DNA of 64,000 nucleotides from Fusibacter paucivorans. GTDB lineage: Bacteria > Bacillota > Clostridia > Peptostreptococcales > Acidaminobacteraceae. The notes under the pieces were generated by a model. It made no database searches, had not been told where the DNA came from, and saw only the letters and a list, made by a program, of their open reading frames with translations. Within the stretch, counting starts at the first letter, position 1; each line of letters begins with the position of its first letter. Positions 1 to 64,000 of this stretch are shown here, piece after piece. Position numbers and translations under genes: made by a program. Location of the stretch: assembly GCF_018390735.1 (NCBI RefSeq), contig NZ_JAHBCL010000008.1:1-64000 (forward strand), in the 5' to 3' direction.

Positions 1-129
1 AGCACGATGTTTAGTAAAATCAAGGGAAGGTGTCTGTGATCCATCTGAACTATAGATTTGAAATTATCAAAGAACATTCGGGGCGGTAATTGAACCGTTA
101 CCCTATATTTATCTTACAAGGAGGAAATT

Positions 130-1149
130 ATGAGAATTGCAGTAATGGGCGCCGGTTCTCTCGGAACCATACTCGGCGCATATATTACAAAAGCAGGGTA
201 TCAAATTGATTTAATTGATGCAAATGCTGCACACGTTAAAGCGTTGAATGAAAAGGGTGCGACAGTTGTCGGCACTGTATCATTTAATGTTCCCGTCAAA
301 GCCTTAATGCCTGAAGAAATGACTGGCGTTTATGATTTAGTTATCTACATGGTCAAACAAACCTTCAATGAAACAGCACTGAAACAAGTCCTTGCACACA
401 TTGATGAAAACAGTATTGTACTGACACTTCAAAACGGCGTACCTGAACAAGCAGTTGCAGATGTCATTGGCGAAGCAAGAACAATTGGCGGAACTGTAGG
501 CTGGGGCGCAACGTGGCGTGAACCGGGCGTTTCAGAATTGACATCCAATCCGGATCGTATGACGATGGAACTTGGAGAAATGAACGGCGGCGTAACCGAA
601 CGCTTGAAAGAAGTCCAAAAAGTCCTTGAAAGCATGTGTCCAACACTGCTTCTCGAAAATCTGATGGGTATTCGCTGGACAAAATTATTGGTGAACTCTA
701 CGTTTAGCGGTATGTCAGCGGCACTTGGCTGTGAATTCGGCGATATATTGGATGATCGTGCAGCATTGGATTGTGTTAAGCACATTGCAAACGAATGTAT
801 CAAAGTCGGCAGAGCAGCCGGTATTAAAATGGAGCCAATGCAAGGTTTTGACATTGGGACGCTCCTTTACTTTGAAAATCGTGAACAAATGGCAAGTAAT
901 GATCCGGTTTACCACAATATGTGGGGGCCGCATCGCAAATTGAAAGCGAGTATGCTTCAAGATTTAGAAAAAGGTAAAAAGACAGAAATTAGAGCGATTA
1001 ATGGCGTCGTTTGCGACTATGGTAAAAAATACGGCGTGGCAACACCGGTTAATGACCAAGTTGTCGCAACTGTTGAAGCCATTGAGCGCGGCGAAAAGAA
1101 ATACGTCTTTGAAAACCTTAAATCATTTGAATTACCTGAAGTCAAATAA
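130..1149 (+). CDS. Ketopantoate reductase (ApbA/PanE) family protein
   Basis: Probable NAD(P)H-dependent 2-oxoacid reductase of the 2-dehydropantoate 2-reductase fold, cytosolic. The protein has 339 residues, slightly longer than a typical PanE of about 300. The N-terminus carries a Rossmann signature, GAGSLG at residues 7-12. Near residue 185 the segment GIRWTKLLVN matches the W-x-K-L-x-x-N motif that holds the catalytic lysine of the family. An AAGGAGG site lies 6-7 bases before the ATG. The gene stands alone and is closed by a hairpin terminator, with no pantothenate genes beside it, so the true substrate may be another 2-oxoacid. Family assignment is secure; the substrate is not. Confidence 0.85.
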   Translation: MRIAVMGAGSLGTILGAYITKAGYQIDLIDANAAHVKALNEKGATVVGTVSFNVPVKALMPEEMTGVYDLVIYMVKQTFNETALKQVLAHIDENSIVLTLQNGVPEQAVADVIGEARTIGGTVGWGATWREPGVSELTSNPDRMTMELGEMNGGVTERLKEVQKVLESMCPTLLLENLMGIRWTKLLVNSTFSGMSAALGCEFGDILDDRAALDCVKHIANECIKVGRAAGIKMEPMQGFDIGTLLYFENREQMASNDPVYHNMWGPHRKLKASMLQDLEKGKKTEIRAINGVVCDYGKKYGVATPVNDQVVATVEAIERGEKKYVFENLKSFELPEVK

Positions 1150-1235
1150 TAAATGATACCACCCGTACTACCCATATAAATAGACCAACAACCTACCTAA
1201 TAATATAAAATAAAGCCGCATTTGCCCCGCGGCGA

Positions 1236-1268
1236 AAAACTGCCTCTCTGCCCAGGGAGGCAGTTTTT
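1236..1268 (+). terminator. Rho-independent terminator
   Basis: Arms AAAACTGCCTC (1236-1246) and GAGGCAGTTTT (1257-1267) pair perfectly around a 10-base loop and run into a T tract. It ends transcription of the upstream reductase gene. Confidence 0.85.
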
Positions 1269-1361
1269 GATTAAATAAACTATTCCCAATTGATTTGAGG
1301 CTATGATAAACTTTAAAATAAACAGGTTGATTAAGGTGATTGAAAAATAGGAGGTATAATA

Positions 1362-1652
1362 ATGATTAGAGTTATTGCAAAACAGTATGTTGATGAGCGT
1401 AAAATGGACGCCTATCTGGCAGTTGTTAAGGAACTCATTGAAAAGACGCGAGCAATGGATAAAGGCTGTATTTCGTATACCTTATGTCAAGATATTAAAA
1501 AGGCCAATATAATGACGTTTATCGAAGAATGGGAGTCAATGGAAGCATTGAACAATCATATGCAAACAGAGCACTTTAAAACACTTGGCGCAAAGCTCTC
1601 TGATTTCTATGAAGCGCGTACGGAACTGAATATTTATAAAGAATACATTTAG
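1362..1652 (+). CDS. Antibiotic biosynthesis monooxygenase (ABM) domain protein, YgiN-like
   Basis: Small cytosolic protein of 96 residues made of a single ferredoxin-like ABM domain. The start MIRVIAK, the central CISYTLCQD and the segment FIEEWESMEALNNHM followed by H-F match the YgiN/quinol monooxygenase-like family. Members are cofactor-free oxygenases or ligand-binding proteins; in an anaerobe the exact role is unclear. A GGAGG site sits about 7 bases before the ATG. The gene is monocistronic, between a terminator and a convergent gene. Confidence 0.8.
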   Translation: MIRVIAKQYVDERKMDAYLAVVKELIEKTRAMDKGCISYTLCQDIKKANIMTFIEEWESMEALNNHMQTEHFKTLGAKLSDFYEARTELNIYKEYI

Positions 1653-1753
1653 AGGTAGAGGTTGCAATAGAATCAGAATATATGATGCTGCAATAGAAGA
1701 ATGCATCATAGAATCATGGATCATAAAATGGGATGCTATCAAATCAAATAATA

Positions 1754-1867
1754 CCCCCCTGCTGTCAAAGCGCATTTAAAAAGGGACTGTCACAAACGTT
1801 AGATTTAAAGTCTAATCGATTGATGAAGACCGCTAGATAAATGGCCTGAGTGCAGGGGGGATTTTTG
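1754..1867 (+). terminator. Long-range inverted repeat, possible terminator between convergent genes
   Basis: CCCCCCTGC (1754-1762) and GCAGGGGGG (1852-1860) are perfect complements 89 bases apart, and the right arm is followed by ATTTTTG. A smaller TTAGA/TCTAA stem lies inside. It sits between the convergent ABM and NapH-like genes, so it may terminate the former. The long apical region makes this uncertain. Confidence 0.45.
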
Positions 1868-1872
1868 TCGTG

Positions 1873-3054
1873 CTAAAAAGCGTGATCGCGGCTTTTGCGA
1901 CTGTGTTGCCGTTTGCTTGTATCCACATCGTTTTCAATAACTTCAGCAACTGTACTGCCTGCTGAGACCAGTGCATCTGAGACAGCTTCTTTAATCCCCA
2001 TTGAAGAATAAGTAGCACCTGAAACGGTATCGACGTTCGCAGTCTGTTCGCTGATAATGCTGGAAGCCACGGTATTGTAGGCGCGATTCAGCCAGCGCGC
2101 ATCATCGGACATGTCTGTTATTTGAATAGCAGTGATCACTTCGTCCTCGACGGTGACATCAACGCTCATCGTGCCTCGAAATCCAGTGCCTGTGCCGATG
2201 TATGTGCCGTTGGCAACACCGGTTGCATCACCGCCGTTTGAAAGGGTTTCGGTGTCAATTGAAAGATCGTCAATAGTGATACTGGAGAGATCCGCTGTTT
2301 GATTGAGTCCGCCAAACTTGACAAAAAAGACAATGAACAATATCGCGGCTGTCGCAATGAGTTGGATCTGTCGCTTTGGATATGGGGCGATACGAAAAGA
2401 AAGTGCGTCATCCTTTGGGCAGGCGGCAACGCAGTTCATACAGCTGATGCATTGTGGTGAGCGCACCTGATCTGCCGTTGAAACTGTCAAGTGCATTGGA
2501 CAAGCGCGATCACAGAGACCGCAGCTGATACATGACTCACTATTTCTAACGACAGCAAAAGGCTTAGCAATACTTAAAAGACCGTATTTTGCACCTTCAA
2601 TGCATAATGTGTTGCAAAAAGGACGCTCATAAAACAGCCCCAATAATAGAAAGCCGGCGATGATTCCCCATCCGATAGCGGTAACCGTATTGCCGGCTAA
2701 AAACATTTCAAAACCAGAACGCGGATCAAAACTAAATAAAGTGAAGATAAAATCAACGGCCAATAAGATGGAAATGCCAAACAAGAGATAGCGCAGGGGT
2801 TTTAATGCGCGATGTACTTTTTCAGGCAGTACTTTACGTTTGATGTGAAGCCTATTGGATAACCTGATCATTAAATCTTGGAGTATGCCGAATGGACAAA
2901 TCCAGCCGCAAAATACAGGTCCCATCAAGAGTGTTGCTGCGATGAGTGAGCCTTGCCAAAATGGCAGGCCATATAAGATTCCTGCTGCGATCAAAGTCAG
3001 TGACAGTAACTATACTCCCAATCGAATATTTGTTAATTGTTTTCGCCGTTTCAT
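1873..3054 (-). CDS. NapH-like 4Fe-4S membrane protein with C-terminal FMN-binding domain; in-frame TAG at codon 15
   Basis: Predicted membrane electron-transfer protein. From the N-terminus it has hydrophobic segments with the NapH hallmark CGWICPFG, then two 4Fe-4S motifs (CISCGLCDRACP and CISCMNCVAACP), another membrane segment and an extracytoplasmic FMN-binding domain. That domain carries DTVSGAT, which fits the D-x-x-S/T-G-A-T target of ApbE flavin transferase. The best start is ATG at 3054 with AGGAGG 6 bases upstream, giving 393 codons. Codon 15 (bases 3010-3012) is TAG, and the frame is open on both sides of it. The longest uninterrupted product would start at a TTG at 2994 without a good ribosome site and with a shortened first membrane segment. 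It may be a nonsense mutant, a sequencing error or a readthrough case. Confidence 0.8.
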
Positions 3055-3405
3055 GATTGCCTCCTGTAACATTTGTAATAATATCGTTTATCGGTTTGTT
3101 ATTTAGGGAAATTGCATCGTAACCTTTCGTTAATCCTTTGCGACAATCAAACGATATTCCATCTCTTGAAAATGATACCGATTGTCGTAAAGGCTAAAAA
3201 TGCGAATAATGCAATTTGCGCATCTATTTTTATAAGTGCTCTAGAAAGTGAAAGGTGTTCTTTTCGGTAAGTTTAACAGAGAAAGCTTAAGTGAAACTTT
3301 AAAATGACAATTTAGGCACATTTGAGGAAATTGAATGATGCCATTTCCGTATTTGTGAAATTTCAGAATATTGAATCGATTTGTATTCAAATTCATATAA
3401 GAATA

Positions 3406-3414
3406 TGGTATACT
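3406..3414 (+). promoter_or_regulatory. Extended -10 promoter upstream of the TetR gene
   Basis: TG-G-TATACT at 3406-3414 is an extended -10 element about 87 bases before the TetR-type start codon. No good -35 box lies at standard spacing. The rest of the 3055-3500 gap is AT-rich and I see no further gene in it. Confidence 0.45.
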
Positions 3415-3500
3415 ATCTTCAAGACGTGAGCGAGTATTCACGTCAGTGGTTAATAAGGAAATGAATTTTAAAAAAATCAATGAAAATTAGGTGGCGATAA

Positions 3501-4154
3501 ATGCTAAAAAAATTGAGTGAAGCAAAGCTGCAGGAAATTTTGGAAACGGGGATATCAGAATTTGCAGCACATGGGCCCGATAAAGCCAATATCAATGTCA
3601 TCGCAAAGAAATCCGGTGTCAGTGTGGGCGTACTTTACAAATATTATGATGGGAAAGAAGGTTTTTTTAAAGCCTGTCTAAAGCAGGCGCTGAGAGCGCT
3701 CGAAGCTGCCATAGAGGAAGCCATTCAGGGTGATGACAAAATACTTGTGCGTGCTGAAAAATTAATTAGGGCCATTCAGCGAAGCGCAAAAGAAAACCCC
3801 AATTACAATGTGTTATATCATGAAATTACAGCGGGCAGCAGTCAGCGGCACGCTGCGACGCTTGCTGCGGAAATAGAAGGTATTTCTTCACGAGCTTATG
3901 TCGGCTTTATTGCAAAGGCACAAGAAGATGGCGATATTCGTAAAGATATTAATCCTAGACTCTTTGCATTTTTCTTTGACAACATGCTGACGATGCTTCA
4001 GTTTTCTTACAGTTGTGAGTATTATCGAGAGCGTTTTAAAATATATTGCGGTGAGGAGATGTTAGCGGATGACGAACGCGTGGTACAGGAGCTGCTCAAG
4101 TTCTTTGAGTCTGCTTTTACCACAGAACAAAGTCAGATTCCACATAAGCGTTAG
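3501..4154 (+). CDS. TetR/AcrR family transcriptional regulator
   Basis: DNA-binding regulator of 217 residues. The N-terminal helix-turn-helix runs through about residues 10-55, with the TetR signature IAKKSGVSVGVLYKYYDGKE followed by a phenylalanine-rich helix. The C-terminal ligand-binding half is not assignable by eye. An AGGTGG site lies 6 bases before the ATG. It is the first gene of a same-strand block; the sugar kinase gene starts 9 bases after its stop, so it very likely controls its own operon of kinase, aminotransferase, aldolase and GtrA-like protein. The inducer is unknown, probably a pathway intermediate. Confidence 0.9.
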   Translation: MLKKLSEAKLQEILETGISEFAAHGPDKANINVIAKKSGVSVGVLYKYYDGKEGFFKACLKQALRALEAAIEEAIQGDDKILVRAEKLIRAIQRSAKENPNYNVLYHEITAGSSQRHAATLAAEIEGISSRAYVGFIAKAQEDGDIRKDINPRLFAFFFDNMLTMLQFSYSCEYYRERFKIYCGEEMLADDERVVQELLKFFESAFTTEQSQIPHKR

Positions 4155-4163
4155 GGGGAAACG

Positions 4164-5759
4164 ATGAAATATACCATTGCTTACGATATTGGGACGACAG
4201 GGGTAAAAACATGCCTTTTTAGGATTGACAGTGCGATTGAACTCATTGAAAGTGCTCAGATGGGTTATCCGCTATATGTTTTGCCAAATGGCGGTGTTGA
4301 GCAGGATGCCGATGAATGGTGGCACGCTATGTGTGAAACGACCAAAGCGCTGTTTCAAAACGGCTGTGTTAGGCCGGAGGAAATTGAGGGGATATCTTTT
4401 TGCTCACAAATGCAGGGTCTTGTCTTGATTGATGAAAGCGGCATGGCACTCCGCAGGCCTATGAGCTATATGGACCAGCGTGCAAAAGCAGAAATAAAAG
4501 CAGGGATGGCACATGGCATCCAGATTGCCGGGGCGAATATATCGAAATTGGCCAAGAGCCTTGTGTTGACGGGTGCGGTATCATCTAGCGTTAAAGACCC
4601 GGTCTGGAAGTATAAATGGGTAGAAAACCATGAACCTGCAGTTTACAAGCGCATCCATAAATGGCTGGATGTAAAGGAATATCTTATCGGACGCTGTACA
4701 GGCAAGTATGTGATGACAGAAGATTCTGCCTTTGCAACATTTCTTTATGATACGCGAAAAGGCAAACGGGGCTGGAGTGAATCACTGTGCAAAATGCTAA
4801 AAGTGAATCGACGTCATTTGCCGGAAATCGTAAAATCGACGACGCTTGTCGGCGGCCTAACGGTGAAGGCGGCTAAAGAGCTTGGACTGGCAAAGGGAAC
4901 GCCCGTGTTTGGCGGCGGTGGAGACGCATCGCTTATCGGCATTGGCGCTGGGTGTACCACACCGGGAGAGACACATATTTATTCGGGAACTTCAGGATGG
5001 GTATCGACGGTTGTTGACAAACAGCGTGTGGATACACAAGCGATGATCGCTGCTATTATAGGAGCTCAGGAGGACCGTTTCAACTATTTCGCCGAAATGG
5101 AGACGGCTGGAAAATGTCTTGAATGGGTAAAAGATCACTTGGCACTGGATGAAATCGGTATCTATCTTGAAAAAAAACACGTTGCGGAAACGCAGGAAAA
5201 AATCTATACGAGCCTTTACGATTATCTGACAGAAACGGTTGGCAAAGTGCCGCCGGGATCTAACGGCGTTATTTTTACACCGTGGCTTCATGGGAATCGA
5301 TGTCCCTTTGAGGATCCCAATGCCGCAGGCATGTTTTTTAACATTCGTCTCGATACGGGGAAACGGGACTTGATCAGGGCAGTTCTCGAAGGCGTTTGTT
5401 ACCATCTTCGCTGGATGCTCGAAAGTCAGGATCGAAAAGTTAAAACTTCAGATGCCATAAGGTTTGTCGGCGGCGGGGCATTATCCGATGTAACGTGCCA
5501 AATGCTGGCGGATATGACGGGGCGAACCATTGAAACTGTGGAAAATCCTCAAAATGTCGGTTCCGTCGGAGCGGCAGCTGTAACCGGTGTTGGACTGGGC
5601 ATCATCAGTCAGCTAGAAGATGTACGCCAATTTATTCCAATACAAAAAACTTATCACCCCAATACGGATACAAAGGTCATTTATGACCATCAATACCAAG
5701 TTTTTAAAACGCTTTACCAATCAAATAAAAAACACTTTAAAGCACTTAATACGCAATGA
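4164..5759 (+). CDS. FGGY family carbohydrate kinase (xylulokinase-like)
   Basis: Cytosolic ATP-dependent sugar or polyol kinase of 531 residues, the usual family size. The N-terminal phosphate-binding loop reads DIGTTGVKTCLF (about residues 8-19). The second-domain signature GGGGDASLIGIGAG lies near residue 250, and the C-terminal ATP-site motif FVGGGALSDVTCQMLADMTGR-type sequence near residue 435. GGGGGAAACG-type spacing before the ATG fits translation from 4164. It sits between the TetR regulator and the aminotransferase, so it probably phosphorylates the substrate that the downstream class-II aldolase cleaves. Which sugar is used cannot be read from the sequence. Confidence 0.88.
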   Translation: MKYTIAYDIGTTGVKTCLFRIDSAIELIESAQMGYPLYVLPNGGVEQDADEWWHAMCETTKALFQNGCVRPEEIEGISFCSQMQGLVLIDESGMALRRPMSYMDQRAKAEIKAGMAHGIQIAGANISKLAKSLVLTGAVSSSVKDPVWKYKWVENHEPAVYKRIHKWLDVKEYLIGRCTGKYVMTEDSAFATFLYDTRKGKRGWSESLCKMLKVNRRHLPEIVKSTTLVGGLTVKAAKELGLAKGTPVFGGGGDASLIGIGAGCTTPGETHIYSGTSGWVSTVVDKQRVDTQAMIAAIIGAQEDRFNYFAEMETAGKCLEWVKDHLALDEIGIYLEKKHVAETQEKIYTSLYDYLTETVGKVPPGSNGVIFTPWLHGNRCPFEDPNAAGMFFNIRLDTGKRDLIRAVLEGVCYHLRWMLESQDRKVKTSDAIRFVGGGALSDVTCQMLADMTGRTIETVENPQNVGSVGAAAVTGVGLGIISQLEDVRQFIPIQKTYHPNTDTKVIYDHQYQVFKTLYQSNKKHFKALNTQ

Positions 5760-5804
5760 TCGGTGACTGATCGCGTGATAGATAAAAAACGGGAGGGCAA
5801 TGAA

Positions 5805-7262
5805 ATGAAAACTTATCGATATGTCGATGCCAAAACAGTAACGGCACAATTAGATGCATTGATACAAAAACCAATACACAGTATTGGCAAAGCAGCACTT
5901 GCGCAATATGAAGCAGAATATTACGGTAAGAAATGTGCGGGATCGCACGCCATGGTCAATCAGGCAATGGACGTCATTCCGGGAGGTGTCCAGCACAATC
6001 TTGCCTTTAACTATCCATTTCCACTGGTATTTACAAAAGCTGATGGAAATCGCCTTTATGATATTGACGGGAATACGTACTATGATTTCCTACAAGCGGG
6101 AGGACCGACAGTGCTTGGCAGCAATCCGCCGGTCGTTAGAGAAAAAGTTGAAGCGCTCTTGAATGAATGTGGGCCGTCAACGGGACTGTTTCACGAATAT
6201 GAGTATAAAATTGCGGATAAAATAGTTGAGCTCGTTCCTTCCGTCGATATGGTTCGTATGTTTGGATCGGGAACAGAAGCGTGTATGGGGGCTATTCGCG
6301 TTGCGAGACTGGCAACCAAGCATAAGAATATTGTTAAAATGGGCGGCGCTTATCATGGATGGAGTGATCAGCTGGCATACGGCATCAGAATACCGGGCAC
6401 AAAAGGGCTTCAATCTGCTGGTGTTCCGGGCTTTATCTTTAAACATACACAAGAATTTTTTCCCAATGATCTAAATGATCTGGAACGCGTTTTAAAGCTC
6501 AATCAGCTTAGAGGCGGCACCGCAGCTGTCTTTCTTGAACCTATTGGACCGGAAAGCGGTACTAGACCGGTTGATTTTGATTTTCCAGCGGGTGTTAGGA
6601 AACTATGTGACCGCTATGGTGCGCTATTGGTGTTTGACGAAGTCGTCACAGGTTTCAGAATGGGTGTTGGCGGGGCACAGGCATATTTTGATGTAACGCC
6701 GGATTTGACGGTTTTCGGAAAAGTAATTGCAGGCGGGTATCCAGGTGCAGGTGCACTAGGCGGGAAACGCGACGTCATGAAGTTCTTAGGCGCGGGGTTG
6801 GATGGTCATGGTAAAAAAGCGCTCGTCGGCGGCACCATGGCGGCGACGCCAATTAGCTGCTGCGCAGGTTATCATACACTATGTGAAATCGAAAGGACGG
6901 GTGCCTGCGAAAAATCGGCGGCGCTAGGTGATCGGCTGACAGACGGTTTAAAGGGGCTTATTAATAAACGACAGCTGCCATTTGTCGCCTACAATGTCGG
7001 TTCCATTTGCCATTTGGATACTGTTGGGACGATGCACTTTGCCATTAGATGGTCGAAACCATGGCAAATTCCAAATATTCTTAAAGAAACCTCTGTCCGA
7101 AAAGCCGAAATGCAGCACATGGGTGCAGCTTATATGGCGGAGGGGCTCGTTACCTTGGCCGGGAATCGCATGTATACCAGTGCCGCCTATGATGAAGCGT
7201 CAATTGATGAAGCGATTGCTGCGTTTGATAGAGTCTTTGAACATATTGAGGTGATTGGATGA
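5805..7262 (+). CDS. Class-III aminotransferase, glutamate-1-semialdehyde aminomutase-like
   Basis: PLP-dependent aminotransferase or aminomutase of 485 residues. PLP contacts are visible: GSGTEACMGAIRVAR (phosphate cup), the cofactor aspartate in VFDEVVTGFR, and the Schiff-base lysine in FGKVIAGGYPGAG. I choose the ATG at 5805, because GGGAGGG lies 8 bases upstream; a GTG at 5763 is in frame but lacks a site. HemL-like proteins are about 430 residues, so this one has an extended N-terminus. No haem genes are nearby, so a role in amino-sugar or amino-aldehyde metabolism is more likely than tetrapyrrole synthesis. The downstream aldolase overlaps it by 4 bases, implying translational coupling. 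Confidence 0.87.
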   Translation: MKTYRYVDAKTVTAQLDALIQKPIHSIGKAALAQYEAEYYGKKCAGSHAMVNQAMDVIPGGVQHNLAFNYPFPLVFTKADGNRLYDIDGNTYYDFLQAGGPTVLGSNPPVVREKVEALLNECGPSTGLFHEYEYKIADKIVELVPSVDMVRMFGSGTEACMGAIRVARLATKHKNIVKMGGAYHGWSDQLAYGIRIPGTKGLQSAGVPGFIFKHTQEFFPNDLNDLERVLKLNQLRGGTAAVFLEPIGPESGTRPVDFDFPAGVRKLCDRYGALLVFDEVVTGFRMGVGGAQAYFDVTPDLTVFGKVIAGGYPGAGALGGKRDVMKFLGAGLDGHGKKALVGGTMAATPISCCAGYHTLCEIERTGACEKSAALGDRLTDGLKGLINKRQLPFVAYNVGSICHLDTVGTMHFAIRWSKPWQIPNILKETSVRKAEMQHMGAAYMAEGLVTLAGNRMYTSAAYDEASIDEAIAAFDRVFEHIEVIG

Positions 7263-8269
7263 TGACGGTAGAAACAGCCAAGACAATTGTTGCAGAATCT
7301 GGTTTGAAATTGCTAGAATCGAAACTTGTCGCGCGAACCTGGGGGAATGTCAGCTGTCGAACAGGCGATAAAACATTTGTAATAACCCCCAGTGGGCTTA
7401 GCTATGAACAGATGACGGCGGCAGATATTGTTGTTTATGATGCAGAGAGCGGCAACTGGGAGGGAAGCCGTAAGCCTTCATCGGAAAAGGGGGTTCACGC
7501 AGCAGCCTATGCACAATTTCCAGATGCCGGTTTTGTTATTCACACGCATCAAATGTATGCATCTGCAATTGGTTTAGCGGGATTTGACCGATTGAAGCTT
7601 ACTGATGAAGAAGAGGCGGCACTTGGCGGTATCGCACTTTCAAAATATGGGCTTCCCGGCTCCAAAAAACTGATGAAAAATGTAAAGGCTTCCCTTGCGA
7701 CAGGTGCCCATGCGATTTTAATGGCACAGCACGGCGCCCTTATCGTTGGCAAAGATGAAAAAGAGGCATTTGAACGCGCGATGAAGCTGGAAGAAGTTTG
7801 TAAAGCAGCTTGTCACGGACAGCCTTCAACGTCGGGACAACCTACTCAAGTATCAGAAGGATCTGCGCTTAAAGCCATCGTCGATAGCTTGGCGCCATCC
7901 TTTCAATATTTGGCTTATACCAGTCATCCAGCGACAATAAGAACATCACAGGCATCAGCAGTCATCGAAGCGCAGCTTGACGACATGGCTCAGATGATTG
8001 GTCCAAAACTCTATGCTGTACCGGCGAGTGCAGAAGCCGTGGGTAAAGCATTGGAAACTCAAGACGCCGTGCTGGTTAAAAACCTCGGTGCTGTTTGCAA
8101 AGCAGTAGACAAAGCGGACGGGGACGCATTGACGCTTTTAACAGAAAAGGCGTGTGTTGCCTATCTGCATACACATGCGCTAGGTGATTTTGTAAACTTG
8201 TCATGGCTGGATGCAAATTTGATGCGTTTTGTCTATTTAAAAAAATATTCCAAAAAGAGCGGTGGCTGA
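7259..8269 (+). CDS. Class-II aldolase/adducin family protein with degenerate second half
   Basis: Zinc-dependent aldolase-fold protein of 336 residues, against about 215 for fuculose-phosphate aldolases. The first 200 residues hold the canonical parts: GNVSCR (29-34), TPSG (43-46), the catalytic-glutamate region SSEKG (74-78), HTH (95-97) and the third zinc histidine in QHGAL (H158). Residues from about 205 repeat the fold: DAVLVKNLGAVCKAVDKADG mirrors HAILMAQHGALIVGKDEKEA, but the histidine is lost. The start ATG overlaps the previous stop (ATGA). It probably cleaves or isomerises a phosphorylated product of the kinase and aminotransferase; this is inference from context. Confidence 0.85.
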   Translation: MMTVETAKTIVAESGLKLLESKLVARTWGNVSCRTGDKTFVITPSGLSYEQMTAADIVVYDAESGNWEGSRKPSSEKGVHAAAYAQFPDAGFVIHTHQMYASAIGLAGFDRLKLTDEEEAALGGIALSKYGLPGSKKLMKNVKASLATGAHAILMAQHGALIVGKDEKEAFERAMKLEEVCKAACHGQPSTSGQPTQVSEGSALKAIVDSLAPSFQYLAYTSHPATIRTSQASAVIEAQLDDMAQMIGPKLYAVPASAEAVGKALETQDAVLVKNLGAVCKAVDKADGDALTLLTEKACVAYLHTHALGDFVNLSWLDANLMRFVYLKKYSKKSGG

Positions 8270-8270
8270 T

Positions 8271-8717
8271 ATGCATAAAAGTGATCGTAAAGAATTTTAC
8301 CGTACAGCGAAGTTTGTCATGTTTTCCATTAGTGCCGGGGTTATTGAGATCGTAAGTTTTACATTATTAAATGAAATTGCCAGATTACCTTACTGGACGA
8401 GCTATCTCATTGCGCTAATTTTATCAGTGCTGTGGAATTTTACACTCAACAGGCGGTATACGTTTAAATCGGCTGCAAATGTACCAATTGCGATGCTCAA
8501 GGTATTTGGTTACTATTGCGTTTTTACGCCTTTATCCACCTATGTAGGCAACTATCTGGTCGTTGCACTGCTGTGGAATGAATATGCTGCAACAGGATTG
8601 AATATGGCATGCAATTTGGTAACGGAATTCCTATTTGATAAGCATGTTGTCTATCGTAATACATTAGATACCAATGAAATTGCCCAGCGGGAACAGCATC
8701 ATACAGAAGCCGAGTAA
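8271..8717 (+). CDS. GtrA-like membrane protein
   Basis: Integral membrane protein of about 148 residues with four hydrophobic segments, matching the GtrA/DPMS family. Its members include flippases or accessory proteins for lipid-linked sugars. A conserved-looking sequence WNFTLNRRYTF lies between segments two and three. I choose ATG 8271; GTG 8262 is in frame but overlaps the aldolase more and leaves the GGTGG sequence inside the gene. It closes the kinase-aminotransferase-aldolase operon, which hints that the products may feed a cell-surface polysaccharide. That link is inference only. Confidence 0.82.
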   Translation: MHKSDRKEFYRTAKFVMFSISAGVIEIVSFTLLNEIARLPYWTSYLIALILSVLWNFTLNRRYTFKSAANVPIAMLKVFGYYCVFTPLSTYVGNYLVVALLWNEYAATGLNMACNLVTEFLFDKHVVYRNTLDTNEIAQREQHHTEAE

Positions 8718-8738
8718 CGGTCTGAACACTACTGACAG

Positions 8739-8794
8739 CACCTCATTATGACTTAAATGTGATTTTGCACATTTGAAGATGGTGAGGTGTTTTT
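8739..8794 (+). terminator. Terminator after the GtrA-like gene
   Basis: Outer arms CACCTCA/TGAGGTG and inner arms AAATGTG/CACATTT form a two-part stem-loop, followed by TTTTT. It ends the 3.5-8.7 kb operon. Confidence 0.8.
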
Positions 8795-8986
8795 ACATAT
8801 GACATGAAGTGAAGACGGTTGGCAATTATTGAAGTTCAGTATTTCCAGAATCGTGAGAATAAGGTAAAATGAACAAGAAACCACAGGTGCTTTGATAACT
8901 GTTCAAACGTACTTGGGAAGACGATTTATCAATAAGCGTGATGCGTGAACGGCATTCAAAGGAACAACTGGCAAGGAGGTGGGGAA

Positions 8987-9841
8987 GTGAAACCGAACAC
9001 GGTGATTAAAACCCTTGACGGCATCTCACATAAAATGATCCATAAGGCATTTGTTGAAGCCTTTTCGGACTATCAAGTACAAGTTGATGTGCCATTGTGG
9101 AAACTGGCATTAATGCTGGACAGGCGCAGCTATCACCCAGAGCTTAGTTACGGGGCATTTTTAGAAGGAAAACTGGTAGGGTTCGTCCTAAATGGTTATC
9201 GTATGTGGCAAGGCATACCGACGGCATATGATGTTGGTACAGGCGTTGTGCCGGATGCCAGAAGGCAGGGTTTGACCAGTGAAATGCTTCAAAGGTCAAA
9301 ACGAGCAATGCGTGCGGCGAAGATTAAGCGTTACCTGCTGGAGGTCATTGATACCAATGAAAATGCTGTTAAACTATATCGTGAGCAGGGTTTTCAAACC
9401 ATTCGTACTTTTACTTGTTTTCGGGGCTCGGTAGAACTGATAAAGCCTCGACATGCTGCTGTTGTTGAAGCTGTTGATGCGATTGACTTTCGCGCAGTGC
9501 AAGCGTTTGGGGATATTCAGCCATCATGGCAAAATGATGAAATGGCGATTCATGCAACGCCGGATCAATATTTGTATATGGTTGCAAGACGGGGAGACAG
9601 AATTGTCGGTTATGGCGTTATGGACAAGGCAACTGGTGATATTGCACAAATTGCCGTTGACATGGCGTACCGTCGTCAGGGAATTGGTACCGACCTGATT
9701 TTTTGCATGGCGGATGCACTTAAGACGGATAAAATCAGCATGTTAAATATTGAAACAGATTATTTGCCGTTAATTGCGCTTCTCGAAGTTCATGGCATGA
9801 AAGCATATATCGGTCAGTATGAAATGGTTTTGGAGTTTTAA
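8987..9841 (+). CDS. Tandem GNAT N-acetyltransferase
   Basis: Cytosolic acetyl-CoA-dependent acyltransferase of 284 residues with two GNAT domains. The first carries the acetyl-CoA loop as PDARRQGLTSEML (near residue 85) followed by a typical NENAVKLYREQGF. The second has AYRRQGIGTDLI near residue 220. I choose the GTG at 8987, which has AAGGAGGTGGGG about 5 bases upstream; a GTG at 8945 is in frame without such a site. The gene stands alone. Tandem GNATs modify small molecules or proteins; no substrate can be inferred. Confidence 0.85.
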   Translation: MKPNTVIKTLDGISHKMIHKAFVEAFSDYQVQVDVPLWKLALMLDRRSYHPELSYGAFLEGKLVGFVLNGYRMWQGIPTAYDVGTGVVPDARRQGLTSEMLQRSKRAMRAAKIKRYLLEVIDTNENAVKLYREQGFQTIRTFTCFRGSVELIKPRHAAVVEAVDAIDFRAVQAFGDIQPSWQNDEMAIHATPDQYLYMVARRGDRIVGYGVMDKATGDIAQIAVDMAYRRQGIGTDLIFCMADALKTDKISMLNIETDYLPLIALLEVHGMKAYIGQYEMVLEF

Positions 9842-9991
9842 AGGATCGGTTAGCGGACTGTTCGAGCTAGTACAGTATCAGCGCGGTATTGACACTAGCC
9901 ATCTAGATGAAAGATAGACGGGGACGTAAAGATAAAAAGCTCAGATTAAAATTAAAGGCAGACAGTAAAGATAGAGGTGTAAAGGCAACTC

Positions 9992-10519
9992 ATGGATATG
10001 GTATTTAGGTTAGAAATTGTAACGAAACAGGTATATCGAGAAATCTTTGATTTTGAAACGCGAAACAAAGCATTTTTCGAAAGGGTCCTGCCAAAAAGAC
10101 CAAATGGTTATCAGCAGTACGATACGTTTATCGTGATTATGAATACCTTAATGGCAGAACAGCATGACGGAGATTATTATATGTATCTTATTCGCGATTC
10201 ACAGGGCGCCCTTGCAGGTCGTATTAATTTACAAATCACAGATGGTCTGAGTCGCAAAACAGGCGAAATTGGCTATCGCGTCGATGAGGCGCATCAAGGA
10301 TGCGGATGTGCGAGCCAAGGCGTTAAACTTATTCTCGAAGAAGCCTATGAACGATACGGCTTAAAGAAGATCACGGCGGGGGCTGCAAAATCCAATTTGG
10401 CTTCTCGACGCGTTTTGGAGAAAAATGGTTTCATTCAGATAGGTGTACAGGAAAGGGTAATGTGTATTCGGCAGAATTGGGTGGACGGCATTTTATATCA
10501 GCATCAGAGAAGACAGTAA
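9992..10519 (+). CDS. GNAT N-acetyltransferase, RimJ/RimL type
   Basis: Acetyltransferase of 175 residues. The RimJ/RimL arrangement is visible: GEIGYRVDEAHQGCGCASQG contains the acetyl-CoA phosphate loop, and SNLASRRVLEKNGF is the usual C-terminal motif. The family acetylates N-terminal or side-chain amines of ribosomal and other proteins, or small molecules. Two ATGs, at 9992 and 9998, are possible starts and neither has an ideal ribosome site. A strong terminator follows at once, so it is monocistronic. Confidence 0.83.
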   Translation: MDMVFRLEIVTKQVYREIFDFETRNKAFFERVLPKRPNGYQQYDTFIVIMNTLMAEQHDGDYYMYLIRDSQGALAGRINLQITDGLSRKTGEIGYRVDEAHQGCGCASQGVKLILEEAYERYGLKKITAGAAKSNLASRRVLEKNGFIQIGVQERVMCIRQNWVDGILYQHQRRQ

Positions 10520-10524
10520 AAAAG

Positions 10525-10564
10525 CTTGCAATGCTTTGCGGTTGGCAAAGCAATTGCAAGTTTC
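10525..10564 (+). terminator. Terminator after the RimJ/RimL-like gene
   Basis: CTTGCAATGCTTTGC pairs with GCAAAGCAATTGCAAG with one bulge around GGTTG, followed by TTT. It begins 6 bases after the stop codon. Confidence 0.8.
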
Positions 10565-10594
10565 TGAGGGTGTTTATAGGTGTTGATATGTCGG

Positions 10595-11095
10595 TTAATC
10601 GGAAAAAGGCTCTGTTTTATGCATTAATTTGAACACAAAACTGATCGTAAGAATAAAGAAAATTGCGCCTAAAACATAAGAAGCACTAATCTGCACATAG
10701 TTAGCATCGCTTAATAGAGCGTGTGAGGTTAAAACGGTAAAAAACAAAAATGTTGTGTCTCCAATAATGTAGGGAATGATTTTCGTGATGGAAAAAAAGA
10801 GCACAACCAGTAATACCAACAGTGTAACCGACTCAAATACTGCCATGCCATAGGTGTGTAATATTGTGAATACACCAAATCCCAATGCGATTCCCACAAT
10901 TGAATTGAGAAAGTCGCTAATGACGAGTTCTTTTTCAAAATGGCGAATCGTTGACCAGAACCAGAAGAACATGTAGCCTGCCCACGCTTCTGTATACCCT
11001 ATTTTTCCTGTAATGATGGAAAATGCAGCGAGTAAAACAGTCAAAATGACAGCTAATAAGATGCCTTCTTTGACGGATACCTTTGTATCATTCAT
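10595..11095 (-). CDS. Hypothetical multi-pass membrane protein
   Basis: Protein of 166 residues that I do not recognise. It has four to five strongly hydrophobic segments (about residues 12-32, 60-82, 85-105, 108-128 and 138-158), with a short charged N-terminus MNDTKVSVKEG and a charged C-terminal tail. The arrangement resembles small DUF-type membrane proteins, with no enzymatic motif visible. GGGTGG lies upstream of the ATG on the minus strand. It converges with the acetyltransferase gene and stands alone. Confidence 0.65.
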   Translation of the reverse strand: MNDTKVSVKEGILLAVILTVLLAAFSIITGKIGYTEAWAGYMFFWFWSTIRHFEKELVISDFLNSIVGIALGFGVFTILHTYGMAVFESVTLLVLLVVLFFSITKIIPYIIGDTTFLFFTVLTSHALLSDANYVQISASYVLGAIFFILTISFVFKLMHKTEPFSD

Positions 11096-11464
11096 ACTTA
11101 AATACCACCCTTTCTAAAAATTATCGTCCTCGAAAAGTACCCAATAGAATTATATTTTTCCAGGATCACCTTCTTTCTTAACTTATTTAATTTCTCCTCA
11201 TTTCATTGAACGGATAATGTTGTATGCTGTTTGGAAGCAATAGATTGCGGATTAATGGCAGAGGAGCGATTTGAATATTTAAAATCGCAAGAACGGTGCC
11301 AAGCAACAAATGGGATTATATAGACGAAATAAGGGGTGTCTTAGTATAAAAGAAGCGGAGGGAGACGATGGGCTCTGGCAGCCTGCAAGAAGCGGTATTG
11401 CATCTGGCAACGATTATAATCGAGATGATAAAGTGAGCAGCATAAAAAATATGGGAGATAGCAT
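11096..11464. other. Intergenic region between divergent genes
   Basis: About 370 bases separating the membrane protein gene (minus) from the QueG-like gene (plus). I see only the ribosome sites of the two flanking genes and no convincing coding frame, repeat or paired promoter boxes. Confidence 0.4.
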
Positions 11465-12151
11465 ATGTATAATACAGAAATGACAAAATATTTTGAAGAA
11501 CAAGGTGTTTCGCTAGTGGGATTTGCCGATCTAAAGGCAATTGGTAACGCGTATGCATCAGGTATAGCCATTGCTCTTAAAATTCCGGCGGAAATCATTC
11601 AGGCAATTGAAAATGGGCCGACAGATGCCTACCACGATACTTACCATGCGCTGAATAAAAGACTTGATGAAATCGCCGCTTCAGGGGCAGCTTATATCCA
11701 ATCGAAAGGGTTTAAGGCACAAGCGCAGACGACGACATATGTTCAACAAAGTGAGACGTACAGAACAGAGCTGCCGCATAAGACGGTCGCAACGCGAGCA
11801 GGGCTTGGATGGATTGGAAAATGTGCTCTATTTATTAATGAAACATACGGATCCGGTATTCGATTGACTTCGATTCTCACGGACATGCCCTTTTCATACG
11901 GTGTGCCGACAGAAGAATCAAAATGTGGTACATGTGATCGTTGTCAGACGTATTGTCCCGGAAAAGCAGTCAGTGGCAAACTTTGGCATTCGGAATTGGA
12001 CCGTGATGCATTTTTCAATGCAGTTGCATGTCGTGAAGCAGCACGACTCATTTCAAAAGAGAAAATTGATAAGGAGATAACACTTTGCGGCAAGTGTATC
12101 GAAATCTGTCCGTATACACAGCGATATGTTAAGCGTACACTGTCTAATTAA
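11465..12151 (+). CDS. Short QueG-like double 4Fe-4S protein
   Basis: Protein of 228 residues related to epoxyqueuosine reductase. Two Fe-S motifs are clear near the C-terminus: CGTCDRCQTYCPGKAV (near residue 155) and CGKCIEICPYTQRY (near 205). The GLGWIGKCALFINETYGS segment is typical of the QueG core. Full QueG has about 300-380 residues and binds cobalamin; this version is much shorter, so a role in queuosine formation is doubtful and it may be a redox protein of the same superfamily. GGGAGA lies 6 bases before the ATG. A long hairpin terminator follows. Confidence 0.8.
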   Translation: MYNTEMTKYFEEQGVSLVGFADLKAIGNAYASGIAIALKIPAEIIQAIENGPTDAYHDTYHALNKRLDEIAASGAAYIQSKGFKAQAQTTTYVQQSETYRTELPHKTVATRAGLGWIGKCALFINETYGSGIRLTSILTDMPFSYGVPTEESKCGTCDRCQTYCPGKAVSGKLWHSELDRDAFFNAVACREAARLISKEKIDKEITLCGKCIEICPYTQRYVKRTLSN

Positions 12152-12202
12152 GTAAGCAATTAAGAAGTATAACATGACATAAAATACTGATAAAAACGCA
12201 AT

Positions 12203-12278
12203 AAACGCCGAAAACAATGTCATCTAAAAAGCGAACGTTGGAAAAACGATTTAGAGGGCATGTACTTCGGCGTTTTTA
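12203..12278 (+). terminator. Terminator after the QueG-like gene
   Basis: AAACGCCGAA (12203-12212) and TTCGGCGTTT (12266-12275) are perfect complements with a 53-base loop, ending in a T-rich tail. It lies between convergent genes. Confidence 0.6.
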
Positions 12279-12280
12279 TA

Positions 12281-12688
12281 TTATATTTTCAGCACATGGA
12301 AAATGATGGCGATAAATAGAAGCAAAGCCGTTACACGATGTAAATAAAACCAGAGTCCTTTTCTAACTTTTACTAGATAGGTACCGACAGCGCCTAAAAT
12401 TGCCTGTAAAACGAGTAATCCCGCTGCAAATGCGCCACTGATATTGAGTCCGCGCGTTGTCAGTTGGATGTAAAAGTGTGCGGCTAAGGTGACGAGTGCT
12501 ATACCGCCAAAGAGGCGATGGTAGCGAATGGCGAATTTCATGAGGCCAGTGTAAGGACGATTAATGTGCAGACTGTTTTTGATGGTGGATGCATAACGAT
12601 GATAGATTGCCTTTAGAAAAAACGATATAGCGGATGCGCCGTAAAAAATGGCGGTAAGCCATCCTAATAATTCACCGAGTTTGTTCAT
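12281..12688 (-). CDS. Small cytochrome b561-like membrane protein
   Basis: Protein of 135 residues with four hydrophobic helices. Histidines fall at matching depths in the helices, in YHRLFGG, AAHFYIQ, YLHRVTA and IIFHVLK, which suggests bis-histidine haem ligation as in b561 or ferric-reductase-like proteins. It would then pass electrons at the membrane. AGGAGGC lies 5 bases before the ATG on the minus strand. It is the last gene of the leftward GlpA-like operon, so it may take electrons from the upstream flavoproteins. Haem binding is inferred from histidine positions only. Confidence 0.6.
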   Translation of the reverse strand: MNKLGELLGWLTAIFYGASAISFFLKAIYHRYASTIKNSLHINRPYTGLMKFAIRYHRLFGGIALVTLAAHFYIQLTTRGLNISGAFAAGLLVLQAILGAVGTYLVKVRKGLWFYLHRVTALLLFIAIIFHVLKI

Positions 12689-12753
12689 AATGTGCCTCCT
12701 TCTGGCACATTTATATCCGAACTAATCAGAAAGTAACATGAATTTAATCATCT

Positions 12754-13107
12754 TTACGATGAAATATCTGAAAGACTGGTCGTCGTAACGATATCGACCC
12801 CCAACCCGAGAATGTCATGCACGACAACTTCGCCGCATGTGAGGGGTGCGTTTACCGTTATGGCATGAAGCACGTGCATGACATCCATTAATCGATTTTT
12901 CGGGATGGGACCAGATGTTTTTACAGAAATGACCGGAAGATATGAAGCATTAACTTTTACGGTCGTACAAAGCGTTCGCGTTGGATTTGTTATTTCTGAG
13001 ATTGCAAATGCTTTGCCTCGGGCGCATTTGTGCCCTGTGACGTTATAAGTATCACCTGAAGCTTCAACAGTCATCTGACAGCTATTTGGACAAATGATGC
13101 AGGTCAT
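12754..13107 (-). CDS. DUF1667 domain protein
   Basis: Small protein of 117 residues with the DUF1667 pattern: an N-terminal CIICPNSCQ cysteine motif, then GHKCARGKAF, and a C-terminal PLTCGEVVVHDILG segment. These cysteines probably bind an Fe-S cluster. DUF1667 proteins usually accompany a GlpA-like dehydrogenase and a FAD-dependent NAD(P) oxidoreductase, exactly as here, and are thought to be the third subunit of that redox complex. I choose the ATG at 13107 with GAGGAGGAGAG just upstream; the start overlaps the end of the previous gene by 26 bases. Confidence 0.88.
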   Translation of the reverse strand: MTCIICPNSCQMTVEASGDTYNVTGHKCARGKAFAISEITNPTRTLCTTVKVNASYLPVISVKTSGPIPKNRLMDVMHVLHAITVNAPLTCGEVVVHDILGLGVDIVTTTSLSDISS

Positions 13108-14359
13108 GGCTCTCCTCCTCAATTTCAAAAGTAACGTGATCGTCGGATTGAAGATTCAGTGCTGAGAAGTCAAACAGCAATCGTTCCATCTCCGGCGGTT
13201 TAAGAAAGGCATACGATTTTTTATAAACGATGTCGTTATTGACTTTTATAAACAATTGGCAGCGTTCGATAGGCTTTGCACTGCGAAAATAAAGGACCGT
13301 TTTTTCAGCTGTTACCTTCTGGGATAGTTGCTGCGGTACAATATAAGCCACATTTTGGCCTGTGTGAAATGTTATTTCACTGTGCGGCGCCTGTGTATAA
13401 TGTGCAGCAGCAGCTCCGGCAATATCACCACTCTCAGAAACGTAGTCAACGAGGTCGTTGACATGCAATGCGTTGCCGCAAGTGAATACACCGTCGACGC
13501 TTGTCATAAAATCTTCATTGCAGATTGGCCCTTTTGTTTTAGGGTCAAGCTTGACGGAGAGCGTTTCTGCCAATTCGTTTTCTGGAATAAGACCGACGGA
13601 CAATATTAAGGCATCGCATTCGATGTATTCGGCGGTTTCAGGTAACGGATTCATTTGGGAATCAACAGCACAAATTTCAACACCAGTTAGACGATCGCCG
13701 CCGTAGACGCGTGTGACCGTCTTCGACAAGTGCAGCGGAATATCGAAATCGTAAAGACATTGATGGATATTGCGTGTTAAGCCGGATGGTGTTGCTTTTG
13801 CTTCATAAACACCTAAGACTTTAGCACCTTCTAGTGTTAAGCGCCTCGCCATAATGAGGCCAATATCGCCGCTGCCTAGAATGACACACTGTTTTGTCGG
13901 CATATAGCCGAGGAGATTGATATAATGCTGCGCGGTACCGGCAGTAAAAACCCCTGATGGGCGTGTACCATGAATGAAGATCTGCTTTGCCGTTCGTTCA
14001 CGGCAGCCGGTAGCGAGGACGATTGACTTTGCGGCATGTTTGCTGACACCGTTGCGATTGACGATGGAAACGATAAAAATATCACCGTGCTTCTCAATTT
14101 TAGTCACGAAAGTAAGGGTTAGCATTTGTAATCCTTGTTGGTGACATGCCTCAATAAACCGCTCTGCATACTCGGGTCCAGTTAACTGTTCTTTAAAGTG
14201 AACGAGGCCAAAACCGTCGTGGATACATTGTTTGAGAATACCGCCAAGCCTCGCCTCGCGTTCAATGAGTAGGGTGCTGGCGCCTTCACGATGAGCAGCA
14301 ATCGCCGCGGCGAGTCCTGCTGGGCCGCCTCCGATGACAATGACATCATGTCTGTTCAT
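13082..14359 (-). CDS. FAD-dependent NAD(P) oxidoreductase of the GlpA/DUF1667 module
   Basis: Flavoprotein of 425 residues with two nucleotide-binding folds. The FAD site is VIGGGPAGLAAAIAAHREGA near the N-terminus; a second dinucleotide motif, ILGSGDIGLIMARRL, lies near residue 160, and the C-terminal FAD contact DGVFTCGNALHVNDLVDYV near 290. The family is found beside GlpA-like dehydrogenases and DUF1667 proteins and probably moves electrons from the dehydrogenase to NAD(P) or an Fe-S acceptor. GGGAGG sits 7 bases before the ATG. The start overlaps the preceding stop by 4 bases. Confidence 0.88.
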   Translation of the reverse strand: MNRHDVIVIGGGPAGLAAAIAAHREGASTLLIEREARLGGILKQCIHDGFGLVHFKEQLTGPEYAERFIEACHQQGLQMLTLTFVTKIEKHGDIFIVSIVNRNGVSKHAAKSIVLATGCRERTAKQIFIHGTRPSGVFTAGTAQHYINLLGYMPTKQCVILGSGDIGLIMARRLTLEGAKVLGVYEAKATPSGLTRNIHQCLYDFDIPLHLSKTVTRVYGGDRLTGVEICAVDSQMNPLPETAEYIECDALILSVGLIPENELAETLSVKLDPKTKGPICNEDFMTSVDGVFTCGNALHVNDLVDYVSESGDIAGAAAAHYTQAPHSEITFHTGQNVAYIVPQQLSQKVTAEKTVLYFRSAKPIERCQLFIKVNNDIVYKKSYAFLKPPEMERLLFDFSALNLQSDDHVTFEIEEESHDLHHLSK

Positions 14360-16134
14360 AATCTGCCTCCCTTTGTCGTATGATAGAGAATAACGGCGTC
14401 TTGTGAGCGCTTACGGACATCAGAAAGACTAACGTTTTGATGCTGAGCAATAATCTGCGTAATCAGTGGTGCACAGAATCCGCCTTGACATCGTCCCATG
14501 CCGGGGCGCAAGCGCCTTTTAATACCATCCAGTGTAGGAACGCAGAGTTCGCTGTTGAGGGCATCCAAAATTTCACCCTTGCTGATTTCTTCACAGCGGC
14601 AAATAATGATGCCGTAGTCAGGATTTTCCTTAATGAGGGCATGTCGGGCAGTATCGTCCAGATTACTCATTTTTGGCGGATTTTGGCGATTAGGGTTGTA
14701 ATGAGCATTTCGTTCTATAACAGTAGACTGACTTAAATAATCAACAGCCCATTTTGCAACATCTTCTGCAATAGCAGGTGCGGCTGTGAGGCCCGGAGAC
14801 TGAATGCCGGCGGCTTCGATAATATTGTCTGTAAAAATGCCTTTCCGCACGACAAAATCTTCTTCATATGTTGCTGCGCGAACACCGGTAAAATAAGCGA
14901 TGATATCTGCATTTGAAAGTCCCACAGCGACTTGTTTCTGTACTTCCAAAATACTGGCGACTTCTTCACGGTACGTTGCAGTATCTTCTCGGTCTGGTGT
15001 TTCAACAGCGTTTGGCCCGATTAGCATATTGCCGTGGACCGAATGTATAAGGCCGACACCTTTTGTATGATTTTTACCGAGTAGTGATTTCATATAATAG
15101 CGAAAGCGCTTAACAGGATTTTTTGGAACGACGGTTAGCTGATGCGGCATAATGGCAAAAGGCGATATGCCCATACTGCTTTCTACCATATAACCGACTT
15201 TCTTGTCAGTAATAATATCGGTGCCGCGTCTAGGATGGATCGTAAAGGTTCGGTCCCCAGCCATTTCGGCAATTTCATCTGCATAAATACCAGCTGCATT
15301 AATAACGAGTTTTGGAAAAATTCTACCGCGATTCGTAAGAACGCTTTCAATATGACCGTCTTTTTCAGTGATATCGGTAACCATAGTGTTCAGCATGATA
15401 TTAGCGCCGTTTTGAATGGCGTTTTCAGCCATGGCAATGGTGAGTTCATACGGATTCGTAATACCGCCAATAGGCATGTACATACCGCCGATGACAAAAT
15501 CTGGAATGTGAGGTTCATGCTTTAGAAGTGCTTCTCGTGAAAGATACTGTACGCCGGGAATTCCCATTTTTATTGATTTATGCTTTAAGAGCCAAACGGG
15601 AATTTTTTCCCACGATTTTAAACAGAGCATCGTTTGTCCCTTTTGTTCAAAGGGGACGTTTAATTGCTTGGAAAGATTGGCGTACATGCGGTTGCCGCGC
15701 TGGTTGTAGTGATGTTTCTGCGATTTTTTTGAAAAATTGATTCCGACGTGTACGACGCCGCCGTTTGCACCTGATGCACCACAGGCAACATCGGATTTGC
15801 TTTCAACCAATAAGATATCTAGGTTGTATTGCGTGAGCTCGCGTGCAGCTGCGCATCCGGTTATGCCGCCGCCGATGATGAGGACATCTGGTGTTGCTCC
15901 TGCCAGTTCGGTATCTTGAATCGTTGGTTTTTCACGATGCTGTGTAAAACCTTTCAACGTAATATGATTGATAACACCGAGATAGCGCTTTTTGTCAACT
16001 GCCAGTTCGCCGGCGCGAACGGCAAGCTGCCAATCGTCAACTTCACCGCGCAAAACAATGCATCCGCGTTCTTCGGAAGCGGTGAGCCCTGGTGATAGTG
16101 TTTCTATTTGTCGTCGAATGCTTTGAAAGCTCAT
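14356..16134 (-). CDS. GlpA-like FAD-dependent dehydrogenase with C-terminal BFD [2Fe-2S] domain
   Basis: Probable glycerol-3-phosphate-type dehydrogenase, 592 residues. About 70 N-terminal residues look like a BON-type small domain (CIVLRGEVDDWQLAVRAGEL). The FAD fold follows, with LIIGGGITGCAAARELTQYN and the GlpA/GlpD signature SGANGGVVHVGIN. The C-terminus holds a BFD-like [2Fe-2S] domain with CRCEEISKGEI, then RPGMGRCQGGFC. Oxidation of a phosphorylated polyol is likely, with electrons going to the next flavoprotein. An AAAGGA site precedes the ATG. An APH-fold kinase gene lies 5 bases upstream in the operon, so the kinase product may be the substrate. Confidence 0.85.
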   Translation of the reverse strand: MSFQSIRRQIETLSPGLTASEERGCIVLRGEVDDWQLAVRAGELAVDKKRYLGVINHITLKGFTQHREKPTIQDTELAGATPDVLIIGGGITGCAAARELTQYNLDILLVESKSDVACGASGANGGVVHVGINFSKKSQKHHYNQRGNRMYANLSKQLNVPFEQKGQTMLCLKSWEKIPVWLLKHKSIKMGIPGVQYLSREALLKHEPHIPDFVIGGMYMPIGGITNPYELTIAMAENAIQNGANIMLNTMVTDITEKDGHIESVLTNRGRIFPKLVINAAGIYADEIAEMAGDRTFTIHPRRGTDIITDKKVGYMVESSMGISPFAIMPHQLTVVPKNPVKRFRYYMKSLLGKNHTKGVGLIHSVHGNMLIGPNAVETPDREDTATYREEVASILEVQKQVAVGLSNADIIAYFTGVRAATYEEDFVVRKGIFTDNIIEAAGIQSPGLTAAPAIAEDVAKWAVDYLSQSTVIERNAHYNPNRQNPPKMSNLDDTARHALIKENPDYGIIICRCEEISKGEILDALNSELCVPTLDGIKRRLRPGMGRCQGGFCAPLITQIIAQHQNVSLSDVRKRSQDAVILYHTTKGGRL

Positions 16135-16139
16135 ATTTA

Positions 16140-16976
16140 TTATCCTTTCATTGAGCGATGAATAGCGTCTTTGATTTTGTGCTGTAAAACCTCTATTTCA
16201 CTGTCGATATGCCAGACGCCAAGTCTTACAATGAGAAAAGGCAAACGCCATTTTGCGATTTCTTCATCGGTCATGCCAGTTGCCGTTTTATAGGCTTTCA
16301 TATAATACTTGCAAATTTGTTTGCGGATTGCCTCAAGTGTGAAACGAACGGCTTTATTGAGTCCCGGAATCATTTCGCCTTCAGAAAGCAAATACTGCGT
16401 TGCGGCAACATCAGCTGCAGGTACGCCTCGCGCAGCTGTCATCCAGTCAATGATGGTGGCCGTTTCGCCATCGGACATAATGTTGTCAGGGTGATAGTCG
16501 AGATGCAGGATAGAATCGCCATCAGGCAATTGACTGATGATCTCAATAACATTTTGACGCTCAGCAAGCGTCAAAAAAGATAAGTAACTGGAATCGAGTG
16601 CACTGAAAACCATCTCTTTATAGCTTCGAATAACAGTCGTATGTGTAGCATGAAGCGATTGTTGCAGTTCTGCCATAAGTTTCGGCACTTTAAAGACCAT
16701 TGCAGGCTTTGTGCCGGCGAGACTTATGAGCGTTTTTCCCTTGACGCATTCAATAATGATGCCTTCTTGTGTCCCGATTGTAATTTTACCGTAGCATTGG
16801 ACACGAGTGACCCCTTTCGTATAAGCTTCAACGGTATTGCGCTTTTCATTTTCAATGAGATTCGGATCAACTTCGTCATTAAAGAGTTTGAGTAGTTTTG
16901 TGCCCTCCCAGGCATAGATCTTTGACGATCGACTGGTAAAAAGCGGTGTTTCAAGATCGTGTGTATCCGTTAACAT
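16140..16976 (-). CDS. Aminoglycoside-phosphotransferase/choline-kinase fold kinase
   Basis: Small-molecule kinase of 278 residues. The catalytic loop LHLDYHPDNIM fits the H-x-D-x-x-x-x-N pattern and IIDWMTA is the DFG-like metal site. The N-terminal lobe includes YAWEGTKLLKLF. I choose ATG 16976 with GGGGAGGGG 4 bases upstream; an ATG at 17006 is in frame but lacks a site. It is the first gene of the leftward operon that encodes a GlpA-like dehydrogenase, so it probably phosphorylates a sugar alcohol or amino alcohol rather than an antibiotic. Substrate is inferred only from context. Confidence 0.78.
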   Translation of the reverse strand: MLTDTHDLETPLFTSRSSKIYAWEGTKLLKLFNDEVDPNLIENEKRNTVEAYTKGVTRVQCYGKITIGTQEGIIIECVKGKTLISLAGTKPAMVFKVPKLMAELQQSLHATHTTVIRSYKEMVFSALDSSYLSFLTLAERQNVIEIISQLPDGDSILHLDYHPDNIMSDGETATIIDWMTAARGVPAADVAATQYLLSEGEMIPGLNKAVRFTLEAIRKQICKYYMKAYKTATGMTDEEIAKWRLPFLIVRLGVWHIDSEIEVLQHKIKDAIHRSMKG

Positions 16977-17009
16977 ATTCCCCTCCCCAAGTATTACATT
17001 CACCAATAA

Positions 17010-17021
17010 TCACAAATGTGA
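17010..17021. promoter_or_regulatory. Operator copy 1 (TCACAAATGTGA)
   Basis: Palindrome TCACA-AA-TGTGA lying just downstream of the leftward promoter. It is one of three copies in the intergenic region beside the SorC-type regulator. Confidence 0.7.
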
Positions 17022-17046
17022 ATCAAACATGTTATCACTTGCCATT

Positions 17047-17075
17047 ATCATAATGAATGTTGATGTTACTGTCAA
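17047..17075 (-). promoter_or_regulatory. Leftward promoter of the GlpA-like operon
   Basis: On the minus strand TTGACA (17075-17070) and TATGAT (17052-17047) are separated by 17 bases, a near-consensus vegetative promoter. It lies about 70 bases before the kinase start and is flanked by operator copies 1 and 2. Confidence 0.75.
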
Positions 17076-17092
17076 TATCTCTGTTAAAATTG

Positions 17093-17104
17093 ACACAAAT
17101 GTGA
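17093..17104. promoter_or_regulatory. Operator copy 2 (ACACAAATGTGA)
   Basis: The 10-base core CACAAATGTG recurs at 17094-17103, upstream of the leftward -35 box. Its start is 83 bases from copy 1 and 47 from copy 3. Confidence 0.65.
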
Positions 17105-17131
17105 ATCGATCAAGAGACTCATTTTTGCAAC

Positions 17132-17160
17132 TTGACAAATCACAAATGTGAGTATACGAT
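17132..17160 (+). promoter_or_regulatory. Rightward promoter of the SorC-type regulator
   Basis: TTGACA (17132-17137) and TACGAT (17155-17160) are 17 bases apart. Operator copy 3 occupies the spacer, so occupancy would block polymerase: this suggests autorepression. Confidence 0.7.
17140..17151. promoter_or_regulatory. Operator copy 3 (TCACAAATGTGA)
   Basis: Exact repeat of copy 1, sitting between the -35 and -10 boxes of the rightward promoter. Confidence 0.7.
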
Positions 17161-17279
17161 AAAAAAGAGTTAATGGCATTTGTTTTAAACGGTTAACAAA
17201 ATTCTGTTCTATACATTAATACTTCAAATAAAAAGTTATATTCTTTTAGTGATCTTATGATTGCCTTAGGAGGCTGATG

Positions 17280-18245
17280 ATGGAAACGCATTATGATAAG
17301 ATGACCATACTGCGCATAGCAAAATATTACTATCTCGATGGGATGAACCAGCAAGAAATTTCTGCGATTGAGAATATTCATCGCTCTCAAATATCGCGTA
17401 TTTTAAAAATGGCAAGGGAACTCGGCTATGTCAAAATACGTGTCAGTACACCTGAAAGTTTTACAGCCGACTATTTGGGCAACCAGCTTCAGGCAATGCT
17501 GCAATTGGGAGAAGTTGCTGTTGCGCCACGCCTTTCAACCAATCAGGATCAGACGGAAGCACTCTATTTTTTCGCGGCGAGAAAGCTCGAAGAAGTGTTG
17601 CCACAGTGCAATAATATTGGAATAGGTCTAGGAAAGACACTTTATCACGTTGCTTCCCAGCTGACGACACAGGTTTCGGAGAAAAAACTCAATTTTTTTT
17701 CAACGGTGGGCTTCTCGGGAACGCATAATCCTTATTTGCAGGGGAGCGTCATTCTAGACAATTTTGTGCGGAAGTTTAATGGCAGTCCTCATTACAATAA
17801 TCTACCGATCTGTGCGGCGATGCACTTACTGTCGCCAATTGATCAAAAACGATACGAAGCATTAAATCGTGCTTATGAAAGCCTTGATACGGTTATTTTA
17901 TCGGTTGGCGGTCAACTCAATATTGATTACCCATACTTTGAAGAATTCTCACTGTTCAGTAAGGATATTAATATAAGTAAAGGGTTAACAAAATCTCATG
18001 CTAATCTTTTGGGACACATTATCTATGATGATGGCACATCATTGGAACTTCCAGATGATTACTGCATTACCAGTATGTCGCTTTCAGCGCTGAAAAAGAT
18101 CCCCAATGTAATATGCATTGCCTTTGGTGAGCAAAAGATTGAGCCGATTATCAGCATTGTTCGACAAGGTTATGTAAAGATGCTGATAACAGATGAGCAG
18201 ACTGCTCAAGTCATGCTGATGAAATTGAAAAATACAGATTTTTAA
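17280..18245 (+). CDS. SorC/DeoR-family sugar-binding transcriptional regulator
   Basis: Regulator of about 321 residues. The N-terminal helix-turn-helix (LDGMNQQEISAIENIHRSQI then SRILKMARELG) is typical of SorC/CggR-type proteins. The rest is the sugar-phosphate-binding domain, with GIGLGKTLYHVA near residue 120 and VILSVGGQL near 210. AGGAGG lies 6 bases before ATG 17280 (3 before an ATG at 17277), so I favour 17280. It is divergent from the kinase/GlpA-like operon; with three identical operators between them it is the obvious regulator of both. SorC proteins usually answer to phosphorylated sugars, which fits a kinase-dehydrogenase pathway. Confidence 0.9.
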   Translation: METHYDKMTILRIAKYYYLDGMNQQEISAIENIHRSQISRILKMARELGYVKIRVSTPESFTADYLGNQLQAMLQLGEVAVAPRLSTNQDQTEALYFFAARKLEEVLPQCNNIGIGLGKTLYHVASQLTTQVSEKKLNFFSTVGFSGTHNPYLQGSVILDNFVRKFNGSPHYNNLPICAAMHLLSPIDQKRYEALNRAYESLDTVILSVGGQLNIDYPYFEEFSLFSKDINISKGLTKSHANLLGHIIYDDGTSLELPDDYCITSMSLSALKKIPNVICIAFGEQKIEPIISIVRQGYVKMLITDEQTAQVMLMKLKNTDF

Positions 18246-18286
18246 TTGTGAAACCGCGTTGAATAATATCATCTCTCAGGCAGGCA

Positions 18287-18319
18287 AAACCCAAGCGATT
18301 AATCGCATTGGGTTTTTTT
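18287..18319 (+). terminator. Terminator after the SorC-type gene
   Basis: AAACCCAA-GCGATT pairs with AATCGC-ATTGGGTTT and is followed by a run of T. Confidence 0.85.
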
Positions 18320-18494
18320 GTGCTAGTTTTTTATACAAAATCGGCTACAATGGGTATGATACTATTGCTAGAAAAAACAGGAAAAGTACATATTACATGG
18401 ATGGCTAAATACATATCATAATTTTTTGTGATGCGTATTTTTTTTGTTTAGAACAGCATTATTCATGATGTTAATCGTTAAGAGGTGATTAAAC

Positions 18495-19538
18495 ATGTCT
18501 GTAAACATTTTGCTGGTCGATTTGGATCCTGATTTTAGACGTCGCTTAAATATTCAAATCAGCAATATCGAACCCGAGCTTTTAAAGCTTATGACGATCG
18601 ACCAAATGTCGATGTCCCAATTTTTTTACATGAATACGTCAGCTTATGAGGTCATTATTACAAAAATGCCTGAAAACGAGGCGCTTCGCCTTAGAATTGC
18701 ATCCAAGCTCAATTCAATGCAAAAAATGATTGTCATATCGGCGTCTGCGCAATACGAAGATGTGCGCAAGGCATTTCGAAATGGCGTGTATGACTACTGG
18801 CTCTATCCTTACGAAGATGAAATTATTTACGAATCACTTTTTAACCTAATTTACGTGAAATTTCAGGGGAAGGCTATCCCTGAGATTCGAAAGCGCATCG
18901 TTGCATATGTGAAGGGGCAGGCGAATGCCAATTTGGATGATTTTCTGATCATTTTCAAGTTTTATACGCATGGGCACAAGACGCCGCAAGCTGTTAAAAA
19001 GTCAATTTTCGATTTAATGAGTGATCTTATTATCGACATTTGCCTCAAACCGTTAAAGTTTGATAAGTTTGCGATTGCTAATTTCTGTACCAATTGGATC
19101 ATGTCCAAAGAGGAAAAGGAGTACGCGTTTATTCAGACAATTCACCGTATGGCCTATTACTATAACGAAGTATTTTTGCCACAGTCCAATGGTGAAATGA
19201 TACGCCGGATCGTTCATCAAGTCCTTAAACCGCCTTACCGAGACACAAACGTTAAGAATGTTGCAGAGAGCTTGTTTGTCAATCAGAGTCACTTAAGTGT
19301 CGTCTTCAAAAAGTATACGGGAATCCCGTTATCGGCTTATATCAAGCGTACAAAATATTATGGTGCAATGTATTTTCTTTTGGAAGAAAATTATCAGACG
19401 ACAGACGTCATGGAGCTTATGGGTTTTAAAGATGGTCCTTACTTTGAAAAGCGCTTTAAAGCGTTTACTGGGACAACGGTAGCCGCATTTGTTCAGAAGT
19501 TGGGACCGTTTGCTGTAAAAAACAATCATTTTCAGTAA
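18495..19538 (+). CDS. Response-regulator-like protein with AraC-type DNA-binding domain
   Basis: Protein of 347 residues. The N-terminal 120 residues are a receiver-like domain: ILLVDLDPDFRRRL has the acidic pair of strand one. The strand-three phosphoacceptor region reads VIITKMPEN where a D-x-x-M-P pattern is expected, so the aspartate is missing. The lysine region is also poor (DYWLYPYEDE). The C-terminal 100 residues are an AraC helix-turn-helix pair: VKNVAESLFVNQSHLSVVFK followed by DVMELMGFKDGPYFEKRFK. It probably binds DNA without phosphorylation. AGAGGTG lies upstream of the ATG. No kinase gene adjoins it; a chemoreceptor gene follows. Confidence 0.82.
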   Translation: MSVNILLVDLDPDFRRRLNIQISNIEPELLKLMTIDQMSMSQFFYMNTSAYEVIITKMPENEALRLRIASKLNSMQKMIVISASAQYEDVRKAFRNGVYDYWLYPYEDEIIYESLFNLIYVKFQGKAIPEIRKRIVAYVKGQANANLDDFLIIFKFYTHGHKTPQAVKKSIFDLMSDLIIDICLKPLKFDKFAIANFCTNWIMSKEEKEYAFIQTIHRMAYYYNEVFLPQSNGEMIRRIVHQVLKPPYRDTNVKNVAESLFVNQSHLSVVFKKYTGIPLSAYIKRTKYYGAMYFLLEENYQTTDVMELMGFKDGPYFEKRFKAFTGTTVAAFVQKLGPFAVKNNHFQ

Positions 19539-19630
19539 AATACCAATCATTTTCTCTAAAGGATAATCTGGTATTTTTGATACACTAAGTAATAAAACAC
19601 AAAATATATCAATTGATTGAGGGGCTTGTT

Positions 19631-21649
19631 ATGGATTTCGGTAAGAAAGTAGGCAGTATTATTATTAGCTTAGTATTATTGACCATCGTCGGCTTAAGTG
19701 TTCTATCAATTAACGAGAGCAAAGCATCCATGCGTTCGTTGCTGGATTCCAATTTGCTGGCCTATAGCGAGGAAGGCGCAAATCAAGTCGGTATCATCCT
19801 TTCTCACGATTTAGCGCTGTTGGAAGAAGTATCGCGGTACATCGCGCTGCAAGATTCAGACGACGCAATGATTAAGACACTGCTGGATGGTGAAACGGAT
19901 CGATTGGGGTATTTAGACTTCGGTATAGCCGGTAAAAACGGAGACGTTGCCTTCACAAAAGGGACCTCAGAAATGGCGGTTGATGGGGACAACTTGATTG
20001 AGGCGGCGCTGCAGGGCGATGAGCGCTATTCCGATGTTTACGTTGATTCGAAAGATGGACAGCTTAAAATCATGTCAGCTGTCCCTATTCAGAAGGGTTC
20101 ATTGATTACTGGGGTACTCGTCGGCATTAAATCGGCTGATTACTTACAGTCGCTTGTGGAAAATATCAAACTCGGTGAAGACAGCTATAGTTTTATATTT
20201 AGTGAAAAGGGTACGATGCTCGTGCACCAGGATAAGACGTTGGTTGAGAACTTCGAGAATGTACTGAACAACAATTCTGGGACTGGCGTCTCGGCATTTT
20301 CAAAGGCATTTGAGCCTGTTGGCATTGGCAATGCCGGCATTGTAGAGTATGCATATGAAGGCACAAACCGGGTAACCAGTGTTGTCCCCATCCCAAATAC
20401 GGGCTGGACCCTAGCAGTGAGTTCTGCAGAAAACGAACTCTTTGCGGGGATTATGACACTTCAAAACAAAATGACAATTTTCGGCGCTGTTTTTCTGGCA
20501 ATTGGTATTATCATTTCGCTGTTTGCAGCACAGTATATTAAAAAACCAATACAAGCCTTGGTTGAATATGCCAACGTCATCGCTTCACTTGATTTAACAC
20601 AGCATGTGAATAACAAGCTGATCAAGCGAAAAGATGAAATCGGTGTTTTAGCGAAGGCGTTTGCCATGATTCAAGAATCACTTGAGGAAGTTATTCACAA
20701 GATTGACAGTTCTTCAACCGATGTTAAAAACTTTTCAGGTGAGTTACAGGAGACATTGCATGCTCAGGCAACAACATCCGTTGAAATCGCCAAGACAGTT
20801 GAAGAAATTGCACAAGGCGCAACGATGCAGGCATCTGAAACAGAAAGTGGCGTTTCGAAGCTTAACTTATTTGGCGAGCAGCTCAATCACAGTGTTGAAA
20901 AAATAAAAGCGCTAAAAAGCGAGAGCGATAAAGTTGACACACTGAAAAATGAAGGTGTCACACTGATGAAGATGCTCAGCGAAAAAAATAATGCTGTGAA
21001 ACAGGCAAGTCATCAAATCTATGAAAGTGTTCGTGAGACAAATGCCTATACACAGGAAATCGATAAGGCCAGCGACATGATTAAAGATATTGCTGACCAG
21101 ACGAACTTGCTGGCACTAAATGCAGCCATTGAAGCGGCGCGTGCTGGCGAAAGCGGCAAGGGGTTTTCCGTGGTAGCGGAAGAGATTAGGAAATTGGCAG
21201 AACAATCAACGACTTTTGCCAAGGATATTTCAGGGCGAATTGAAAAACTTACCCAGAAAAATTCAGACAGCGTTGTGGCAGTAAGTGATGTGGAAAGTGC
21301 ACTTTCTGCACAGTCAGATAGCCTGAAAGATGCCGTGCACAAATTCGACGGCATTGCAGTATCCGTTGGAGCGATTAATGTATCAGTGGAAGATATCATG
21401 ACGCTCTCACATCAGCTTACTGAAAATAAAGATGAATTGCTAAAAACTTTTGAGCACTTTGCAGGTATCTCTGAAGAAAGTGCCGCGGGAACGGAAGAAG
21501 CTTCTGCCGCTATTGATGAGCAGACAGCCTCTATTGAAGAGTTAACAGCTTCGGGAGAGAACCTCAAAAATTTGGCAATGCAGCTAAGTACATTGGTCGC
21601 ACACTTTAAAATTACAGCTAATCGTGAGCTGATGAATACCACGTCGTGA
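19631..21649 (+). CDS. Methyl-accepting chemotaxis protein
   Basis: Transmembrane chemoreceptor of 672 residues. One membrane helix near residues 8-27, an extracytoplasmic Cache-type sensor (about 30-275), a second helix (about 280-300), a HAMP domain after [15 protein letters not shown], then the signalling coiled coil with the conserved hairpin tip [20 protein letters not shown]. The start ATG 19631 has GAGGGG 7 bases upstream; an in-frame TTG further up is weaker. It senses an external solute, not identifiable from sequence, and reports to CheA/CheW, which are not in this window. No C-terminal CheR-docking pentapeptide is obvious. Confidence 0.93.
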
Positions 21650-22101
21650 AATTAGCAATCAAGTGACGATAAAATAAGCAAGAAAGACACCCTGCGCCCG
21701 TAATAATTTTCTGAACGTCGACAATAGAGAACATTTTAAGCAATTTTGTCGAAGCTTTGTTCAAATCTCATGCGCCTTGGAACAGACATAATATAGGCGA
21801 TCAAATGCCTAAATCATACCATTCAGTGGATGGCTCATGCCATCGCCGATTGGTAAAAATATATCAAATTCCAATTTCATTTACCTTTGCGCATGTTGGT
21901 TTGGACTACTTCGCAAGAAAGTCATTCAAAGGATCTACGAAAAAGTAATGGTGATCAGTTGCATGTTTTCTCAAAAAAAATTGGCGATGAGCGACAGACC
22001 ACGCATCAGAAGACAGATGGCAGCTTTACCTTCACGGGCGCCTTTGGGGTGTTAACATTACATAATTTGGTCACACATGGGAGCGCGTCAGGGGGGGAAG
22101 A
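21650..22101 (+). other. 450-base gap before the truncated HD-GYP gene
   Basis: Frames here are short and overlap each other. I find no convincing gene, paired promoter boxes or terminator. A remnant of a PocR-type domain could be expected because the next protein lacks one, but I cannot show it. Confidence 0.35.
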
Positions 22102-23196
22102 ATGCATAATTTAAAGGCATTAGAGGCATCTTATCAAGATGTAACGGCGTTAAATGACAAGTTGAACCAAATGAACTTGGAATTGGTGGCAAAGCATAAG
22201 GCAGTCATGAAAAAGGAGCGACGCTATCGCGTTTTGATTGAACATATGAAGCAGGGGATCTTCATATTTGAAGAAAAAAGCGGTGAAGTGGGAGGACAGA
22301 ATGATTTTGAGCTAATTGATATGAATTCTGCTATGAAGCAAATACTATCGGAAATAACAGCCATTACTGGACTCGACAATATCAATGATCTTCAAATGAT
22401 AAAAGAAATCAAATTGCTAATGGCACTATCAAAAAAGGGAACAAAACTATTCACCGATTCGATCACTAAACGGTACTATCAGATAGAACATGAACACTTA
22501 ACCGATCGTGAGTTCATGGTTTGTGTCACAGATAAGACGCAACTGTACGAAAAGTTTGAAAATCGTCGGAAGCAAATGTGGGATCTCGTATCCTCTATGG
22601 GAAAATTGGTAGAAAAACGTGATTTGTATACCGCTGAACACCAGAAGAAAGTGGCGGCTCTGGCTGTGAGGATTGCTGTAGAAATGGGGCTTTCCAGCTG
22701 GCGAATTGAAAGTATTTACCTTGCGAGCCTCGTTCATGACATTGGTAAAATTAGTATTCCGTCTGAGATATTGGTCAAACCGGATCGACTGGCTGAAATT
22801 GAATATGAATTAATGAAGACACATGTGATGTCGGGATATGATATCTTAAGCAATGTCCATACGTCAACACCATTGGCCGATATCGTTAAGCAGCATCATG
22901 AACGTTTAGATGGGTCTGGTTATCCGCTGGGACTTAAGGGGGATGAGATGAGTTTAGAGGCAAAGATCGTGGCGGTGGCTGATGTTTTTGAAGCGATTAA
23001 TTCACATCGTCCTTATCGTCCTTCGCTGGGGATGTCATTTGCACTTCGACATTTGAATGAGTTTAAAGGACGTCTCTATGATGAAAGAGCTGTTGAAATC
23101 TGTACGGAACTGTCAAATAGGACACCGTGGACACTAAATGATGTTGAGCAGTATTTCGAGAATCTAGTGATCACTTCCAACGTGTCGCCAGAATGA
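22102..23196 (+). CDS. PAS-HD-GYP protein lacking the N-terminal sensor of its paralogue
   Basis: Predicted cyclic-di-GMP phosphodiesterase of 364 residues. A coiled-coil start (EASYQDVTALNDKLNQMN) leads into a PAS-like domain (about 35-155) and an HD-GYP domain: LVHDIGK near residue 211, HHERLDGSGYP near 265-272. It is closely similar to the 548-residue protein at 33142, from that protein's EASYQDV to the C-terminus, but misses its 180-residue PocR-type part. GGGGGGGAAG just before the ATG is a strong ribosome site, so the short form is probably expressed. Function: lowers c-di-GMP in response to an unknown signal. Confidence 0.87.
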   Translation: MHNLKALEASYQDVTALNDKLNQMNLELVAKHKAVMKKERRYRVLIEHMKQGIFIFEEKSGEVGGQNDFELIDMNSAMKQILSEITAITGLDNINDLQMIKEIKLLMALSKKGTKLFTDSITKRYYQIEHEHLTDREFMVCVTDKTQLYEKFENRRKQMWDLVSSMGKLVEKRDLYTAEHQKKVAALAVRIAVEMGLSSWRIESIYLASLVHDIGKISIPSEILVKPDRLAEIEYELMKTHVMSGYDILSNVHTSTPLADIVKQHHERLDGSGYPLGLKGDEMSLEAKIVAVADVFEAINSHRPYRPSLGMSFALRHLNEFKGRLYDERAVEICTELSNRTPWTLNDVEQYFENLVITSNVSPE

Positions 23197-23373
23197 TAAT
23201 GAAGAAAGAATAATAATGGGAAGCGAAAGATTTCATACACATTGATAGAATGTTTGCTTCAACGACAAGATGCTATTGTGATTATGATGCCAATGATGAT
23301 GATCTATTTAAAGAATTTGTAATGGCATCCTTAAAAGACATATAATATAGAAGAAAACTGAAAAAAATAAAAA

Positions 23374-23411
23374 GCAGCCCCTTTATCGCAAGGACGATAG
23401 AGGGGCTGTTT
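23374..23411. terminator. Bidirectional terminator
   Basis: GCAGCCCCTTTATCG pairs with CGATAGAGGGGCTG with one mismatch, with A-rich sequence on the left and T-rich on the right. It lies between the convergent HD-GYP and epimerase genes and can serve both. Confidence 0.8.
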
Positions 23412-23452
23412 GTAAAGAGAAATTGAACGGCTAAAAGCCATTAGGGGTAGTG

Positions 23453-24565
23453 TTATCGTTTAATTTCTTGTTTATAGTAAGTTAGCTTATCTAGATAGTC
23501 GACATCCGGTTCAAAGCCGATTCCCGGTTTATCCGGAACATAGAGCATTGCTCGGCTGTCAATTTTCATTGGCTGTTTAATGACATCGCGTTCCCAGTAG
23601 CGATCTGATGCAGGTATATCGCCAGGATATTTATAGTTTGGCAGGGAAGCAACTGCAACATTATGTGCTCTTGCAATGCCCGTATCAAGCATGCCGCCGC
23701 ACCAAACGGGGATATCATTTGCCATGCAGATGTCATGAACTTTTTTAGCCTCAGTAAGGCCGCCGACGCGTGCCACTTTAATATTGATCGTTTTAGTACT
23801 GCCGAGTTCAATAGCCTTTCTGGCATCTTCTGCATCATGGATGCTTTCATCAAGGCAGATCGGCGTATTCATAACCGCTTGTAAATGTCTGTGATCGACG
23901 ATGTCGTCATGAGAAAGCGGTTGTTCGATCATGAGTAGATTGAGCTTGTCCATTTCTTTAAAAAGTTCCAGATCAGCCAGTGTATAAGCAGAATTGGCAT
24001 CTACCATCAGCATGATGTCGCCAAAGCGTTTGCGGATACCTTCCAAATAGTTCAAGTCTTTGCCGGGTTTGATTTTGATTTTTACACGACGATAGCCTTC
24101 TTTCATGTAGCCGTCAATGACATGTAATAAATCATCCAAACTATTTTGAACGCCAATACTGACGCCTGTTTCTACTTCCGTTCTGGTACCGCCGAGTGCT
24201 TTAGAAACGGAGATGCCATTTTCCTTAGCATATAGATCCCAGATGGCACAATCAAGTGCGGATTTTGCCATGTTATTGCGTCGTACTTTTGAGAAGAGCG
24301 CGTTAACATCTTCTGGGTGATTAATCGTCTCTTGGCTAAACAACATTGGCACGAGGAAATTTTCAATGGTATACCATGCGGAACCAATGGTTTCCTCATT
24401 GTAAAACGGATGCTCAAAGGCTGAGCAATCGCCATACCCGATGTGATCTTTTGAATGTGCCTCGACAGCGATGAAGTGTTTGTCAAACATACGTGCAAAG
24501 CTCGTTTCAAAAGGTGTTCTAAAAGTTATCTTTACTTTACGCAAAACGATTTTTTCAATTTTCAT
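23453..24565 (-). CDS. Enolase-superfamily racemase/epimerase (NSAR/OSBS-like), copy 1
   Basis: Cytosolic enzyme of 370 residues of the muconate-lactonising subgroup. The catalytic set is complete: K162 and K164 (KIKIKPG), metal ligands D189 (MVDANSAY), E214 (IEQPL) and D239 (CLDESI), and K263 (NIKVARVGG). This spacing matches N-acylamino-acid racemases/o-succinylbenzoate synthases. No menaquinone genes are nearby, so racemisation of N-acylamino acids or dipeptides is more likely. It is the last gene of a leftward operon with a paralogue and a YfcC transporter. AAAGGAG precedes the ATG. Dipeptide epimerase or a lactonising reaction cannot be excluded. Confidence 0.87.
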   Translation of the reverse strand: MKIEKIVLRKVKITFRTPFETSFARMFDKHFIAVEAHSKDHIGYGDCSAFEHPFYNEETIGSAWYTIENFLVPMLFSQETINHPEDVNALFSKVRRNNMAKSALDCAIWDLYAKENGISVSKALGGTRTEVETGVSIGVQNSLDDLLHVIDGYMKEGYRRVKIKIKPGKDLNYLEGIRKRFGDIMLMVDANSAYTLADLELFKEMDKLNLLMIEQPLSHDDIVDHRHLQAVMNTPICLDESIHDAEDARKAIELGSTKTINIKVARVGGLTEAKKVHDICMANDIPVWCGGMLDTGIARAHNVAVASLPNYKYPGDIPASDRYWERDVIKQPMKIDSRAMLYVPDKPGIGFEPDVDYLDKLTYYKQEIKR

Positions 24566-24595
24566 AACGGACTCCTTTATAGTGAGTAAGGATAA

Positions 24596-25708
24596 TCAGG
24601 CTTTGATGACTTCTATTGCGACCATCATACGTTCGATCGCCGCTTCGTCAACGTCATAGTGGATGCCGTTCTGTTCATCTGGTACAATGAGCGTACAATC
24701 TTTTGTAATGTTGACATATGGAATGGTAATGTCTTCATGGAAGTAGCGATTGCTGGCAGCAATATCATGGGCGAGTGTGAAATTTGGTAAACTCGCCAGT
24801 GATATGTTTTGAACTCTGCCAATGCCGAGTTCGGTCATGCCGCCGCACCAGACCGGAATACCGTTTGCCATGCAGACATCGTGTATCTTGATGGCTTCGG
24901 TAATGCCGCCGCATCGGCTGGATTTGATGTTAATGATGCCGCATGCATTGATGCTAATGGCTTTTCGCGCATCTTCAGCGGAGATGATACTTTCATCTAA
25001 GCAGATTGGTGTTTGAATAGCCTTTTGCAAAACGGCGTGATCAATAATATCGTCCTCACCAAGCGGCTGTTCAATATAGGCGAGATGGTATTCATCCATG
25101 GCCTTAAAAAGATCGATGTCGTCAAGTGAATATGCCGAGTTGGCATCAATCGTCATGACGATATCCGGGAAGTGTTTTCTCACCGCTTTGACGACCTCAA
25201 GATCCCAGCCGGGCTTGATTTTTATCTTTGTACGGTGATAACCTTCAGCGAGGTATTTTTCGATTTTTTTCAGCAAGTCGGTGACAGTAGGCTCAATGCC
25301 TAAACTAACACCAACTTTAATTTCTGATTGCGTTCCGCCTAATAATGTCTTGAGCGATTTTTGATCGCGCTGCATTTTTAGATCCCATATCGCATTTTCA
25401 ACAGCTGCAATGGCAAGTTTGTTGCCGCGAATAAAGGCAACTCTGGAAAGATAATCATCTGGATCGGCAATGTCTTTGCCAATGATTGCCGGTGCAATCA
25501 TGTTTTTGATGATGTGCAGGCAAGTGCCGTTATCTTCCGGGTTGTAAAGCGGTGCAAAGAATGCTTTACACTCACCATAACCGACGATCCCTTCAGAATA
25601 GAGCTTCACAATCAGTGCATCTCTGACCGTAAACTTTGTGAAGCTCGTTTGAAAAGGATGTGCGAATGGATTATTGACTCTAATAATATCAATGCGTTCG
25701 ATTTTCAT
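24596..25708 (-). CDS. Enolase-superfamily racemase/epimerase (NSAR/OSBS-like), copy 2
   Basis: Paralogue of the downstream gene, same length (370 residues) and clearly similar along its whole length. Catalytic residues are all present: K161/K163 (KIKIKPGWD), D188, E213, D238 and K262 (IKSSRCGG). The 20s-loop differs from copy 1 (TSFTKFTVRD against TSFARMFDKH), the region that usually sets substrate choice, so the two probably act on different N-acyl or dipeptide substrates. It is 30 bases upstream of copy 1 and 60 bases downstream of the YfcC transporter gene. GAGGG lies about 9 bases before the ATG. Confidence 0.87.
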   Translation of the reverse strand: MKIERIDIIRVNNPFAHPFQTSFTKFTVRDALIVKLYSEGIVGYGECKAFFAPLYNPEDNGTCLHIIKNMIAPAIIGKDIADPDDYLSRVAFIRGNKLAIAAVENAIWDLKMQRDQKSLKTLLGGTQSEIKVGVSLGIEPTVTDLLKKIEKYLAEGYHRTKIKIKPGWDLEVVKAVRKHFPDIVMTIDANSAYSLDDIDLFKAMDEYHLAYIEQPLGEDDIIDHAVLQKAIQTPICLDESIISAEDARKAISINACGIINIKSSRCGGITEAIKIHDVCMANGIPVWCGGMTELGIGRVQNISLASLPNFTLAHDIAASNRYFHEDITIPYVNITKDCTLIVPDEQNGIHYDVDEAAIERMMVAIEVIKA

Positions 25709-25768
25709 GCTGGTGTGCCCTCTTTCTTATATTAATAACTGTAAAATGCAGATGATTTAATGAATAAT

Positions 25769-27157
25769 TTATTGCCAGCCGATGGCTACACCAACGATAA
25801 TAGCACAGGTTGAAATGAGTGTCCAAATACCGACGAGCGGTAAAATAAACTTCAGCCATTTTTGGTAAGAAATTCTTGCCAGACCGATAAAGCCCATCAA
25901 TGTTCCAGAAGTTGGGATGATGAGGTTTGTAATACCATCACCATATTTGTAGCCTGAAATAATGACTTGTTTAGAAAGGCCGATAACGTCGCCAAGTGGT
26001 GCTAAAATTGGCATAACGACTGCTGCTTGACCACTGCCTGACGGTACGAAGAAGTTAAAGATCCAGTTAAAGAAGAAAATCAGAACACCGGATACCATTC
26101 TTGAAGTAGATGCAAGCGGTAAAGAGCAATAGTAAATAATGGTTGAAATGACATTGCCGTTTGTGAGGACAACGGAAATTGCCGTTGCAAAACCAATGAG
26201 CAATGCAGAGTATGTCGCCATTTTACAGCCATCAATAAAAGATTTTGCCATGCCGTTAACGGACATTTTTGTTAAGACGCCTGCAAAGACTGCTAAGAAA
26301 ATGGTTACCGTATTGAGCTCATTCATGCTCCATTTGTAGTTCAGCGCACCGTAGATGTAAATGCCGAATGCGACGAAAATGGCGAGTAAAATGATTTTGT
26401 GTTTGCCGTCAAAATCGATTTTTTGATCTTCGTGAACGTCAACTGCCCAGTCGTACTTGTCAGTGCCGAGTGCGGAACTCGCAGGATTAGCCATGACTTT
26501 TTGAGCGTAACGCATGAGGAAGATTGCAGTTGCAATGAGTGCAATAACGAAAACAGCCGTTCTAAATCCGATCCCTGATAAAACCGGAACGCCGGCAATC
26601 GTTTGTGCAACTTGAACGGTAAAAGGTCCCATACCGCCGAAAACAAAACCAACATAAGTTCCGAGGTACATCATTGAGAGACCGACAATTGGGTCCATCT
26701 TAAGCTTGCGGGCAATGACGAGGCCGATTGGGATAAAGACGATGGTTTGGTTAACGATGATTTCCAAATAACCGAGAATTGACATAGCAGTCAAAATAAC
26801 GGGAATGAGGAAAATGATTTTATCTTTCAATCGATTTGAAAGCGAGTCAATACCTGCTTCAATGGCACCTGTATCATTGATGACTTTAAAAGCACCTGAA
26901 ACGAGGAAGATTGAAAAGATAATTTTAGCACCCTTGATCATACCAAGACTGATTGATTGAATGGCATCAAAAAGGTTGACTGGTGTTCTGTCGACAAAGT
27001 GAAATGAGTTCGGGTCAATTGTTGTTGTGTCCGGAAATTTGTCATAAATCCCAGCAGGAATAATGTAGGTCAATATTGCTGCAAAAATGATAAAAAAGAG
27101 TAGTAGTGCATAGGTATCAGGAATTTGAAACTTTTTCTTGTTAGCTTTTGGCTCCAT
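25769..27157 (-). CDS. YfcC family transporter
   Basis: Integral membrane permease of 462 residues with about 12 hydrophobic helices. The start region FQIPDTYALLLF, followed by LTYIIPAGIYD, is diagnostic of the YfcC/AbgT-related ion transporter family. A glycine-rich FVPSGSGQAAVVMPILAPLGD lies in the C-terminal half. Members take up carboxylates, peptides or amino acids. I choose ATG 27157 with AGGGGGG about 6 bases upstream; a TTG-type start at 27184 is weaker. First gene of the operon with the two racemases, so its cargo is probably the N-acylamino acid or dipeptide they act on. Confidence 0.87.
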   Translation of the reverse strand: MEPKANKKKFQIPDTYALLLFFIIFAAILTYIIPAGIYDKFPDTTTIDPNSFHFVDRTPVNLFDAIQSISLGMIKGAKIIFSIFLVSGAFKVINDTGAIEAGIDSLSNRLKDKIIFLIPVILTAMSILGYLEIIVNQTIVFIPIGLVIARKLKMDPIVGLSMMYLGTYVGFVFGGMGPFTVQVAQTIAGVPVLSGIGFRTAVFVIALIATAIFLMRYAQKVMANPASSALGTDKYDWAVDVHEDQKIDFDGKHKIILLAIFVAFGIYIYGALNYKWSMNELNTVTIFLAVFAGVLTKMSVNGMAKSFIDGCKMATYSALLIGFATAISVVLTNGNVISTIIYYCSLPLASTSRMVSGVLIFFFNWIFNFFVPSGSGQAAVVMPILAPLGDVIGLSKQVIISGYKYGDGITNLIIPTSGTLMGFIGLARISYQKWLKFILPLVGIWTLISTCAIIVGVAIGWQ

Positions 27158-27271
27158 AAGACGCCCCCCTTGTTTTAATTGCATATTACAGTTATTTAAT
27201 ATATAATCACATAATATACAAAATGTTGTTGACTGAATATTGTCTAAAATTTGTCTGAAATAGGTGATGAT

Positions 27272-28600
27272 ATGAACATTGGTTTTTTAGGATCAGAAAA
27301 GAGATTAAAATATATCCGTGAGGTTGTCGACACGCTTTTCACGGATATTCATCCGACGTATATTGTTGATGAATTAGCTTATTATAACGAAGAGACCGCT
27401 GCTGAGCTAAAAGCACTTCGAAATGATTTACAGGGCATTATCTTCGCAGGTGAGCTTCAGTACGAGTTTTACAACAGCATCTTTTTCCCGAATATTCCGT
27501 GCGATTATGTCAAGAAAGATTGGTCGTCGCTGCAAAATGCATTCTTGTCAATGTCTATAAAAGGGATTGATTTTAGAAATGTCAGTATCGACAGCTACTC
27601 CTATTCTTCAATTTTCAACTTGTTGAAAGACTTAGGGACTCTGGATAATGCGAAAGCGATTAAAATTATTCAGCGGCGTCAATTTGACAAAGGCTATGTC
27701 GATAGTGTGTTTGATGATCATTACTCATATTTTAAAAGCGGTGCTGTAAAAGGCTGTATTACAGCGCTTCATCCAGTGCTTTCGCTGCTGGAGGCAGAAG
27801 GTGTACCATGTGTTTACGCACGGCCTACGACAGAAATTATTATCAAGACCATCAATGGTATCGTGGATCTCTTTGAAACGCAATACAATAAAGATGGTCA
27901 TATTGCCATATTAATTCTTCAAATTATACCCAAAAAAGAGTATTCCTATATACGTCAAGATGAATATTTGTATATGCACGAAAAGATAAAAGTTGCTGAA
28001 GAAGTCTATTACTTTGCGAAGAATACGCATGCTGCTGTCGTCAGCGAGTCCATTGACAAATTCATGATTTTAATGAACAAGGAGACGCTGATTGATTATA
28101 CGAATGGGCTTCAACGCTTCTATTTGCTCAATTCAATCTTTATCAATACCAACTGTGATGTTAATATTGCCGTGGGCTATGGTTTTAATCCAAGTGAAGC
28201 TAAGTTCAATGCCAACTTGGCAGCTGAGAAGTTTGATGCAGACAGCAAAAACTTAACCTATATCGTTCCAAGGCAAAATGCGGCAATTGGACCTTTGAAC
28301 TTTTTAGTTGGCGATGATTTAAATGTCGACCGTATTGAAGAGGACTACATCAGTTCGCTTTCAAAAGAAATCGGCATATCGCAAACAATGCTCTATAAAC
28401 TCTACAGCATGATTGAAAGACAGAAGCGCAATTCCTGTACCTCGCAGGATTTGGCCGATAAACTGTCAATTTCTCAGCGCAATGCCAATCGACTGCTCAG
28501 AAAGCTTGAAGACTTCGGGTATGCAAAGGTTGTCGGCAAGCGACTCACAGGACAATCCGGTAGGCCGAGCGATATTTACGATATCAGTTTATCAAAGTGA
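27272..28600 (+). CDS. Transcriptional regulator with degenerate GGDEF-like domain and winged HTH
   Basis: Protein of 442 residues. The N-terminal 150 residues are unassigned. Residues about 195-350 look like a degenerate nucleotide-cyclase/GGDEF fold (SYIRQDEYLYMHEKIKVAEE and later GYGFNPSEAKFNANLAAEKF) without an active-site motif. The C-terminal 70 residues form a winged helix (SCTSQDLADKLSISQRNANR, then LLRKLEDFGYAKVVGKR). I choose ATG 27272 with TAGGTGATG upstream. It diverges from the YfcC-racemase operon and precedes the M20 peptidase, so it probably controls both. No name can be given. Confidence 0.7.
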   Translation: MNIGFLGSEKRLKYIREVVDTLFTDIHPTYIVDELAYYNEETAAELKALRNDLQGIIFAGELQYEFYNSIFFPNIPCDYVKKDWSSLQNAFLSMSIKGIDFRNVSIDSYSYSSIFNLLKDLGTLDNAKAIKIIQRRQFDKGYVDSVFDDHYSYFKSGAVKGCITALHPVLSLLEAEGVPCVYARPTTEIIIKTINGIVDLFETQYNKDGHIAILILQIIPKKEYSYIRQDEYLYMHEKIKVAEEVYYFAKNTHAAVVSESIDKFMILMNKETLIDYTNGLQRFYLLNSIFINTNCDVNIAVGYGFNPSEAKFNANLAAEKFDADSKNLTYIVPRQNAAIGPLNFLVGDDLNVDRIEEDYISSLSKEIGISQTMLYKLYSMIERQKRNSCTSQDLADKLSISQRNANRLLRKLEDFGYAKVVGKRLTGQSGRPSDIYDISLSK

Positions 28601-28681
28601 AATTGAATTTCGGACAAATTATCGCCTCTTTTATTCCAATACCAGTCAACTATACTAAGTCTGAAAAGGGAGGCTTGATTC

Positions 28682-29848
28682 ATGCTAGACAGAATAGAAA
28701 AAGCAATGGCTGCCATTGGCATTGACGATGCGAGCATCGTTGGCACTTGGAAAGAAATTGTAGAACTCGAAAGTTATACAAGAGATCCACGTGCAGTTGA
28801 AGTTTTGGGGACTTACTTAAAGTCAACATTTGAAGCAATTGGCTTTAATATGGAAATGCATACTTACGAGAATGCAGGACCCCTTTTAATTGGTGAGATG
28901 GGCGAAGGTGATCCTAGCGAAGGTATCATATTGACGGGGCATATGGATACTGTTTTTAAAACGGGAACACTTGCAGAAATTCCTTTCAGAGTCGAAGACG
29001 GTCGTGTTTACGGACCCGGCGTGCTTGACATGAAAGGCGGCATTAACTTAATGATCTACATTTCAAAGCTATTGAAAGAACTTGGATACACAAAACCAAT
29101 TAAAATTGTTATCTGTGGTGATGAAGAGCATGGTCATGCGTATTCAGATGCTGCTCAAAAGATGCAAGAAGCTTGCGAAGGCTATAAATGCGCTTTCAAT
29201 ATGGAGACGGGGCTCGTTGATAACAGTATTACTGTTGCTCGAAAAGGACGCATTGAATACGAAATAAAAGTACATGGCAAATCAGCACATGCAGGTGCAA
29301 ATTTTGCAGATGGGATCAATGCTATTTATGAGTTGGCGAATATCGTTGTCAAGATTAATGAACTCAATCAAAAATATGAAGATGTAACTTTCAGTGTTGG
29401 TATTATTCATGGTGGCGCGATTTCAAATGCAGTACCGCATTTAGCAGAAGCCAATGTCGATATCCGTTATTACAATACTGAAGATGGTGCGCGAATCAAA
29501 AATGACATTGAAGCCATTTGCAGTTCGCCGACGATTCCTGGAGCAACAGCTGAAGCGAGTATCAACAGCATGTTCCCGCCATTTATGGATACCGTAAATG
29601 GAAGCTTCTATCAATTAGTAGACGAAACCTCTCAAATGCTGGGATTTGGTGCTGTTACGCCAGCACACCTCGGCGGTTCATCGGATGCTTCTTATTTGAC
29701 GGAAACAGGTCTGCCGGTACTTTGCAGCATGGGTGCAAAAGGTGAGTGGAATCACACAGATCGTGAATACGCAGTGATTGCTTCAGCACAGGAGCGTATT
29801 AAACTCATCACTGCATCAATCCTTAGACTGGAAAACAAAGCACTATAG
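28682..29848 (+). CDS. M20 family metallopeptidase
   Basis: Cytosolic two-zinc carboxypeptidase or aminoacylase of 388 residues. Zinc and catalytic residues are in place: H87-M-D89 (TGHMDTVF), D116 in LDMKGG, the general base E148/E149 in CGDEEHG, E175 in NMETG, and the C-terminal histidine in HLGGSSDASYL. The dimerisation domain (SAHAG near residue 200) is present. GGGAGG lies about 7 bases before the ATG. Beside two N-acylamino-acid racemase-like enzymes and a transporter, it probably releases free amino acids from N-acyl or dipeptide substrates after racemisation. Confidence 0.9.
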   Translation: MLDRIEKAMAAIGIDDASIVGTWKEIVELESYTRDPRAVEVLGTYLKSTFEAIGFNMEMHTYENAGPLLIGEMGEGDPSEGIILTGHMDTVFKTGTLAEIPFRVEDGRVYGPGVLDMKGGINLMIYISKLLKELGYTKPIKIVICGDEEHGHAYSDAAQKMQEACEGYKCAFNMETGLVDNSITVARKGRIEYEIKVHGKSAHAGANFADGINAIYELANIVVKINELNQKYEDVTFSVGIIHGGAISNAVPHLAEANVDIRYYNTEDGARIKNDIEAICSSPTIPGATAEASINSMFPPFMDTVNGSFYQLVDETSQMLGFGAVTPAHLGGSSDASYLTETGLPVLCSMGAKGEWNHTDREYAVIASAQERIKLITASILRLENKAL

Positions 29849-29885
29849 AATAAAATGCTTTTAGAAAAAGCAGATTAAATTGAAA

Positions 29886-29973
29886 GCCACATGTATTGAT
29901 ACGGTTGCGAGTGATTAAATGGACAAACCATAAACTGTTCATTCACGATACCGGCAGTGCATGTGGTTTTTTT
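29886..29973 (+). terminator. Terminator after the M20 peptidase gene
   Basis: CCACATG (29887-29893) pairs with CATGTGG (29960-29966), with flanking A and T runs, and is followed by seven T. The loop is long. Confidence 0.6.
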
Positions 29974-30014
29974 ATAAAATACAAATGAATGTATAAATAT
30001 GGCATTAAATTTAA

Positions 30015-30043
30015 TTGTAATAAAAAAATTAAAATAGTATAAT
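30015..30043 (+). promoter_or_regulatory. Promoter of the hybrid histidine kinase
   Basis: TTGTAA (30015-30020) and TATAAT (30038-30043) are 17 bases apart, about 100 bases before the start codon, in very AT-rich DNA. Confidence 0.6.
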
Positions 30044-30143
30044 AGTCCTAGCTTACATTATCGCAAGGTTTGTGAACACGATTGCTGATAAATAGGCGAA
30101 AATGCATGTTTCTGAATAAATGCTGCACGGTGAGGAAGTTCAA

Positions 30144-32453
30144 ATGAAACATTTTGACGAAGATGTCTTTAAACAAATATTGGATAACATGCTGAGTATT
30201 GTCATTGTCGTTTCACCCGTTGGGAAAATAAGATATGCGAATCACTTAGCAGTTGCATTTTATGAGTATTCACTGGATGAGCTGCTGGCGATGACTGTAT
30301 TTGATCTGAGACCAACTGATGCATACGGTATGATCAAAGCACAGCTCAATGAGGCGCTTGAAACGGGCATTGCATTTGAGACCTATCATCAAAAACGCAG
30401 CGGTATTATGGCGCCGGTAAAAGTACGTTCGATACATGGACCTGATGTTGGACAAAGGTTTACCATCAGTGTGATTACCGATCTGTCGAAAACAGTGCTG
30501 CACAGAGAGCAATCCAAATTATTCGAGGCATCCCTGAATATTGCAGAAGAAGCCATTATAACCCTTGATGCACAAGCGCGCATCACGCGCTGCAACCGAG
30601 CAACTGAAAAGATATTGGGCTATCAGGAAGCCGAATTGATCAATCAGCCGGCAAATATACTGATCCCTGAAGAAAAATTGTCAGAATTTGAAATGATCAT
30701 GCGATTACTGCCGCTCTGTAAAGCCATATGCAGAATTGAAACAAAGCGATTACATAAAAGCGGGCATCTCATCCCATTGTCCGTATCCTACACAACGGTT
30801 CAAAATCAAAATGATCTGGTGGCGGGCTATGTTGGTATCTACAGTGATACGACTGAGATTCGAGCGATGAAGGATGCGCTGAAACAGATGCAGGAACGTG
30901 CGCTGGTGGCGCTAGAAGGTGGTAATTTCAGCGTTTTGGATATAGAATTAATTAACGGTGAAACGGCGATCTTTAATAGTATGGACCATTTGTTGGGCTA
31001 TTCAGAAAAAGACATCGATAAAACTTGTGAAGCTTGGCGGGCACTGGTGCACCCCGATGATCTCGAGCGTATCCGGTCGACATTTAAATCGCAGTTGGCA
31101 TCAGGGGGCGACATAGTCTATGAGTTTCGCATTTTGTCAAAACACAACGGTTATCGTTGGATGCGCACAAAGGGAAAAGTCTATAATTATAATACGTTTG
31201 GTATGCCGATGCGCATTATTGGAACCAATGAAGACATAACGGACTATAAAGAAATTGAAGAGGCGCTGATAAAAAATAATGAAGAGATGAAAGCGCTAAC
31301 AACTGAGATGGAACGCGCTAATCAAGCCAAGAGTCTCTTCCTCGCGAATATGAGCCATGAAATTCGCACGCCGCTCAACGGTATTATTTCTGCCGTACAA
31401 TTATTAAAAAAGTCGGGGTGCTACGATCCGGATCAGCAAAAACTAATGGCCATTCTTGAAACATCGGCAACGACATTAAAGAGTATTGTATCTGATATTC
31501 TCGATATGACAAAAGCAGAGCAAAGCGGGATCAAACTCAACTGTGTACCGTTTTCAATGAAATTATTAATGCTGGATGTGTTTAATGAACTTCAACTTGG
31601 GGCGAATGAGAAAGGCCTTGAGGTGGGATATTACTTTGATCCAAGTATTCAAGCGGACGTGCTGGGTGATCCGCAGAAATTTAAACAGGTGCTTGGCAAT
31701 ATCATTGCCAATGCCGTAAAATTTACAAGTGACGGCAGAATTACACTGAAAACAAAATGTATGCAACGCAGCAAACATCAAATGATGATCGGCATTGAAA
31801 TTGAGGATACGGGAATAGGTATTCCAGATGGTCGCCTTGCTGAAGTATTTGACCCATTTATGCAGGTTGATGAATCCATGAGTAAAGCTTTTCGCGGCAC
31901 AGGATTGGGGCTGGCAATTGCTAAACAGTATATTGAAGCGATGAAGGGAAATATAAAATGTGAAAGCAGGCTCAGCCGAGGCAGTAAATTTACAATAACC
32001 TGTCCTTTTGAAATCAGTATGGAAAAAAATGATGTATTGGTGCGTGATTTTCACTTGGAGCAATCCAATTTTAAAATGCGCTACGATCAGAAAAAGATTC
32101 TCAGCGTTGATGACAGCAGTATTAATCAAAATGTGATGGAGATCATCATAGCAAAAATGGGATATCAGCTGTACAAAGCATACCACGCTGAGGAAGCGCT
32201 GCAAATATTAAACGAGCATGCGATTGATCTTATTCTAATGGACATTCAGCTTCCGGGTATTAATGGGTACGAATTGACAGAGCAAATAAAACAGAATGTT
32301 AAGACGCGTCGAATTCCGGTGATTGCGATGACGGCGTATGCACGTCGAGAAGACAGAGAGGCGTGCAAGACAGCGGGTATGATTGACTTTATAACCAAAC
32401 CAATTGATGTCGACATACTCGTCAAAAAGATAAACAGTTACATGATGGATTAA
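30144..32453 (+). CDS. PAS-rich hybrid sensor histidine kinase
   Basis: Cytosolic signalling protein of about 769 residues; no membrane segment or signal peptide is visible. Order: three PAS-like domains (roughly 10-120, 130-245 and 255-375), a HisKA dimerisation domain with ANMSHEIRTPLNG near residue 406, a HATPase (NIIANAVKFT, EIEDTGIGIP and FRGTGLGLAIAK), and a C-terminal receiver (ILSVDDSSINQ; phosphoacceptor in LILMDIQLPG; lysine in DFITKPID). GAGGAA lies 7-8 bases before ATG 30144; ATG 30120 is in frame but without a site. A TetR gene and a PocR-HD-GYP gene follow, suggesting a c-di-GMP-linked switch. Confidence 0.92.
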   Translation: MKHFDEDVFKQILDNMLSIVIVVSPVGKIRYANHLAVAFYEYSLDELLAMTVFDLRPTDAYGMIKAQLNEALETGIAFETYHQKRSGIMAPVKVRSIHGPDVGQRFTISVITDLSKTVLHREQSKLFEASLNIAEEAIITLDAQARITRCNRATEKILGYQEAELINQPANILIPEEKLSEFEMIMRLLPLCKAICRIETKRLHKSGHLIPLSVSYTTVQNQNDLVAGYVGIYSDTTEIRAMKDALKQMQERALVALEGGNFSVLDIELINGETAIFNSMDHLLGYSEKDIDKTCEAWRALVHPDDLERIRSTFKSQLASGGDIVYEFRILSKHNGYRWMRTKGKVYNYNTFGMPMRIIGTNEDITDYKEIEEALIKNNEEMKALTTEMERANQAKSLFLANMSHEIRTPLNGIISAVQLLKKSGCYDPDQQKLMAILETSATTLKSIVSDILDMTKAEQSGIKLNCVPFSMKLLMLDVFNELQLGANEKGLEVGYYFDPSIQADVLGDPQKFKQVLGNIIANAVKFTSDGRITLKTKCMQRSKHQMMIGIEIEDTGIGIPDGRLAEVFDPFMQVDESMSKAFRGTGLGLAIAKQYIEAMKGNIKCESRLSRGSKFTITCPFEISMEKNDVLVRDFHLEQSNFKMRYDQKKILSVDDSSINQNVMEIIIAKMGYQLYKAYHAEEALQILNEHAIDLILMDIQLPGINGYELTEQIKQNVKTRRIPVIAMTAYARREDREACKTAGMIDFITKPIDVDILVKKINSYMMD

Positions 32454-32484
32454 GGGAAATTAAATAAGTAAGGAGGTGAGCGCA

Positions 32485-32506
32485 AAACCTAACGAACGTT
32501 AGGTTT
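32485..32506. promoter_or_regulatory. 22-base palindrome between ribosome site and TetR start: probable autoregulatory operator
   Basis: Arms of 10 bases, AAACCTAACG and CGTTAGGTTT, flank a central AA. It touches the GTG start at 32507 and separates it from the AAGGAGGTG site at 32470-32478. As DNA it looks like a TetR operator; as RNA it could fold (8-base stem, GAAC loop) and shorten the distance between ribosome site and start. Confidence 0.7.
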
Positions 32507-33112
32507 GTGCCAATGGGTATGGCAGTTAACGATAATAAACAAGCACAGCTTAAGAGGATTGCATTTAAGTATTTTTTAGAAAAGGGCTATGAAGCCACCA
32601 ATATGCGTAAAATAAGCGCAGAAATTGGTATTAAGGCATCTTCGATTTATTTTTACTATGATTCGAAGCAAGCGCTTTTTATGAGCGTGCTAAATGACAT
32701 TTTGTCAGAACGGTACGAAGCTGTTCAATTGCAGATGGCACGTGATTTAAAGATTGATGTGCCGCCGATTGAAAAGCTCTATATGCTTCTTAACAGCAGT
32801 ATTAAGGCATGTGCAGAAAACAGTGCGCCGTTCAAATTTATATTGAGATATCGTATTTTTCCAGAAGAGGGTATTGCCCTTTCATCTCGCGAGCAATTCG
32901 AGAACTGGCGCAATGAAGAATATGAATTGTGTAAATCTATCTACGATGAACTTAGTATAGGTTTACCCCAATATGACAGCAAACTGCTTTTTCACCATTT
33001 TAAACGGTTTCAGAGCAGCATGCTAAATGAAATATTACTGTCGGGGATTATGCTGGACGATAGAACAACACAAAAATTTTGGCAGATGTTCTGGAGTAAC
33101 TTGGGGATTTAA
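32507..33112 (+). CDS. TetR/AcrR family transcriptional regulator
   Basis: Regulator of about 201 residues. The N-terminal helix-turn-helix (residues 12-55) reads ATNMRKISAEIGIKASSIYF followed by YYDSKQALF, a textbook TetR motif. The start is uncertain: GTG 32507, ATG 32513 and ATG 32519 are all in frame, and the only strong ribosome site (AAGGAGGTG, 32470-32478) is about 28 bases upstream of the GTG, with a 22-base palindrome between. The gene lies between a histidine kinase and a PocR-HD-GYP gene, all on the same strand. It probably represses itself and the HD-GYP gene. Confidence 0.88.
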   Translation: MPMGMAVNDNKQAQLKRIAFKYFLEKGYEATNMRKISAEIGIKASSIYFYYDSKQALFMSVLNDILSERYEAVQLQMARDLKIDVPPIEKLYMLLNSSIKACAENSAPFKFILRYRIFPEEGIALSSREQFENWRNEEYELCKSIYDELSIGLPQYDSKLLFHHFKRFQSSMLNEILLSGIMLDDRTTQKFWQMFWSNLGI

Positions 33113-33141
33113 ACTGTTGAGAAGTGTAAAGGAGGTAAAGG

Positions 33142-34788
33142 ATGTACCCGACAGAAGTATCAACACACACATTGAATGATATATTGGATCTTGAACTGTT
33201 GGCATCGTACATTAATCAGCTCTATCGATACATAAAGATGCCGATTACATTGCTTGACAGTGAAGGAAATATTATTATCGCATCGCCGTGGTCTGAAGTA
33301 TGCACGGCATTTATGCGAAAAGGATGCCGGACTGGTGTGATCTGTCAATCTGTTTGTACAAATATGTCTACGCAAAAAGTGAGACTTTTTAAATGCCCAA
33401 ATGGGTTTTATATGTATCAGTTCCCCATTGTGATGGGTGATACGGTTATCGCACAGTTGGTGCTGAGCCAGTTTCTTTTTGAATCGCCGGAGAGGGAAGC
33501 CTTTCGAAAAGTGGCGGAGGGCCAGCAGTTTGACATGGACGCCTTTTACAGCGCGCTTGATAAAATCAGAATGACAACACATGTGGAAATCAAGAGCATT
33601 ATTGCTTTGATGGGTGATCTGGTTAAAATGCTTCACGACATGATCGGTCGGCGAATAACGGCAAAGGAACTGGAGGATGAACTCATGCAGGGGTATGAAG
33701 AATTGGAAGCTTCTTATCAGGATGTTTCCGAACTCAATGATCAATTAAACAAAATCAATTTGGAATTGTCCGATAAAAATAGAATTGTTGAGCAGAGCGA
33801 GAGGCGTTACCGTGTCTTAATAGAGCACATGCGACAGGGTATTTTCATCTTTGAAACAGATTATGGCGATGCCAGTGAAGCAGAGGACTATCGTGTGATT
33901 GATATGAATCCGGCAATGATGCAAATTCTCAAAGAGATGAGAGAGACTTATGACAATCTTCAAACTGTCCAAACGGAGACATTGCCACTGATGCGTTTTA
34001 TTAAGCGGTATCTTAGTGCCGTCGATAAGGAATCAAAGTATTTTTTGGATGAAGCGCATAAGAAATACTACGAAGTTGAGTACGAACGTTTGACAAAATG
34101 TGAAATGATGGTTTGTGTGACGGATAAGACGGAGATTTTCGAAAAGTTTGAGAATCAGCGAAAGCAGATGTGGGAACTCGTATCCTCTATGGGAAAGCTT
34201 GTGGAAAAACGGGATCTCTATACGGCGGATCATCAAAAGAAAGTAGCGGCTTTAGCAGCGAGAATTGCTGTTAACATGGGTCTTAGCCGTTGGCAGGTTG
34301 AGAGTGTTTACCTTGCGAGCCTCGTTCACGATATCGGCAAAGTGAGTATTCCATCTGAAATTTTGGTAAAACCGGATAAACTGACATCAATTGAATACGA
34401 ACTGATGAAAACACATGTTATGACCGCATATGATATTTTAAGCAGTGTCTATTTTTCGACGCCGATCGCTGAAATTGTTAAACAGCATCATGAAAGGCTT
34501 GATGGCTCTGGTTATCCTGCTGGCCTTAAAGGTGAGGCGTTAATGATCGAAGCAAGAATTGTAGCTGTAGCGGATGTCTACGAAGCGATTAATTCCCATC
34601 GGCCTTATCGGCCATCACTTGGGAAAGCATATGCACTGGAACATCTCAATACGCATAAGGGCAGCTTGTACGATTGTGATGCTGTCGATGTGTGTACGCG
34701 AATCGCATCACTGACCCCATGGACACTTGACGATGTTGAAAAATATTTTCAAGAACGCGCTTTTTCACTTGATGAAAGCGAACTTTGA
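33142..34788 (+). CDS. PocR-PAS-HD-GYP cyclic-di-GMP phosphodiesterase
   Basis: Cytosolic sensor-effector of 548 residues. The N-terminal 180 residues look like a PocR-type ligand-binding domain, with cysteines in RKGCRTGVICQSVC that could bind metal. A coiled coil (GYEELEASYQDVSELNDQ) leads to a PAS-like domain (about 215-340), then HD-GYP with LVHDIGK near 396 and HHERLDGSGYP near 450-457. PocR domains are known to sense small polyols or hydrocarbon derivatives. AAAGGAGG lies 7 bases before the ATG. It is a full-length paralogue of the gene at 22102. A weak hairpin (34804-34826) follows the stop. Confidence 0.88.
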   Translation: MYPTEVSTHTLNDILDLELLASYINQLYRYIKMPITLLDSEGNIIIASPWSEVCTAFMRKGCRTGVICQSVCTNMSTQKVRLFKCPNGFYMYQFPIVMGDTVIAQLVLSQFLFESPEREAFRKVAEGQQFDMDAFYSALDKIRMTTHVEIKSIIALMGDLVKMLHDMIGRRITAKELEDELMQGYEELEASYQDVSELNDQLNKINLELSDKNRIVEQSERRYRVLIEHMRQGIFIFETDYGDASEAEDYRVIDMNPAMMQILKEMRETYDNLQTVQTETLPLMRFIKRYLSAVDKESKYFLDEAHKKYYEVEYERLTKCEMMVCVTDKTEIFEKFENQRKQMWELVSSMGKLVEKRDLYTADHQKKVAALAARIAVNMGLSRWQVESVYLASLVHDIGKVSIPSEILVKPDKLTSIEYELMKTHVMTAYDILSSVYFSTPIAEIVKQHHERLDGSGYPAGLKGEALMIEARIVAVADVYEAINSHRPYRPSLGKAYALEHLNTHKGSLYDCDAVDVCTRIASLTPWTLDDVEKYFQERAFSLDESEL

Positions 34789-34846
34789 AAAGAAGGCTTA
34801 TTCGGGTATATGATAAAAATATACCCTCGAATCCCCAAATTATCTG

Positions 34847-34875
34847 TGGACAAACGGCGGTGAGAAGGTTATAAT
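34847..34875 (+). promoter_or_regulatory. Promoter of the cobalamin-riboswitch operon
   Basis: TGGACA (34847-34852) and TATAAT (34870-34875) are separated by 17 bases and lie just upstream of the riboswitch. Confidence 0.7.
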
Positions 34876-34890
34876 GCTGTCATAATTGAA

Positions 34891-35070
34891 TGTGTACACA
34901 GGTCCGTATTTTATACGGTTAAAAGGGAAGTCAGGTGAAATTCCTGCACAGTCCCGCTGCTGTAAAAGAAGAGCTGCTCGTTGGTGCCACTGTTTTGATT
35001 ATCATAATGATCTAAAATGGGAAGGCTCGAGTGGTGATGATGCTTAAGTCAGAAGACCTGCCTGTGTTCG
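34891..35070 (+). ncRNA. Cobalamin riboswitch (B12 element)
   Basis: The core features of the AdoCbl/B12 aptamer are readable: AAAGGGAAGTCAGGTGAAAT-type sequence near 34922, then CCTGCACAGTCCCGCTGCTG, and the B12-box-like AGTCAGAAGACCTGCC (35047-35062). P1 is formed by ACACA (34896-34900) with TGTGT (35063-35067). A terminator hairpin at 35144-35173 is the likely expression platform, so high cobalamin should stop transcription. The operon downstream encodes TrmO and a cobalamin/iron-type ABC importer. Confidence 0.9.
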
Positions 35071-35143
35071 TTTGCTTTAAACTCTACGGACGATGGAGGG
35101 CAATTTTATTTTGGATGATTTGCGTCATGAAGGCGCTTATAAG

Positions 35144-35173
35144 ACCACTTATCGTTGTGATAAGTGGTTTTTT
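35144..35173 (+). terminator. Riboswitch-controlled terminator
   Basis: ACCACTTATC and GATAAGTGGT form a perfect 10-base stem with a GTTGT loop, followed by TTTTT. It lies 74 bases after the B12 aptamer and before the first gene. The 35174-35427 leader holds no convincing gene. Confidence 0.85.
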
Positions 35174-35427
35174 GCTGTTGATAAGATAACGAAGCGGGAA
35201 CATGTGCACAATCAAGTTCAAAAGCATCAGGGAAGCAAAAAGAAAAGCAAGGAAGATGAAGGAAGGGCCATTAGAAGATGTGTTACAGTATTCTGCAAGG
35301 ATTCAGGTACTCGAATCTTGACTGCGGCAGGACGATACCAAACCGGATGGCTCGATATCGGATTTGTGGGGAAGGTTGCCGACAACGCCTGTGCTGACAA
35401 GCGGCGAATAAAAACTGGAGGTGACAG

Positions 35428-35841
35428 ATGGAATTAAAATCAATTGGGCGAATAGAAAGCCCCTATCAGTGCAAGGGTGATGCACCAAGACAGGGGATTT
35501 ATTCAAAAGAGATCATGAAGATTCACGTTGAACCTGAATACGCAGAAGCGTTAAAAGGGGTTGCGGTAGAATCGCACATCGTCGTTCTCTATTGGGGAGA
35601 TCGTGCAGATCGAAGTGTATTAAGAACCATACCGCCGAGGCGAGATGTTGAGATGGGTGTCTTTGCATGCCGCTCGCCAAATCGTCCGAACCCGATTGCG
35701 CTCTGTGTCGCAGAAGTTATGGCAATTTCAGCCAATACGCTGACTGTTGTCGGGCTCGATGCACTAGATGGCAGTCCACTGCTGGACATTAAGCCCTATG
35801 TGTCCATGTTGGATGATTCGCAGATGCATCGTGAAGCATAA
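35428..35841 (+). CDS. trmO: TrmO/TsaA-like SAM-dependent tRNA methyltransferase
   Basis: Small protein of 137 residues of the TrmO (YaeB/VirR) family, which methylates N6-threonylcarbamoyladenosine at tRNA position 37 using S-adenosylmethionine. The start LKSIGRIESPY, the central VVLYWGDRADRS and the strongly conserved FACRSPNRPNPI are diagnostic. It ends soon after LDIKPYV and so lacks the C-terminal domain of longer TrmO proteins. GGAGG precedes the ATG by 6-7 bases. It is the first gene after the cobalamin riboswitch; in anaerobes short TrmO-like proteins often accompany metal or corrinoid transporters, so a different role is possible. Confidence 0.85.
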   Translation: MELKSIGRIESPYQCKGDAPRQGIYSKEIMKIHVEPEYAEALKGVAVESHIVVLYWGDRADRSVLRTIPPRRDVEMGVFACRSPNRPNPIALCVAEVMAISANTLTVVGLDALDGSPLLDIKPYVSMLDDSQMHREA

Positions 35842-36158
35842 TGTGTGGAACTGGGATGCAGTTTGCGGAAAAGTTGGTGTCAAAATGTGATTGATCCAAC
35901 GAAGAAAAAATGAGAAAGCAAGTGAAAAGAGCTGTAAATGAAGGAAAAACAGAAATGTAAGACAAAAATGAAAGACGAAAATAGAAAATGAAAGAATTGA
36001 CGAAATATAAGCAAGTGAGGAAATTGCATTATTCAACGTTAATGTGTTCGCCACGATAGGCATGGCTTTTGAAAGCCAGTTATTCAACACAGTGTGGTGA
36101 AAACTCAATTAAAGGCGATTGTGCCATTTCCTCAATCGACTGAAAGATAGGAGATCAT
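35842..36158 (+). other. Purine-rich intergenic gap
   Basis: About 317 bases between TrmO and the ABC binding protein, rich in short A and GA runs. I see no gene or terminator; an internal promoter is possible but no paired boxes stand out. The next start has TAGGAG about 6 bases upstream. Confidence 0.35.
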
Positions 36159-37757
36159 ATGAAAGCGCAGCATTATCATAAACATATATTTTCAAGATAC
36201 ATTTTAGTATTTGGACTGATGATTGTCATGATGGTATCGATGTTATCCGGCTGTACGCAAGGAGAACCTTCGAATGAGACTGAAGGTATTAAACAGGCGG
36301 CTGTTGAAGAAAATGCCAATATGGAAGAAGCAAGCGAGACGATCCCAGAAACGCCTTTACAGTTAACGGCATCTGCACCTGGGTATCACGGTGAATTATC
36401 GGTGACACTGACAATCGATTCAGATGGAAAAATGCATGCTGTAGAAGTTGGGGAGAATGAAGAGACTCAAGACATTGGCACGCTGGCCATTGAAAAAATC
36501 CCTTCCATGATTGTCGAAGCGCAGTCGCTAGACGTCGATGTCATTTCAGGTGCAACCAAGACGACGAAGGGAATCGTCAATGCAGTTGCAAATGCACTTG
36601 AAGCTGGGGGTTACAGTGCCGAAGCATATGGTTTCAAAGATTCGATGAAAATTGAAATGGTGTCGATATCAGCCTTTGATGCAGAAATGCTCCCTGAAAA
36701 GGTGCCAACGACTTCGTCAATAACAGTTAACGATGTCAAGGGTAGAGCCGTAACGATTGATTTGCCGATATCGACATATGCCATCAGTACCATGGATGTC
36801 ATCGATTTCATTATTCCGTTAAAGGGTCAAGAGGCATTTGATATGCTCGTAGGTTCCGGTCAGGACGGCGGCGGTGGTTTTCAAAAATATGCGCAGCTCT
36901 ATGTCCCTGTCGTTGGGGATTATATGGTACACGTAGGTCAAATTTCTGATCATAATGCACCATTTGATCTTGAAATGATTTTAGCGACGCAGCCTGATGT
37001 TCTCTTTGTCAATTCGGCAATGGGTGCCCATCGATATGCCTTAGAGGTTGAACCGCAATTGACGGCAGCGGGAATCCAAGTGGTTTTGATTGACGTTCCG
37101 GGGAAAGATTTAAAAAATTCCGTGTCAAGTACCCTTAAATTGCTGGGGGATATTTTTGAAGTGCCTGAACGCGCAGAAGAAGTTGCAGGTTATATCAATG
37201 ATCAATATGCAATAATCGAAGAGGGAATCGCCAATGCAGGTGATGCACCAACGGTCTATTATGAAAAATCAGGCTATGCAGAAATTTATGGACCAACGGC
37301 AACCAGTATGTCTGGATGGGGATTGCCAATCAATATGGCAGGCGGTAAAAATATTGCTGATGAAATTTTGATGGGGACGGCAACAGCTGGCGGTGCAGGT
37401 AACACAATTGACCCAGAATACGTACTGGAAGCAGACCCAGACATTATTGTCGTCAGCGGCATCAATGACGGATGGCTTGATGCGATTAATGATGAAAAAG
37501 AAACGTATGCTTTTGATATTGTCAATCGCATCGGTTGGCAATCGCTTCATGCGATTGAAGAAGGAAAACTCTATGAATTTGCGCACTCGACGAGTCGTTC
37601 CATCTTTGCATTTTATCCGACGATGAAAATGGCAACTTTGTTTTACCCGGATACATTTTCTGAGCTCGATCCTGAAGCGGCATTGGATGTCTTTTTTGAT
37701 CGCTTTATGTTGACGGACAGTAGCATCAGCACGTGGTTTATTCCCTATGAGGAATAG
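36159..37757 (+). CDS. Lipoprotein: covalent-FMN domain fused to cobalamin/iron ABC binding protein
   Basis: Extracytoplasmic lipoprotein of 532 residues. A signal peptide ends in the lipobox LSGC (Cys near residue 31). Residues about 60-150 form an FMN-binding domain with DVISGAT (near 126-132), the D-x-x-S/T-G-A-T site that ApbE flavinylates. Residues about 190-532 are a BtuF/FepB-type periplasmic binding fold (DVLFVNSAMGAH; DPDIIVVSG near 425). It delivers a corrinoid or iron chelate to the FecCD permease that follows. The FMN fusion suggests reduction of the bound metal at the cell surface. Regulation by the upstream B12 riboswitch favours a corrinoid. Confidence 0.86.
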   Translation: MKAQHYHKHIFSRYILVFGLMIVMMVSMLSGCTQGEPSNETEGIKQAAVEENANMEEASETIPETPLQLTASAPGYHGELSVTLTIDSDGKMHAVEVGENEETQDIGTLAIEKIPSMIVEAQSLDVDVISGATKTTKGIVNAVANALEAGGYSAEAYGFKDSMKIEMVSISAFDAEMLPEKVPTTSSITVNDVKGRAVTIDLPISTYAISTMDVIDFIIPLKGQEAFDMLVGSGQDGGGGFQKYAQLYVPVVGDYMVHVGQISDHNAPFDLEMILATQPDVLFVNSAMGAHRYALEVEPQLTAAGIQVVLIDVPGKDLKNSVSSTLKLLGDIFEVPERAEEVAGYINDQYAIIEEGIANAGDAPTVYYEKSGYAEIYGPTATSMSGWGLPINMAGGKNIADEILMGTATAGGAGNTIDPEYVLEADPDIIVVSGINDGWLDAINDEKETYAFDIVNRIGWQSLHAIEEGKLYEFAHSTSRSIFAFYPTMKMATLFYPDTFSELDPEAALDVFFDRFMLTDSSISTWFIPYEE

Positions 37758-37759
37758 TG

Positions 37760-38935
37760 ATGATGAAACGAATGCGTGAAGAGACTTTCGCAGAAGCAGA
37801 TGTTGCCATTGCTGCAATTTCGCAGGAGGCAAGCGGCGAACAAGCAAGAGCTGAAGCGTTAAGAGGTGATCAGCTTGCGGCGTCTGAGCTTGATTCTGAG
37901 GAGGCCTATACACAATTTTATGAGAAAATGCTTAAGCGCCGCCGAATAATCATCGTCTTTTTTTCAGTGGCAATTATAGCGTTTGCACTTTTGAATATGG
38001 CAATCGGTTCGACACAAATTGCATTGATTGATATCATTAAAGCTGTATTTCTTGGCACCGGTGAAGGCAATCAGGCGATGATTATTCGATCCATTAGACT
38101 GCCGATGGCTTTGATGGCCATTGTCGTCGGTGCTGCGTTGGGTGTAAGCGGTTGTGAGATACAAACGATTTTGAGAAATCCAATTGCCAGCCCCTTTACG
38201 CTCGGGATCTCTTCGGCGGCATCCTTTGGTGCGGCACTTGGACTGATTCTCAATACGGGTATTCCATTTGTATCGGAAACTTTGCTCGTAACAGCGAATG
38301 CCTTTGTGTTTTCTTTTGTGGTTGCCATGGCGATTTATCTATTTTCAAGACAGCGCCAAGTTGGAAAGACGGCAATTATTCTGTTTGGTGTTGCGCTTAA
38401 TTTCCTATTTAGTGCACTGACGATGGCACTGCAATACATTGCTGATGAGGATGCGCTGCAAAGTCTCGTTTTTTGGAATTTTGGCAGTCTTTTAAAGACG
38501 ACTTGGATAAAATTTGGTATTGTTGCCATTGTACTTTTGTGCTGTACGCTATTGCTCTACCGCAATGCATGGCGTCTCACGGCGATGACGCTTGACGATT
38601 CTAAGGCGATGAGTATTGGGGTCAATGTTTCAAAGATGAGGCGAATGGCAATTTTAACAGCATCACTTCTGGCGGGAATTGCCGTTTGTTTTGTTGGTAC
38701 AATAGGTTTTGTTGGACTCATAGCGCCGCATATTGCCAGACAGCTCGTTGGCGAAGATCAGCGTTACTTTATGCCTCTGTCAGCTCTTATTGGCGCCTTC
38801 GTTTTATCGTTTGCCTTCGTCTTGAGTAAATTGATAATGCCGGGGGTTATACTGCCGATTGGTCTTGTGACTTCTATTATTGGTATTCCATTCTTTATCG
38901 TTATCATTTTTCATAGAATGAAGGTGATGCTGTGA
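37760..38935 (+). CDS. FecCD/BtuC-family ABC permease
   Basis: Membrane subunit of a cobalamin/iron-chelate importer, about 391 residues with some ten helices. The first 65 residues are a hydrophilic, glutamate- and alanine-rich extension not usual in the family (typical length 330). RLPMALMAIVVGAALGVSG followed by NPIASPFTLGIS is the FecCD signature, and GTIGFVGLIAPHIARQLVG is the ATPase-coupling loop. The start is ATG 37760 with GAGGA 7 bases upstream; GTG 37757 and ATG 37763 are alternatives. It is coupled to the binding protein before it and the ATPase after it. Confidence 0.9.
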   Translation: MMKRMREETFAEADVAIAAISQEASGEQARAEALRGDQLAASELDSEEAYTQFYEKMLKRRRIIIVFFSVAIIAFALLNMAIGSTQIALIDIIKAVFLGTGEGNQAMIIRSIRLPMALMAIVVGAALGVSGCEIQTILRNPIASPFTLGISSAASFGAALGLILNTGIPFVSETLLVTANAFVFSFVVAMAIYLFSRQRQVGKTAIILFGVALNFLFSALTMALQYIADEDALQSLVFWNFGSLLKTTWIKFGIVAIVLLCCTLLLYRNAWRLTAMTLDDSKAMSIGVNVSKMRRMAILTASLLAGIAVCFVGTIGFVGLIAPHIARQLVGEDQRYFMPLSALIGAFVLSFAFVLSKLIMPGVILPIGLVTSIIGIPFFIVIIFHRMKVML

Positions 38936-39714
38936 TTAGGATCGAAAATCTTTCTTTCGCATATAAACGCGCGGGAAAGAGTCATCAGGTATTCGAACAT
39001 TTAGACATTGCATTTAAACCGGGCATTAATGTGATACTAGGACCTAATGGTGCTGGAAAGTCCACTTTATTGAAAGCCATTTTTGGTATATTAGATTATA
39101 AGGGGAACGTTTTTTTACAAGAAACACCGCTTGCGACGATGGCATTAGAAGAGAAAATCTCGCAAATCGCTTATTTGCCGCAAATGGATATTGAGCAGTC
39201 TTCGCTGACTGTTTTAGAAATGGTGTTACTGGGGCGATTGCCGGAACTACAGCGAAAAGTGCGCTCGGAAGATATTGCGTATGCAATGAAAAGCATGGCT
39301 CAGCTCAATATTAGCGAGTTGGCGTCGCGCCCTTTTACGGCGTTGAGCGGCGGTCAGAAGAAACTCGTGTTTATCGCTCAGACGCTTGTGAGAGATTCGG
39401 ATATCGTTTTACTGGATGAACCCATTAATGCATTGGATTTAAAAAGACAGCTGGAGCTATGTCAACTCTTGCGATCCAAAGTGCAGGAGAAGCCAATTAC
39501 GATGATTATTGTGCTGCATGATATCAATTTAGCCGTAAGATTTGCAGATCATTTAGTGGTTTTAAGGGAAAATGGTACACTCTATGCAGTAGGCAGTCCT
39601 AAAGAAGTTATGACTGAAAGGATGATTGAGGACGTTTATGGCGTCATAGCACGTGTAAGTTGTGATGAAGACGGCGTGCCGGTGGTGTCGCCACTGAGTA
39701 GCTTTGCACAATAG
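38932..39714 (+). CDS. Cobalamin/iron-type ABC transporter ATP-binding protein
   Basis: ATPase subunit of 260 residues. Walker A is GPNGAGKST (37-45), the signature is LSGGQKK (near 138), Walker B is IVLLDEPINALD (near 158), and the switch histidine is in VLHDINLAVRFADH (near 195). The GTG start overlaps the permease stop by 4 bases. Together with the binding protein and permease it forms a complete importer; a strong terminator follows, so the riboswitch-controlled operon probably ends here. Confidence 0.93.
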   Translation: MIRIENLSFAYKRAGKSHQVFEHLDIAFKPGINVILGPNGAGKSTLLKAIFGILDYKGNVFLQETPLATMALEEKISQIAYLPQMDIEQSSLTVLEMVLLGRLPELQRKVRSEDIAYAMKSMAQLNISELASRPFTALSGGQKKLVFIAQTLVRDSDIVLLDEPINALDLKRQLELCQLLRSKVQEKPITMIIVLHDINLAVRFADHLVVLRENGTLYAVGSPKEVMTERMIEDVYGVIARVSCDEDGVPVVSPLSSFAQ

Positions 39715-39729
39715 AACAATTTAATGAAC

Positions 39730-39773
39730 AACCGCACGAATTAGTCAAATGGCTGATTCGTGCGGTTTTTTTT
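39730..39773 (+). terminator. Terminator of the ABC importer operon
   Basis: AACCGCACGAAT and ATTCGTGCGGTT pair perfectly (12 bases), followed by a run of eight T. Confidence 0.9.
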
Positions 39774-39860
39774 ATAGCTTCTTATAAACATTGCACGATT
39801 TAAATGTTAACAAATCATGAATAGAAATTAAGTAAAATTTACTAAAGTATTGTTTAGATA

Positions 39861-39886
39861 TGCTAAATAATGAATTTTGTTTAGCA
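39861..39886. repeat. Inverted repeat TGCTAAA/TTTAGCA
   Basis: Seven-base arms with a 12-base spacer in the AT-rich control region before the acyl-CoA synthetase gene. Possible regulator site. Confidence 0.35.
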
Positions 39887-39893
39887 ATTAACA

Positions 39894-39919
39894 AATTCAA
39901 AAAGAATACATTTTGAATT
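39894..39919. repeat. Inverted repeat AATTCAAAA/TTTTGAATT
   Basis: Perfect nine-base arms with an eight-base spacer. The half-site TTTTGAATT also occurs at 61435-61443, just upstream of the GntR-family gene. Possible operator of that regulator. Confidence 0.4.
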
Positions 39920-39975
39920 CATTATACCTATTCTGAATCTATTGAAAGACAATTTGACCTATGTTATAGTTATGA

Positions 39976-40021
39976 AAATTACAAATGAGGTACGGCAATA
40001 CCGTACATTTAGGGGTAATTT
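39976..40021. repeat. Nested inverted repeat
   Basis: Inner arms GTACGG (39990-39995) and CCGTAC (40001-40006) around CAATA; outer arms AAATTAC (39976-39982) and GTAATTT (40015-40021). It could be an operator or a leader RNA hairpin. Confidence 0.45.
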
Positions 40022-40106
40022 GCTATTAACAAAGTTTGTATTACAAAAAATGTAAATGTTTCATCGATTATATCGTCAATAGAATGAAAGGTACTGAAAA
40101 ATTCAA

Positions 40107-40143
40107 ATTTTATAGTAAATATTCAAAATGTTTACTATAAAAT
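40107..40143. promoter_or_regulatory. 13-base perfect inverted repeat just upstream of the island's first gene
   Basis: ATTTTATAGTAAA (40107-40119) and TTTACTATAAAAT (40131-40143) are exact complements separated by 11 bases. The repeat ends 27 bases before the ribosome binding site of the acyl-CoA synthetase gene, a position that fits a repressor or activator operator. The 39774-40187 gap has no gene. Confidence 0.6.
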
Positions 40144-40187
40144 AGATGAAATGAAACTTGCAATTGTTAAAGGAGGGTAAACATATC

Positions 40188-41627
40188 GTGAATGAGGCAA
40201 GCATTAATGCGTTTTTTACACCCAGAGGTGTTGCCATTATAGGTGCATCAGCAAGGCAAGGCAGTCCCAGCAATCAAATTCTAAAATACTCTAAGGAGAT
40301 GAGCTTAACGGGTAACGTTTTTCCCGTTAATCCAACAGCTAAAGAAATTGAAGGGTTAAAATGCTACGGCAGTCTTTTGGAAATTCCAGAAACAGTTGAT
40401 CTCGTCGTCATTTCTGTAGGCGCGAGCAAAGCACTGAACGTTGCTTATGAAATTAAGGAACGTCGGGAAGCCGTGGGTGATGCTGGCGCAGTAGCCATCG
40501 TATCGGCAGGATTTAAAGAACTTGGCACAGAAGAGGCCATTGCACTTCAGGATGAGATGATTGCGACGATCAAGTCATGTGGCGCACGTGTTATTGGGCC
40601 AAACTGTCAAGGCGTCGTTGATATTTACAATGGTATTAATACGACTTTCAGTGTACCGCCGGTAACTTTAAAAGGCGGCCTGACGATTATCAGCCAAAGT
40701 GGTGCTTTTGCAACATCGTATTTGCGTTGGGCAAAAGATCATAAACTCGTAGGGATTAACAAATTTGTCACACTCGGCAATATGGCAGATGTCGATGTGA
40801 CGGAAACATTGGCATTTATGGCCGATGATGAACGCACGAAGGTTATTGCCATGTATCTAGAGGGAACGACAGATGCGCGCAAACTGATGGATGTGGCAAA
40901 GTCAGTAACATCTAAAAAACCAATTGTCGCGATTAAGGCAGGGAGAACGGCAGCTGGTTCTAATGTCGCACATAGCCATACCGCTTCGATTGCAGGTGAT
41001 GACAATATTTACGATGGTGCTTTTAAGCAAGTGGGCATTATTCGCGCTAACACCATTGCAGAATTTTATCATACGGGACGCGTATTTGATAAAATGCCGA
41101 TCCCCAAAGGCAATCGCATTTGTATTTTAACCGTCGTCGGCGGACCGAGTACGATTTGCGTAGATGCACTCACTGAAACGGGTGAAGCACAGCTGGCACA
41201 TTTTTCAGATGAACTGGTGACGTCTGTACAAGCCGTTCTCAGTGGTAATGCCAACGTGGGTAATCCGGACGGCTATATTGATATGACAGCATCCATTACG
41301 CCGGTTATGCACAAAGATGCGCTTGCGCTGCTCATGGCTGATGACAGTATTGATGGGATCATTTTCATCACGACACCTCCAGGCTTTATTGGCAGCGAAG
41401 ACCTTGCGAAAGCGATTGAAGAGGGTTACAATGCCGTACCTGAAGAAAAGCGAAAACCGTTGTTTTCAGTACTCATGGCAGGTAATGCTGTTGGCGATTG
41501 CCGCGTCATGTTAGAAGAAAAAGGTTTTCCTACATTTGAATACCCTGATGAAGCAGCACGCGTCATGATCAATATGATTAGATACAGTAACTACCTGAAA
41601 CATAACGGAGTGGATGAAAGGATGTAA
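40188..41627 (+). CDS. ADP-forming acyl-CoA synthetase (acetate-CoA ligase), alpha subunit
   Basis: Cytosolic enzyme subunit of 479 residues. With its beta partner it converts acyl-CoA, ADP and phosphate to the acid, CoA and ATP. The N-terminal CoA-binding domain starts GVAIIGASARQGSPSNQ; the succinyl-CoA-ligase-like domain follows (ISQSGAFATSYLRWA), and the phosphorylated histidine is in AHSHTASIAGDD near residue 263. I choose GTG 40188, 10 bases after AGGAGGG; in-frame upstream TTG codons would place the ribosome site inside the gene. It opens the catabolic island and gives substrate-level ATP. The beta gene follows 1 base after the stop. Confidence 0.88.
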   Translation: MNEASINAFFTPRGVAIIGASARQGSPSNQILKYSKEMSLTGNVFPVNPTAKEIEGLKCYGSLLEIPETVDLVVISVGASKALNVAYEIKERREAVGDAGAVAIVSAGFKELGTEEAIALQDEMIATIKSCGARVIGPNCQGVVDIYNGINTTFSVPPVTLKGGLTIISQSGAFATSYLRWAKDHKLVGINKFVTLGNMADVDVTETLAFMADDERTKVIAMYLEGTTDARKLMDVAKSVTSKKPIVAIKAGRTAAGSNVAHSHTASIAGDDNIYDGAFKQVGIIRANTIAEFYHTGRVFDKMPIPKGNRICILTVVGGPSTICVDALTETGEAQLAHFSDELVTSVQAVLSGNANVGNPDGYIDMTASITPVMHKDALALLMADDSIDGIIFITTPPGFIGSEDLAKAIEEGYNAVPEEKRKPLFSVLMAGNAVGDCRVMLEEKGFPTFEYPDEAARVMINMIRYSNYLKHNGVDERM

Positions 41628-41628
41628 C

Positions 41629-42321
41629 ATGAAGGCGATATTTCAAGAAAACATTCAAAAGGGCAATGTCATTCTACCGGAACTTGACGCGCATAAAGTC
41701 TGTGAGGCATTTGGCATCGACTGCCCGCCTACAAAACTCGTTACGACACGTGAAGCCTGTGTTGAAGCAGGCAACCAAATGGGTTATCCCGTTGTTATCA
41801 AGATATTTTCAAAACAGATTATCCATAAATCAGATGCAGGCGGTGTAATTGTTGGCATTCAGAATGCAGAAGCGCTTTCAGAAAGCTACGACTGCATGAT
41901 GCAAACTGTTGCTGAAAGATGTCCAGATGCAATCATTGAAGGGGTTGTCATCCAAAAGATGATGTCCAAGGGCATTGAAGTTGTCGTCGGTGCACTGAAG
42001 AACGAACAGTTTGGGCCGGTTATTATGTTCGGTATGGGGGGCATATACATCGAAGTCTTTAAAGATGTTGCCTTCAGACTGGCGCCGATAACAGTCGATG
42101 AAGCGAAACGCATGATTGAAGAGACGAAAATATATGAGCTTCTAAAAGGTGTGCGCGGTGAAAAGGCAAGTGATATTGACGCCCTCGCAGCAATGCTCGT
42201 CAACGTTGGCAAATTAATCGCTACCCATGATGAAATTCGGGAAATTGATTTTAATCCGATTATCTGTTACCCAGATGGCTGTGTTGCCGTTGATGCGCGT
42301 TTTGTATTAAATACTCAGTAA
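41629..42321 (+). CDS. ADP-forming acyl-CoA synthetase, beta subunit (ATP-grasp)
   Basis: ATP-grasp subunit of about 230 residues, the normal size for a separate ACD beta chain. Features include YPVVIKIFSKQIIHKSDAGG (nucleotide-binding lysine and substrate loop), GVVIQKMMSKGIEVVVG, and the metal-binding end EIDFNPIICYP. ATG 41629 has AAAGGA about 8 bases upstream; ATG 41614 overlaps the alpha gene. Works with the alpha subunit to make ATP from acyl-CoA. About 60 bases separate it from the oxidoreductase genes, which would supply the acyl-CoA. Confidence 0.9.
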   Translation: MKAIFQENIQKGNVILPELDAHKVCEAFGIDCPPTKLVTTREACVEAGNQMGYPVVIKIFSKQIIHKSDAGGVIVGIQNAEALSESYDCMMQTVAERCPDAIIEGVVIQKMMSKGIEVVVGALKNEQFGPVIMFGMGGIYIEVFKDVAFRLAPITVDEAKRMIEETKIYELLKGVRGEKASDIDALAAMLVNVGKLIATHDEIREIDFNPIICYPDGCVAVDARFVLNTQ

Positions 42322-42380
42322 TTTCAGTAAGTAGGTTTTAAATTGTCTATGACAATTAAGATATTACTAAGGAGGAAGTA

Positions 42381-43268
42381 ATGGGTGAGATAAGGTTACA
42401 TGGTCGTGGCGGTCAAGGGGCTGTCATTGCCGCTGAAATGTTGGCGAATGCCTTCGTACTCGGTGGGCGTTATGCGTCAGTTTTTCCATCCTTTGGCGTT
42501 GAGAGAAGAGGATCAGCCGTTATGGCATTTGCAAGATATAGCGATGATCCAATCCGTGAAAAAACGAGAGTTTATCATCCGGATATCCTGATGATTCTCG
42601 ACCCGACGCTTTTGGAAAAGAAAGAAATCTACAATGGTTTTAAGCGTGGCGGTACGATAATCGCAAGTGCGAAAAGTGTTGACCAAATACTAAGCATGGG
42701 TGTCAAACCGGCGAGAATTGGTTTGATTGACGGGATGTCAATCGCCTTTGAAGAAACGGGAACGAATATTACAAATGTCATTATGTTGGGGGCATTTGCA
42801 AAAGTTACAGGGCTTGTGGAGGTCGATCATCTGAAAACGGCAGTTGAAGGGCAATTTGCCGGAAAGCTTCTAAATAAGAATATTGGTGCGTTGGCAAGGG
42901 GCTATAATGAAACGCAGCTCTATGAATATGAAGTAGCTGAAGAAGATGATGAAGGCGAACATTTGTATATGCAAAAAAAGATTGCATGTGAAGCGCCCCC
43001 CAAGACGCCTTTTGAATCAGCTTGGAAAGATTGTGACAAAGGTTTTCAAACGATTCAAACAGGAGAATGGCGTTTTATGAGACCGACACTGAACAAGAAG
43101 GCTTGCAGACAGTGTGGCTGGTGTAGTCTTTACTGCCCTACGGGCTGTATTAAAGCGTCAGAAGATCGTTATTTTGTGCCGAATTTCGACTATTGCAAGG
43201 GCTGTGGCGTTTGTGCCAGAGAATGTCCGGCGCATGCAATAAAAATGGTGATTGAGGGGGAGATATAA
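42381..43268 (+). CDS. 2-oxoacid:acceptor oxidoreductase, fused gamma and delta subunits
   Basis: Subunit of 295 residues. The N-terminal 185 residues are the gamma domain (EIRLHGRGGQGAVIAAEMLA). The C-terminal 100 are a delta-type ferredoxin domain with two 4Fe-4S motifs: CRQCGWCSLYCPTGCIKA and CKGCGVCARECPAHAIK. The enzyme oxidatively decarboxylates a 2-oxoacid to acyl-CoA. GGAGG is 6 bases before the ATG. Stop and next start are adjacent, so it is co-translated with the alpha subunit. The substrate could be pyruvate or an aryl or branched 2-oxoacid. Confidence 0.9.
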   Translation: MGEIRLHGRGGQGAVIAAEMLANAFVLGGRYASVFPSFGVERRGSAVMAFARYSDDPIREKTRVYHPDILMILDPTLLEKKEIYNGFKRGGTIIASAKSVDQILSMGVKPARIGLIDGMSIAFEETGTNITNVIMLGAFAKVTGLVEVDHLKTAVEGQFAGKLLNKNIGALARGYNETQLYEYEVAEEDDEGEHLYMQKKIACEAPPKTPFESAWKDCDKGFQTIQTGEWRFMRPTLNKKACRQCGWCSLYCPTGCIKASEDRYFVPNFDYCKGCGVCARECPAHAIKMVIEGEI

Positions 43269-44451
43269 GTGATTAAAGTATTAAGTGGTAACAAAGCGGC
43301 GGCGCATGGCGTCAGACTTGCGCGACCAGATGTCATTGCGATGTATCCGATAACACCTCAAACACCGCTTGCAGAAGAACTTGCGAAGTTTCATGCGGAA
43401 GGGCAAATCGACAGCGAAATGATTGAAGTCGAAGGTGAGCATTCGGCGATGAGTGCCATTACAGGTGCGAGTGTTGCTGGTGGGCGCGTTTTTACAGCGA
43501 CCTCTTCATGGGGACTTTCCTATATGAATGAACCGTTTATGTATTGCGCGGGCATGCGTGTACCGGCTGTTATGGTTGATGTAACGCGTGAAACTTCTTC
43601 CATGCGTGGTGTTGGCGGCAGTCGTCAGGATATTATGACAATACGCGATTCTGGATGGATTCAAATCGAGCCTGCTAATTGTCAGGAAGTTCTGGATTCA
43701 ATTCTCATGGCATATCGCCTATCAGAAGATCCGGACATTTTACTGCCGGTTGTCGTTGCATACGATGGTTTCTTCTTGTCGCATCAATATGAACGTGTAG
43801 AAGTACCGGATCAAGAACTGGTTGATAAATTTTTGGAACCCGTTTCTAAAAAAAGGCGTAAACGCACAACACTTGAAGAAGGTAAAAACCTCCACTTCAG
43901 CATCAGTATCGCCGGCGGCGACTTTGCAAAATTATCGTTATCAAACGCTTAACGCATTAGAGCGTGTCAAAGCAAAATACGCAGAAATAGAAGAAGAATT
44001 CTATAACTTATTCGGCCGACGCTACGGCGGCATGGTCGAGACATATAAAGCAGATGATGCCGAAATACTGTTCCTTACAGCCGGCAGTGTCGGCGGCACA
44101 ATAAAGTCGGTCATCGACAACGCGAGAAAAGACGGCTTAAAAGTCGGACTCGCCCGTATCAGAATGTTTAGACCTTATCCAAGAGAAGCAATGGGAAAAA
44201 TTCTCGAAGGCAAGAAAATTGTATGTTCAATTGAGCGCAGTATTTGTCTGGGATGGAACTGCGGTCACCTGCACATGGAGGCGAAAGCCGTGTTGCCTGA
44301 CTTAAAAGCACCGCCTAAAATGATTAACTTTATTGACGGCTTGGCGAGCTTGGATATTACCGTGGACCATTTGGAGAAGGCATTGGCAGTCACCATAGCG
44401 GCAGCTGAAGGTGAAGACGTTCCTGAAACCAATTGGCTTGTATGGGAATAG
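43269..44451 (+). pseudogene. 2-oxoacid:acceptor oxidoreductase alpha subunit, interrupted by a +1 frameshift
   Basis: Thiamine-enzyme alpha chain. Frame 1 (43269 onwards) reads YPITPQTPLAEELAKFHAEG and the conserved TSSWGLSYMNEP, and stops at 43952. The rest continues one base out of frame to 44451: from NYRYQTLNALERVKAKYAEI through FGRRYGG and GLARIRMFRPYP. The crossover lies at the AAAA run 43928-43931; removing one A joins the frames as GGDFANYRYQ and gives a protein of about 393 residues, the normal alpha length. Start: GTG at 43269 directly after the gamma/delta stop, with GGGGGAGAT upstream. It may be a homopolymer sequencing error, a real mutation or a programmed shift. Confidence 0.85.
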
Positions 44452-44461
44452 GGAGGATAGG

Positions 44462-45718
44462 ATGAACGGAAAAAAAATGATGATTATCGGTGCTGGCCCG
44501 GCAGCTCAGGCGGCGGCGAAGGCGATGCGAAAACTCGATTACAGCGCGGAAATTACGTTTATTACGCGTGAAGAGACGATGCCGTATTCTCCTGTGGCAC
44601 TGCCGTATTTGATCAATGGTGATTTGACATCTGAAGCGCTGTTCGAAAAGGGCGAGAAGCTCGTTAAAGATTTGAATGTCAATGTTATTACAGGCAAGGC
44701 GGTTATCGCTGTTGATCCGGCAAAAAAAGAGGTCATACTGCAAGGTGACGAAGCGATGGCTTATGACAAATTGTTGATTGCATCAGGTGCTTCGCCAAAA
44801 GGGCTAAAAGTAGATGGTCTAAAAAACGAAGATCTGCTGGTGTTTAGAACCATGGCAGACTTTGAAAAATTGAATACACAGATCAAACCCAATTCAGAAG
44901 TTCTAATTTACGGTGCAGGTCTTGTTGCCGTTGAAGTTGCAGAGCATTTAAGCGAATCCGGCATAAAAGTAACCATTGTCGTTAGAAGCTATTTACTTCG
45001 TAAATATTTTAGTCAGGACAATATCAAAAAATTGCAGGCACAATTTGAAAAACACGGTGTTCGCATTATTGAAGGCAAAACTTTTCTGCAAGGTAAAAAA
45101 GAAGGTGAACGCTTTAATGTTGAATTGAACGATGGCACCAAGCTGTCTGCAGATCAAGTCATTATGGCGGTCGGCGTCAATCCGAATGTTATTGGCGGTG
45201 ACTTGTTTGAACAATGCGACGGCGGGATCTTAGTCAATCAATACTTGGAAACATCGCATTCGGATATCTATGCTGCCGGAGATGTTGTTGCGGCACAAGA
45301 TTATGCAGGCGAACTGATTGGCACGTGTCCGATTTCACCTGAAGCGGCACAGCAGGGCTATGTTGCCGGCAGAAATATGCTGGGTGCCGATGAAAAATAC
45401 GCCGGTTGGGTTTCATGCAATTATCTGAGATGCTTTAAAGAGAACCTGTTCAGCATCGGCGTTCTCGAAAGTGAATCCGACCGTTATGATGAACGACTGG
45501 AAAAAGTGGACACAGATAAAAATATTAAACTCTATTTCAAAGGGGACTTTTTAGTCGGCGTCGAGGGTTATAATATGAAATCAGTCCACCCGGGCGTGTT
45601 CAGACATTTAATTTGTGAACAAGTGCCTATCGTCAATGAGCGAGAATTGTTGCTTTCAAAACCAAAAGAAACCGCAATGTGGATGATGATGAAATACCAT
45701 GATGCGGTTAAGAATTAA
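44462..45718 (+). CDS. FAD-dependent NAD(P)H oxidoreductase associated with the 2-oxoacid oxidoreductase
   Basis: Flavoprotein of 418 residues. FAD site MMIIGAGPAAQAAAKAM; NAD site YGAGLVAVEVAEHLSESG near residue 155; second FAD contact DIYAAGDVVAAQD near 275. It resembles CoA-disulfide reductase/NADH oxidase, but the redox cysteine is absent: YSPVALPYLING has valine where those enzymes have cysteine. Being between alpha and beta subunit genes, it recalls PadH, the NADH-linking subunit of phenylglyoxylate:acceptor oxidoreductase, so it may couple the enzyme to NAD. ATG 44462 has GGGAGG upstream; ATG 44411 overlaps the alpha gene without a site. Confidence 0.83.
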   Translation: MNGKKMMIIGAGPAAQAAAKAMRKLDYSAEITFITREETMPYSPVALPYLINGDLTSEALFEKGEKLVKDLNVNVITGKAVIAVDPAKKEVILQGDEAMAYDKLLIASGASPKGLKVDGLKNEDLLVFRTMADFEKLNTQIKPNSEVLIYGAGLVAVEVAEHLSESGIKVTIVVRSYLLRKYFSQDNIKKLQAQFEKHGVRIIEGKTFLQGKKEGERFNVELNDGTKLSADQVIMAVGVNPNVIGGDLFEQCDGGILVNQYLETSHSDIYAAGDVVAAQDYAGELIGTCPISPEAAQQGYVAGRNMLGADEKYAGWVSCNYLRCFKENLFSIGVLESESDRYDERLEKVDTDKNIKLYFKGDFLVGVEGYNMKSVHPGVFRHLICEQVPIVNERELLLSKPKETAMWMMMKYHDAVKN

Positions 45719-45732
45719 AGTGGAGGCGAAAA

Positions 45733-47019
45733 ATGGCAAATAATACTTTAGTAATTGATAAAAAGGCTTGTCCATCAGATTGTCAGGTTTGCATTGGCGC
45801 TTGTGCCGCAAGAGAAAACGGTCATGGCATGGCAGTTATTGAAAAAATTGATCTGCCTGAAAAGAATTACCATACCGTATCCACTTGTAATCAGTGCAGC
45901 GTTTGCGAATGTATTGACGTTTGTCCGACGGGTGCGATGACACGGGAAAAAGATGGTTTTGTCGCACTGGATCCTGATAAGTGCATTGGCTGTGGTCTCT
46001 GTAATATGATGTGCCCGTATGGCGGTATTTTCTCAAGTCCTTCGGCGCATCAATCCATGAAATGTGATGGCTGCGGCGGTAATCCTGTTTGTGTACCGGA
46101 TTGTCCTGAGGATATTCTCTCTTATAAAAAAGCTAATGAGATCTTTAGATCATTTGAAGTGAAAGACAGGTTATCACTTGGTTTACAGTTCTGTGCCGGC
46201 TGTACAATGGAGCTTGTGAATCGTACGGTTATGAAAGTTCTGGGCAATGATGTCGTTCTCTTTGGGGCGCCAAGCTGTAACGTTATGAGCAGCAGGGGCG
46301 AATTTGCCTACTATGGCACGTTGATGACCAATGTTGCTTCCAGCGCAAGCGGTGTGTCTCGTTACTTCAAGAAAATTGGCAGAGATACCATTTGCCTCGC
46401 CATTATCGGGGACGGTGCAACGGCGGATATCGGTTTCGGTGCTTTATCAGCAGCAGCAGAGCGTAATGAACGCATTCTCTATATCTGCTATGACAATGAA
46501 GCATATATGAATACGGGTATTCAGCGAAGTGGTACAACGCCGTTTGGTTCATGGACCAATACGACGCAAATCAGTGATCTCGATCGCGGAAAGAGTGTAA
46601 CGGCAAAAGACGTGCCAATTCTCATGGCGGAACATGGCATCCCGTATGCAGCGACGGCAACGCTGGGTTATATGGAAGATTTTGTCGAAAAGCTCAAAAA
46701 AGCAAAAGAAGCGGTTAAAACGGGGATGGCTTATATTCACGTACTGGCACCGTGTCCGACTGGCTGGAAGAGTGATACTTCAATAGCGGTCGATGTCACG
46801 AGAGATGCGGTACAAACGAATTACTTCCCGCTCTGGGAATGTGAAAACGGCAATTATCACTTTACACATGTGGAAAAACACGCAAAGCCAATTGAGGCAT
46901 TCACAAAGAATATGAAGCGTTTTTCACATATGAGCGAGGAAGAAGTTGAGTTGCTTCAAAAATTTGTTGATAAGGGCTACAAGAAAGTCAAAAGACTTGT
47001 AGACTGTCAAGATATTTAA
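45733..47019 (+). CDS. 2-oxoacid:acceptor oxidoreductase beta subunit with N-terminal polyferredoxin domain
   Basis: Protein of 428 residues. The first 140 residues hold several Fe-S motifs: CPSDCQVCIGAC, CNQCSVCECIDVCPTG, CIGCGLCNMMCPYGG and CDGCGGNPVCVPDCP. The remainder is the thiamine-diphosphate-binding beta chain: FCAGCTMELVNR, then IIGDGATADIGFGALSAAAE near 225 and CYDNEAYMNTG, the usual magnesium and TPP contacts. Beta chains are normally about 290-320 residues, so the ferredoxin part is an addition. It completes the oxidoreductase together with gamma/delta, alpha and the flavoprotein. GTGGAGG lies 7 bases before the ATG. Confidence 0.9.
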   Translation: MANNTLVIDKKACPSDCQVCIGACAARENGHGMAVIEKIDLPEKNYHTVSTCNQCSVCECIDVCPTGAMTREKDGFVALDPDKCIGCGLCNMMCPYGGIFSSPSAHQSMKCDGCGGNPVCVPDCPEDILSYKKANEIFRSFEVKDRLSLGLQFCAGCTMELVNRTVMKVLGNDVVLFGAPSCNVMSSRGEFAYYGTLMTNVASSASGVSRYFKKIGRDTICLAIIGDGATADIGFGALSAAAERNERILYICYDNEAYMNTGIQRSGTTPFGSWTNTTQISDLDRGKSVTAKDVPILMAEHGIPYAATATLGYMEDFVEKLKKAKEAVKTGMAYIHVLAPCPTGWKSDTSIAVDVTRDAVQTNYFPLWECENGNYHFTHVEKHAKPIEAFTKNMKRFSHMSEEEVELLQKFVDKGYKKVKRLVDCQDI

Positions 47020-47042
47020 AAAATTGAAAAAGGTGGTTGAAA

Positions 47043-48140
47043 ATGAAGAATCTAAAGAAATTATCGGTAATTTTGCTAGTAATCTCATTGATGACGTTCT
47101 CATTCCTTATTGCAGGCTGTTCTAGTGAAGAAAGTGGGGGATCTGCAAGTGCGTCGACATCGTCTGAAACGTCATCCGAATCAACACCATCAACTGATTC
47201 TGAATCATCAGGGTTGCAGACAGATTTCAAATTTGCATCGATGACAGTTGGGGGATCGTGGTACATTTACGGCGTAACCATTGCAGATTTAATGAAAGAA
47301 GCTATTCCGAATTCAATTGTTGACGTACTGCCGTATCAAGGTGGTATTGGCAATCCAATCCTCGTTTCTGGTGGGGAAGCGGACTTGGGACTTTCCTTTA
47401 GTTCATCGCAGAACTGGGCGTACAACGGCATTTTGGATTATGAAGGCAAAGATATGACGAATCTTAGAGCGCTGATTGGCGGCCTAAGCTTACCTTACCG
47501 CGTTGGGATTATCATCAGAGACGATTTGGGCATTGACTCTATTCAAGACATTATTGACAATCAAATGAAAATCAGACTTTTGACAGTCCAAAAAGGCGGT
47601 CTAGGCGAAGCAATGGCAAGACAAGTCTTAGAAGCTTACGGCATCTCTTATGAAGACATTGAGTCATATGGCGGTACCGTTAACAACGTCGAGCTCTCGG
47701 TAGCCGTTAACTTGATGAAAGATGGTCAGGCAGACGTCTTCATTCACAACATCAGCTACAAACAACCGGATTTTGTTGAAATGTGCCTCAGAGGCGGCTT
47801 GACAATGATTCCGATTGATGATGAGCAAAGAACTTATCTTGCGGACAAGTACGGACATATTGAAAATGTAACCGTAGAACCAGGCGAATTCGTCGGCACT
47901 GACGAAGAAGTTGTGACAGTCGGTTATCCAACAGGTGTCATCGCATCAGATCGCATGAGTGAAGAAACAGCATATGCTATTGTCAAATCGGTTTGTGAGA
48001 ATCTCGATAAATTAAAAGCAGCACATGCGAGTCTTGCAGACTTTGATCCGGCAAAAGCCGGCCTTCCTGAAATGAACGGTTATATTCCGCTCCATCCAGG
48101 TGCAGAAAAATACTATCGTGAAATGGGCTACATCAAATAA
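47043..48140 (+). CDS. TAXI-family TRAP transporter solute-binding lipoprotein
   Basis: Extracytoplasmic receptor of 365 residues. The signal peptide ends in a lipobox (FLIAGC, Cys 26), and a Ser/Thr-rich linker follows (about residues 27-60). The TAXI fold starts at KFASMTVGGSWYIYGVTIAD, with GGIGNPILVSGGEADLGLSF and later DGQADVFIHN typical of the family. It captures the substrate for the TRAP permease encoded 436 bases downstream. The ligand is unknown; TAXI receptors bind carboxylates such as glutamate. AAAGGTGG is 6 bases before ATG 47043. Confidence 0.92.
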   Translation: MKNLKKLSVILLVISLMTFSFLIAGCSSEESGGSASASTSSETSSESTPSTDSESSGLQTDFKFASMTVGGSWYIYGVTIADLMKEAIPNSIVDVLPYQGGIGNPILVSGGEADLGLSFSSSQNWAYNGILDYEGKDMTNLRALIGGLSLPYRVGIIIRDDLGIDSIQDIIDNQMKIRLLTVQKGGLGEAMARQVLEAYGISYEDIESYGGTVNNVELSVAVNLMKDGQADVFIHNISYKQPDFVEMCLRGGLTMIPIDDEQRTYLADKYGHIENVTVEPGEFVGTDEEVVTVGYPTGVIASDRMSEETAYAIVKSVCENLDKLKAAHASLADFDPAKAGLPEMNGYIPLHPGAEKYYREMGYIK

Positions 48141-48181
48141 TGATGACAACAACGGGTTAATGTTGAAAAAGGATAGGTATC

Positions 48182-48547
48182 ATGCAGTTAGGGTTTACTG
48201 GCTTTGGCAATGCCGGATACCTCAGCTGCAAGGACATTAAATCAAAAGGTATCGAAGGCATTTTCGTCTTCGATACCCTCTTGATCGATGCGCCTTTAGA
48301 ACAGACAATGCCGATATAAAAGTGCGTTAAAGAAACGGGTGCCATGCCTAAGGCATCTTTAGAGGCGCTGACGCTTGAAGTACAAGCGTGTGTGACATTC
48401 GAGGCAGATTTGAGATTTGATCCGATCGTGATGAATGCGGTACAGCGTAAACTCAAGTGGTCGGCTGATTTGGGGCTCATGCCTGAAACACCTTGCAATA
48501 CTTTAGAAGATCTTTATGACCGACGGTCAAAAAATGATGTAATCTAA
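48182..48547 (+). pseudogene. Remnant of an NAD-dependent oxidoreductase (6-phosphogluconate-dehydrogenase-like, DUF1932 type)
   Basis: One reading frame, broken by a TAA at 48317-48319. The first 45 codons give a Rossmann start, MQLGFTGFGNAGYLS and KGIEGIFVFDT, like 6PGDH-type NAD-binding domains. After the stop the same frame continues, with FEADLRFDPIVMNAVQRKLK and TLEDLYDRR, which resemble the C-terminal end of such proteins. About 150-200 residues of the middle are missing, so this is an internal-deletion remnant. A 10-base perfect inverted repeat (48248-48257/48268-48277) lies in it. It sits between the TRAP receptor and permease genes. Confidence 0.6.
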
Positions 48548-48576
48548 CGAAAAGCTAAAATAAAGGAGCTTCGTTT

Positions 48577-50442
48577 ATGGCATATTTAAAGGAGAATTGG
48601 CGAAAAATTGCACCTGGTCTTATTACGATTACTTTAGTCGTCTTCCAATTACTTGCAATGACGCTGGCGATTATTCCGGTTATGGCACACAGAATGATCT
48701 TTTTAGCACTGGTGCTGTTGGTATTATTCATCCGCGTGCCAAAGAACGCGTATGAAAAAATTACCAATTATATTTCAATTCCACTGTTGATTGCATTAAT
48801 TGTCTATGCGACAGTCAACAGTGACCGCATTTCGACGCGGATTGTATTTGTCGAAAAATTATTAACGATTGATAAGGTTTTTGGCATGATACTCATCGTA
48901 CTCGTTTTAGAGGCAACGCGCCGCTTGGCCGGCAATGTACTGCTGGGGCTCGTCGCCTTCTTTATGGCCTTTGGTTTTCTCGGGCCTCACATTCCAGGTG
49001 TCTTAAGGCACAGTGGTTTTAGCATTCGAACATTTGTTGAAACAAATTTTATGTCATCGGGCGGTATCTTTGGTGCACCTATTAGCGCTGTTATCTCTTA
49101 TGTCTTCTACTTCCTACTCTTCACGTCTTTCCTTGAGTACAGCGGCGGCGGCAAACTGTTTATTGATGTCGCGATGAAAGTAGCCGGACGCTCAAGAGGT
49201 GGAACGGCCAAGGCGAGCGTTATTGCCAGCGGCGCTATGGGGATGATCAGCGGTAGCGCTGTTGCCAATGTTGTGGCAGTTGGTTCATTGACCATTCCAC
49301 TGATGAAGAACAATGGCTTCGACGGCGAATCTTCAGCAGGAATTGTTGCAGCAGCCTCAACAGGCGGGCAGCTCATGCCGCCAATCATGGGTGCAGCAGC
49401 TTTTATCATGGCGGAGACCACGGGAATAAGCTATGGCAAAATTGCTTTAGCAGCAGCACTACCGGCATTTTTCTATTACTATGGTATCTTTGCACAAGTT
49501 GATTTTTATGCACGACGACACAAACTTGATGGCCTTAAAAAAGACCAGCTTCCGATTTTAAAAGAATCGATTAAGAAATATGGGCACTTGATGATCCCGC
49601 TGTTTTTATTGATCTATTATATCGGCGCTGGCACATCCGTTATGTCAGCAGGTTTAAAAAGTACGGCACTCTTGATCGTATTGAGCTTTTTAAGTCGAGA
49701 GACACGGATGCTTCCTAAAAAGATTATGCAAGCACTTACCGCGACTGTTGCGGGACTTCCGGCGATTGCCATTCCATGTGCCGCTGCCGGGATCATCATC
49801 AGTACGGTAATTTCATCAAATTTGGCGACAAAGTTTAGTGGACTCTTTGTGGCGCTTGCCGGCGGCAATATCTTTATAAGCCTACTGGCCGTTATGTTTG
49901 TCTGTATTATTCTCGGTATGGGCATGCCGACGATATCGGCATACATCATTGTTTCAATGCTTTTGGTGCCAACGTTGATCGAACTTGGCATCCCGGTATT
50001 GGCTGCTAACTTGTTTGCTTTCTACTTTGCACTCTTGTCCTTTGTAACACCACCAGTCGCATTATCAGCATATACAGCGGCAGGCATTGCGAACTCCGAT
50101 CCAAGTAAGACGGGTTGGAAGGCCTTTAAATTTACGTTTGCCGGCTTTATCATTCCTTTTGTCTTTGCCTTTGACCCGGCATTGCTAATGGAAGGGAATG
50201 CGCTTTGGATTGCGTGGAGCTTCCTCACGACGGGGGTTGGGGTTTGGATTTTGGCAGGTGCCATTTCGGGATGGTATCTCACAAAGGCGTCCAGATTTGA
50301 AATGATCTTAGGTGCCGCTGCGGCGATAGTCCTGATTATTCCAACACCGGTGACGGACATTATTGGCGCTGTTTGTGCGATTGTCGTCATTGCGAGCTCA
50401 TTGCGCAAGAGCAAGAAATTGGTGCTAAACAAAGAATTTTAG
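48577..50442 (+). CDS. TRAP transporter fused small/large permease (TAXI type)
   Basis: Integral membrane protein of 621 residues with about 16-17 hydrophobic helices, joining the small (DctQ-like) and large (DctM-like) TRAP subunits as usual for TAXI systems. Conserved segments include SGSAVANVVAVGSLTIPLM, the start of AAASTGGQLMPPIMGAAAFI, and LGMGMPTISAYIIVS. It uses an ion gradient to import the ligand delivered by the TAXI receptor. AAGGAG is 8 bases before the ATG. It is followed 13 bases later by the Ldh2-type dehydrogenase, suggesting that the imported compound is acted on by that enzyme. Confidence 0.93.
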   Translation: MAYLKENWRKIAPGLITITLVVFQLLAMTLAIIPVMAHRMIFLALVLLVLFIRVPKNAYEKITNYISIPLLIALIVYATVNSDRISTRIVFVEKLLTIDKVFGMILIVLVLEATRRLAGNVLLGLVAFFMAFGFLGPHIPGVLRHSGFSIRTFVETNFMSSGGIFGAPISAVISYVFYFLLFTSFLEYSGGGKLFIDVAMKVAGRSRGGTAKASVIASGAMGMISGSAVANVVAVGSLTIPLMKNNGFDGESSAGIVAAASTGGQLMPPIMGAAAFIMAETTGISYGKIALAAALPAFFYYYGIFAQVDFYARRHKLDGLKKDQLPILKESIKKYGHLMIPLFLLIYYIGAGTSVMSAGLKSTALLIVLSFLSRETRMLPKKIMQALTATVAGLPAIAIPCAAAGIIISTVISSNLATKFSGLFVALAGGNIFISLLAVMFVCIILGMGMPTISAYIIVSMLLVPTLIELGIPVLAANLFAFYFALLSFVTPPVALSAYTAAGIANSDPSKTGWKAFKFTFAGFIIPFVFAFDPALLMEGNALWIAWSFLTTGVGVWILAGAISGWYLTKASRFEMILGAAAAIVLIIPTPVTDIIGAVCAIVVIASSLRKSKKLVLNKEF

Positions 50443-50455
50443 AAAGGTGGATAAA

Positions 50456-51493
50456 ATGCAAACAGAAGGACAGGTAATTGTAACGAAGGAGCAGTTGAAG
50501 CAGGATGTTATCTACTTGTTGGAAAAACTCGGGGTACCAACAGATGAAGCAGATATGACGGCGGAAGTCATGGTTGATACCAATGCAAAAGGGATTGAGA
50601 CACATGGCGTCAGATGGCTGGACATTTACATGCAGCGTATTCAGGCAGGCAGTGTCAAAGCGAAAACGAAACTTGACGTTATTAAAGAAAAAGGCAGCTT
50701 ACTCATCTTAGATGCCAACCACGGACTTGGTCAGGTAGCAATGACAAAGGCAGTGGAAATGGGTGTAAAAAAAGCGAAGGAAAACGGCATTTCTGTCGTA
50801 GCAGTCAGAAATTCCAATCACTTTGGTGCAACTGGTTTTTATACAGAACTCGCAGCCAAATCTGATGTCATTGCATTCGTCGCTACAAATGGGACGCCAT
50901 TAATGGCACCATGGGGCGGTACGGATCTTTGCATTGGGACCAATCCACTTTCGTATGCCTTTCCGACAAAGGGCTATCCGATTGTTTTGGATATGGCAAC
51001 CACGGCAATTGCAAGGGGCAAAGTCTTTGTGGCAGCACGAAAAGGCTTGCCTTTGCCGGAGGGAACTGCATTGAATAAAGACGGTGTGCCAACGGTTGAT
51101 GCCAAAGAAGCACTTGACGGCGTTTTGTTGCCGGCAGCTGGGCCTAAGGGCTTTGGCTTATCATTAATGATTGATATCATGGCAGGTATTTTAACGGGAT
51201 CGAACTATGGAACAAACATTACATCGCTGTTTGGCGACCTTGAAGGCGTTCAGGACATTGGGCACTTCGCTTATTTTATCAACATTGAAGATTTTATGGA
51301 TTTAGATGAGTACTATGAAAAAATTGAAGCAAATAAGGCGAGAATGAAAAGTTCGAAACTTGCTCAAGGCTTTAATCAAATCTTTATGCCGGGCGAAATT
51401 GAAGCTGGTATACGAGAGAAAAACTTAAAGGATGGTATTGCAATTCCAAAGCCGACGATGGATGTGCTTGAGGCGTGGAAAAGCAAGTACTAA
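50456..51493 (+). CDS. Ldh2/YlbC-family malate/lactate/ureidoglycolate-type dehydrogenase
   Basis: NAD(P)-dependent 2-hydroxyacid or imine oxidoreductase of 345 residues. Hallmarks are the substrate-site histidine H50 in ETHG, the catalytic H122 in RNSNHFGATGFYT, the nucleotide region GGTDLCIGTNPLSYAFPTK and the C-terminal FMPGEIE. The fold is unrelated to classic lactate dehydrogenase. Members act on malate, lactate, ureidoglycolate, sulfolactate or piperideine-2-carboxylate. ATG 50456 has AAAGGTGG 5-6 bases upstream. It comes straight after the importer, so it may oxidise the imported hydroxyacid. Confidence 0.9.
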   Translation: MQTEGQVIVTKEQLKQDVIYLLEKLGVPTDEADMTAEVMVDTNAKGIETHGVRWLDIYMQRIQAGSVKAKTKLDVIKEKGSLLILDANHGLGQVAMTKAVEMGVKKAKENGISVVAVRNSNHFGATGFYTELAAKSDVIAFVATNGTPLMAPWGGTDLCIGTNPLSYAFPTKGYPIVLDMATTAIARGKVFVAARKGLPLPEGTALNKDGVPTVDAKEALDGVLLPAAGPKGFGLSLMIDIMAGILTGSNYGTNITSLFGDLEGVQDIGHFAYFINIEDFMDLDEYYEKIEANKARMKSSKLAQGFNQIFMPGEIEAGIREKNLKDGIAIPKPTMDVLEAWKSKY

Positions 51494-51506
51494 AGCCACA
51501 TAGACT

Positions 51507-51560
51507 CCCCGAACAGTCACCCCAGTCAATACTGTTCGGGGCGTCACCCCATTCATGGGG
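51507..51560 (+). repeat. Two consecutive intercistronic hairpins
   Basis: CCCCGAACAGT (51507-51517) and ACTGTTCGGGG (51531-51541) form an 11-base perfect stem; CCCCAT-TC-ATGGGG (51547-51560) follows. There is no T tract, so an RNA-processing or mRNA-stability role is more likely than termination. Confidence 0.6.
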
Positions 51561-51588
51561 CGTTCGTGAAATGTATGGAGGGCTCTCA

Positions 51589-52401
51589 TTGATTGATATT
51601 AGGAAAGAAATACTAAAGGGTATTCGCAATAAGCAGTTTGAAGCGAGGATCACCGTGGACAGAGAAGGTGTGGTCGTCGGAACGTTGGAAGCCGCCAAAC
51701 AATTAAAGCATTTGGCGCTTGACTATGAATTTTGTGTTCATGATGGCGATGCCGTTGATTCGGGTGATACCATCTGTACACTCAAGGGATTTTCGGAGAA
51801 TCTCATCATGGCTGAAGAAACGGTTATTGGAAGGATGGCAAAAGCTTCCGGCGTTGCGACGGCTGCATTTAAAGCTGTAAAACTGGCAGATGACAAAGGT
51901 CGAATCGTAGCGGGCGCGTGGAAGAAGATGCCAAACGAAATGAAGCGATCCATTCAACAAACCGTTGGGATCGTAGGCGCCAGTACGAGAATGATCGAAA
52001 TGCCATTTGTCTATTTAGATAAAAATTATATTCAGATGCTCGGCGGTATTTCTGAAGCACTTTATGCCGTTAAAGCAATGGAGGGGTTAAAAAAGGTGGT
52101 TCAATTGAAGGGGAAATACATGTCGATTGATGCTGAAGCGCGTACAGCAGTTGAAGCGGGGGCGGATATTCTCATGGTCGATACAGGCCGGCTAGATGAT
52201 CTGAAAATCGTTAAGCAATACCTTGAAACGCTTCCGAATACGACGGTTCAAGTTGGGTTTGCCAGCGATTTGAAAATTGCAGAGATTCCCACATACCTCG
52301 AATGCGGTGCCGATTTTCTATGCTTTGGCAAAGAAATCATTGATGCACCTCTGCTGGATATGAAGCTTGACGTGATAAGTGAGGTGTCAAATGCAGTTTA
52401 A
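51589..52401 (+). CDS. Quinolinate-phosphoribosyltransferase-like protein with altered active site
   Basis: Protein of 270 residues with the overall plan of NadC/ModD. The helix EETVIGRMAKASGVAT matches the NadC pattern, and STRMIEMPFVYLDKNYIQM corresponds to the NHR-x-x-L-x-D-x-x-x-I-K-x-N-H region, with R134 and K145 in place. The usual TRKTxPG motif is replaced by GAWKKMPNEMK, so quinolinate binding is doubtful. I choose TTG 51589 (GGAGGG 6 bases upstream); ATG 51571 and earlier starts would read through hairpins. NadA and NadB are absent. It overlaps the MoCF-domain gene by 11 bases, suggesting a paired function. Confidence 0.72.
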   Translation: MIDIRKEILKGIRNKQFEARITVDREGVVVGTLEAAKQLKHLALDYEFCVHDGDAVDSGDTICTLKGFSENLIMAEETVIGRMAKASGVATAAFKAVKLADDKGRIVAGAWKKMPNEMKRSIQQTVGIVGASTRMIEMPFVYLDKNYIQMLGGISEALYAVKAMEGLKKVVQLKGKYMSIDAEARTAVEAGADILMVDTGRLDDLKIVKQYLETLPNTTVQVGFASDLKIAEIPTYLECGADFLCFGKEIIDAPLLDMKLDVISEVSNAV

Positions 52402-53344
52402 TACATTAAACAAGACAGAATTATGGATTGGCCCTGTAATGATGGAGGGCGTTAATTTAAACGATGTTGCAGCTGTGACAGCCGAAGTGTTGCAATTGCC
52501 AAAATCGCAAGTGCTCGTTGTGGATGTTCGTGAAGATCACATTAGTCTTGACGTGTTGGTAGATGATATTGATGCCGATCAGTTGGTTGGACAGAAGAAA
52601 GCGCTGTTTGATGCGCTTAACGGTATTGAAGGCTTTTCAACGCGTGCTGAGACACATATTCATTCGCACGGCATTTTAGGCATTATTGATTTAGAGGAAC
52701 CTGAAATGGGGGTTGCCGTTAAATCAGCAGAGCTTATGGGCATCGAAATTTTAAGCCATGTGGCAAAACGCGTCTGTATTTATCCAACCGGTTTTGAAGT
52801 TAAGCGCGGCATGATTGAAGATACTAATTCAACGTATATACAAGCTGTTTTAGAAGCGCGCGGTTTTAAAGTGACGATACAGCCGGTTATTGATGACGAT
52901 CTCGATCTTATTGCCGGAAAACTGAGAACAGCAGCAGAGGCGGGCTATGGATTGATTATTACAACCGGTGGTGTTGGTGCAGAAGATAAAGACAAAACGG
53001 TAGAAGCGATTGAAAAAATTGACCCGGAATTAGCAGCGCCATATATCGTAAAATTTCAAAAGGGAACAGGACGTCACGTCAAAGATGGCGTTCGTGTCGC
53101 AGTGGGCACCACTGGATTATCTCATATGATTGCCATGCCGGGACCAAACGACGAGGTGAGGATGGCACTGGATGCTATATTGCCTTATTTGGAAACTATT
53201 GATCGTGATAAAACGGCAATGGCTCAGGCGATGGCAACAGTACTCAGGCAAAAACTGCAAAAACAGTATGCGCAAAAACATGCTATGGGCAGGCATTCGG
53301 AAGAGGCTGTCGACAGTTCACATGGAGATCAATGGCATCACTAG
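52391..53344 (+). CDS. Molybdopterin-binding (MoCF_biosynth) domain protein
   Basis: Protein of 317 residues. Its first 120 residues are unassigned. From about 125 to 285 it has the MogA/MoeA/CinA-like fold: PTGFEVKRGMIEDTNSTYIQ, then LIITTGGVGAEDKDKTVEAI and the end loop MIAMPGPNDEV. The fold binds molybdopterin or nucleotide-like ligands. No molybdoenzyme is encoded nearby, so it may serve another cofactor. ATG 52391 with GAGGTG upstream is preferred to GTG 52379. The 3' end is rich in H, Q and K. It is coupled to the QPRTase-like gene before it. Confidence 0.78.
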   Translation: MQFNTLNKTELWIGPVMMEGVNLNDVAAVTAEVLQLPKSQVLVVDVREDHISLDVLVDDIDADQLVGQKKALFDALNGIEGFSTRAETHIHSHGILGIIDLEEPEMGVAVKSAELMGIEILSHVAKRVCIYPTGFEVKRGMIEDTNSTYIQAVLEARGFKVTIQPVIDDDLDLIAGKLRTAAEAGYGLIITTGGVGAEDKDKTVEAIEKIDPELAAPYIVKFQKGTGRHVKDGVRVAVGTTGLSHMIAMPGPNDEVRMALDAILPYLETIDRDKTAMAQAMATVLRQKLQKQYAQKHAMGRHSEEAVDSSHGDQWHH

Positions 53345-53481
53345 CTGCTGTTAGATAAGAGGGCTGATAAGAGGGCTGTGCTAACAGCCTTAAATGGCAT
53401 GATAAAGCTTTGTAAAATCGATCGCATCAAAAGGCGGTTAACGCAATCGCGTACCAATAATAAAATGACGGAGGCTGTGTT

Positions 53482-54822
53482 TTGTTTGAATCATTAAGAA
53501 AATGGATGACCTATTTGGAAGCGCAGGATCATCTTGCGAAAATCAAAAAAGAAGTAGTCATTAATCATGAATTGGCAGGCGTGACGAAATTGTTTGACGG
53601 TGAAAAGACGTGTCTGTTTGAAAATGTCAAGCATTACGAGATGCCGGTTATCTCTAATGTCGTCTTTGATCGTAAGAGTATTGCCGATTCGGTTGGCGTC
53701 GAAGTGGATAAATTGATTGATAAGTATCTGGCTTGTATGGCAGAACCATTGCCATGTGAATACAGTCAGGAAAAACCTGCACACAAATCATGCGTCCAAG
53801 TTGGGGATGCGGTTAATCTCTTGGAGCTCCCCATTCCAATTCACCATGAGAAAGACGGCGGGCAATATATAACTGCTGGATTGTTAATTGTAAAAGACGT
53901 TGCGACGGGGAAACAAAATGTCTCTATCCATCGACTGCAAGTCTTTAATGAAAAAGAAATGGGCATTTTGATATTGCCAAGACATCTCTGGCATTTGTTT
54001 TCACAATATGAGGCAAGGGGTGAAGCGCTTGATATCGCCATATGTATCGGTGCGGCGCCTGCGTTGCTGCTCGCATCACAAGCCATTACGCCATACGGTG
54101 TCGATGAACTGGAAATTGCCAATGCCATGCTGGACAATCAATTGAAATTGGTGAAATGTGAAACGGTCAATGTTGACGTACCAGAACACTGCGAAATCGT
54201 CATTGAAGGCAAACTGGTTCCCAGCGTGCGGAAAGTGGAAGGCCCGTTTGGTGAATTCCCAAGGTACTACGGACCGGCGGGCGATCGCCCGGTAATCAAT
54301 GTGACAGCGATTTGTCGCCGTGAAGACGCCATTTATCACACGATCTTACCGGGTACAAAAGAGCACTTGCTGCTCGGTGGTATTGCACGGGAAGCGTCAA
54401 TGCTTCGCACGATCGCCCATACGGTGCCGACGGTTAAAGCCGTTCACATTACTTTCGGTTCATCGTGCCGTTACCATGCAGTTGTATCCATTAAAAAAGA
54501 ACATGAAGGCGAAGGTAAAAACGCTATTTTAGCGGCATTTTCCAATAGCCATGAAATAAAACACGTCATCGTCGTCGATGATGACATCGATATTTTTGAT
54601 GCCGATCATGTTGAGTGGGCATTGGCCACACGGTTCCAAGCCGGTGAAGATTTAATGCTCATCAAGGGAAGCTTGGGATCAAAACTCGATCCTTCTTCCG
54701 ATAAGGGGATTTCTGACAAAATCGGATTGGATGCGACGCTTCGACTTGACCGGGATTCAAATAAGTTTCAAGTGATGCGTATTCCAGGACTCGAACAAAT
54801 GAAAAGAGAAGACTATCTCTAA
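53482..54822 (+). CDS. UbiD-family decarboxylase
   Basis: Prenylated-FMN-dependent decarboxylase of 446 residues. By eye the active-site pattern is intact: N146 and R151 in NVSIHRLQVF, and E253 and E258 in EGPFGEFPRYYG, matching the spacing of the R-E-E triad of fungal Fdc1 (R173, E277, E282). LPGTKEHLLLGG and DIDIFDADHVEWALATRFQ are also typical. The start is TTG 53482, 7 bases after GGAGG. UbiD enzymes act on alpha,beta-unsaturated or aromatic acids. In this cluster it may decarboxylate the ring-derived or unsaturated substrate ahead of the hydratase. No UbiX (prFMN synthase) gene is in the window. Confidence 0.9.
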   Translation: MFESLRKWMTYLEAQDHLAKIKKEVVINHELAGVTKLFDGEKTCLFENVKHYEMPVISNVVFDRKSIADSVGVEVDKLIDKYLACMAEPLPCEYSQEKPAHKSCVQVGDAVNLLELPIPIHHEKDGGQYITAGLLIVKDVATGKQNVSIHRLQVFNEKEMGILILPRHLWHLFSQYEARGEALDIAICIGAAPALLLASQAITPYGVDELEIANAMLDNQLKLVKCETVNVDVPEHCEIVIEGKLVPSVRKVEGPFGEFPRYYGPAGDRPVINVTAICRREDAIYHTILPGTKEHLLLGGIAREASMLRTIAHTVPTVKAVHITFGSSCRYHAVVSIKKEHEGEGKNAILAAFSNSHEIKHVIVVDDDIDIFDADHVEWALATRFQAGEDLMLIKGSLGSKLDPSSDKGISDKIGLDATLRLDRDSNKFQVMRIPGLEQMKREDYL

Positions 54823-54884
54823 AAGAAAATGACTGAGGCAACAGTGCTGTAAAGGGCGTAAAGTCAATCGTTGAGGAGGCAGAG

Positions 54885-55493
54885 ATGAAAAAAGTAACTT
54901 GGCTTGCAAAAGTCAATTTGGAAAAGTGTATTGGATGCGGTACCTGTGACAAAGTGTGTCCAGTGTACGCCATCGAAATGAAAGACCGTAAGGCGATCAT
55001 TGATTCGAATTTATGTACAGGATGCGGTAACTGTGAACAGCGCTGTCCGATTTCCGTCATCGAACTGGTAAAAAGAGATGAACCCATTTACCTTAAAGTA
55101 GATGTTGCTTCGGTAGATCAGGATGCGATGAAAGCGATTTGCCTTAAAGCGAAGTTCAATCCGGAGCAAATTGTGTGTTACTGCACAGAGACAAGGGCAG
55201 ATGAAGTGGCTGCGGCAATTTTAAAAGGCGCCGATACGCCTGAAAAAGTATCGCAAATGACGGGTATTCGAACAGGATGCGGTGTGGAATGCATCCAACC
55301 AATACTGAGAATGCTTGATGCGGCGGGTATCGTTCCCGAAAAGCCGAGAGGATGGCAATGGTACGGCAAAACACCGACGATTTGGGATATACCTGAGGAA
55401 ATTCGTGAAAAATATAATGCACGCGGCTTCTACTTTGCAGAAGATGAAGCACTGCTGGATGCTATCTCAAAAATTAAGCCGGAAGGAGAATGA
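54885..55493 (+). CDS. 2x[4Fe-4S] ferredoxin fused to BFD-like [2Fe-2S] domain
   Basis: Cytosolic electron carrier of 202 residues. Residues 5-65 form a ferredoxin with CIGCGTCDKVCPVYAIE and CTGCGNCEQRCPISVIE. Residues about 95-145 are BFD-like: CYCTETRADEVAAAI then GIRTGCGVEC. The last 50 residues are unassigned (WQWYGKTPTIWDIP). It probably feeds or drains electrons for an enzyme of the island, perhaps the following protein, whose start overlaps closely. GAGGAGG is 5 bases before the ATG. Confidence 0.87.
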   Translation: MKKVTWLAKVNLEKCIGCGTCDKVCPVYAIEMKDRKAIIDSNLCTGCGNCEQRCPISVIELVKRDEPIYLKVDVASVDQDAMKAICLKAKFNPEQIVCYCTETRADEVAAAILKGADTPEKVSQMTGIRTGCGVECIQPILRMLDAAGIVPEKPRGWQWYGKTPTIWDIPEEIREKYNARGFYFAEDEALLDAISKIKPEGE

Positions 55494-55495
55494 TC

Positions 55496-56929
55496 ATGAA
55501 AAAGCCGATTATCCCCATAGAAGCACGTGCCTCGCAATACGGCGTTAAACCTGAGCTCGTCAAGAAACGCATGTACGAATATGACAATATGACATCGCTT
55601 ATGATCAAAGATCTGTTTGAAGATACGCCGGATGTTATTTTTCCAAGTGATAAAGGGGCAGAAGTCGTCAAAGAAGCGGCTTACAAAGCACTTGAAAATG
55701 TAGATATGTCCTTTATCAAAGCGGGCGATTCCGTTAATATCTGTTGTTCTCATCATGGCTTTACAATGGTTGGCGGGCAGCCTTATGCAGAGCTCATCAA
55801 AGCGCTTCGCGATGTTATTTCAGCGCGAACGGGGACAGAGAACATCAGAATTCGTGCGGGTGTTGGCCTTAGATTTAGAGAGACAGAAGAATATATTAAA
55901 CGCTATGCGCTGGATACCTATTTTAATGGCAAAGCCAAAGGGGTTGCGCCAATTGATGAGGGGATTCCAATTGAAACGGAAATTGGAACGCTGTATGGCC
56001 TTAAAGCTGTCTATGATGCAGACTGGATTATTCATTGTCATAACAGTGATGTTAGGGAAGTGCACTTTCACAGACAGGTTGACCGCGCCGTTAAACCATT
56101 TGGCATGTCCTATGCGCGCATTGAAACGCGCTCAACATACCATCAGAACTTGGGACCTCGTGCGGCAAACTTTGTTGCTCGCGCCATTTTTGGATCTGAG
56201 TTTGTTCAAAGCAAGTTTGCATTTGCGGCATTTCTCGAAATGTCTCCGGCCGGTGTCATTGGGGTTGATGCTGACAATGATTTAATGGCACTCAATGAGC
56301 GGATGATGATTTCCGGCTGTAAATATTACGGCAAGATTATGACGTTGCTGGGTGAAATTGATGAATGCATCGTTGGACTCGATTTTCCGTGTCCGGTACC
56401 ATATGTGTTTGCCGCTGGTGTTATCTACGCTAACTTTGCAGGCGCCAACTGTGACCTGTTTGACCTCGACAATGCACTTGCACCTTATACCTGGTATACA
56501 GAAGCGTTTTACGGCAAAAATGCAAAGCCGATGACCGATATGATCCCACCAGTATTCCCGGCCATTAAAATGGTGGTTCACAACTATGCGTGGGGCGGTT
56601 ATCCAAGTGCATTCTTCAGCAATCACATTCCGACCATTGTCGTTGGACGGGAACAGGCAGACCTCTTCAATAAGGATTCGCAAAACCTTGAATATATGGA
56701 TTACACGCTGATTGCAGATACGCTTGATACGGCAATGGATTTTGCTTATAAACAAGCGAAAACGGATAAAGTCATTCTCTTTGACGGTGCTGTCGGCGGT
56801 GTGAATGTCAGTGAATCGCTGGCAAAACTGTTAATCGAAAAAGCACCGGAAGTCAATCGACGCGTCGATGAAGAACTATTGCCAAAGTGGCTCAAACAAC
56901 GTGGCATCGATATTGAAAAACATATGTAA
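55496..56929 (+). CDS. Uncharacterised protein, possibly LarA-like (DUF2088)
   Basis: Protein of 477 residues that I do not recognise with certainty. It is soluble, with no signal peptide. IKAGDSVNICCSHHGFTMVG, ALRDVISARTGTENIRI followed by RAGVG, and GTLYGLKAVYDADWIIHCHN suggest the two-domain plan of nickel-pincer lactate racemase LarA: a nucleotide-like loop, then a histidine-rich region (HCHNSDVREVHFHRQVD). The HHH/K set of LarA cannot be aligned with confidence, and LarB, LarC and LarE, which make the cofactor, are absent. ATG 55496 with AAGGAG 7 bases upstream is preferred to ATG 55490. It may be a racemase, a lyase or a structural partner of the ferredoxin protein. Confidence 0.5.
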   Translation: MKKPIIPIEARASQYGVKPELVKKRMYEYDNMTSLMIKDLFEDTPDVIFPSDKGAEVVKEAAYKALENVDMSFIKAGDSVNICCSHHGFTMVGGQPYAELIKALRDVISARTGTENIRIRAGVGLRFRETEEYIKRYALDTYFNGKAKGVAPIDEGIPIETEIGTLYGLKAVYDADWIIHCHNSDVREVHFHRQVDRAVKPFGMSYARIETRSTYHQNLGPRAANFVARAIFGSEFVQSKFAFAAFLEMSPAGVIGVDADNDLMALNERMMISGCKYYGKIMTLLGEIDECIVGLDFPCPVPYVFAAGVIYANFAGANCDLFDLDNALAPYTWYTEAFYGKNAKPMTDMIPPVFPAIKMVVHNYAWGGYPSAFFSNHIPTIVVGREQADLFNKDSQNLEYMDYTLIADTLDTAMDFAYKQAKTDKVILFDGAVGGVNVSESLAKLLIEKAPEVNRRVDEELLPKWLKQRGIDIEKHM

Positions 56930-56972
56930 AGAATGCGCATGAAAATGGGCGCTTCAAAACGAGGAGGCATAA

Positions 56973-57857
56973 ATGAGTAAAAAAAAGATTAAGGCGGCAA
57001 TTGTCGGTCCCGGCAATATTGGTACAGACTTGATGTATAAGCTGCTCCAAAGTGATGTCATAGAAGTGGATACAGTGGTTGGCGTCGTTGAAGGCTCAAC
57101 AGGGCTAAAACTCGCAGAAGAAAATGGAATCAATGCAACGGCAAAAGGCGTCGACGCCATTATCGGCAATAAGGAAATTGAAATCGTCTTTGAGGCAACC
57201 AGTGCAAAAGCGCATGAAATGAATGCACCGAAGTATAAAGCAGACGGTAAAATTGCAGTTGATTTAACCCCGGCAATGATTGGGCCATTTGTCGTACCGG
57301 CTGTTAATATGGATAAAATGGCATCAACCGACAACGTGAACATGGTGACATGCGGCGGGCAGGCGACTATTCCAATGGTTGCGGCGATCAACAGCGTTCA
57401 ACCCGTCGCCTATGCTGAAATTGTTGCAACCATTGCAAGCCTTAGTGCAGGCATAGGCACACGCCAGAACATTGACGAATTTACAGAGACCACTTCTCGT
57501 GCTATTTGTGAAGTAGGCGGCGCCAAAGAAGGCAAGGCAATCATTATCTTAAATCCGGCTGAACCGCCAATTATCATGCGTGATACCGTATATGCCAGAG
57601 TGGAAAATCCGGATGAAGAAGCCATTACAAAAGCAGTTAAGGCGATGGAAGAAAAAGTGAGATCCTATGTGCCGGGATACCGAGTGAAAACCGGACCGAT
57701 TTTCGATGGCGACCGCGTGACGGTTATGCTTGAAATTGAAGGCGCCGGTATGTATTTACCGAAGTATTCGGGCAATTTGGACATTATGACAGCGGCTGCA
57801 AAAGCGGTCGGTGAAAAAATAGCCCTTAATTTATTGAAAGAAAGAGGTGAGAGATGA
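56973..57857 (+). CDS. dmpF: Acetaldehyde dehydrogenase (acylating)
   Basis: Converts acetaldehyde, NAD and CoA to acetyl-CoA. The 294-residue protein is of normal length for DmpF/MhpF. The NAD fold begins [18 protein letters not shown]; the catalytic cysteine is C127 in [30 protein letters not shown] is characteristic of the family. In meta-cleavage pathways it forms a channelling complex with 4-hydroxy-2-oxovalerate aldolase, whose gene overlaps its end by 4 bases. GAGGAGG is 6 bases before the ATG. Confidence 0.95.
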
Positions 57858-58858
57858 TGAAAAAGATTCGTTTAATTGACACAACCCTTAGAGATGGCAT
57901 GCATGCCGTCAGTCATCAGTTCTCTACCGAAGATGTATCGGCAGTTGTAAAAGCACTGGACGATGCCGGTGTTGATACCATTGAAGTAAGCCATGGCGAT
58001 GGCCTCGGCGGCTCTTCATTCCAATACGGTTTTTCAAAAGCAACGGAAGAAGCTTATCTGAAAGCGGCTGCCGGTGCCATGACAAACGCAAAACTCTGTG
58101 TATTGCTGCTCCCCGGTATCGGAACGCATAAAGAACTTGAGATGGCTGCAAACGCCGGTGCTAAAGTCGTGCGCGTTGCAACGCATGTGACGGAAGCGGA
58201 CATTGGCGAGCAGCACATTAAAATTGCAAAATCACTTGGCATGGAGGCAATTGGCTTCTTGATGATGTCGCACATGGTAGACGTTGACAAGATCGTTGAA
58301 CAGGCAAAATTGTTTGAGAGCTATGGTGCTGATGCCGTTTACGTTACAGACTCTGCCGGCGCGATGATCCCAACGCAAATCACAGAGCGCATTGCGGCGG
58401 TTAAAAAAGCCGTTAGCATCCCCGTTGGACACCATGCCCACGACAACATGGGACTTGCTATTGGCAACAGTATTGCCGCCATTCAAGCGGGGGCGGATAT
58501 TGTGGACGGTACCTGTAGAGGTGCCGGCGCAGGTGCTGGCAATGCCATGACGGAAGTGCTCGTAGGTGTTCTCGATAAAATGGGTTATGCAACCGGCATC
58601 GATCTTTACAAAATAATGGATGCGGCAGACGATATTGTTATGCCAAGACTCCATCGACCGCCGATGATTACAAAAGAATCACTCAGCATTGGCTATGCGG
58701 GTGTTTATGGCAGCTTTCTGCTGCACGCTCTCAGAGCGGCTGATAAATTCAATGTCGATGCACGCGACATTCTCATTGAAATGGGACGCCGTAAAACTGT
58801 CGGCGGACAGGAAGATATGATTATCGATGTCGCATACGAACTGGCGAATCGTAAATAG
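57854..58858 (+). CDS. dmpG: 4-hydroxy-2-oxovalerate aldolase
   Basis: Metal-dependent aldolase of 334 residues (the family has about 340) that splits 4-hydroxy-2-oxopentanoate into pyruvate and acetaldehyde. The N-terminal [16 protein letters not shown] holds the metal aspartate, the arginine and the catalytic histidine. The metal histidines are in [15 protein letters not shown] near residue 195. The C-terminal communication region ([15 protein letters not shown]) is present. ATG 57854 overlaps the dehydrogenase stop as ATGATGA; ATG 57857 is also possible. Acetaldehyde is presumably passed directly to the partner dehydrogenase. Confidence 0.95.
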
Positions 58859-58877
58859 ACAAAGTGAGGAGTTCCTT

Positions 58878-59663
58878 ATGGAGAGAGAGACGATTATCAA
58901 ACTCGCAGCACTTTTAAAAGAAGCGGCTGAGACAAAATCACCCACCAAGGCCTTAACAGAATTGTATCCAAAAATCACCATTGAAGACGCCTACAAGATT
59001 CAATATGAAAATATTCAAAGTGCTGTGTTGGCCGGTCGGCAAATCGTCGGCAAAAAGATTGGTTTAACAAGCAAGGCAATGCAGAACATGCTGGGTGTCG
59101 GCAGCCCTGACTACGGCGTCTTAACCGACGATATGATTTTGGATGAAGAAACACCGGTCAGCCTTGACGGTTTTTTACAGCCAAAGATTGAAGCGGAGCT
59201 CGCCTTTATTCTCAAAGAAGATTTAAAAGGACCGGGTGTGACGCTTTCACGTGTATTGCAGGCGACAGAAGGTGTTATGGCGTCGTTTGAAATTATAGAC
59301 AGCCGCATTGAGAACTGGAAAATAAAATTGCCGGATACCATTGCAGACAATGCTTCAAGCGGTGCGATAGTTCTGGGCAGCAAAATAGCGTCACTTGAAA
59401 ATTTAGATTTAAAATATACGGGCCTCGTGTTTGAGAAAAATGGCGAAATTGTGGATACTGCTGCCGGCGCAGCTGTATTGGGACACCCGGCATATGCAGT
59501 TGCATGGCTGGCAAATGAGCTTGCGAAATATGATATTACACTGAAAAAAGGTGAAATCATCCTTGCAGGCGCTTTTACAAAAGCACTTGAAGCCAAAGCC
59601 GGCGACATCTTTGAAGCAACTTTTGACGGTATTGGCAAAGTTCGCGTTAAGTTTACGGCTTAA
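58878..59663 (+). CDS. 2-oxopent-4-enoate hydratase / 4-oxalocrotonate decarboxylase family
   Basis: Enzyme of 261 residues, the usual length of MhpD/DmpE/DmpH. IVGKKIGLTSKAMQNMLGV, the metal-binding glutamates in PKIEAELAFIL and the final segment GEIILAGAFTKALEAKAGD are family hallmarks. Hydratase (2-oxopent-4-enoate to 4-hydroxy-2-oxovalerate) and decarboxylase (4-oxalocrotonate) members are so similar that I cannot choose. It directly precedes the aldolase step in either case. ATG 58878 has GAGGAG 6-7 bases upstream; a start at 58827 lies inside the aldolase gene. Confidence 0.92.
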   Translation: MERETIIKLAALLKEAAETKSPTKALTELYPKITIEDAYKIQYENIQSAVLAGRQIVGKKIGLTSKAMQNMLGVGSPDYGVLTDDMILDEETPVSLDGFLQPKIEAELAFILKEDLKGPGVTLSRVLQATEGVMASFEIIDSRIENWKIKLPDTIADNASSGAIVLGSKIASLENLDLKYTGLVFEKNGEIVDTAAGAAVLGHPAYAVAWLANELAKYDITLKKGEIILAGAFTKALEAKAGDIFEATFDGIGKVRVKFTA

Positions 59664-59719
59664 AAAGCGGTAAAGGCGAATAATCTGGAAGCTGCATCAT
59701 GCAACCAAAGGGGGAGGCT

Positions 59720-60496
59720 ATGGAGAAACGGCAAGGTACGATACAATCCGTTGACAGGGCATTGAGCATTATAGAACTGCTTTATGAACAGGATATGGAA
59801 CTGGGCGTTACAGAAATCGCCGCGAGGAGCGGACTTCATAAGAGTACGGCATTTGGCTTGATTAGTACGCTGGATGCAAGAGGCTATATTACACAAAATC
59901 CTCAAACCGGCAAATATAAATTAGGGCTGAAATTTCTTGAGATCAGTTCAAAAATCGTTGACAGCATTGATGAAAGGCAGATAATCAGACCTTATTTGGA
60001 AGAACTTTCGAGGAAGTTTGGCGAGACTGTTCATTATGCTGTCGTCGATAATGACATGGTGGTTTATGTTGATAAAGTTGAGAGTCCGCGATCTCTCGTG
60101 ATGAAATCCTATATTGGCAAACGAAATCCGCTTCACTGTACAGGGGTTGGCAAATGCATGCTAGCTTATATGGATGATGCTGTGCGAGACGAGATTATTG
60201 AAAGAGGGCTTGACAAGTATACGGAAAATACCATTACAGATCCGACACTATTGAGACGTGAACTGGATTTCATTAGACGCAACGGCTACAGCATTGATGA
60301 TGAAGAAATAGAATTGGGGCTGAGATGTGTTGCGGCGCCGATACTGGATTTACGAGGAAATTTGATTGGTGGGATCAGTATTTCGGGTCCTGAAATGAGA
60401 ATGAGCGAAGATCGCGTTCAGGCATTAATTGAAGCATTAAAACAGACGACAAAACGCGTTTCGAAAAATGTCGGCAAATTTCTAAATGTTCGTTAA
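59720..60496 (+). CDS. IclR family transcriptional regulator
   Basis: Regulator of 258 residues. The N-terminal winged helix (residues 8-70) reads SVDRALSIIELLYEQ then GVTEIAARSGLHKSTAFGLI. The C-terminal IclR effector domain includes VVYVDKVESPRSLVMKSY and HCTGVGKCMLAYM. IclR members commonly control aromatic and carboxylate catabolic operons. ATG 59720 has GGGGGAGG 3-4 bases upstream; an ATG at 59699 is weaker. Last gene of the island on this strand, so it is likely its local regulator, perhaps acting at the inverted repeats near 40.1 kb. Confidence 0.92.
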   Translation: MEKRQGTIQSVDRALSIIELLYEQDMELGVTEIAARSGLHKSTAFGLISTLDARGYITQNPQTGKYKLGLKFLEISSKIVDSIDERQIIRPYLEELSRKFGETVHYAVVDNDMVVYVDKVESPRSLVMKSYIGKRNPLHCTGVGKCMLAYMDDAVRDEIIERGLDKYTENTITDPTLLRRELDFIRRNGYSIDDEEIELGLRCVAAPILDLRGNLIGGISISGPEMRMSEDRVQALIEALKQTTKRVSKNVGKFLNVR

Positions 60497-60555
60497 ATAC
60501 GTTACCATCTCTTAAAATATTATTTCGGTTCATGCGAAATGATCCTAGCATGAAC

Positions 60556-60598
60556 ACGACAAAAATAGCGCTGTTTCCTTCGGCGCTATTTTTGTCGT
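60556..60598. terminator. Strong 16-base-pair terminator hairpin
   Basis: Arms 60556-60571 and 60583-60598 are exact complements, with an A-rich left part (ACAAAAAT) and a T-rich right part, around an 11-base loop. It ends the catabolic island and can also act on the leftward GntR gene. Confidence 0.85.
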
Positions 60599-60738
60599 TT
60601 ACAAAATGTGATAGGCTGTTTTTTTGAGTGCAGCGTATATTTGCTTAGAGGCTCGATTGAAATATTTGCGCATGTGAAACATACTGCATCAACGATGTTG
60701 GCGATCTTTTAATGATGATGCCAATGTCGCTGATGCCG

Positions 60739-61416
60739 CTACCTGATGAAAATATGATCCGTATCATTGGCGATAAGCCATTCAACAGCTTCGATTGGTG
60801 ATGCCATGTGATTTTCCAGCAATTTTCGAATGCCGTTTTCATCGCGTTCTGCCAGCAATTCGACTAATTTTAAATGATCATTACTGATTTTTTGATGTCT
60901 AGTCATTGGCGCTTTAACGAGGCTGTACATATAATAGGTAGCGCCAACGCTCCAATTGGACTGGTACATTTTTGTCAACTGTTCATTGTTCGCCAGCATG
61001 ACGAAGAGTGTGTGAAATTTTGAATCGATTTCACTGGCTCGAGCGTACTCTGTTTCGCCAATGCTTGGAAATTCTTCCGCGAGCGCTCGCATTTTTGTGA
61101 GTGTGTCGGGAAAATAATCGAGGTTTTTAATCGCAAGCTTGATGGTAAACATCTCGATCATATAGCGAATCTCTAAGATGTTTTTGATTTTCTTAGGGCT
61201 GAGCTGTGCAACAAAAGTGCCTCTTCTTGGTGCAGATTCTGCCATACCTTCTGCAATCAGACGGTTGATGGCTTGTACAACAGGCGTTCTGCTGATGCCG
61301 AGAGAATCTGAGATTTCCTGTGTCACGAGTTTGTGACCAGGTGGATATGTACCGTTTTGAATTCTGGATCTTATTTCATCCAGTGCATAATCGAGTAAAG
61401 ACGCCGGTTGTGACAA
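60739..61416 (-). CDS. GntR family regulator, FadR/FCD subfamily
   Basis: Regulator of 225 residues. The N-terminal winged helix (about 8-75) reads RIQNGTYPPGHKLVTQEISD then LGISRTPVVQAINRLIAEGM. The C-terminal FCD domain (about 85-215) has metal-ligand-like residues: D and H in EIDSKFHTLF, and two histidines in SNDHLKLVELL and LLENHM. FCD regulators bind carboxylates. It starts with TTG 61416, 7 bases after AAGGAGG on the minus strand. It is convergent with the catabolic island and may co-regulate it; a TTTTGAATT half-site occurs at both loci. Confidence 0.9.
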   Translation of the reverse strand: MSQPASLLDYALDEIRSRIQNGTYPPGHKLVTQEISDSLGISRTPVVQAINRLIAEGMAESAPRRGTFVAQLSPKKIKNILEIRYMIEMFTIKLAIKNLDYFPDTLTKMRALAEEFPSIGETEYARASEIDSKFHTLFVMLANNEQLTKMYQSNWSVGATYYMYSLVKAPMTRHQKISNDHLKLVELLAERDENGIRKLLENHMASPIEAVEWLIANDTDHIFIR

Positions 61417-61434
61417 ACGAATAACCTCCTTGGA

Positions 61435-61457
61435 TTTTGAATTTATTGTGAATTCAA
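61435..61457. promoter_or_regulatory. Inverted repeat TTGAATT/AATTCAA upstream of the GntR gene
   Basis: Seven-base arms (61437-61443 and 61451-61457) with a seven-base spacer, directly upstream of the regulator's ribosome site. Plausible autoregulatory operator. Confidence 0.45.
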
Positions 61458-61652
61458 GCGTGCAGACACTTCGGCTTTGCGTAAAGCGCTGTCTGAACGC
61501 CTATATGCGGCTACAGACTATGTGTGAAAATAGGCTGTCTGTAGGACTGCTTTTTGATGAAATGCTTTTTTGCAATCGCATGATTGCACCGTTCGATAGA
61601 TTAAACCTTTTATAAAGTCAGTAATTGATAAACAGGTTCATAAAACTAGGCG

Positions 61653-61760
61653 ATCAGTAAAATCGTTTCATAAGTAAAAAGACACATAAATAAAAAGATA
61701 CATAAGTAAAAGCATATATGAGTAAATAAGGAAACGATCAGTAATCAATCAGTAAATGAG
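61653..61760. repeat. AT-rich region of short degenerate direct repeats
   Basis: CGATCAGTAA occurs at 61653 and 61737 and ATCAGTAAA again near 61750; between them variants of ACATAAGTAAAAAGA recur about four times. The surrounding 61458-61846 gap holds no gene. Confidence 0.5.
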
Positions 61761-61790
61761 CAAGCACATCGTTGTGTGTAAGCAATGGAT

Positions 61791-61836
61791 CCTCATGAAG
61801 CGTAACGACAATTTAGGTGTTGATCGCTTCATGAGG
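61791..61836. terminator. 12-base inverted repeat, possible terminator
   Basis: CCTCATGAAGCG (61791-61802) and CGCTTCATGAGG (61825-61836) pair perfectly. The T-rich tail lies on the right (plus-strand orientation), although the nearest gene, ending at 61847, is transcribed leftwards. Confidence 0.55.
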
Positions 61837-61846
61837 TTTCCTCTTT

Positions 61847-63244
61847 TTATAATGATGACAAATTGCTGAGAAAAGCGTCAATCGCTTCGGCGCTTTTCTT
61901 TCCCGCCCCCATCGCTAAGATAACGGTTGCAGCGCCTGTAACGATATCACCGCCGGCAAAGACGCCGGGTCTCGATGTTTGACCAGTATTTTCATCTGCA
62001 ACGATATTGCCTTTGGGCGTTAGATCAAGTCCGCTTGTCGACTGAGGGACGAGTGGATTAGGGCCTTGTCCGATTGCGACGACAACTGTATCGATTGGCA
62101 TGGTAACAGTGTCACCGTGGATGGCAATCGGCTTGCGTCGGCCGGAAGCATCAGCTTCACCAAGTTCGTAGCGCTGAAGGATCATTTGGTTTAAATTGCC
62201 TGCTGCATCACCTTCATAGGCGATGGGACTGTTGAGCAACAGGAATTTTACCCCTTCTTCTGCAGCGTGTTCTATTTCTTCATGTCTGGCAGGCATTTCT
62301 GCCTCAGAACGTCTATAAACGATATAACTCTCTTCGGCACCAAGCCTTAGTGCGGTTCGTGCTGCATCCATCGCCACGTTGCCTGCACCGATGACGGCAA
62401 CGCGTTTGCCGATTTTTATCGGGGTATGATAATTGACGTCGTATGCTTTCATCAAATTTGTTCGCGTTAGAAATTCGTTGGCGGCGTAGATTCCATTCAA
62501 GTTCTCGCCATCTATGCCCATGAAATTCGGCAGTCCTGCACCTGTGCCAATAAAGACAGCATCGAATCCGTCGTCGAGGAGTTCATCAACGCTGGATGAT
62601 TTGCCAATAACGGCATTGACTTCAATTTTGACACCAAGGGATTTGATCATGTCAATTTCTTTTTGAACGATTGCTTTTGGCAGTCTAAACTCGGGGATCC
62701 CGTACATAAGGACGCCCCCCGGTGCATGGAGTGCTTCAAAAACAGTGACGTCATGTCCTCTTTTAGCGAGATCGGCAGCGGCTGTTAAGCCGGCAGGGCC
62801 TGCGCCAACGACGGCAACGCGTTTATGACTGACTGTTTCAGCGGTCCACGTCTTGGCTGGCTGCTTAAGATTCCAATCAGCGGTGTAACGTTCCAATCGA
62901 CCGATGGCAACGGGTTCGCCTTTAATGCCAAGAATACATTGCGCCTCACATTGTGATTCCTGAGGGCAGACGCGTCCGCAAATAGCGGGTAAGTTATTCT
63001 TTCGCATCAGAACTTCAATTGCCGAAGACATGTCATCGGCGACAATTGCTTTTATAAAGCCCGGTATATCAACGCCGACAGGACAACCGCTCACACATTT
63101 TGGATTTTTACAGTCCAAACAGCGTGAGGCCTCTTCCTTTGCCATTTCTGCTGTATAGCCTAAAGCGACTTCGCTAAAATTGCTGCGTCTTCTTTCGGGA
63201 TCTTGAACGGGCATTGCCATGCGGGTGCGTTTTAATGCTGACAT
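61847..63244 (-). CDS. nfnB: NfnB / glutamate synthase small-subunit-type flavoprotein
   Basis: Cytosolic Fe-S flavoprotein of 465 residues. The N-terminus has cysteine motifs CLDCKNPKCVSGCP and CGRVCPQESQCEAQC for two 4Fe-4S clusters. The FAD site is VVGAGPAGLTAAADLAKRG, and the NADP site VIGAGNVAMDAARTALRLGA. It matches both GltD and NfnB; the adjoining NfnA-type gene makes NfnB (NADPH binding, electron-bifurcating transhydrogenase with ferredoxin and NADH) the better call. ATG 63244 has GGAGGTG 7 bases upstream and overlaps the NfnA-type stop by 13 bases. Confidence 0.88.
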   Translation of the reverse strand: MSALKRTRMAMPVQDPERRRSNFSEVALGYTAEMAKEEASRCLDCKNPKCVSGCPVGVDIPGFIKAIVADDMSSAIEVLMRKNNLPAICGRVCPQESQCEAQCILGIKGEPVAIGRLERYTADWNLKQPAKTWTAETVSHKRVAVVGAGPAGLTAAADLAKRGHDVTVFEALHAPGGVLMYGIPEFRLPKAIVQKEIDMIKSLGVKIEVNAVIGKSSSVDELLDDGFDAVFIGTGAGLPNFMGIDGENLNGIYAANEFLTRTNLMKAYDVNYHTPIKIGKRVAVIGAGNVAMDAARTALRLGAEESYIVYRRSEAEMPARHEEIEHAAEEGVKFLLLNSPIAYEGDAAGNLNQMILQRYELGEADASGRRKPIAIHGDTVTMPIDTVVVAIGQGPNPLVPQSTSGLDLTPKGNIVADENTGQTSRPGVFAGGDIVTGAATVILAMGAGKKSAEAIDAFLSNLSSL

Positions 63245-64000
63245 AATCCGGCACCTCCGCACTTGCATTCATGCTGTTCAACCGCTTTTTTTTCATCCTC
63301 TTTATAAACAGCGGCACGGCGCATCGCCAAATCGAAATCGACGAGGTGACCATCAAATTCCGGCCCATCAACACATGCAAATTTCGTGTCAGTGCCAATT
63401 TGAACGCGACATCCACCGCACATGCCGGTACCGTCTACCATGATGGGATTTAAGCTGACCGTTGTTTTAATGTTAAAAGGGCGTGTTGTTTCTGAAACGG
63501 CTTTCATCATGACCATCGGGCCAATTGCCCAAAGATGATCAATGGATTCTTTTTGGATCACCTCTTGAAGAAGGTCGGTAACAAAGCCTTTGACACCGAC
63601 ACTGCCGTCGTCAGTGGCAATATAACAGACATCGCTGACAGACGCCATTTCTTTTTCCAAAAAAAGCAACTCTTCGTTTCGTGCACCAATGATGGCGATA
63701 ACACGATTGCCGGCAGCTTTAAGCGCCTTTGCAATAGGATAAACAGGTGCGATACCAACACCGCCGCCGATACAGACAACCGTACCATACTGTTCAATTT
63801 CGGTTGGCATGCCAAGCGGTCCGACAACATCCAAAATTGTATTGCCTTCAGAAAGTGTCATCAGCGCCTGTGTTGAAAATCCCACAGCTTGAAAGACCAG
63901 TGTAATTGTACCTTTCTCTCGGTTATAATCGGCAATGGTCAGTGGAATGCGCTCAGCGAACTCATCCTGACGAACAATGATGAACTGTCCAGCGAGTGCT
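63232..64000 (-). CDS. nfnA: NfnA-type ferredoxin-NAD(P) reductase subunit (5' end outside window)
   Basis: Partial gene: 256 codons are visible, and the start lies beyond base 64000. The first visible residues (LAGQFIIVRQDEFAERIPL) belong to the flavin-binding barrel. The NAD-binding part has CIGGGVGIAPVYPIAKALK, and the C-terminus a [2Fe-2S] site in DGTGMCGGCRVQIG and KFACVDGPEFDGHLVDF. This is the PyrK-like subunit of NfnAB/SudAB. With NfnB it equilibrates NADH, NADPH and ferredoxin, which would reoxidise ferredoxin reduced by the 2-oxoacid oxidoreductase. Confidence 0.9.
   Translation of the reverse strand, partial: ALAGQFIIVRQDEFAERIPLTIADYNREKGTITLVFQAVGFSTQALMTLSEGNTILDVVGPLGMPTEIEQYGTVVCIGGGVGIAPVYPIAKALKAAGNRVIAIIGARNEELLFLEKEMASVSDVCYIATDDGSVGVKGFVTDLLQEVIQKESIDHLWAIGPMVMMKAVSETTRPFNIKTTVSLNPIMVDGTGMCGGCRVQIGTDTKFACVDGPEFDGHLVDFDLAMRRAAVYKEDEKKAVEQHECKCGGAGLCQH

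Follow-up and report, generated by a model that had tools for sequence, protein, structure and literature searches.

Gene content of the locus

The window, a stretch of 64,000 nucleotides of the Fusibacter paucivorans genome (contig NZ_JAHBCL010000008.1), carries between positions 51589 and 56929 the five genes that a preliminary description had named, and all of them were confirmed. All features given here lie on the forward strand. The five genes encode (i) a QPRTase-like protein without the TRKTxPG signature (51589-52401), (ii) a two-domain protein composed of an N-terminal alpha-beta domain and a MoCF domain (52391-53344), (iii) a UbiD-family decarboxylase closest to HmfF (53482-54822), (iv) a 2x[4Fe-4S] ferredoxin fused to a BFD [2Fe-2S] domain (ferredoxin-BFD; 54885-55493; Pfam and NCBIfam models), and (v) UNK, an apparently LarA-like protein (55496-56929). 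Directly downstream of UNK are three genes that were missing from that set (56973-59663), namely an acylating acetaldehyde dehydrogenase of the DmpF type (56973-57857; TIGR03215, 437 bits), a 4-hydroxy-2-oxovalerate aldolase of the DmpG type (57854-58858; TIGR03217, 521 bits) and a hydratase nearest to the 2-oxopent-4-enoate hydratase DmpE (58878-59663). The dehydrogenase and the aldolase pass their equivalog cut-offs (282 and 286 bits, respectively), whereas the hydratase, for which the DmpE model (TIGR03220) was top-scoring, remains under the cut-off with 310 bits against 409. An IclR-family gene with an uncertain start codon follows (59720-60496; NCBIfam scan) and possibly regulates the cluster.

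Upstream of the QPRTase-like gene, the same strand carries acyl-CoA ligase, 2-oxoacid oxidoreductase and TRAP-transporter genes from position 40158 onward. The alpha and beta genes of an acyl/acetyl-CoA ligase of the ADP-forming type (40158-42321) were recognized with an NCBIfam model, the acetate--CoA ligase alpha model giving 390 bits, under its cut-off of 567; the enzyme probably performs the end step, in which acetyl-CoA would be converted to acetate and ATP. The oxidoreductase genes (gamma-delta, alpha, FAD subunit and beta; 42381-47019) are closest to Por and PadEFGHI, with the PorC/KorC and PorD/KorD subfamily models over cut-off and every Pad score under it, and a frameshift near 43850 splits the alpha gene into halves lying in two frames (43269-43952 and 43822-44451). 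They are followed by a TAXI-type TRAP solute-binding protein (47037-48140; TIGR02122, 158 bits, cut-off 84), a TRAP fused permease (48577-50442; TIGR02123, 571 bits, cut-off 321) and an Ldh2-family 2-hydroxyacid dehydrogenase (50447-51493; PF02615, 374 bits). A promoter and terminator scan gave results near chance level.

Conservation of the cluster and the QPRTase-like/MoCF pair

We compared 31 UNK loci, i.e. the window locus and loci from 30 other genomes. The ferredoxin-BFD gene adjoins UNK in all 31, while the QPRTase-like, MoCF and DmpE/F/G-like genes are present in all 28 loci that are not cut by a contig end. The same arrangement was found again in the 30 further genomes of the comparison, which is more than chance would give; the five genes, initially regarded as an orphan set, form the centre of a conserved catabolic gene cluster that continues into the DmpE/F/G-like genes. 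A survey of 398 genomes of the phylum, 27 of them with UNK, revealed both the QPRTase-like and the MoCF gene in every UNK genome (27/27), while among the genomes with no UNK match the MoCF gene was found in only two and the QPRTase-like gene in only three. Genes near the cluster include those for IclR (27 of the 31 loci), BenE (18), AOR (8), Fe-ADH (7) and UbiD (6), with TRAP genes close to UbiD in three of the six UbiD-bearing loci; this proximity suggests that the TRAP permease possibly imports a dicarboxylate such as furandicarboxylate. The oxidoreductase subunits were matched only remotely or partly in the other loci, and UNK was absent from the plasmids and viral contigs searched.

The QPRTase-like gene begins with TTG at 51589 and has its stop codon at 52399-52401. 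As the preliminary description had noticed, its product keeps the family domains (QRPTase_N and QRPTase_C, both over the Pfam cut-offs) and has lost TRKTxPG, the TRKTxP of NadC being replaced by A-W-K-K-M-P. Like NadC and ModD, it belongs to a two-domain family and retains the Asp of the barrel and several glycines, whereas TRKTxPG, KDNH and SG(G/N) are changed to AWKKMP, DKNY and AFAG in most members. Residues that we take to be quinolinate-binding are replaced as well. An ordinary NadC was rejected, as had been surmised, since the protein scores 96 bits on the NadC equivalog (cut-off 198) and the genome encodes a separate, standard NadC. The MoCF gene starts with ATG at 52391, a position consistent with its relatives, so that its first 11 bases are shared with the end of the QPRTase-like gene, in agreement with the overlap reported earlier. 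Its MoCF domain gave 77 bits with PF00994 (cut-off 26.6); the protein was modelled with a pLDDT of 79, and Foldseek matched the model with gephyrin E, Cnx1E, CinA and MoaB. The protein thus has the MoCF fold and the TTGGxG...D motif in common with MogA/MoaB, MoeA/Cnx1E and CinA, but, unlike them, begins with an additional alpha-beta domain of some 110 amino acids. The QPRTase-like gene accompanies this MoCF family in all 29 genomes bearing it, and in one locus (L062), the sole such case, the two are fused. Ordinary molybdenum cofactor synthesis was considered and put aside. The earlier suggestion that the two proteins make, load or modify a cofactor is plausible, and we infer that they probably build or tailor that of UNK.

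UNK, LarA and the nickel-pincer cofactor

The start of UNK at ATG 55496 is consistent with its relatives, and the last base of its stop codon is 56929. The window protein matched neither a Pfam nor an NCBIfam model; scans of the 31 members gave weak, scattered matches, none of them to LarA, and neither Lar_N (PF09861) nor a LarA NCBIfam model was hit by any member at E values up to 10. A His-x9-Lys-x15-His spacing, which was picked out after inspection and not beforehand, is found in all 31 UNK members, in 12 of 16 canonical LarA proteins and in five hits among 648 background ORFs. In the window it is encoded at 56063-56143 (H192 to H218, with the K202 codon at 56093-56095; residues numbered from ATG 55490). 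The Lys and the second His presumably correspond to LarA residues 184 and 200. In LarA, the Lys binds the cofactor and the His binds nickel (compare PMC12611868). The same paper gives His 108 and His 174 as the catalytic residues of LarA and mentions single-His variants within the superfamily. In the profile alignment the position of His 108 is occupied by Arg in UNK, and the counterpart of His 174 is H194, while by spacing it is H192.

Profile comparison of UNK with a combined LarA set gave a score of 35.4 over 363 columns, yet a probability of 23%; none of 15 control families scored as high (the best of them reached 31.0 over 41 columns), and one of 300 shuffles scored higher. Against canonical LarA alone the score was 24.1, lower than that of the control family LarC (31.0), and alignment in global mode gave nothing. 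BLAST and HMMER comparisons with 28 Lar_N-hit proteins gave no more than weak matches (HMMER E 0.0073 within the set), a PDB profile search returned one chance match only, and the AlphaFold2 model, built from an eight-sequence alignment, had a pLDDT of 39. UNK resembles the LarA superfamily in the His/Lys/His spacing, a T-E-E motif, the weak colinear profile alignment and the presence of lar genes nearby or elsewhere in the genome, but differs from it in having no Lar_N model match, in the replacement of the first catalytic His, in its association with a partner ferredoxin and with a cluster for ring degradation, and in its length of about 473-482 amino acids. Judged from its sequence, UNK appears LarA-like; because there is no LarA model match and one catalytic His is missing, we do not file it as LarA.

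The genomic company of UNK points in the same direction. Genes for larB, larC or larE occur near the cluster in 12 of the 31 loci, and the other 19, the window included, have no lar gene within the stretch examined. A genome-wide check for these genes, which the preliminary description had suggested, revealed a complete larC-larE-larB operon in F. paucivorans, all three genes being over cut-offs, and no Pfam-recognisable LarA (Lar_N) protein in the same genome. This combination of LarB with no Lar_N over cut-off occurs in three of the 32 UNK genomes tested (the window genome, G094 and G139), while 29 carry other Lar_N proteins; in L024, L073, L077 and L126 a Lar_N protein lies beside the cluster. 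In the 398-genome survey, LarB was present in 26 of the 27 UNK genomes vs 191 of the 371 others (217 overall; Fisher p 9e-7, in a test that ignores the relatedness of genomes). One genome (G049) has a UNK piece at a contig edge and no LarB match, but larC pieces alongside, and in locus L080 the MoCF gene is directly upstream of larB-larC. The LarA-like look first ascribed to UNK gains support, short of proof, from the lar linkage, the occurrence of LarB and the residue spacing, and not from LarA models or the strength of the profile score.

A possible route for furan acids and its alternatives

When compared with characterised UbiD proteins (PDB sequences only), the window UbiD gave 530 bits with HmfF of Pelotomaculum thermopropionicum (6h6v) and 211 with the next family, and the UbiD of L068 gave 640 and 222 bits, respectively. 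The genome also encodes UbiX. All six cluster UbiDs keep the His of the EHLLLG motif, the furan-specificity residue, which is numbered 297 in PMC7976604 and is 296 by our own count along the chain. The cluster UbiD matches HmfF (6h6v/6h6x) over its full length and, by sequence, is a predicted HmfF-like enzyme that would convert furan-2,5-dicarboxylate into 2-furoate, but its setting is different, an anaerobic cluster whose conserved core has neither a CoA ligase nor a furoyl-CoA dehydrogenase. The aerobic furoate route is that of hmfABCDE. The lower part of the cluster provides the same three activities as DmpE-DmpG-DmpF, but no ring-cleaving dioxygenase is seen in it.

These findings led us to hypothesize, with somewhat more confidence than doubt, that the cluster degrades furan carboxylates anaerobically, with UNK as a nickel-pincer, ferredoxin-driven reductase opening the furoate ring. 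Furan-2,5-dicarboxylate would be imported by the TRAP transporter and decarboxylated to 2-furoate by the HmfF-like UbiD, while most relatives, with a BenE-type carrier and no UbiD, would take up 2-furoate directly. Ferredoxin-BFD would pass two electrons to UNK, whose nickel-pincer nucleotide would give a hydride, probably to C5 of the furan, and thereby open the ring; the formulas balance for 2-furoate (C5H4O3) + 2[H] giving 2-hydroxypenta-2,4-dienoate (C5H6O3). The hydratase, aldolase and acylating acetaldehyde dehydrogenase would then convert the dienoate to pyruvate and acetyl-CoA, and the QPRTase-like/MoCF pair most likely serves to build or tailor the cofactor. In its boldest form, which we advance tentatively and consider doubtful, UNK is a true nickel-pincer reductase, in which a ferredoxin-charged hydride opens the aromatic ring of free 2-furoate and neither CoA activation nor ATP nor a flavin or iron-sulfur catalyst is required, the pair making a modified, perhaps nucleotidylated, cofactor. 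Furan acids are found in wood sugars and in a new bioplastic; furfural, HMF and FDCA arise from biomass treatment and the bioplastic PEF, and what becomes of them under anoxic conditions matters in practice. The open-licence PMC literature searched yielded no paper on genes by which furan acids are degraded anaerobically. The genes described here look like one shared kit of anaerobic bacteria for opening and using furan acids, and the cluster probably uses a rare nickel cofactor in a previously unseen way. A ferredoxin-linked, ring-opening member would widen nickel-pincer chemistry past the racemases and epimerases that the available abstracts describe, and the conserved triad of UNK, MoCF and QPRTase-like genes, a small and expressible gene set, makes the question directly testable.

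Several other explanations were weighed. It is unlikely, though we take it seriously, that UNK is a new His-rich metalloenzyme rather than a nickel-pincer protein and that the nearby lar genes serve other LarA enzymes: UNK has no family match, its profile score is weak and falls below the LarC control with canonical LarA alone, and other Lar_N proteins are frequent in UNK genomes and sometimes beside the cluster, but the three genomes that retain LarB with no Lar_N over cut-off, the lar gene in 12 of the 31 loci and the rarity of the motif spacing in the background argue against it. Slightly less credible is the same machinery acting on pyrrole-2-carboxylate or thiophene-2-carboxylate, with reductive opening to the same dienoate and ammonia or sulfide. 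A core without UbiD does not specify the hetero atom, BenE belongs to a benzoate-type carrier family and an M24 gene lies near 17 loci; however, UbiD, where present, is HmfF-like with the furan-specificity His, and AOR and Fe-ADH would suit furfural and furfuryl alcohol. Since UbiD occurs in just six of the 31 loci, the furan assignment for the UbiD-less loci rests on the shared core. Somewhat less probable again is a nickel-pincer UNK that is redox-neutral and isomerises or opens a dihydrofuroate, which is isomeric with the dienoate (C5H6O3), the reduction being performed by another protein fed by ferredoxin-BFD. LarA homologues whose activity is stated in abstracts act as racemases or epimerases in which the redox step is hidden, and 2,5-dihydrofuroate would bear the kind of alpha-oxygen carboxylate bound by LarA enzymes, but no further reductase is seen among the conserved core genes and ferredoxin-BFD adjoins UNK in every locus.

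The QPRTase fold binds pyridine dicarboxylates. According to abstracts, the nickel-pincer cofactor derives from nicotinic acid. Both points suit the earlier proposal that nicotinate or another pyridine carboxylate is the substrate of the set, or the starting material of a cofactor made by it, but we consider it very improbable; the presumed quinolinate-binding residues are replaced, NadC is encoded separately, and a pyridine substrate found no support, a furan acid fitting better because UbiD is HmfF-like and a dienoate of five carbons is what the downstream enzymes indicate. Least probable of all is that UNK is a 2-hydroxyacid racemase for the neighbouring Ldh2 dehydrogenase and the Pad/Por-like oxidoreductase. 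Both lie upstream of UNK in the window, and the LarA homologues known from abstracts are racemases or epimerases, but Ldh2 was matched in none of the 30 other loci and the oxidoreductase only remotely or partially, while the core partners of UNK are constant and one of its catalytic His is missing. As to the furan reading, the Ldh2 gene of the window locus has no place in it, and the M24 gene (prolidase/creatinase fold) near 17 of the 31 loci is an additional, unexplained companion of the cluster.

Gene content of the window and recurrence of the block

Scans of the window for ORFs and domains recovered, on the plus strand, the five genes of the preliminary description (51589-56929), namely those of the QPRTase-like, MoCF, UbiD and ferredoxin-BFD proteins and of the protein of unknown family (UNK). 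Their description as an orphan set did not hold, since they sit inside a longer same-strand run and the block recurs across 31 loci. In the plus-strand run, model scans placed acyl-CoA ligase and 2-oxoacid oxidoreductase genes (40158-47019) and a TAXI-TRAP transporter (47037-50442) upstream, followed by an Ldh2 dehydrogenase gene (50447-51493), while the five genes were followed by those of an acylating acetaldehyde dehydrogenase, a 4-hydroxy-2-oxovalerate aldolase and an oxopentenoate-hydratase-like protein (56973-59663) and by an IclR regulator (59720-60496). The acetaldehyde dehydrogenase and the aldolase passed the DmpF and DmpG models (437 bits versus a cut-off of 282, and 521 versus 286, respectively); the best-scoring model for the hydratase was DmpE, yet its 310 bits fell below the cut-off of 409. 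The oxidoreductase alpha gene (43269-44451) consisted of two overlapping frames with a break near an A-run at about 43850, each half matching one half of PorA, and the split reflects either faulty assembly or a disrupted gene. Elsewhere, on the minus strand (23453-25708), the ORF list showed a tandem pair of genes of 370 aa each, enolase-superfamily-like by eye and adjoined by a carrier-like gene.

A protein scan of genome contigs revealed seven UNK relatives (73-89% identity), and a profile search detected UNK in 27 of 398 genomes sampled from the phylum, the copy of genome G049 being a contig-edge piece. Of the 31 loci compared, 25 were stretches that the phylum search had yielded and five came from the set of seven relatives, the remaining one being the window; relatives L005 and L006 (copies of L056 and L057) and G049 were left out. 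A gene was counted as present when its best tblastn match within the stretch compared had E ≤1e-12 and at least 55 bits. The ferredoxin-BFD gene adjoined UNK in 31/31 loci, the QPRTase-like, MoCF and aldolase genes were found in 29 each, and 28 loci had the hydratase gene and as many the acetaldehyde dehydrogenase gene; core-gene absences were confined to L008, L060 and L068, where contigs end. Less constant were IclR (27/31), the BenE carrier (18/31), an M24 peptidase-fold gene (17/31, three of these weak at 93-139 bits), aldehyde ferredoxin oxidoreductase (AOR; 8/31), Fe-ADH (7/31) and UbiD (6/31). The M24 (creatinase/prolidase-fold) gene, e.g. in L057 from 7954 (8241-9353 in L006), has no evident role in furan breakdown. 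Genes of methyl-accepting chemotaxis receptors adjoin the cluster in L003 (16213-17043) and L007 (1744-2592), which suggests that the cells sense the substrate.

Relation of UNK to LarA and to the nickel-pincer cofactor genes

The LarA-like look ascribed to UNK (55496-56929, plus strand; residues numbered from the ATG at 55490) was borne out in part: a motif spacing and the linkage to lar genes spoke for it, whereas the family models and the first catalytic His spoke against it. None of the 31 UNK members matched the LarA family models of Pfam and NCBIfam. All 31, however, shared with LarA the spacing His-x9-Lys-x15-His, which comprises the second catalytic His, the cofactor-binding Lys and the nickel-binding His of that enzyme. 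It occurred in 12 of 16 canonical LarA proteins, in none of 9 distant Lar_N (PF09861) proteins and five times in a background of 648 ORFs (214,868 aa) cleared of those with UNK or LarA signatures, the spacing having been noticed before it was counted. With a shared E-T added, the numbers became 31/31, 4/16, 0/9 and 0/648. The profile alignment matched up the Lys, the E-T and the final His in the same way as the motif, while H194 and not H192 (both invariant in UNK) lay opposite the LarA catalytic His, with a two-residue gap. LarA G-S-H-R-K-Q-T-E-E corresponded to UNK G-L-R-F-R-E-T-E-E, in which Arg takes the place of the first catalytic His.

When the 16 canonical and 9 distant Lar_N proteins were combined into one set of 25, the UNK profile scored 35.4 against it, with 363 columns aligned colinearly (probability 23%, P 0.0009), as compared with a maximum of 31.0 for 15 control families (LarC, 41 columns; remainder ≤22.1). 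One of 300 block-shuffled decoys scored higher (38.2), and none aligned over more than 176 columns. An earlier ten-sequence set gave 29.9, a value reached by 0/60 shuffles (reversed set, 20.9), and global-mode alignment returned nothing. The canonical proteins alone (24.1, 346 columns) and the distant ones alone (27.4, 58 columns) both scored below the LarC control, which counts against kinship between UNK and LarA. Since there was no family-model match, the profile score was weak and Arg replaced the first catalytic His, we call UNK LarA-like and do not assign it to the LarA family. The UNK alignment held no invariant Cys, and the protein therefore likely lacks an iron-sulfur cluster of its own.

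A genome-wide check for the makers of the nickel-pincer cofactor, to which the preliminary description had tentatively linked the set, revealed consecutive larC, larE and larB genes, all above cut-off, on a different contig of the window's genome (97.5% complete). Genes adjoining the cluster passed the LarB, LarC and LarE models in L003, LarC in L005, and LarB and LarC in L006. At least one lar gene lay in the stretch compared in 12/31 loci, L075 (a 79-bit LarC piece) and L077 (LarC 10 kb away) being marginal. Moreover, larE, larB and larC adjoin the cluster in L128, the other half of the split cluster of genome G094, whose L060 half was scored without lar, and larC pieces are present in L126 (G049). 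LarB was found in 26 of the 27 UNK genomes, all except G049, versus 217 of 398 overall (p 9e-7, a guide only, given that relatedness makes the genomes non-independent). More than one LarB match was found in 7/26 genomes with UNK and LarB versus 8/191 others, the latter unscreened for gene pieces; G369, whose two matches were pieces of one gene, was kept out of the 7. A Lar_N protein scored above cut-off in 29 of 32 UNK genomes tested, the exceptions being G094, G139 and the window's own genome, where none was found; all three have LarB. Lar_N proteins adjoin the cluster in L024 (1450-2631), L073 (14505-15794), L077 and L126 (4055-5344), accompanied in the last three by xanthine-dehydrogenase-family genes. 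With the malate racemase model, whose cut-off is 500 bits, those of L024 and L073 scored far lower, at 172 and 190.

The QPRTase-like/MoCF pair

Family comparison upheld the reported loss of TRKTxPG from the QPRTase-like protein (51589-52401) and indicated that, unlike in NadC, the KDNH motif and the SG loop are gone too. The doubt that it is an ordinary NadC was likewise justified, as its signature motifs are replaced and the genome encodes a separate normal NadC (338 bits), directly after a nadB-looking open frame. Because the family nevertheless keeps an invariant set of its own (WKK, R134, YLDKNY, DTG), it is probably functional, though in another role. The MoCF protein (52391-53344) contains the TTGGxGAEDKD motif, and its predicted model (pLDDT 79) matches the fold of gephyrin E, Cnx1E, CinA and MoaB; in the secondary structure of this model, the N-terminal part forms a beta-alpha-beta-beta-alpha-beta unit.

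In the same 398 genomes, the MoCF family (E ≤1e-40) occurred in 29 and the QPRTase-like family (E ≤1e-30) in 30, both including all 27 with UNK. Two genomes (G056, G386) had the pair without an UNK match, their clusters being truncated or damaged and lying on contigs 4.3 and 14.7 kb long, and one (G098) had the QPRTase-like gene alone (259 bits). The pair forms a single open frame of 595 aa in L062, while in L079 and L080 MoCF stands apart from the QPRTase-like gene, in L080 directly upstream of larB and larC. The co-occurrence, the single frame and the gene order in L080 thus argue that the pair works with UNK and that MoCF is tied to the cofactor genes. A pyridine-ring fold paired with one that binds nucleotides and metal cofactors would suit the tailoring of a pyridine-based metal cofactor; alternatively, the pair may act directly on the furan. 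L116 of Petroclostridium sp. X23 contains a further QPRTase-like gene (11460-12251), unaccompanied by MoCF or UNK and about 14 kb away from the cluster copy; open frames resembling a chemotaxis receptor and a TRAP permease adjoin it.

UbiD and a proposed route for a furan acid

The window UbiD (53482-54822) gave a full-length match to 6h6v at 530 bits (next family, 211), and a second one, from L068, scored 640 bits to HmfF versus 222 for the next. According to PMC8988006, 6H6V is PtHmfF, and a His of HmfF is described in PMC7976604 as key to furan specificity; the His nearest to the residue so described, in an EHLLLG stretch, is kept in 6/6 cluster UbiDs. UbiX is present in the window's genome. 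AOR and Fe-ADH would suit furfural and furfuryl alcohol as substrates.

In the route we propose, one two-electron reduction with C5-O bond cleavage would convert 2-furoate (C5H4O3) to 2-hydroxypenta-2,4-dienoate (C5H6O3), the hydratase substrate, and the later steps would yield pyruvate and acetyl-CoA. The furan acid would share with LarA substrates an oxygen at the alpha carbon of the carboxylate. The obvious electron donor would be ferredoxin-BFD (54885-55493). Ring opening would involve no CoA step, in agreement with a conserved core without CoA ligase. By arithmetic, the overall reaction would be 2-furoate + 3 H2O -> 2 acetate + CO2 + 2[H]. Searches of the open-licence literature, which excludes most subscription papers, turned up neither a paper on genes for anaerobic furoate use nor one on ring opening by nickel-pincer enzymes. 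Of the six UbiD loci, three (window, L074, L068) had TRAP transporter genes within a few kb, and the 25 loci lacking UbiD gave no match to such genes, a pattern to be expected were a dicarboxylate taken up at those three; a further UbiD locus, L064, has BenE instead of TRAP.
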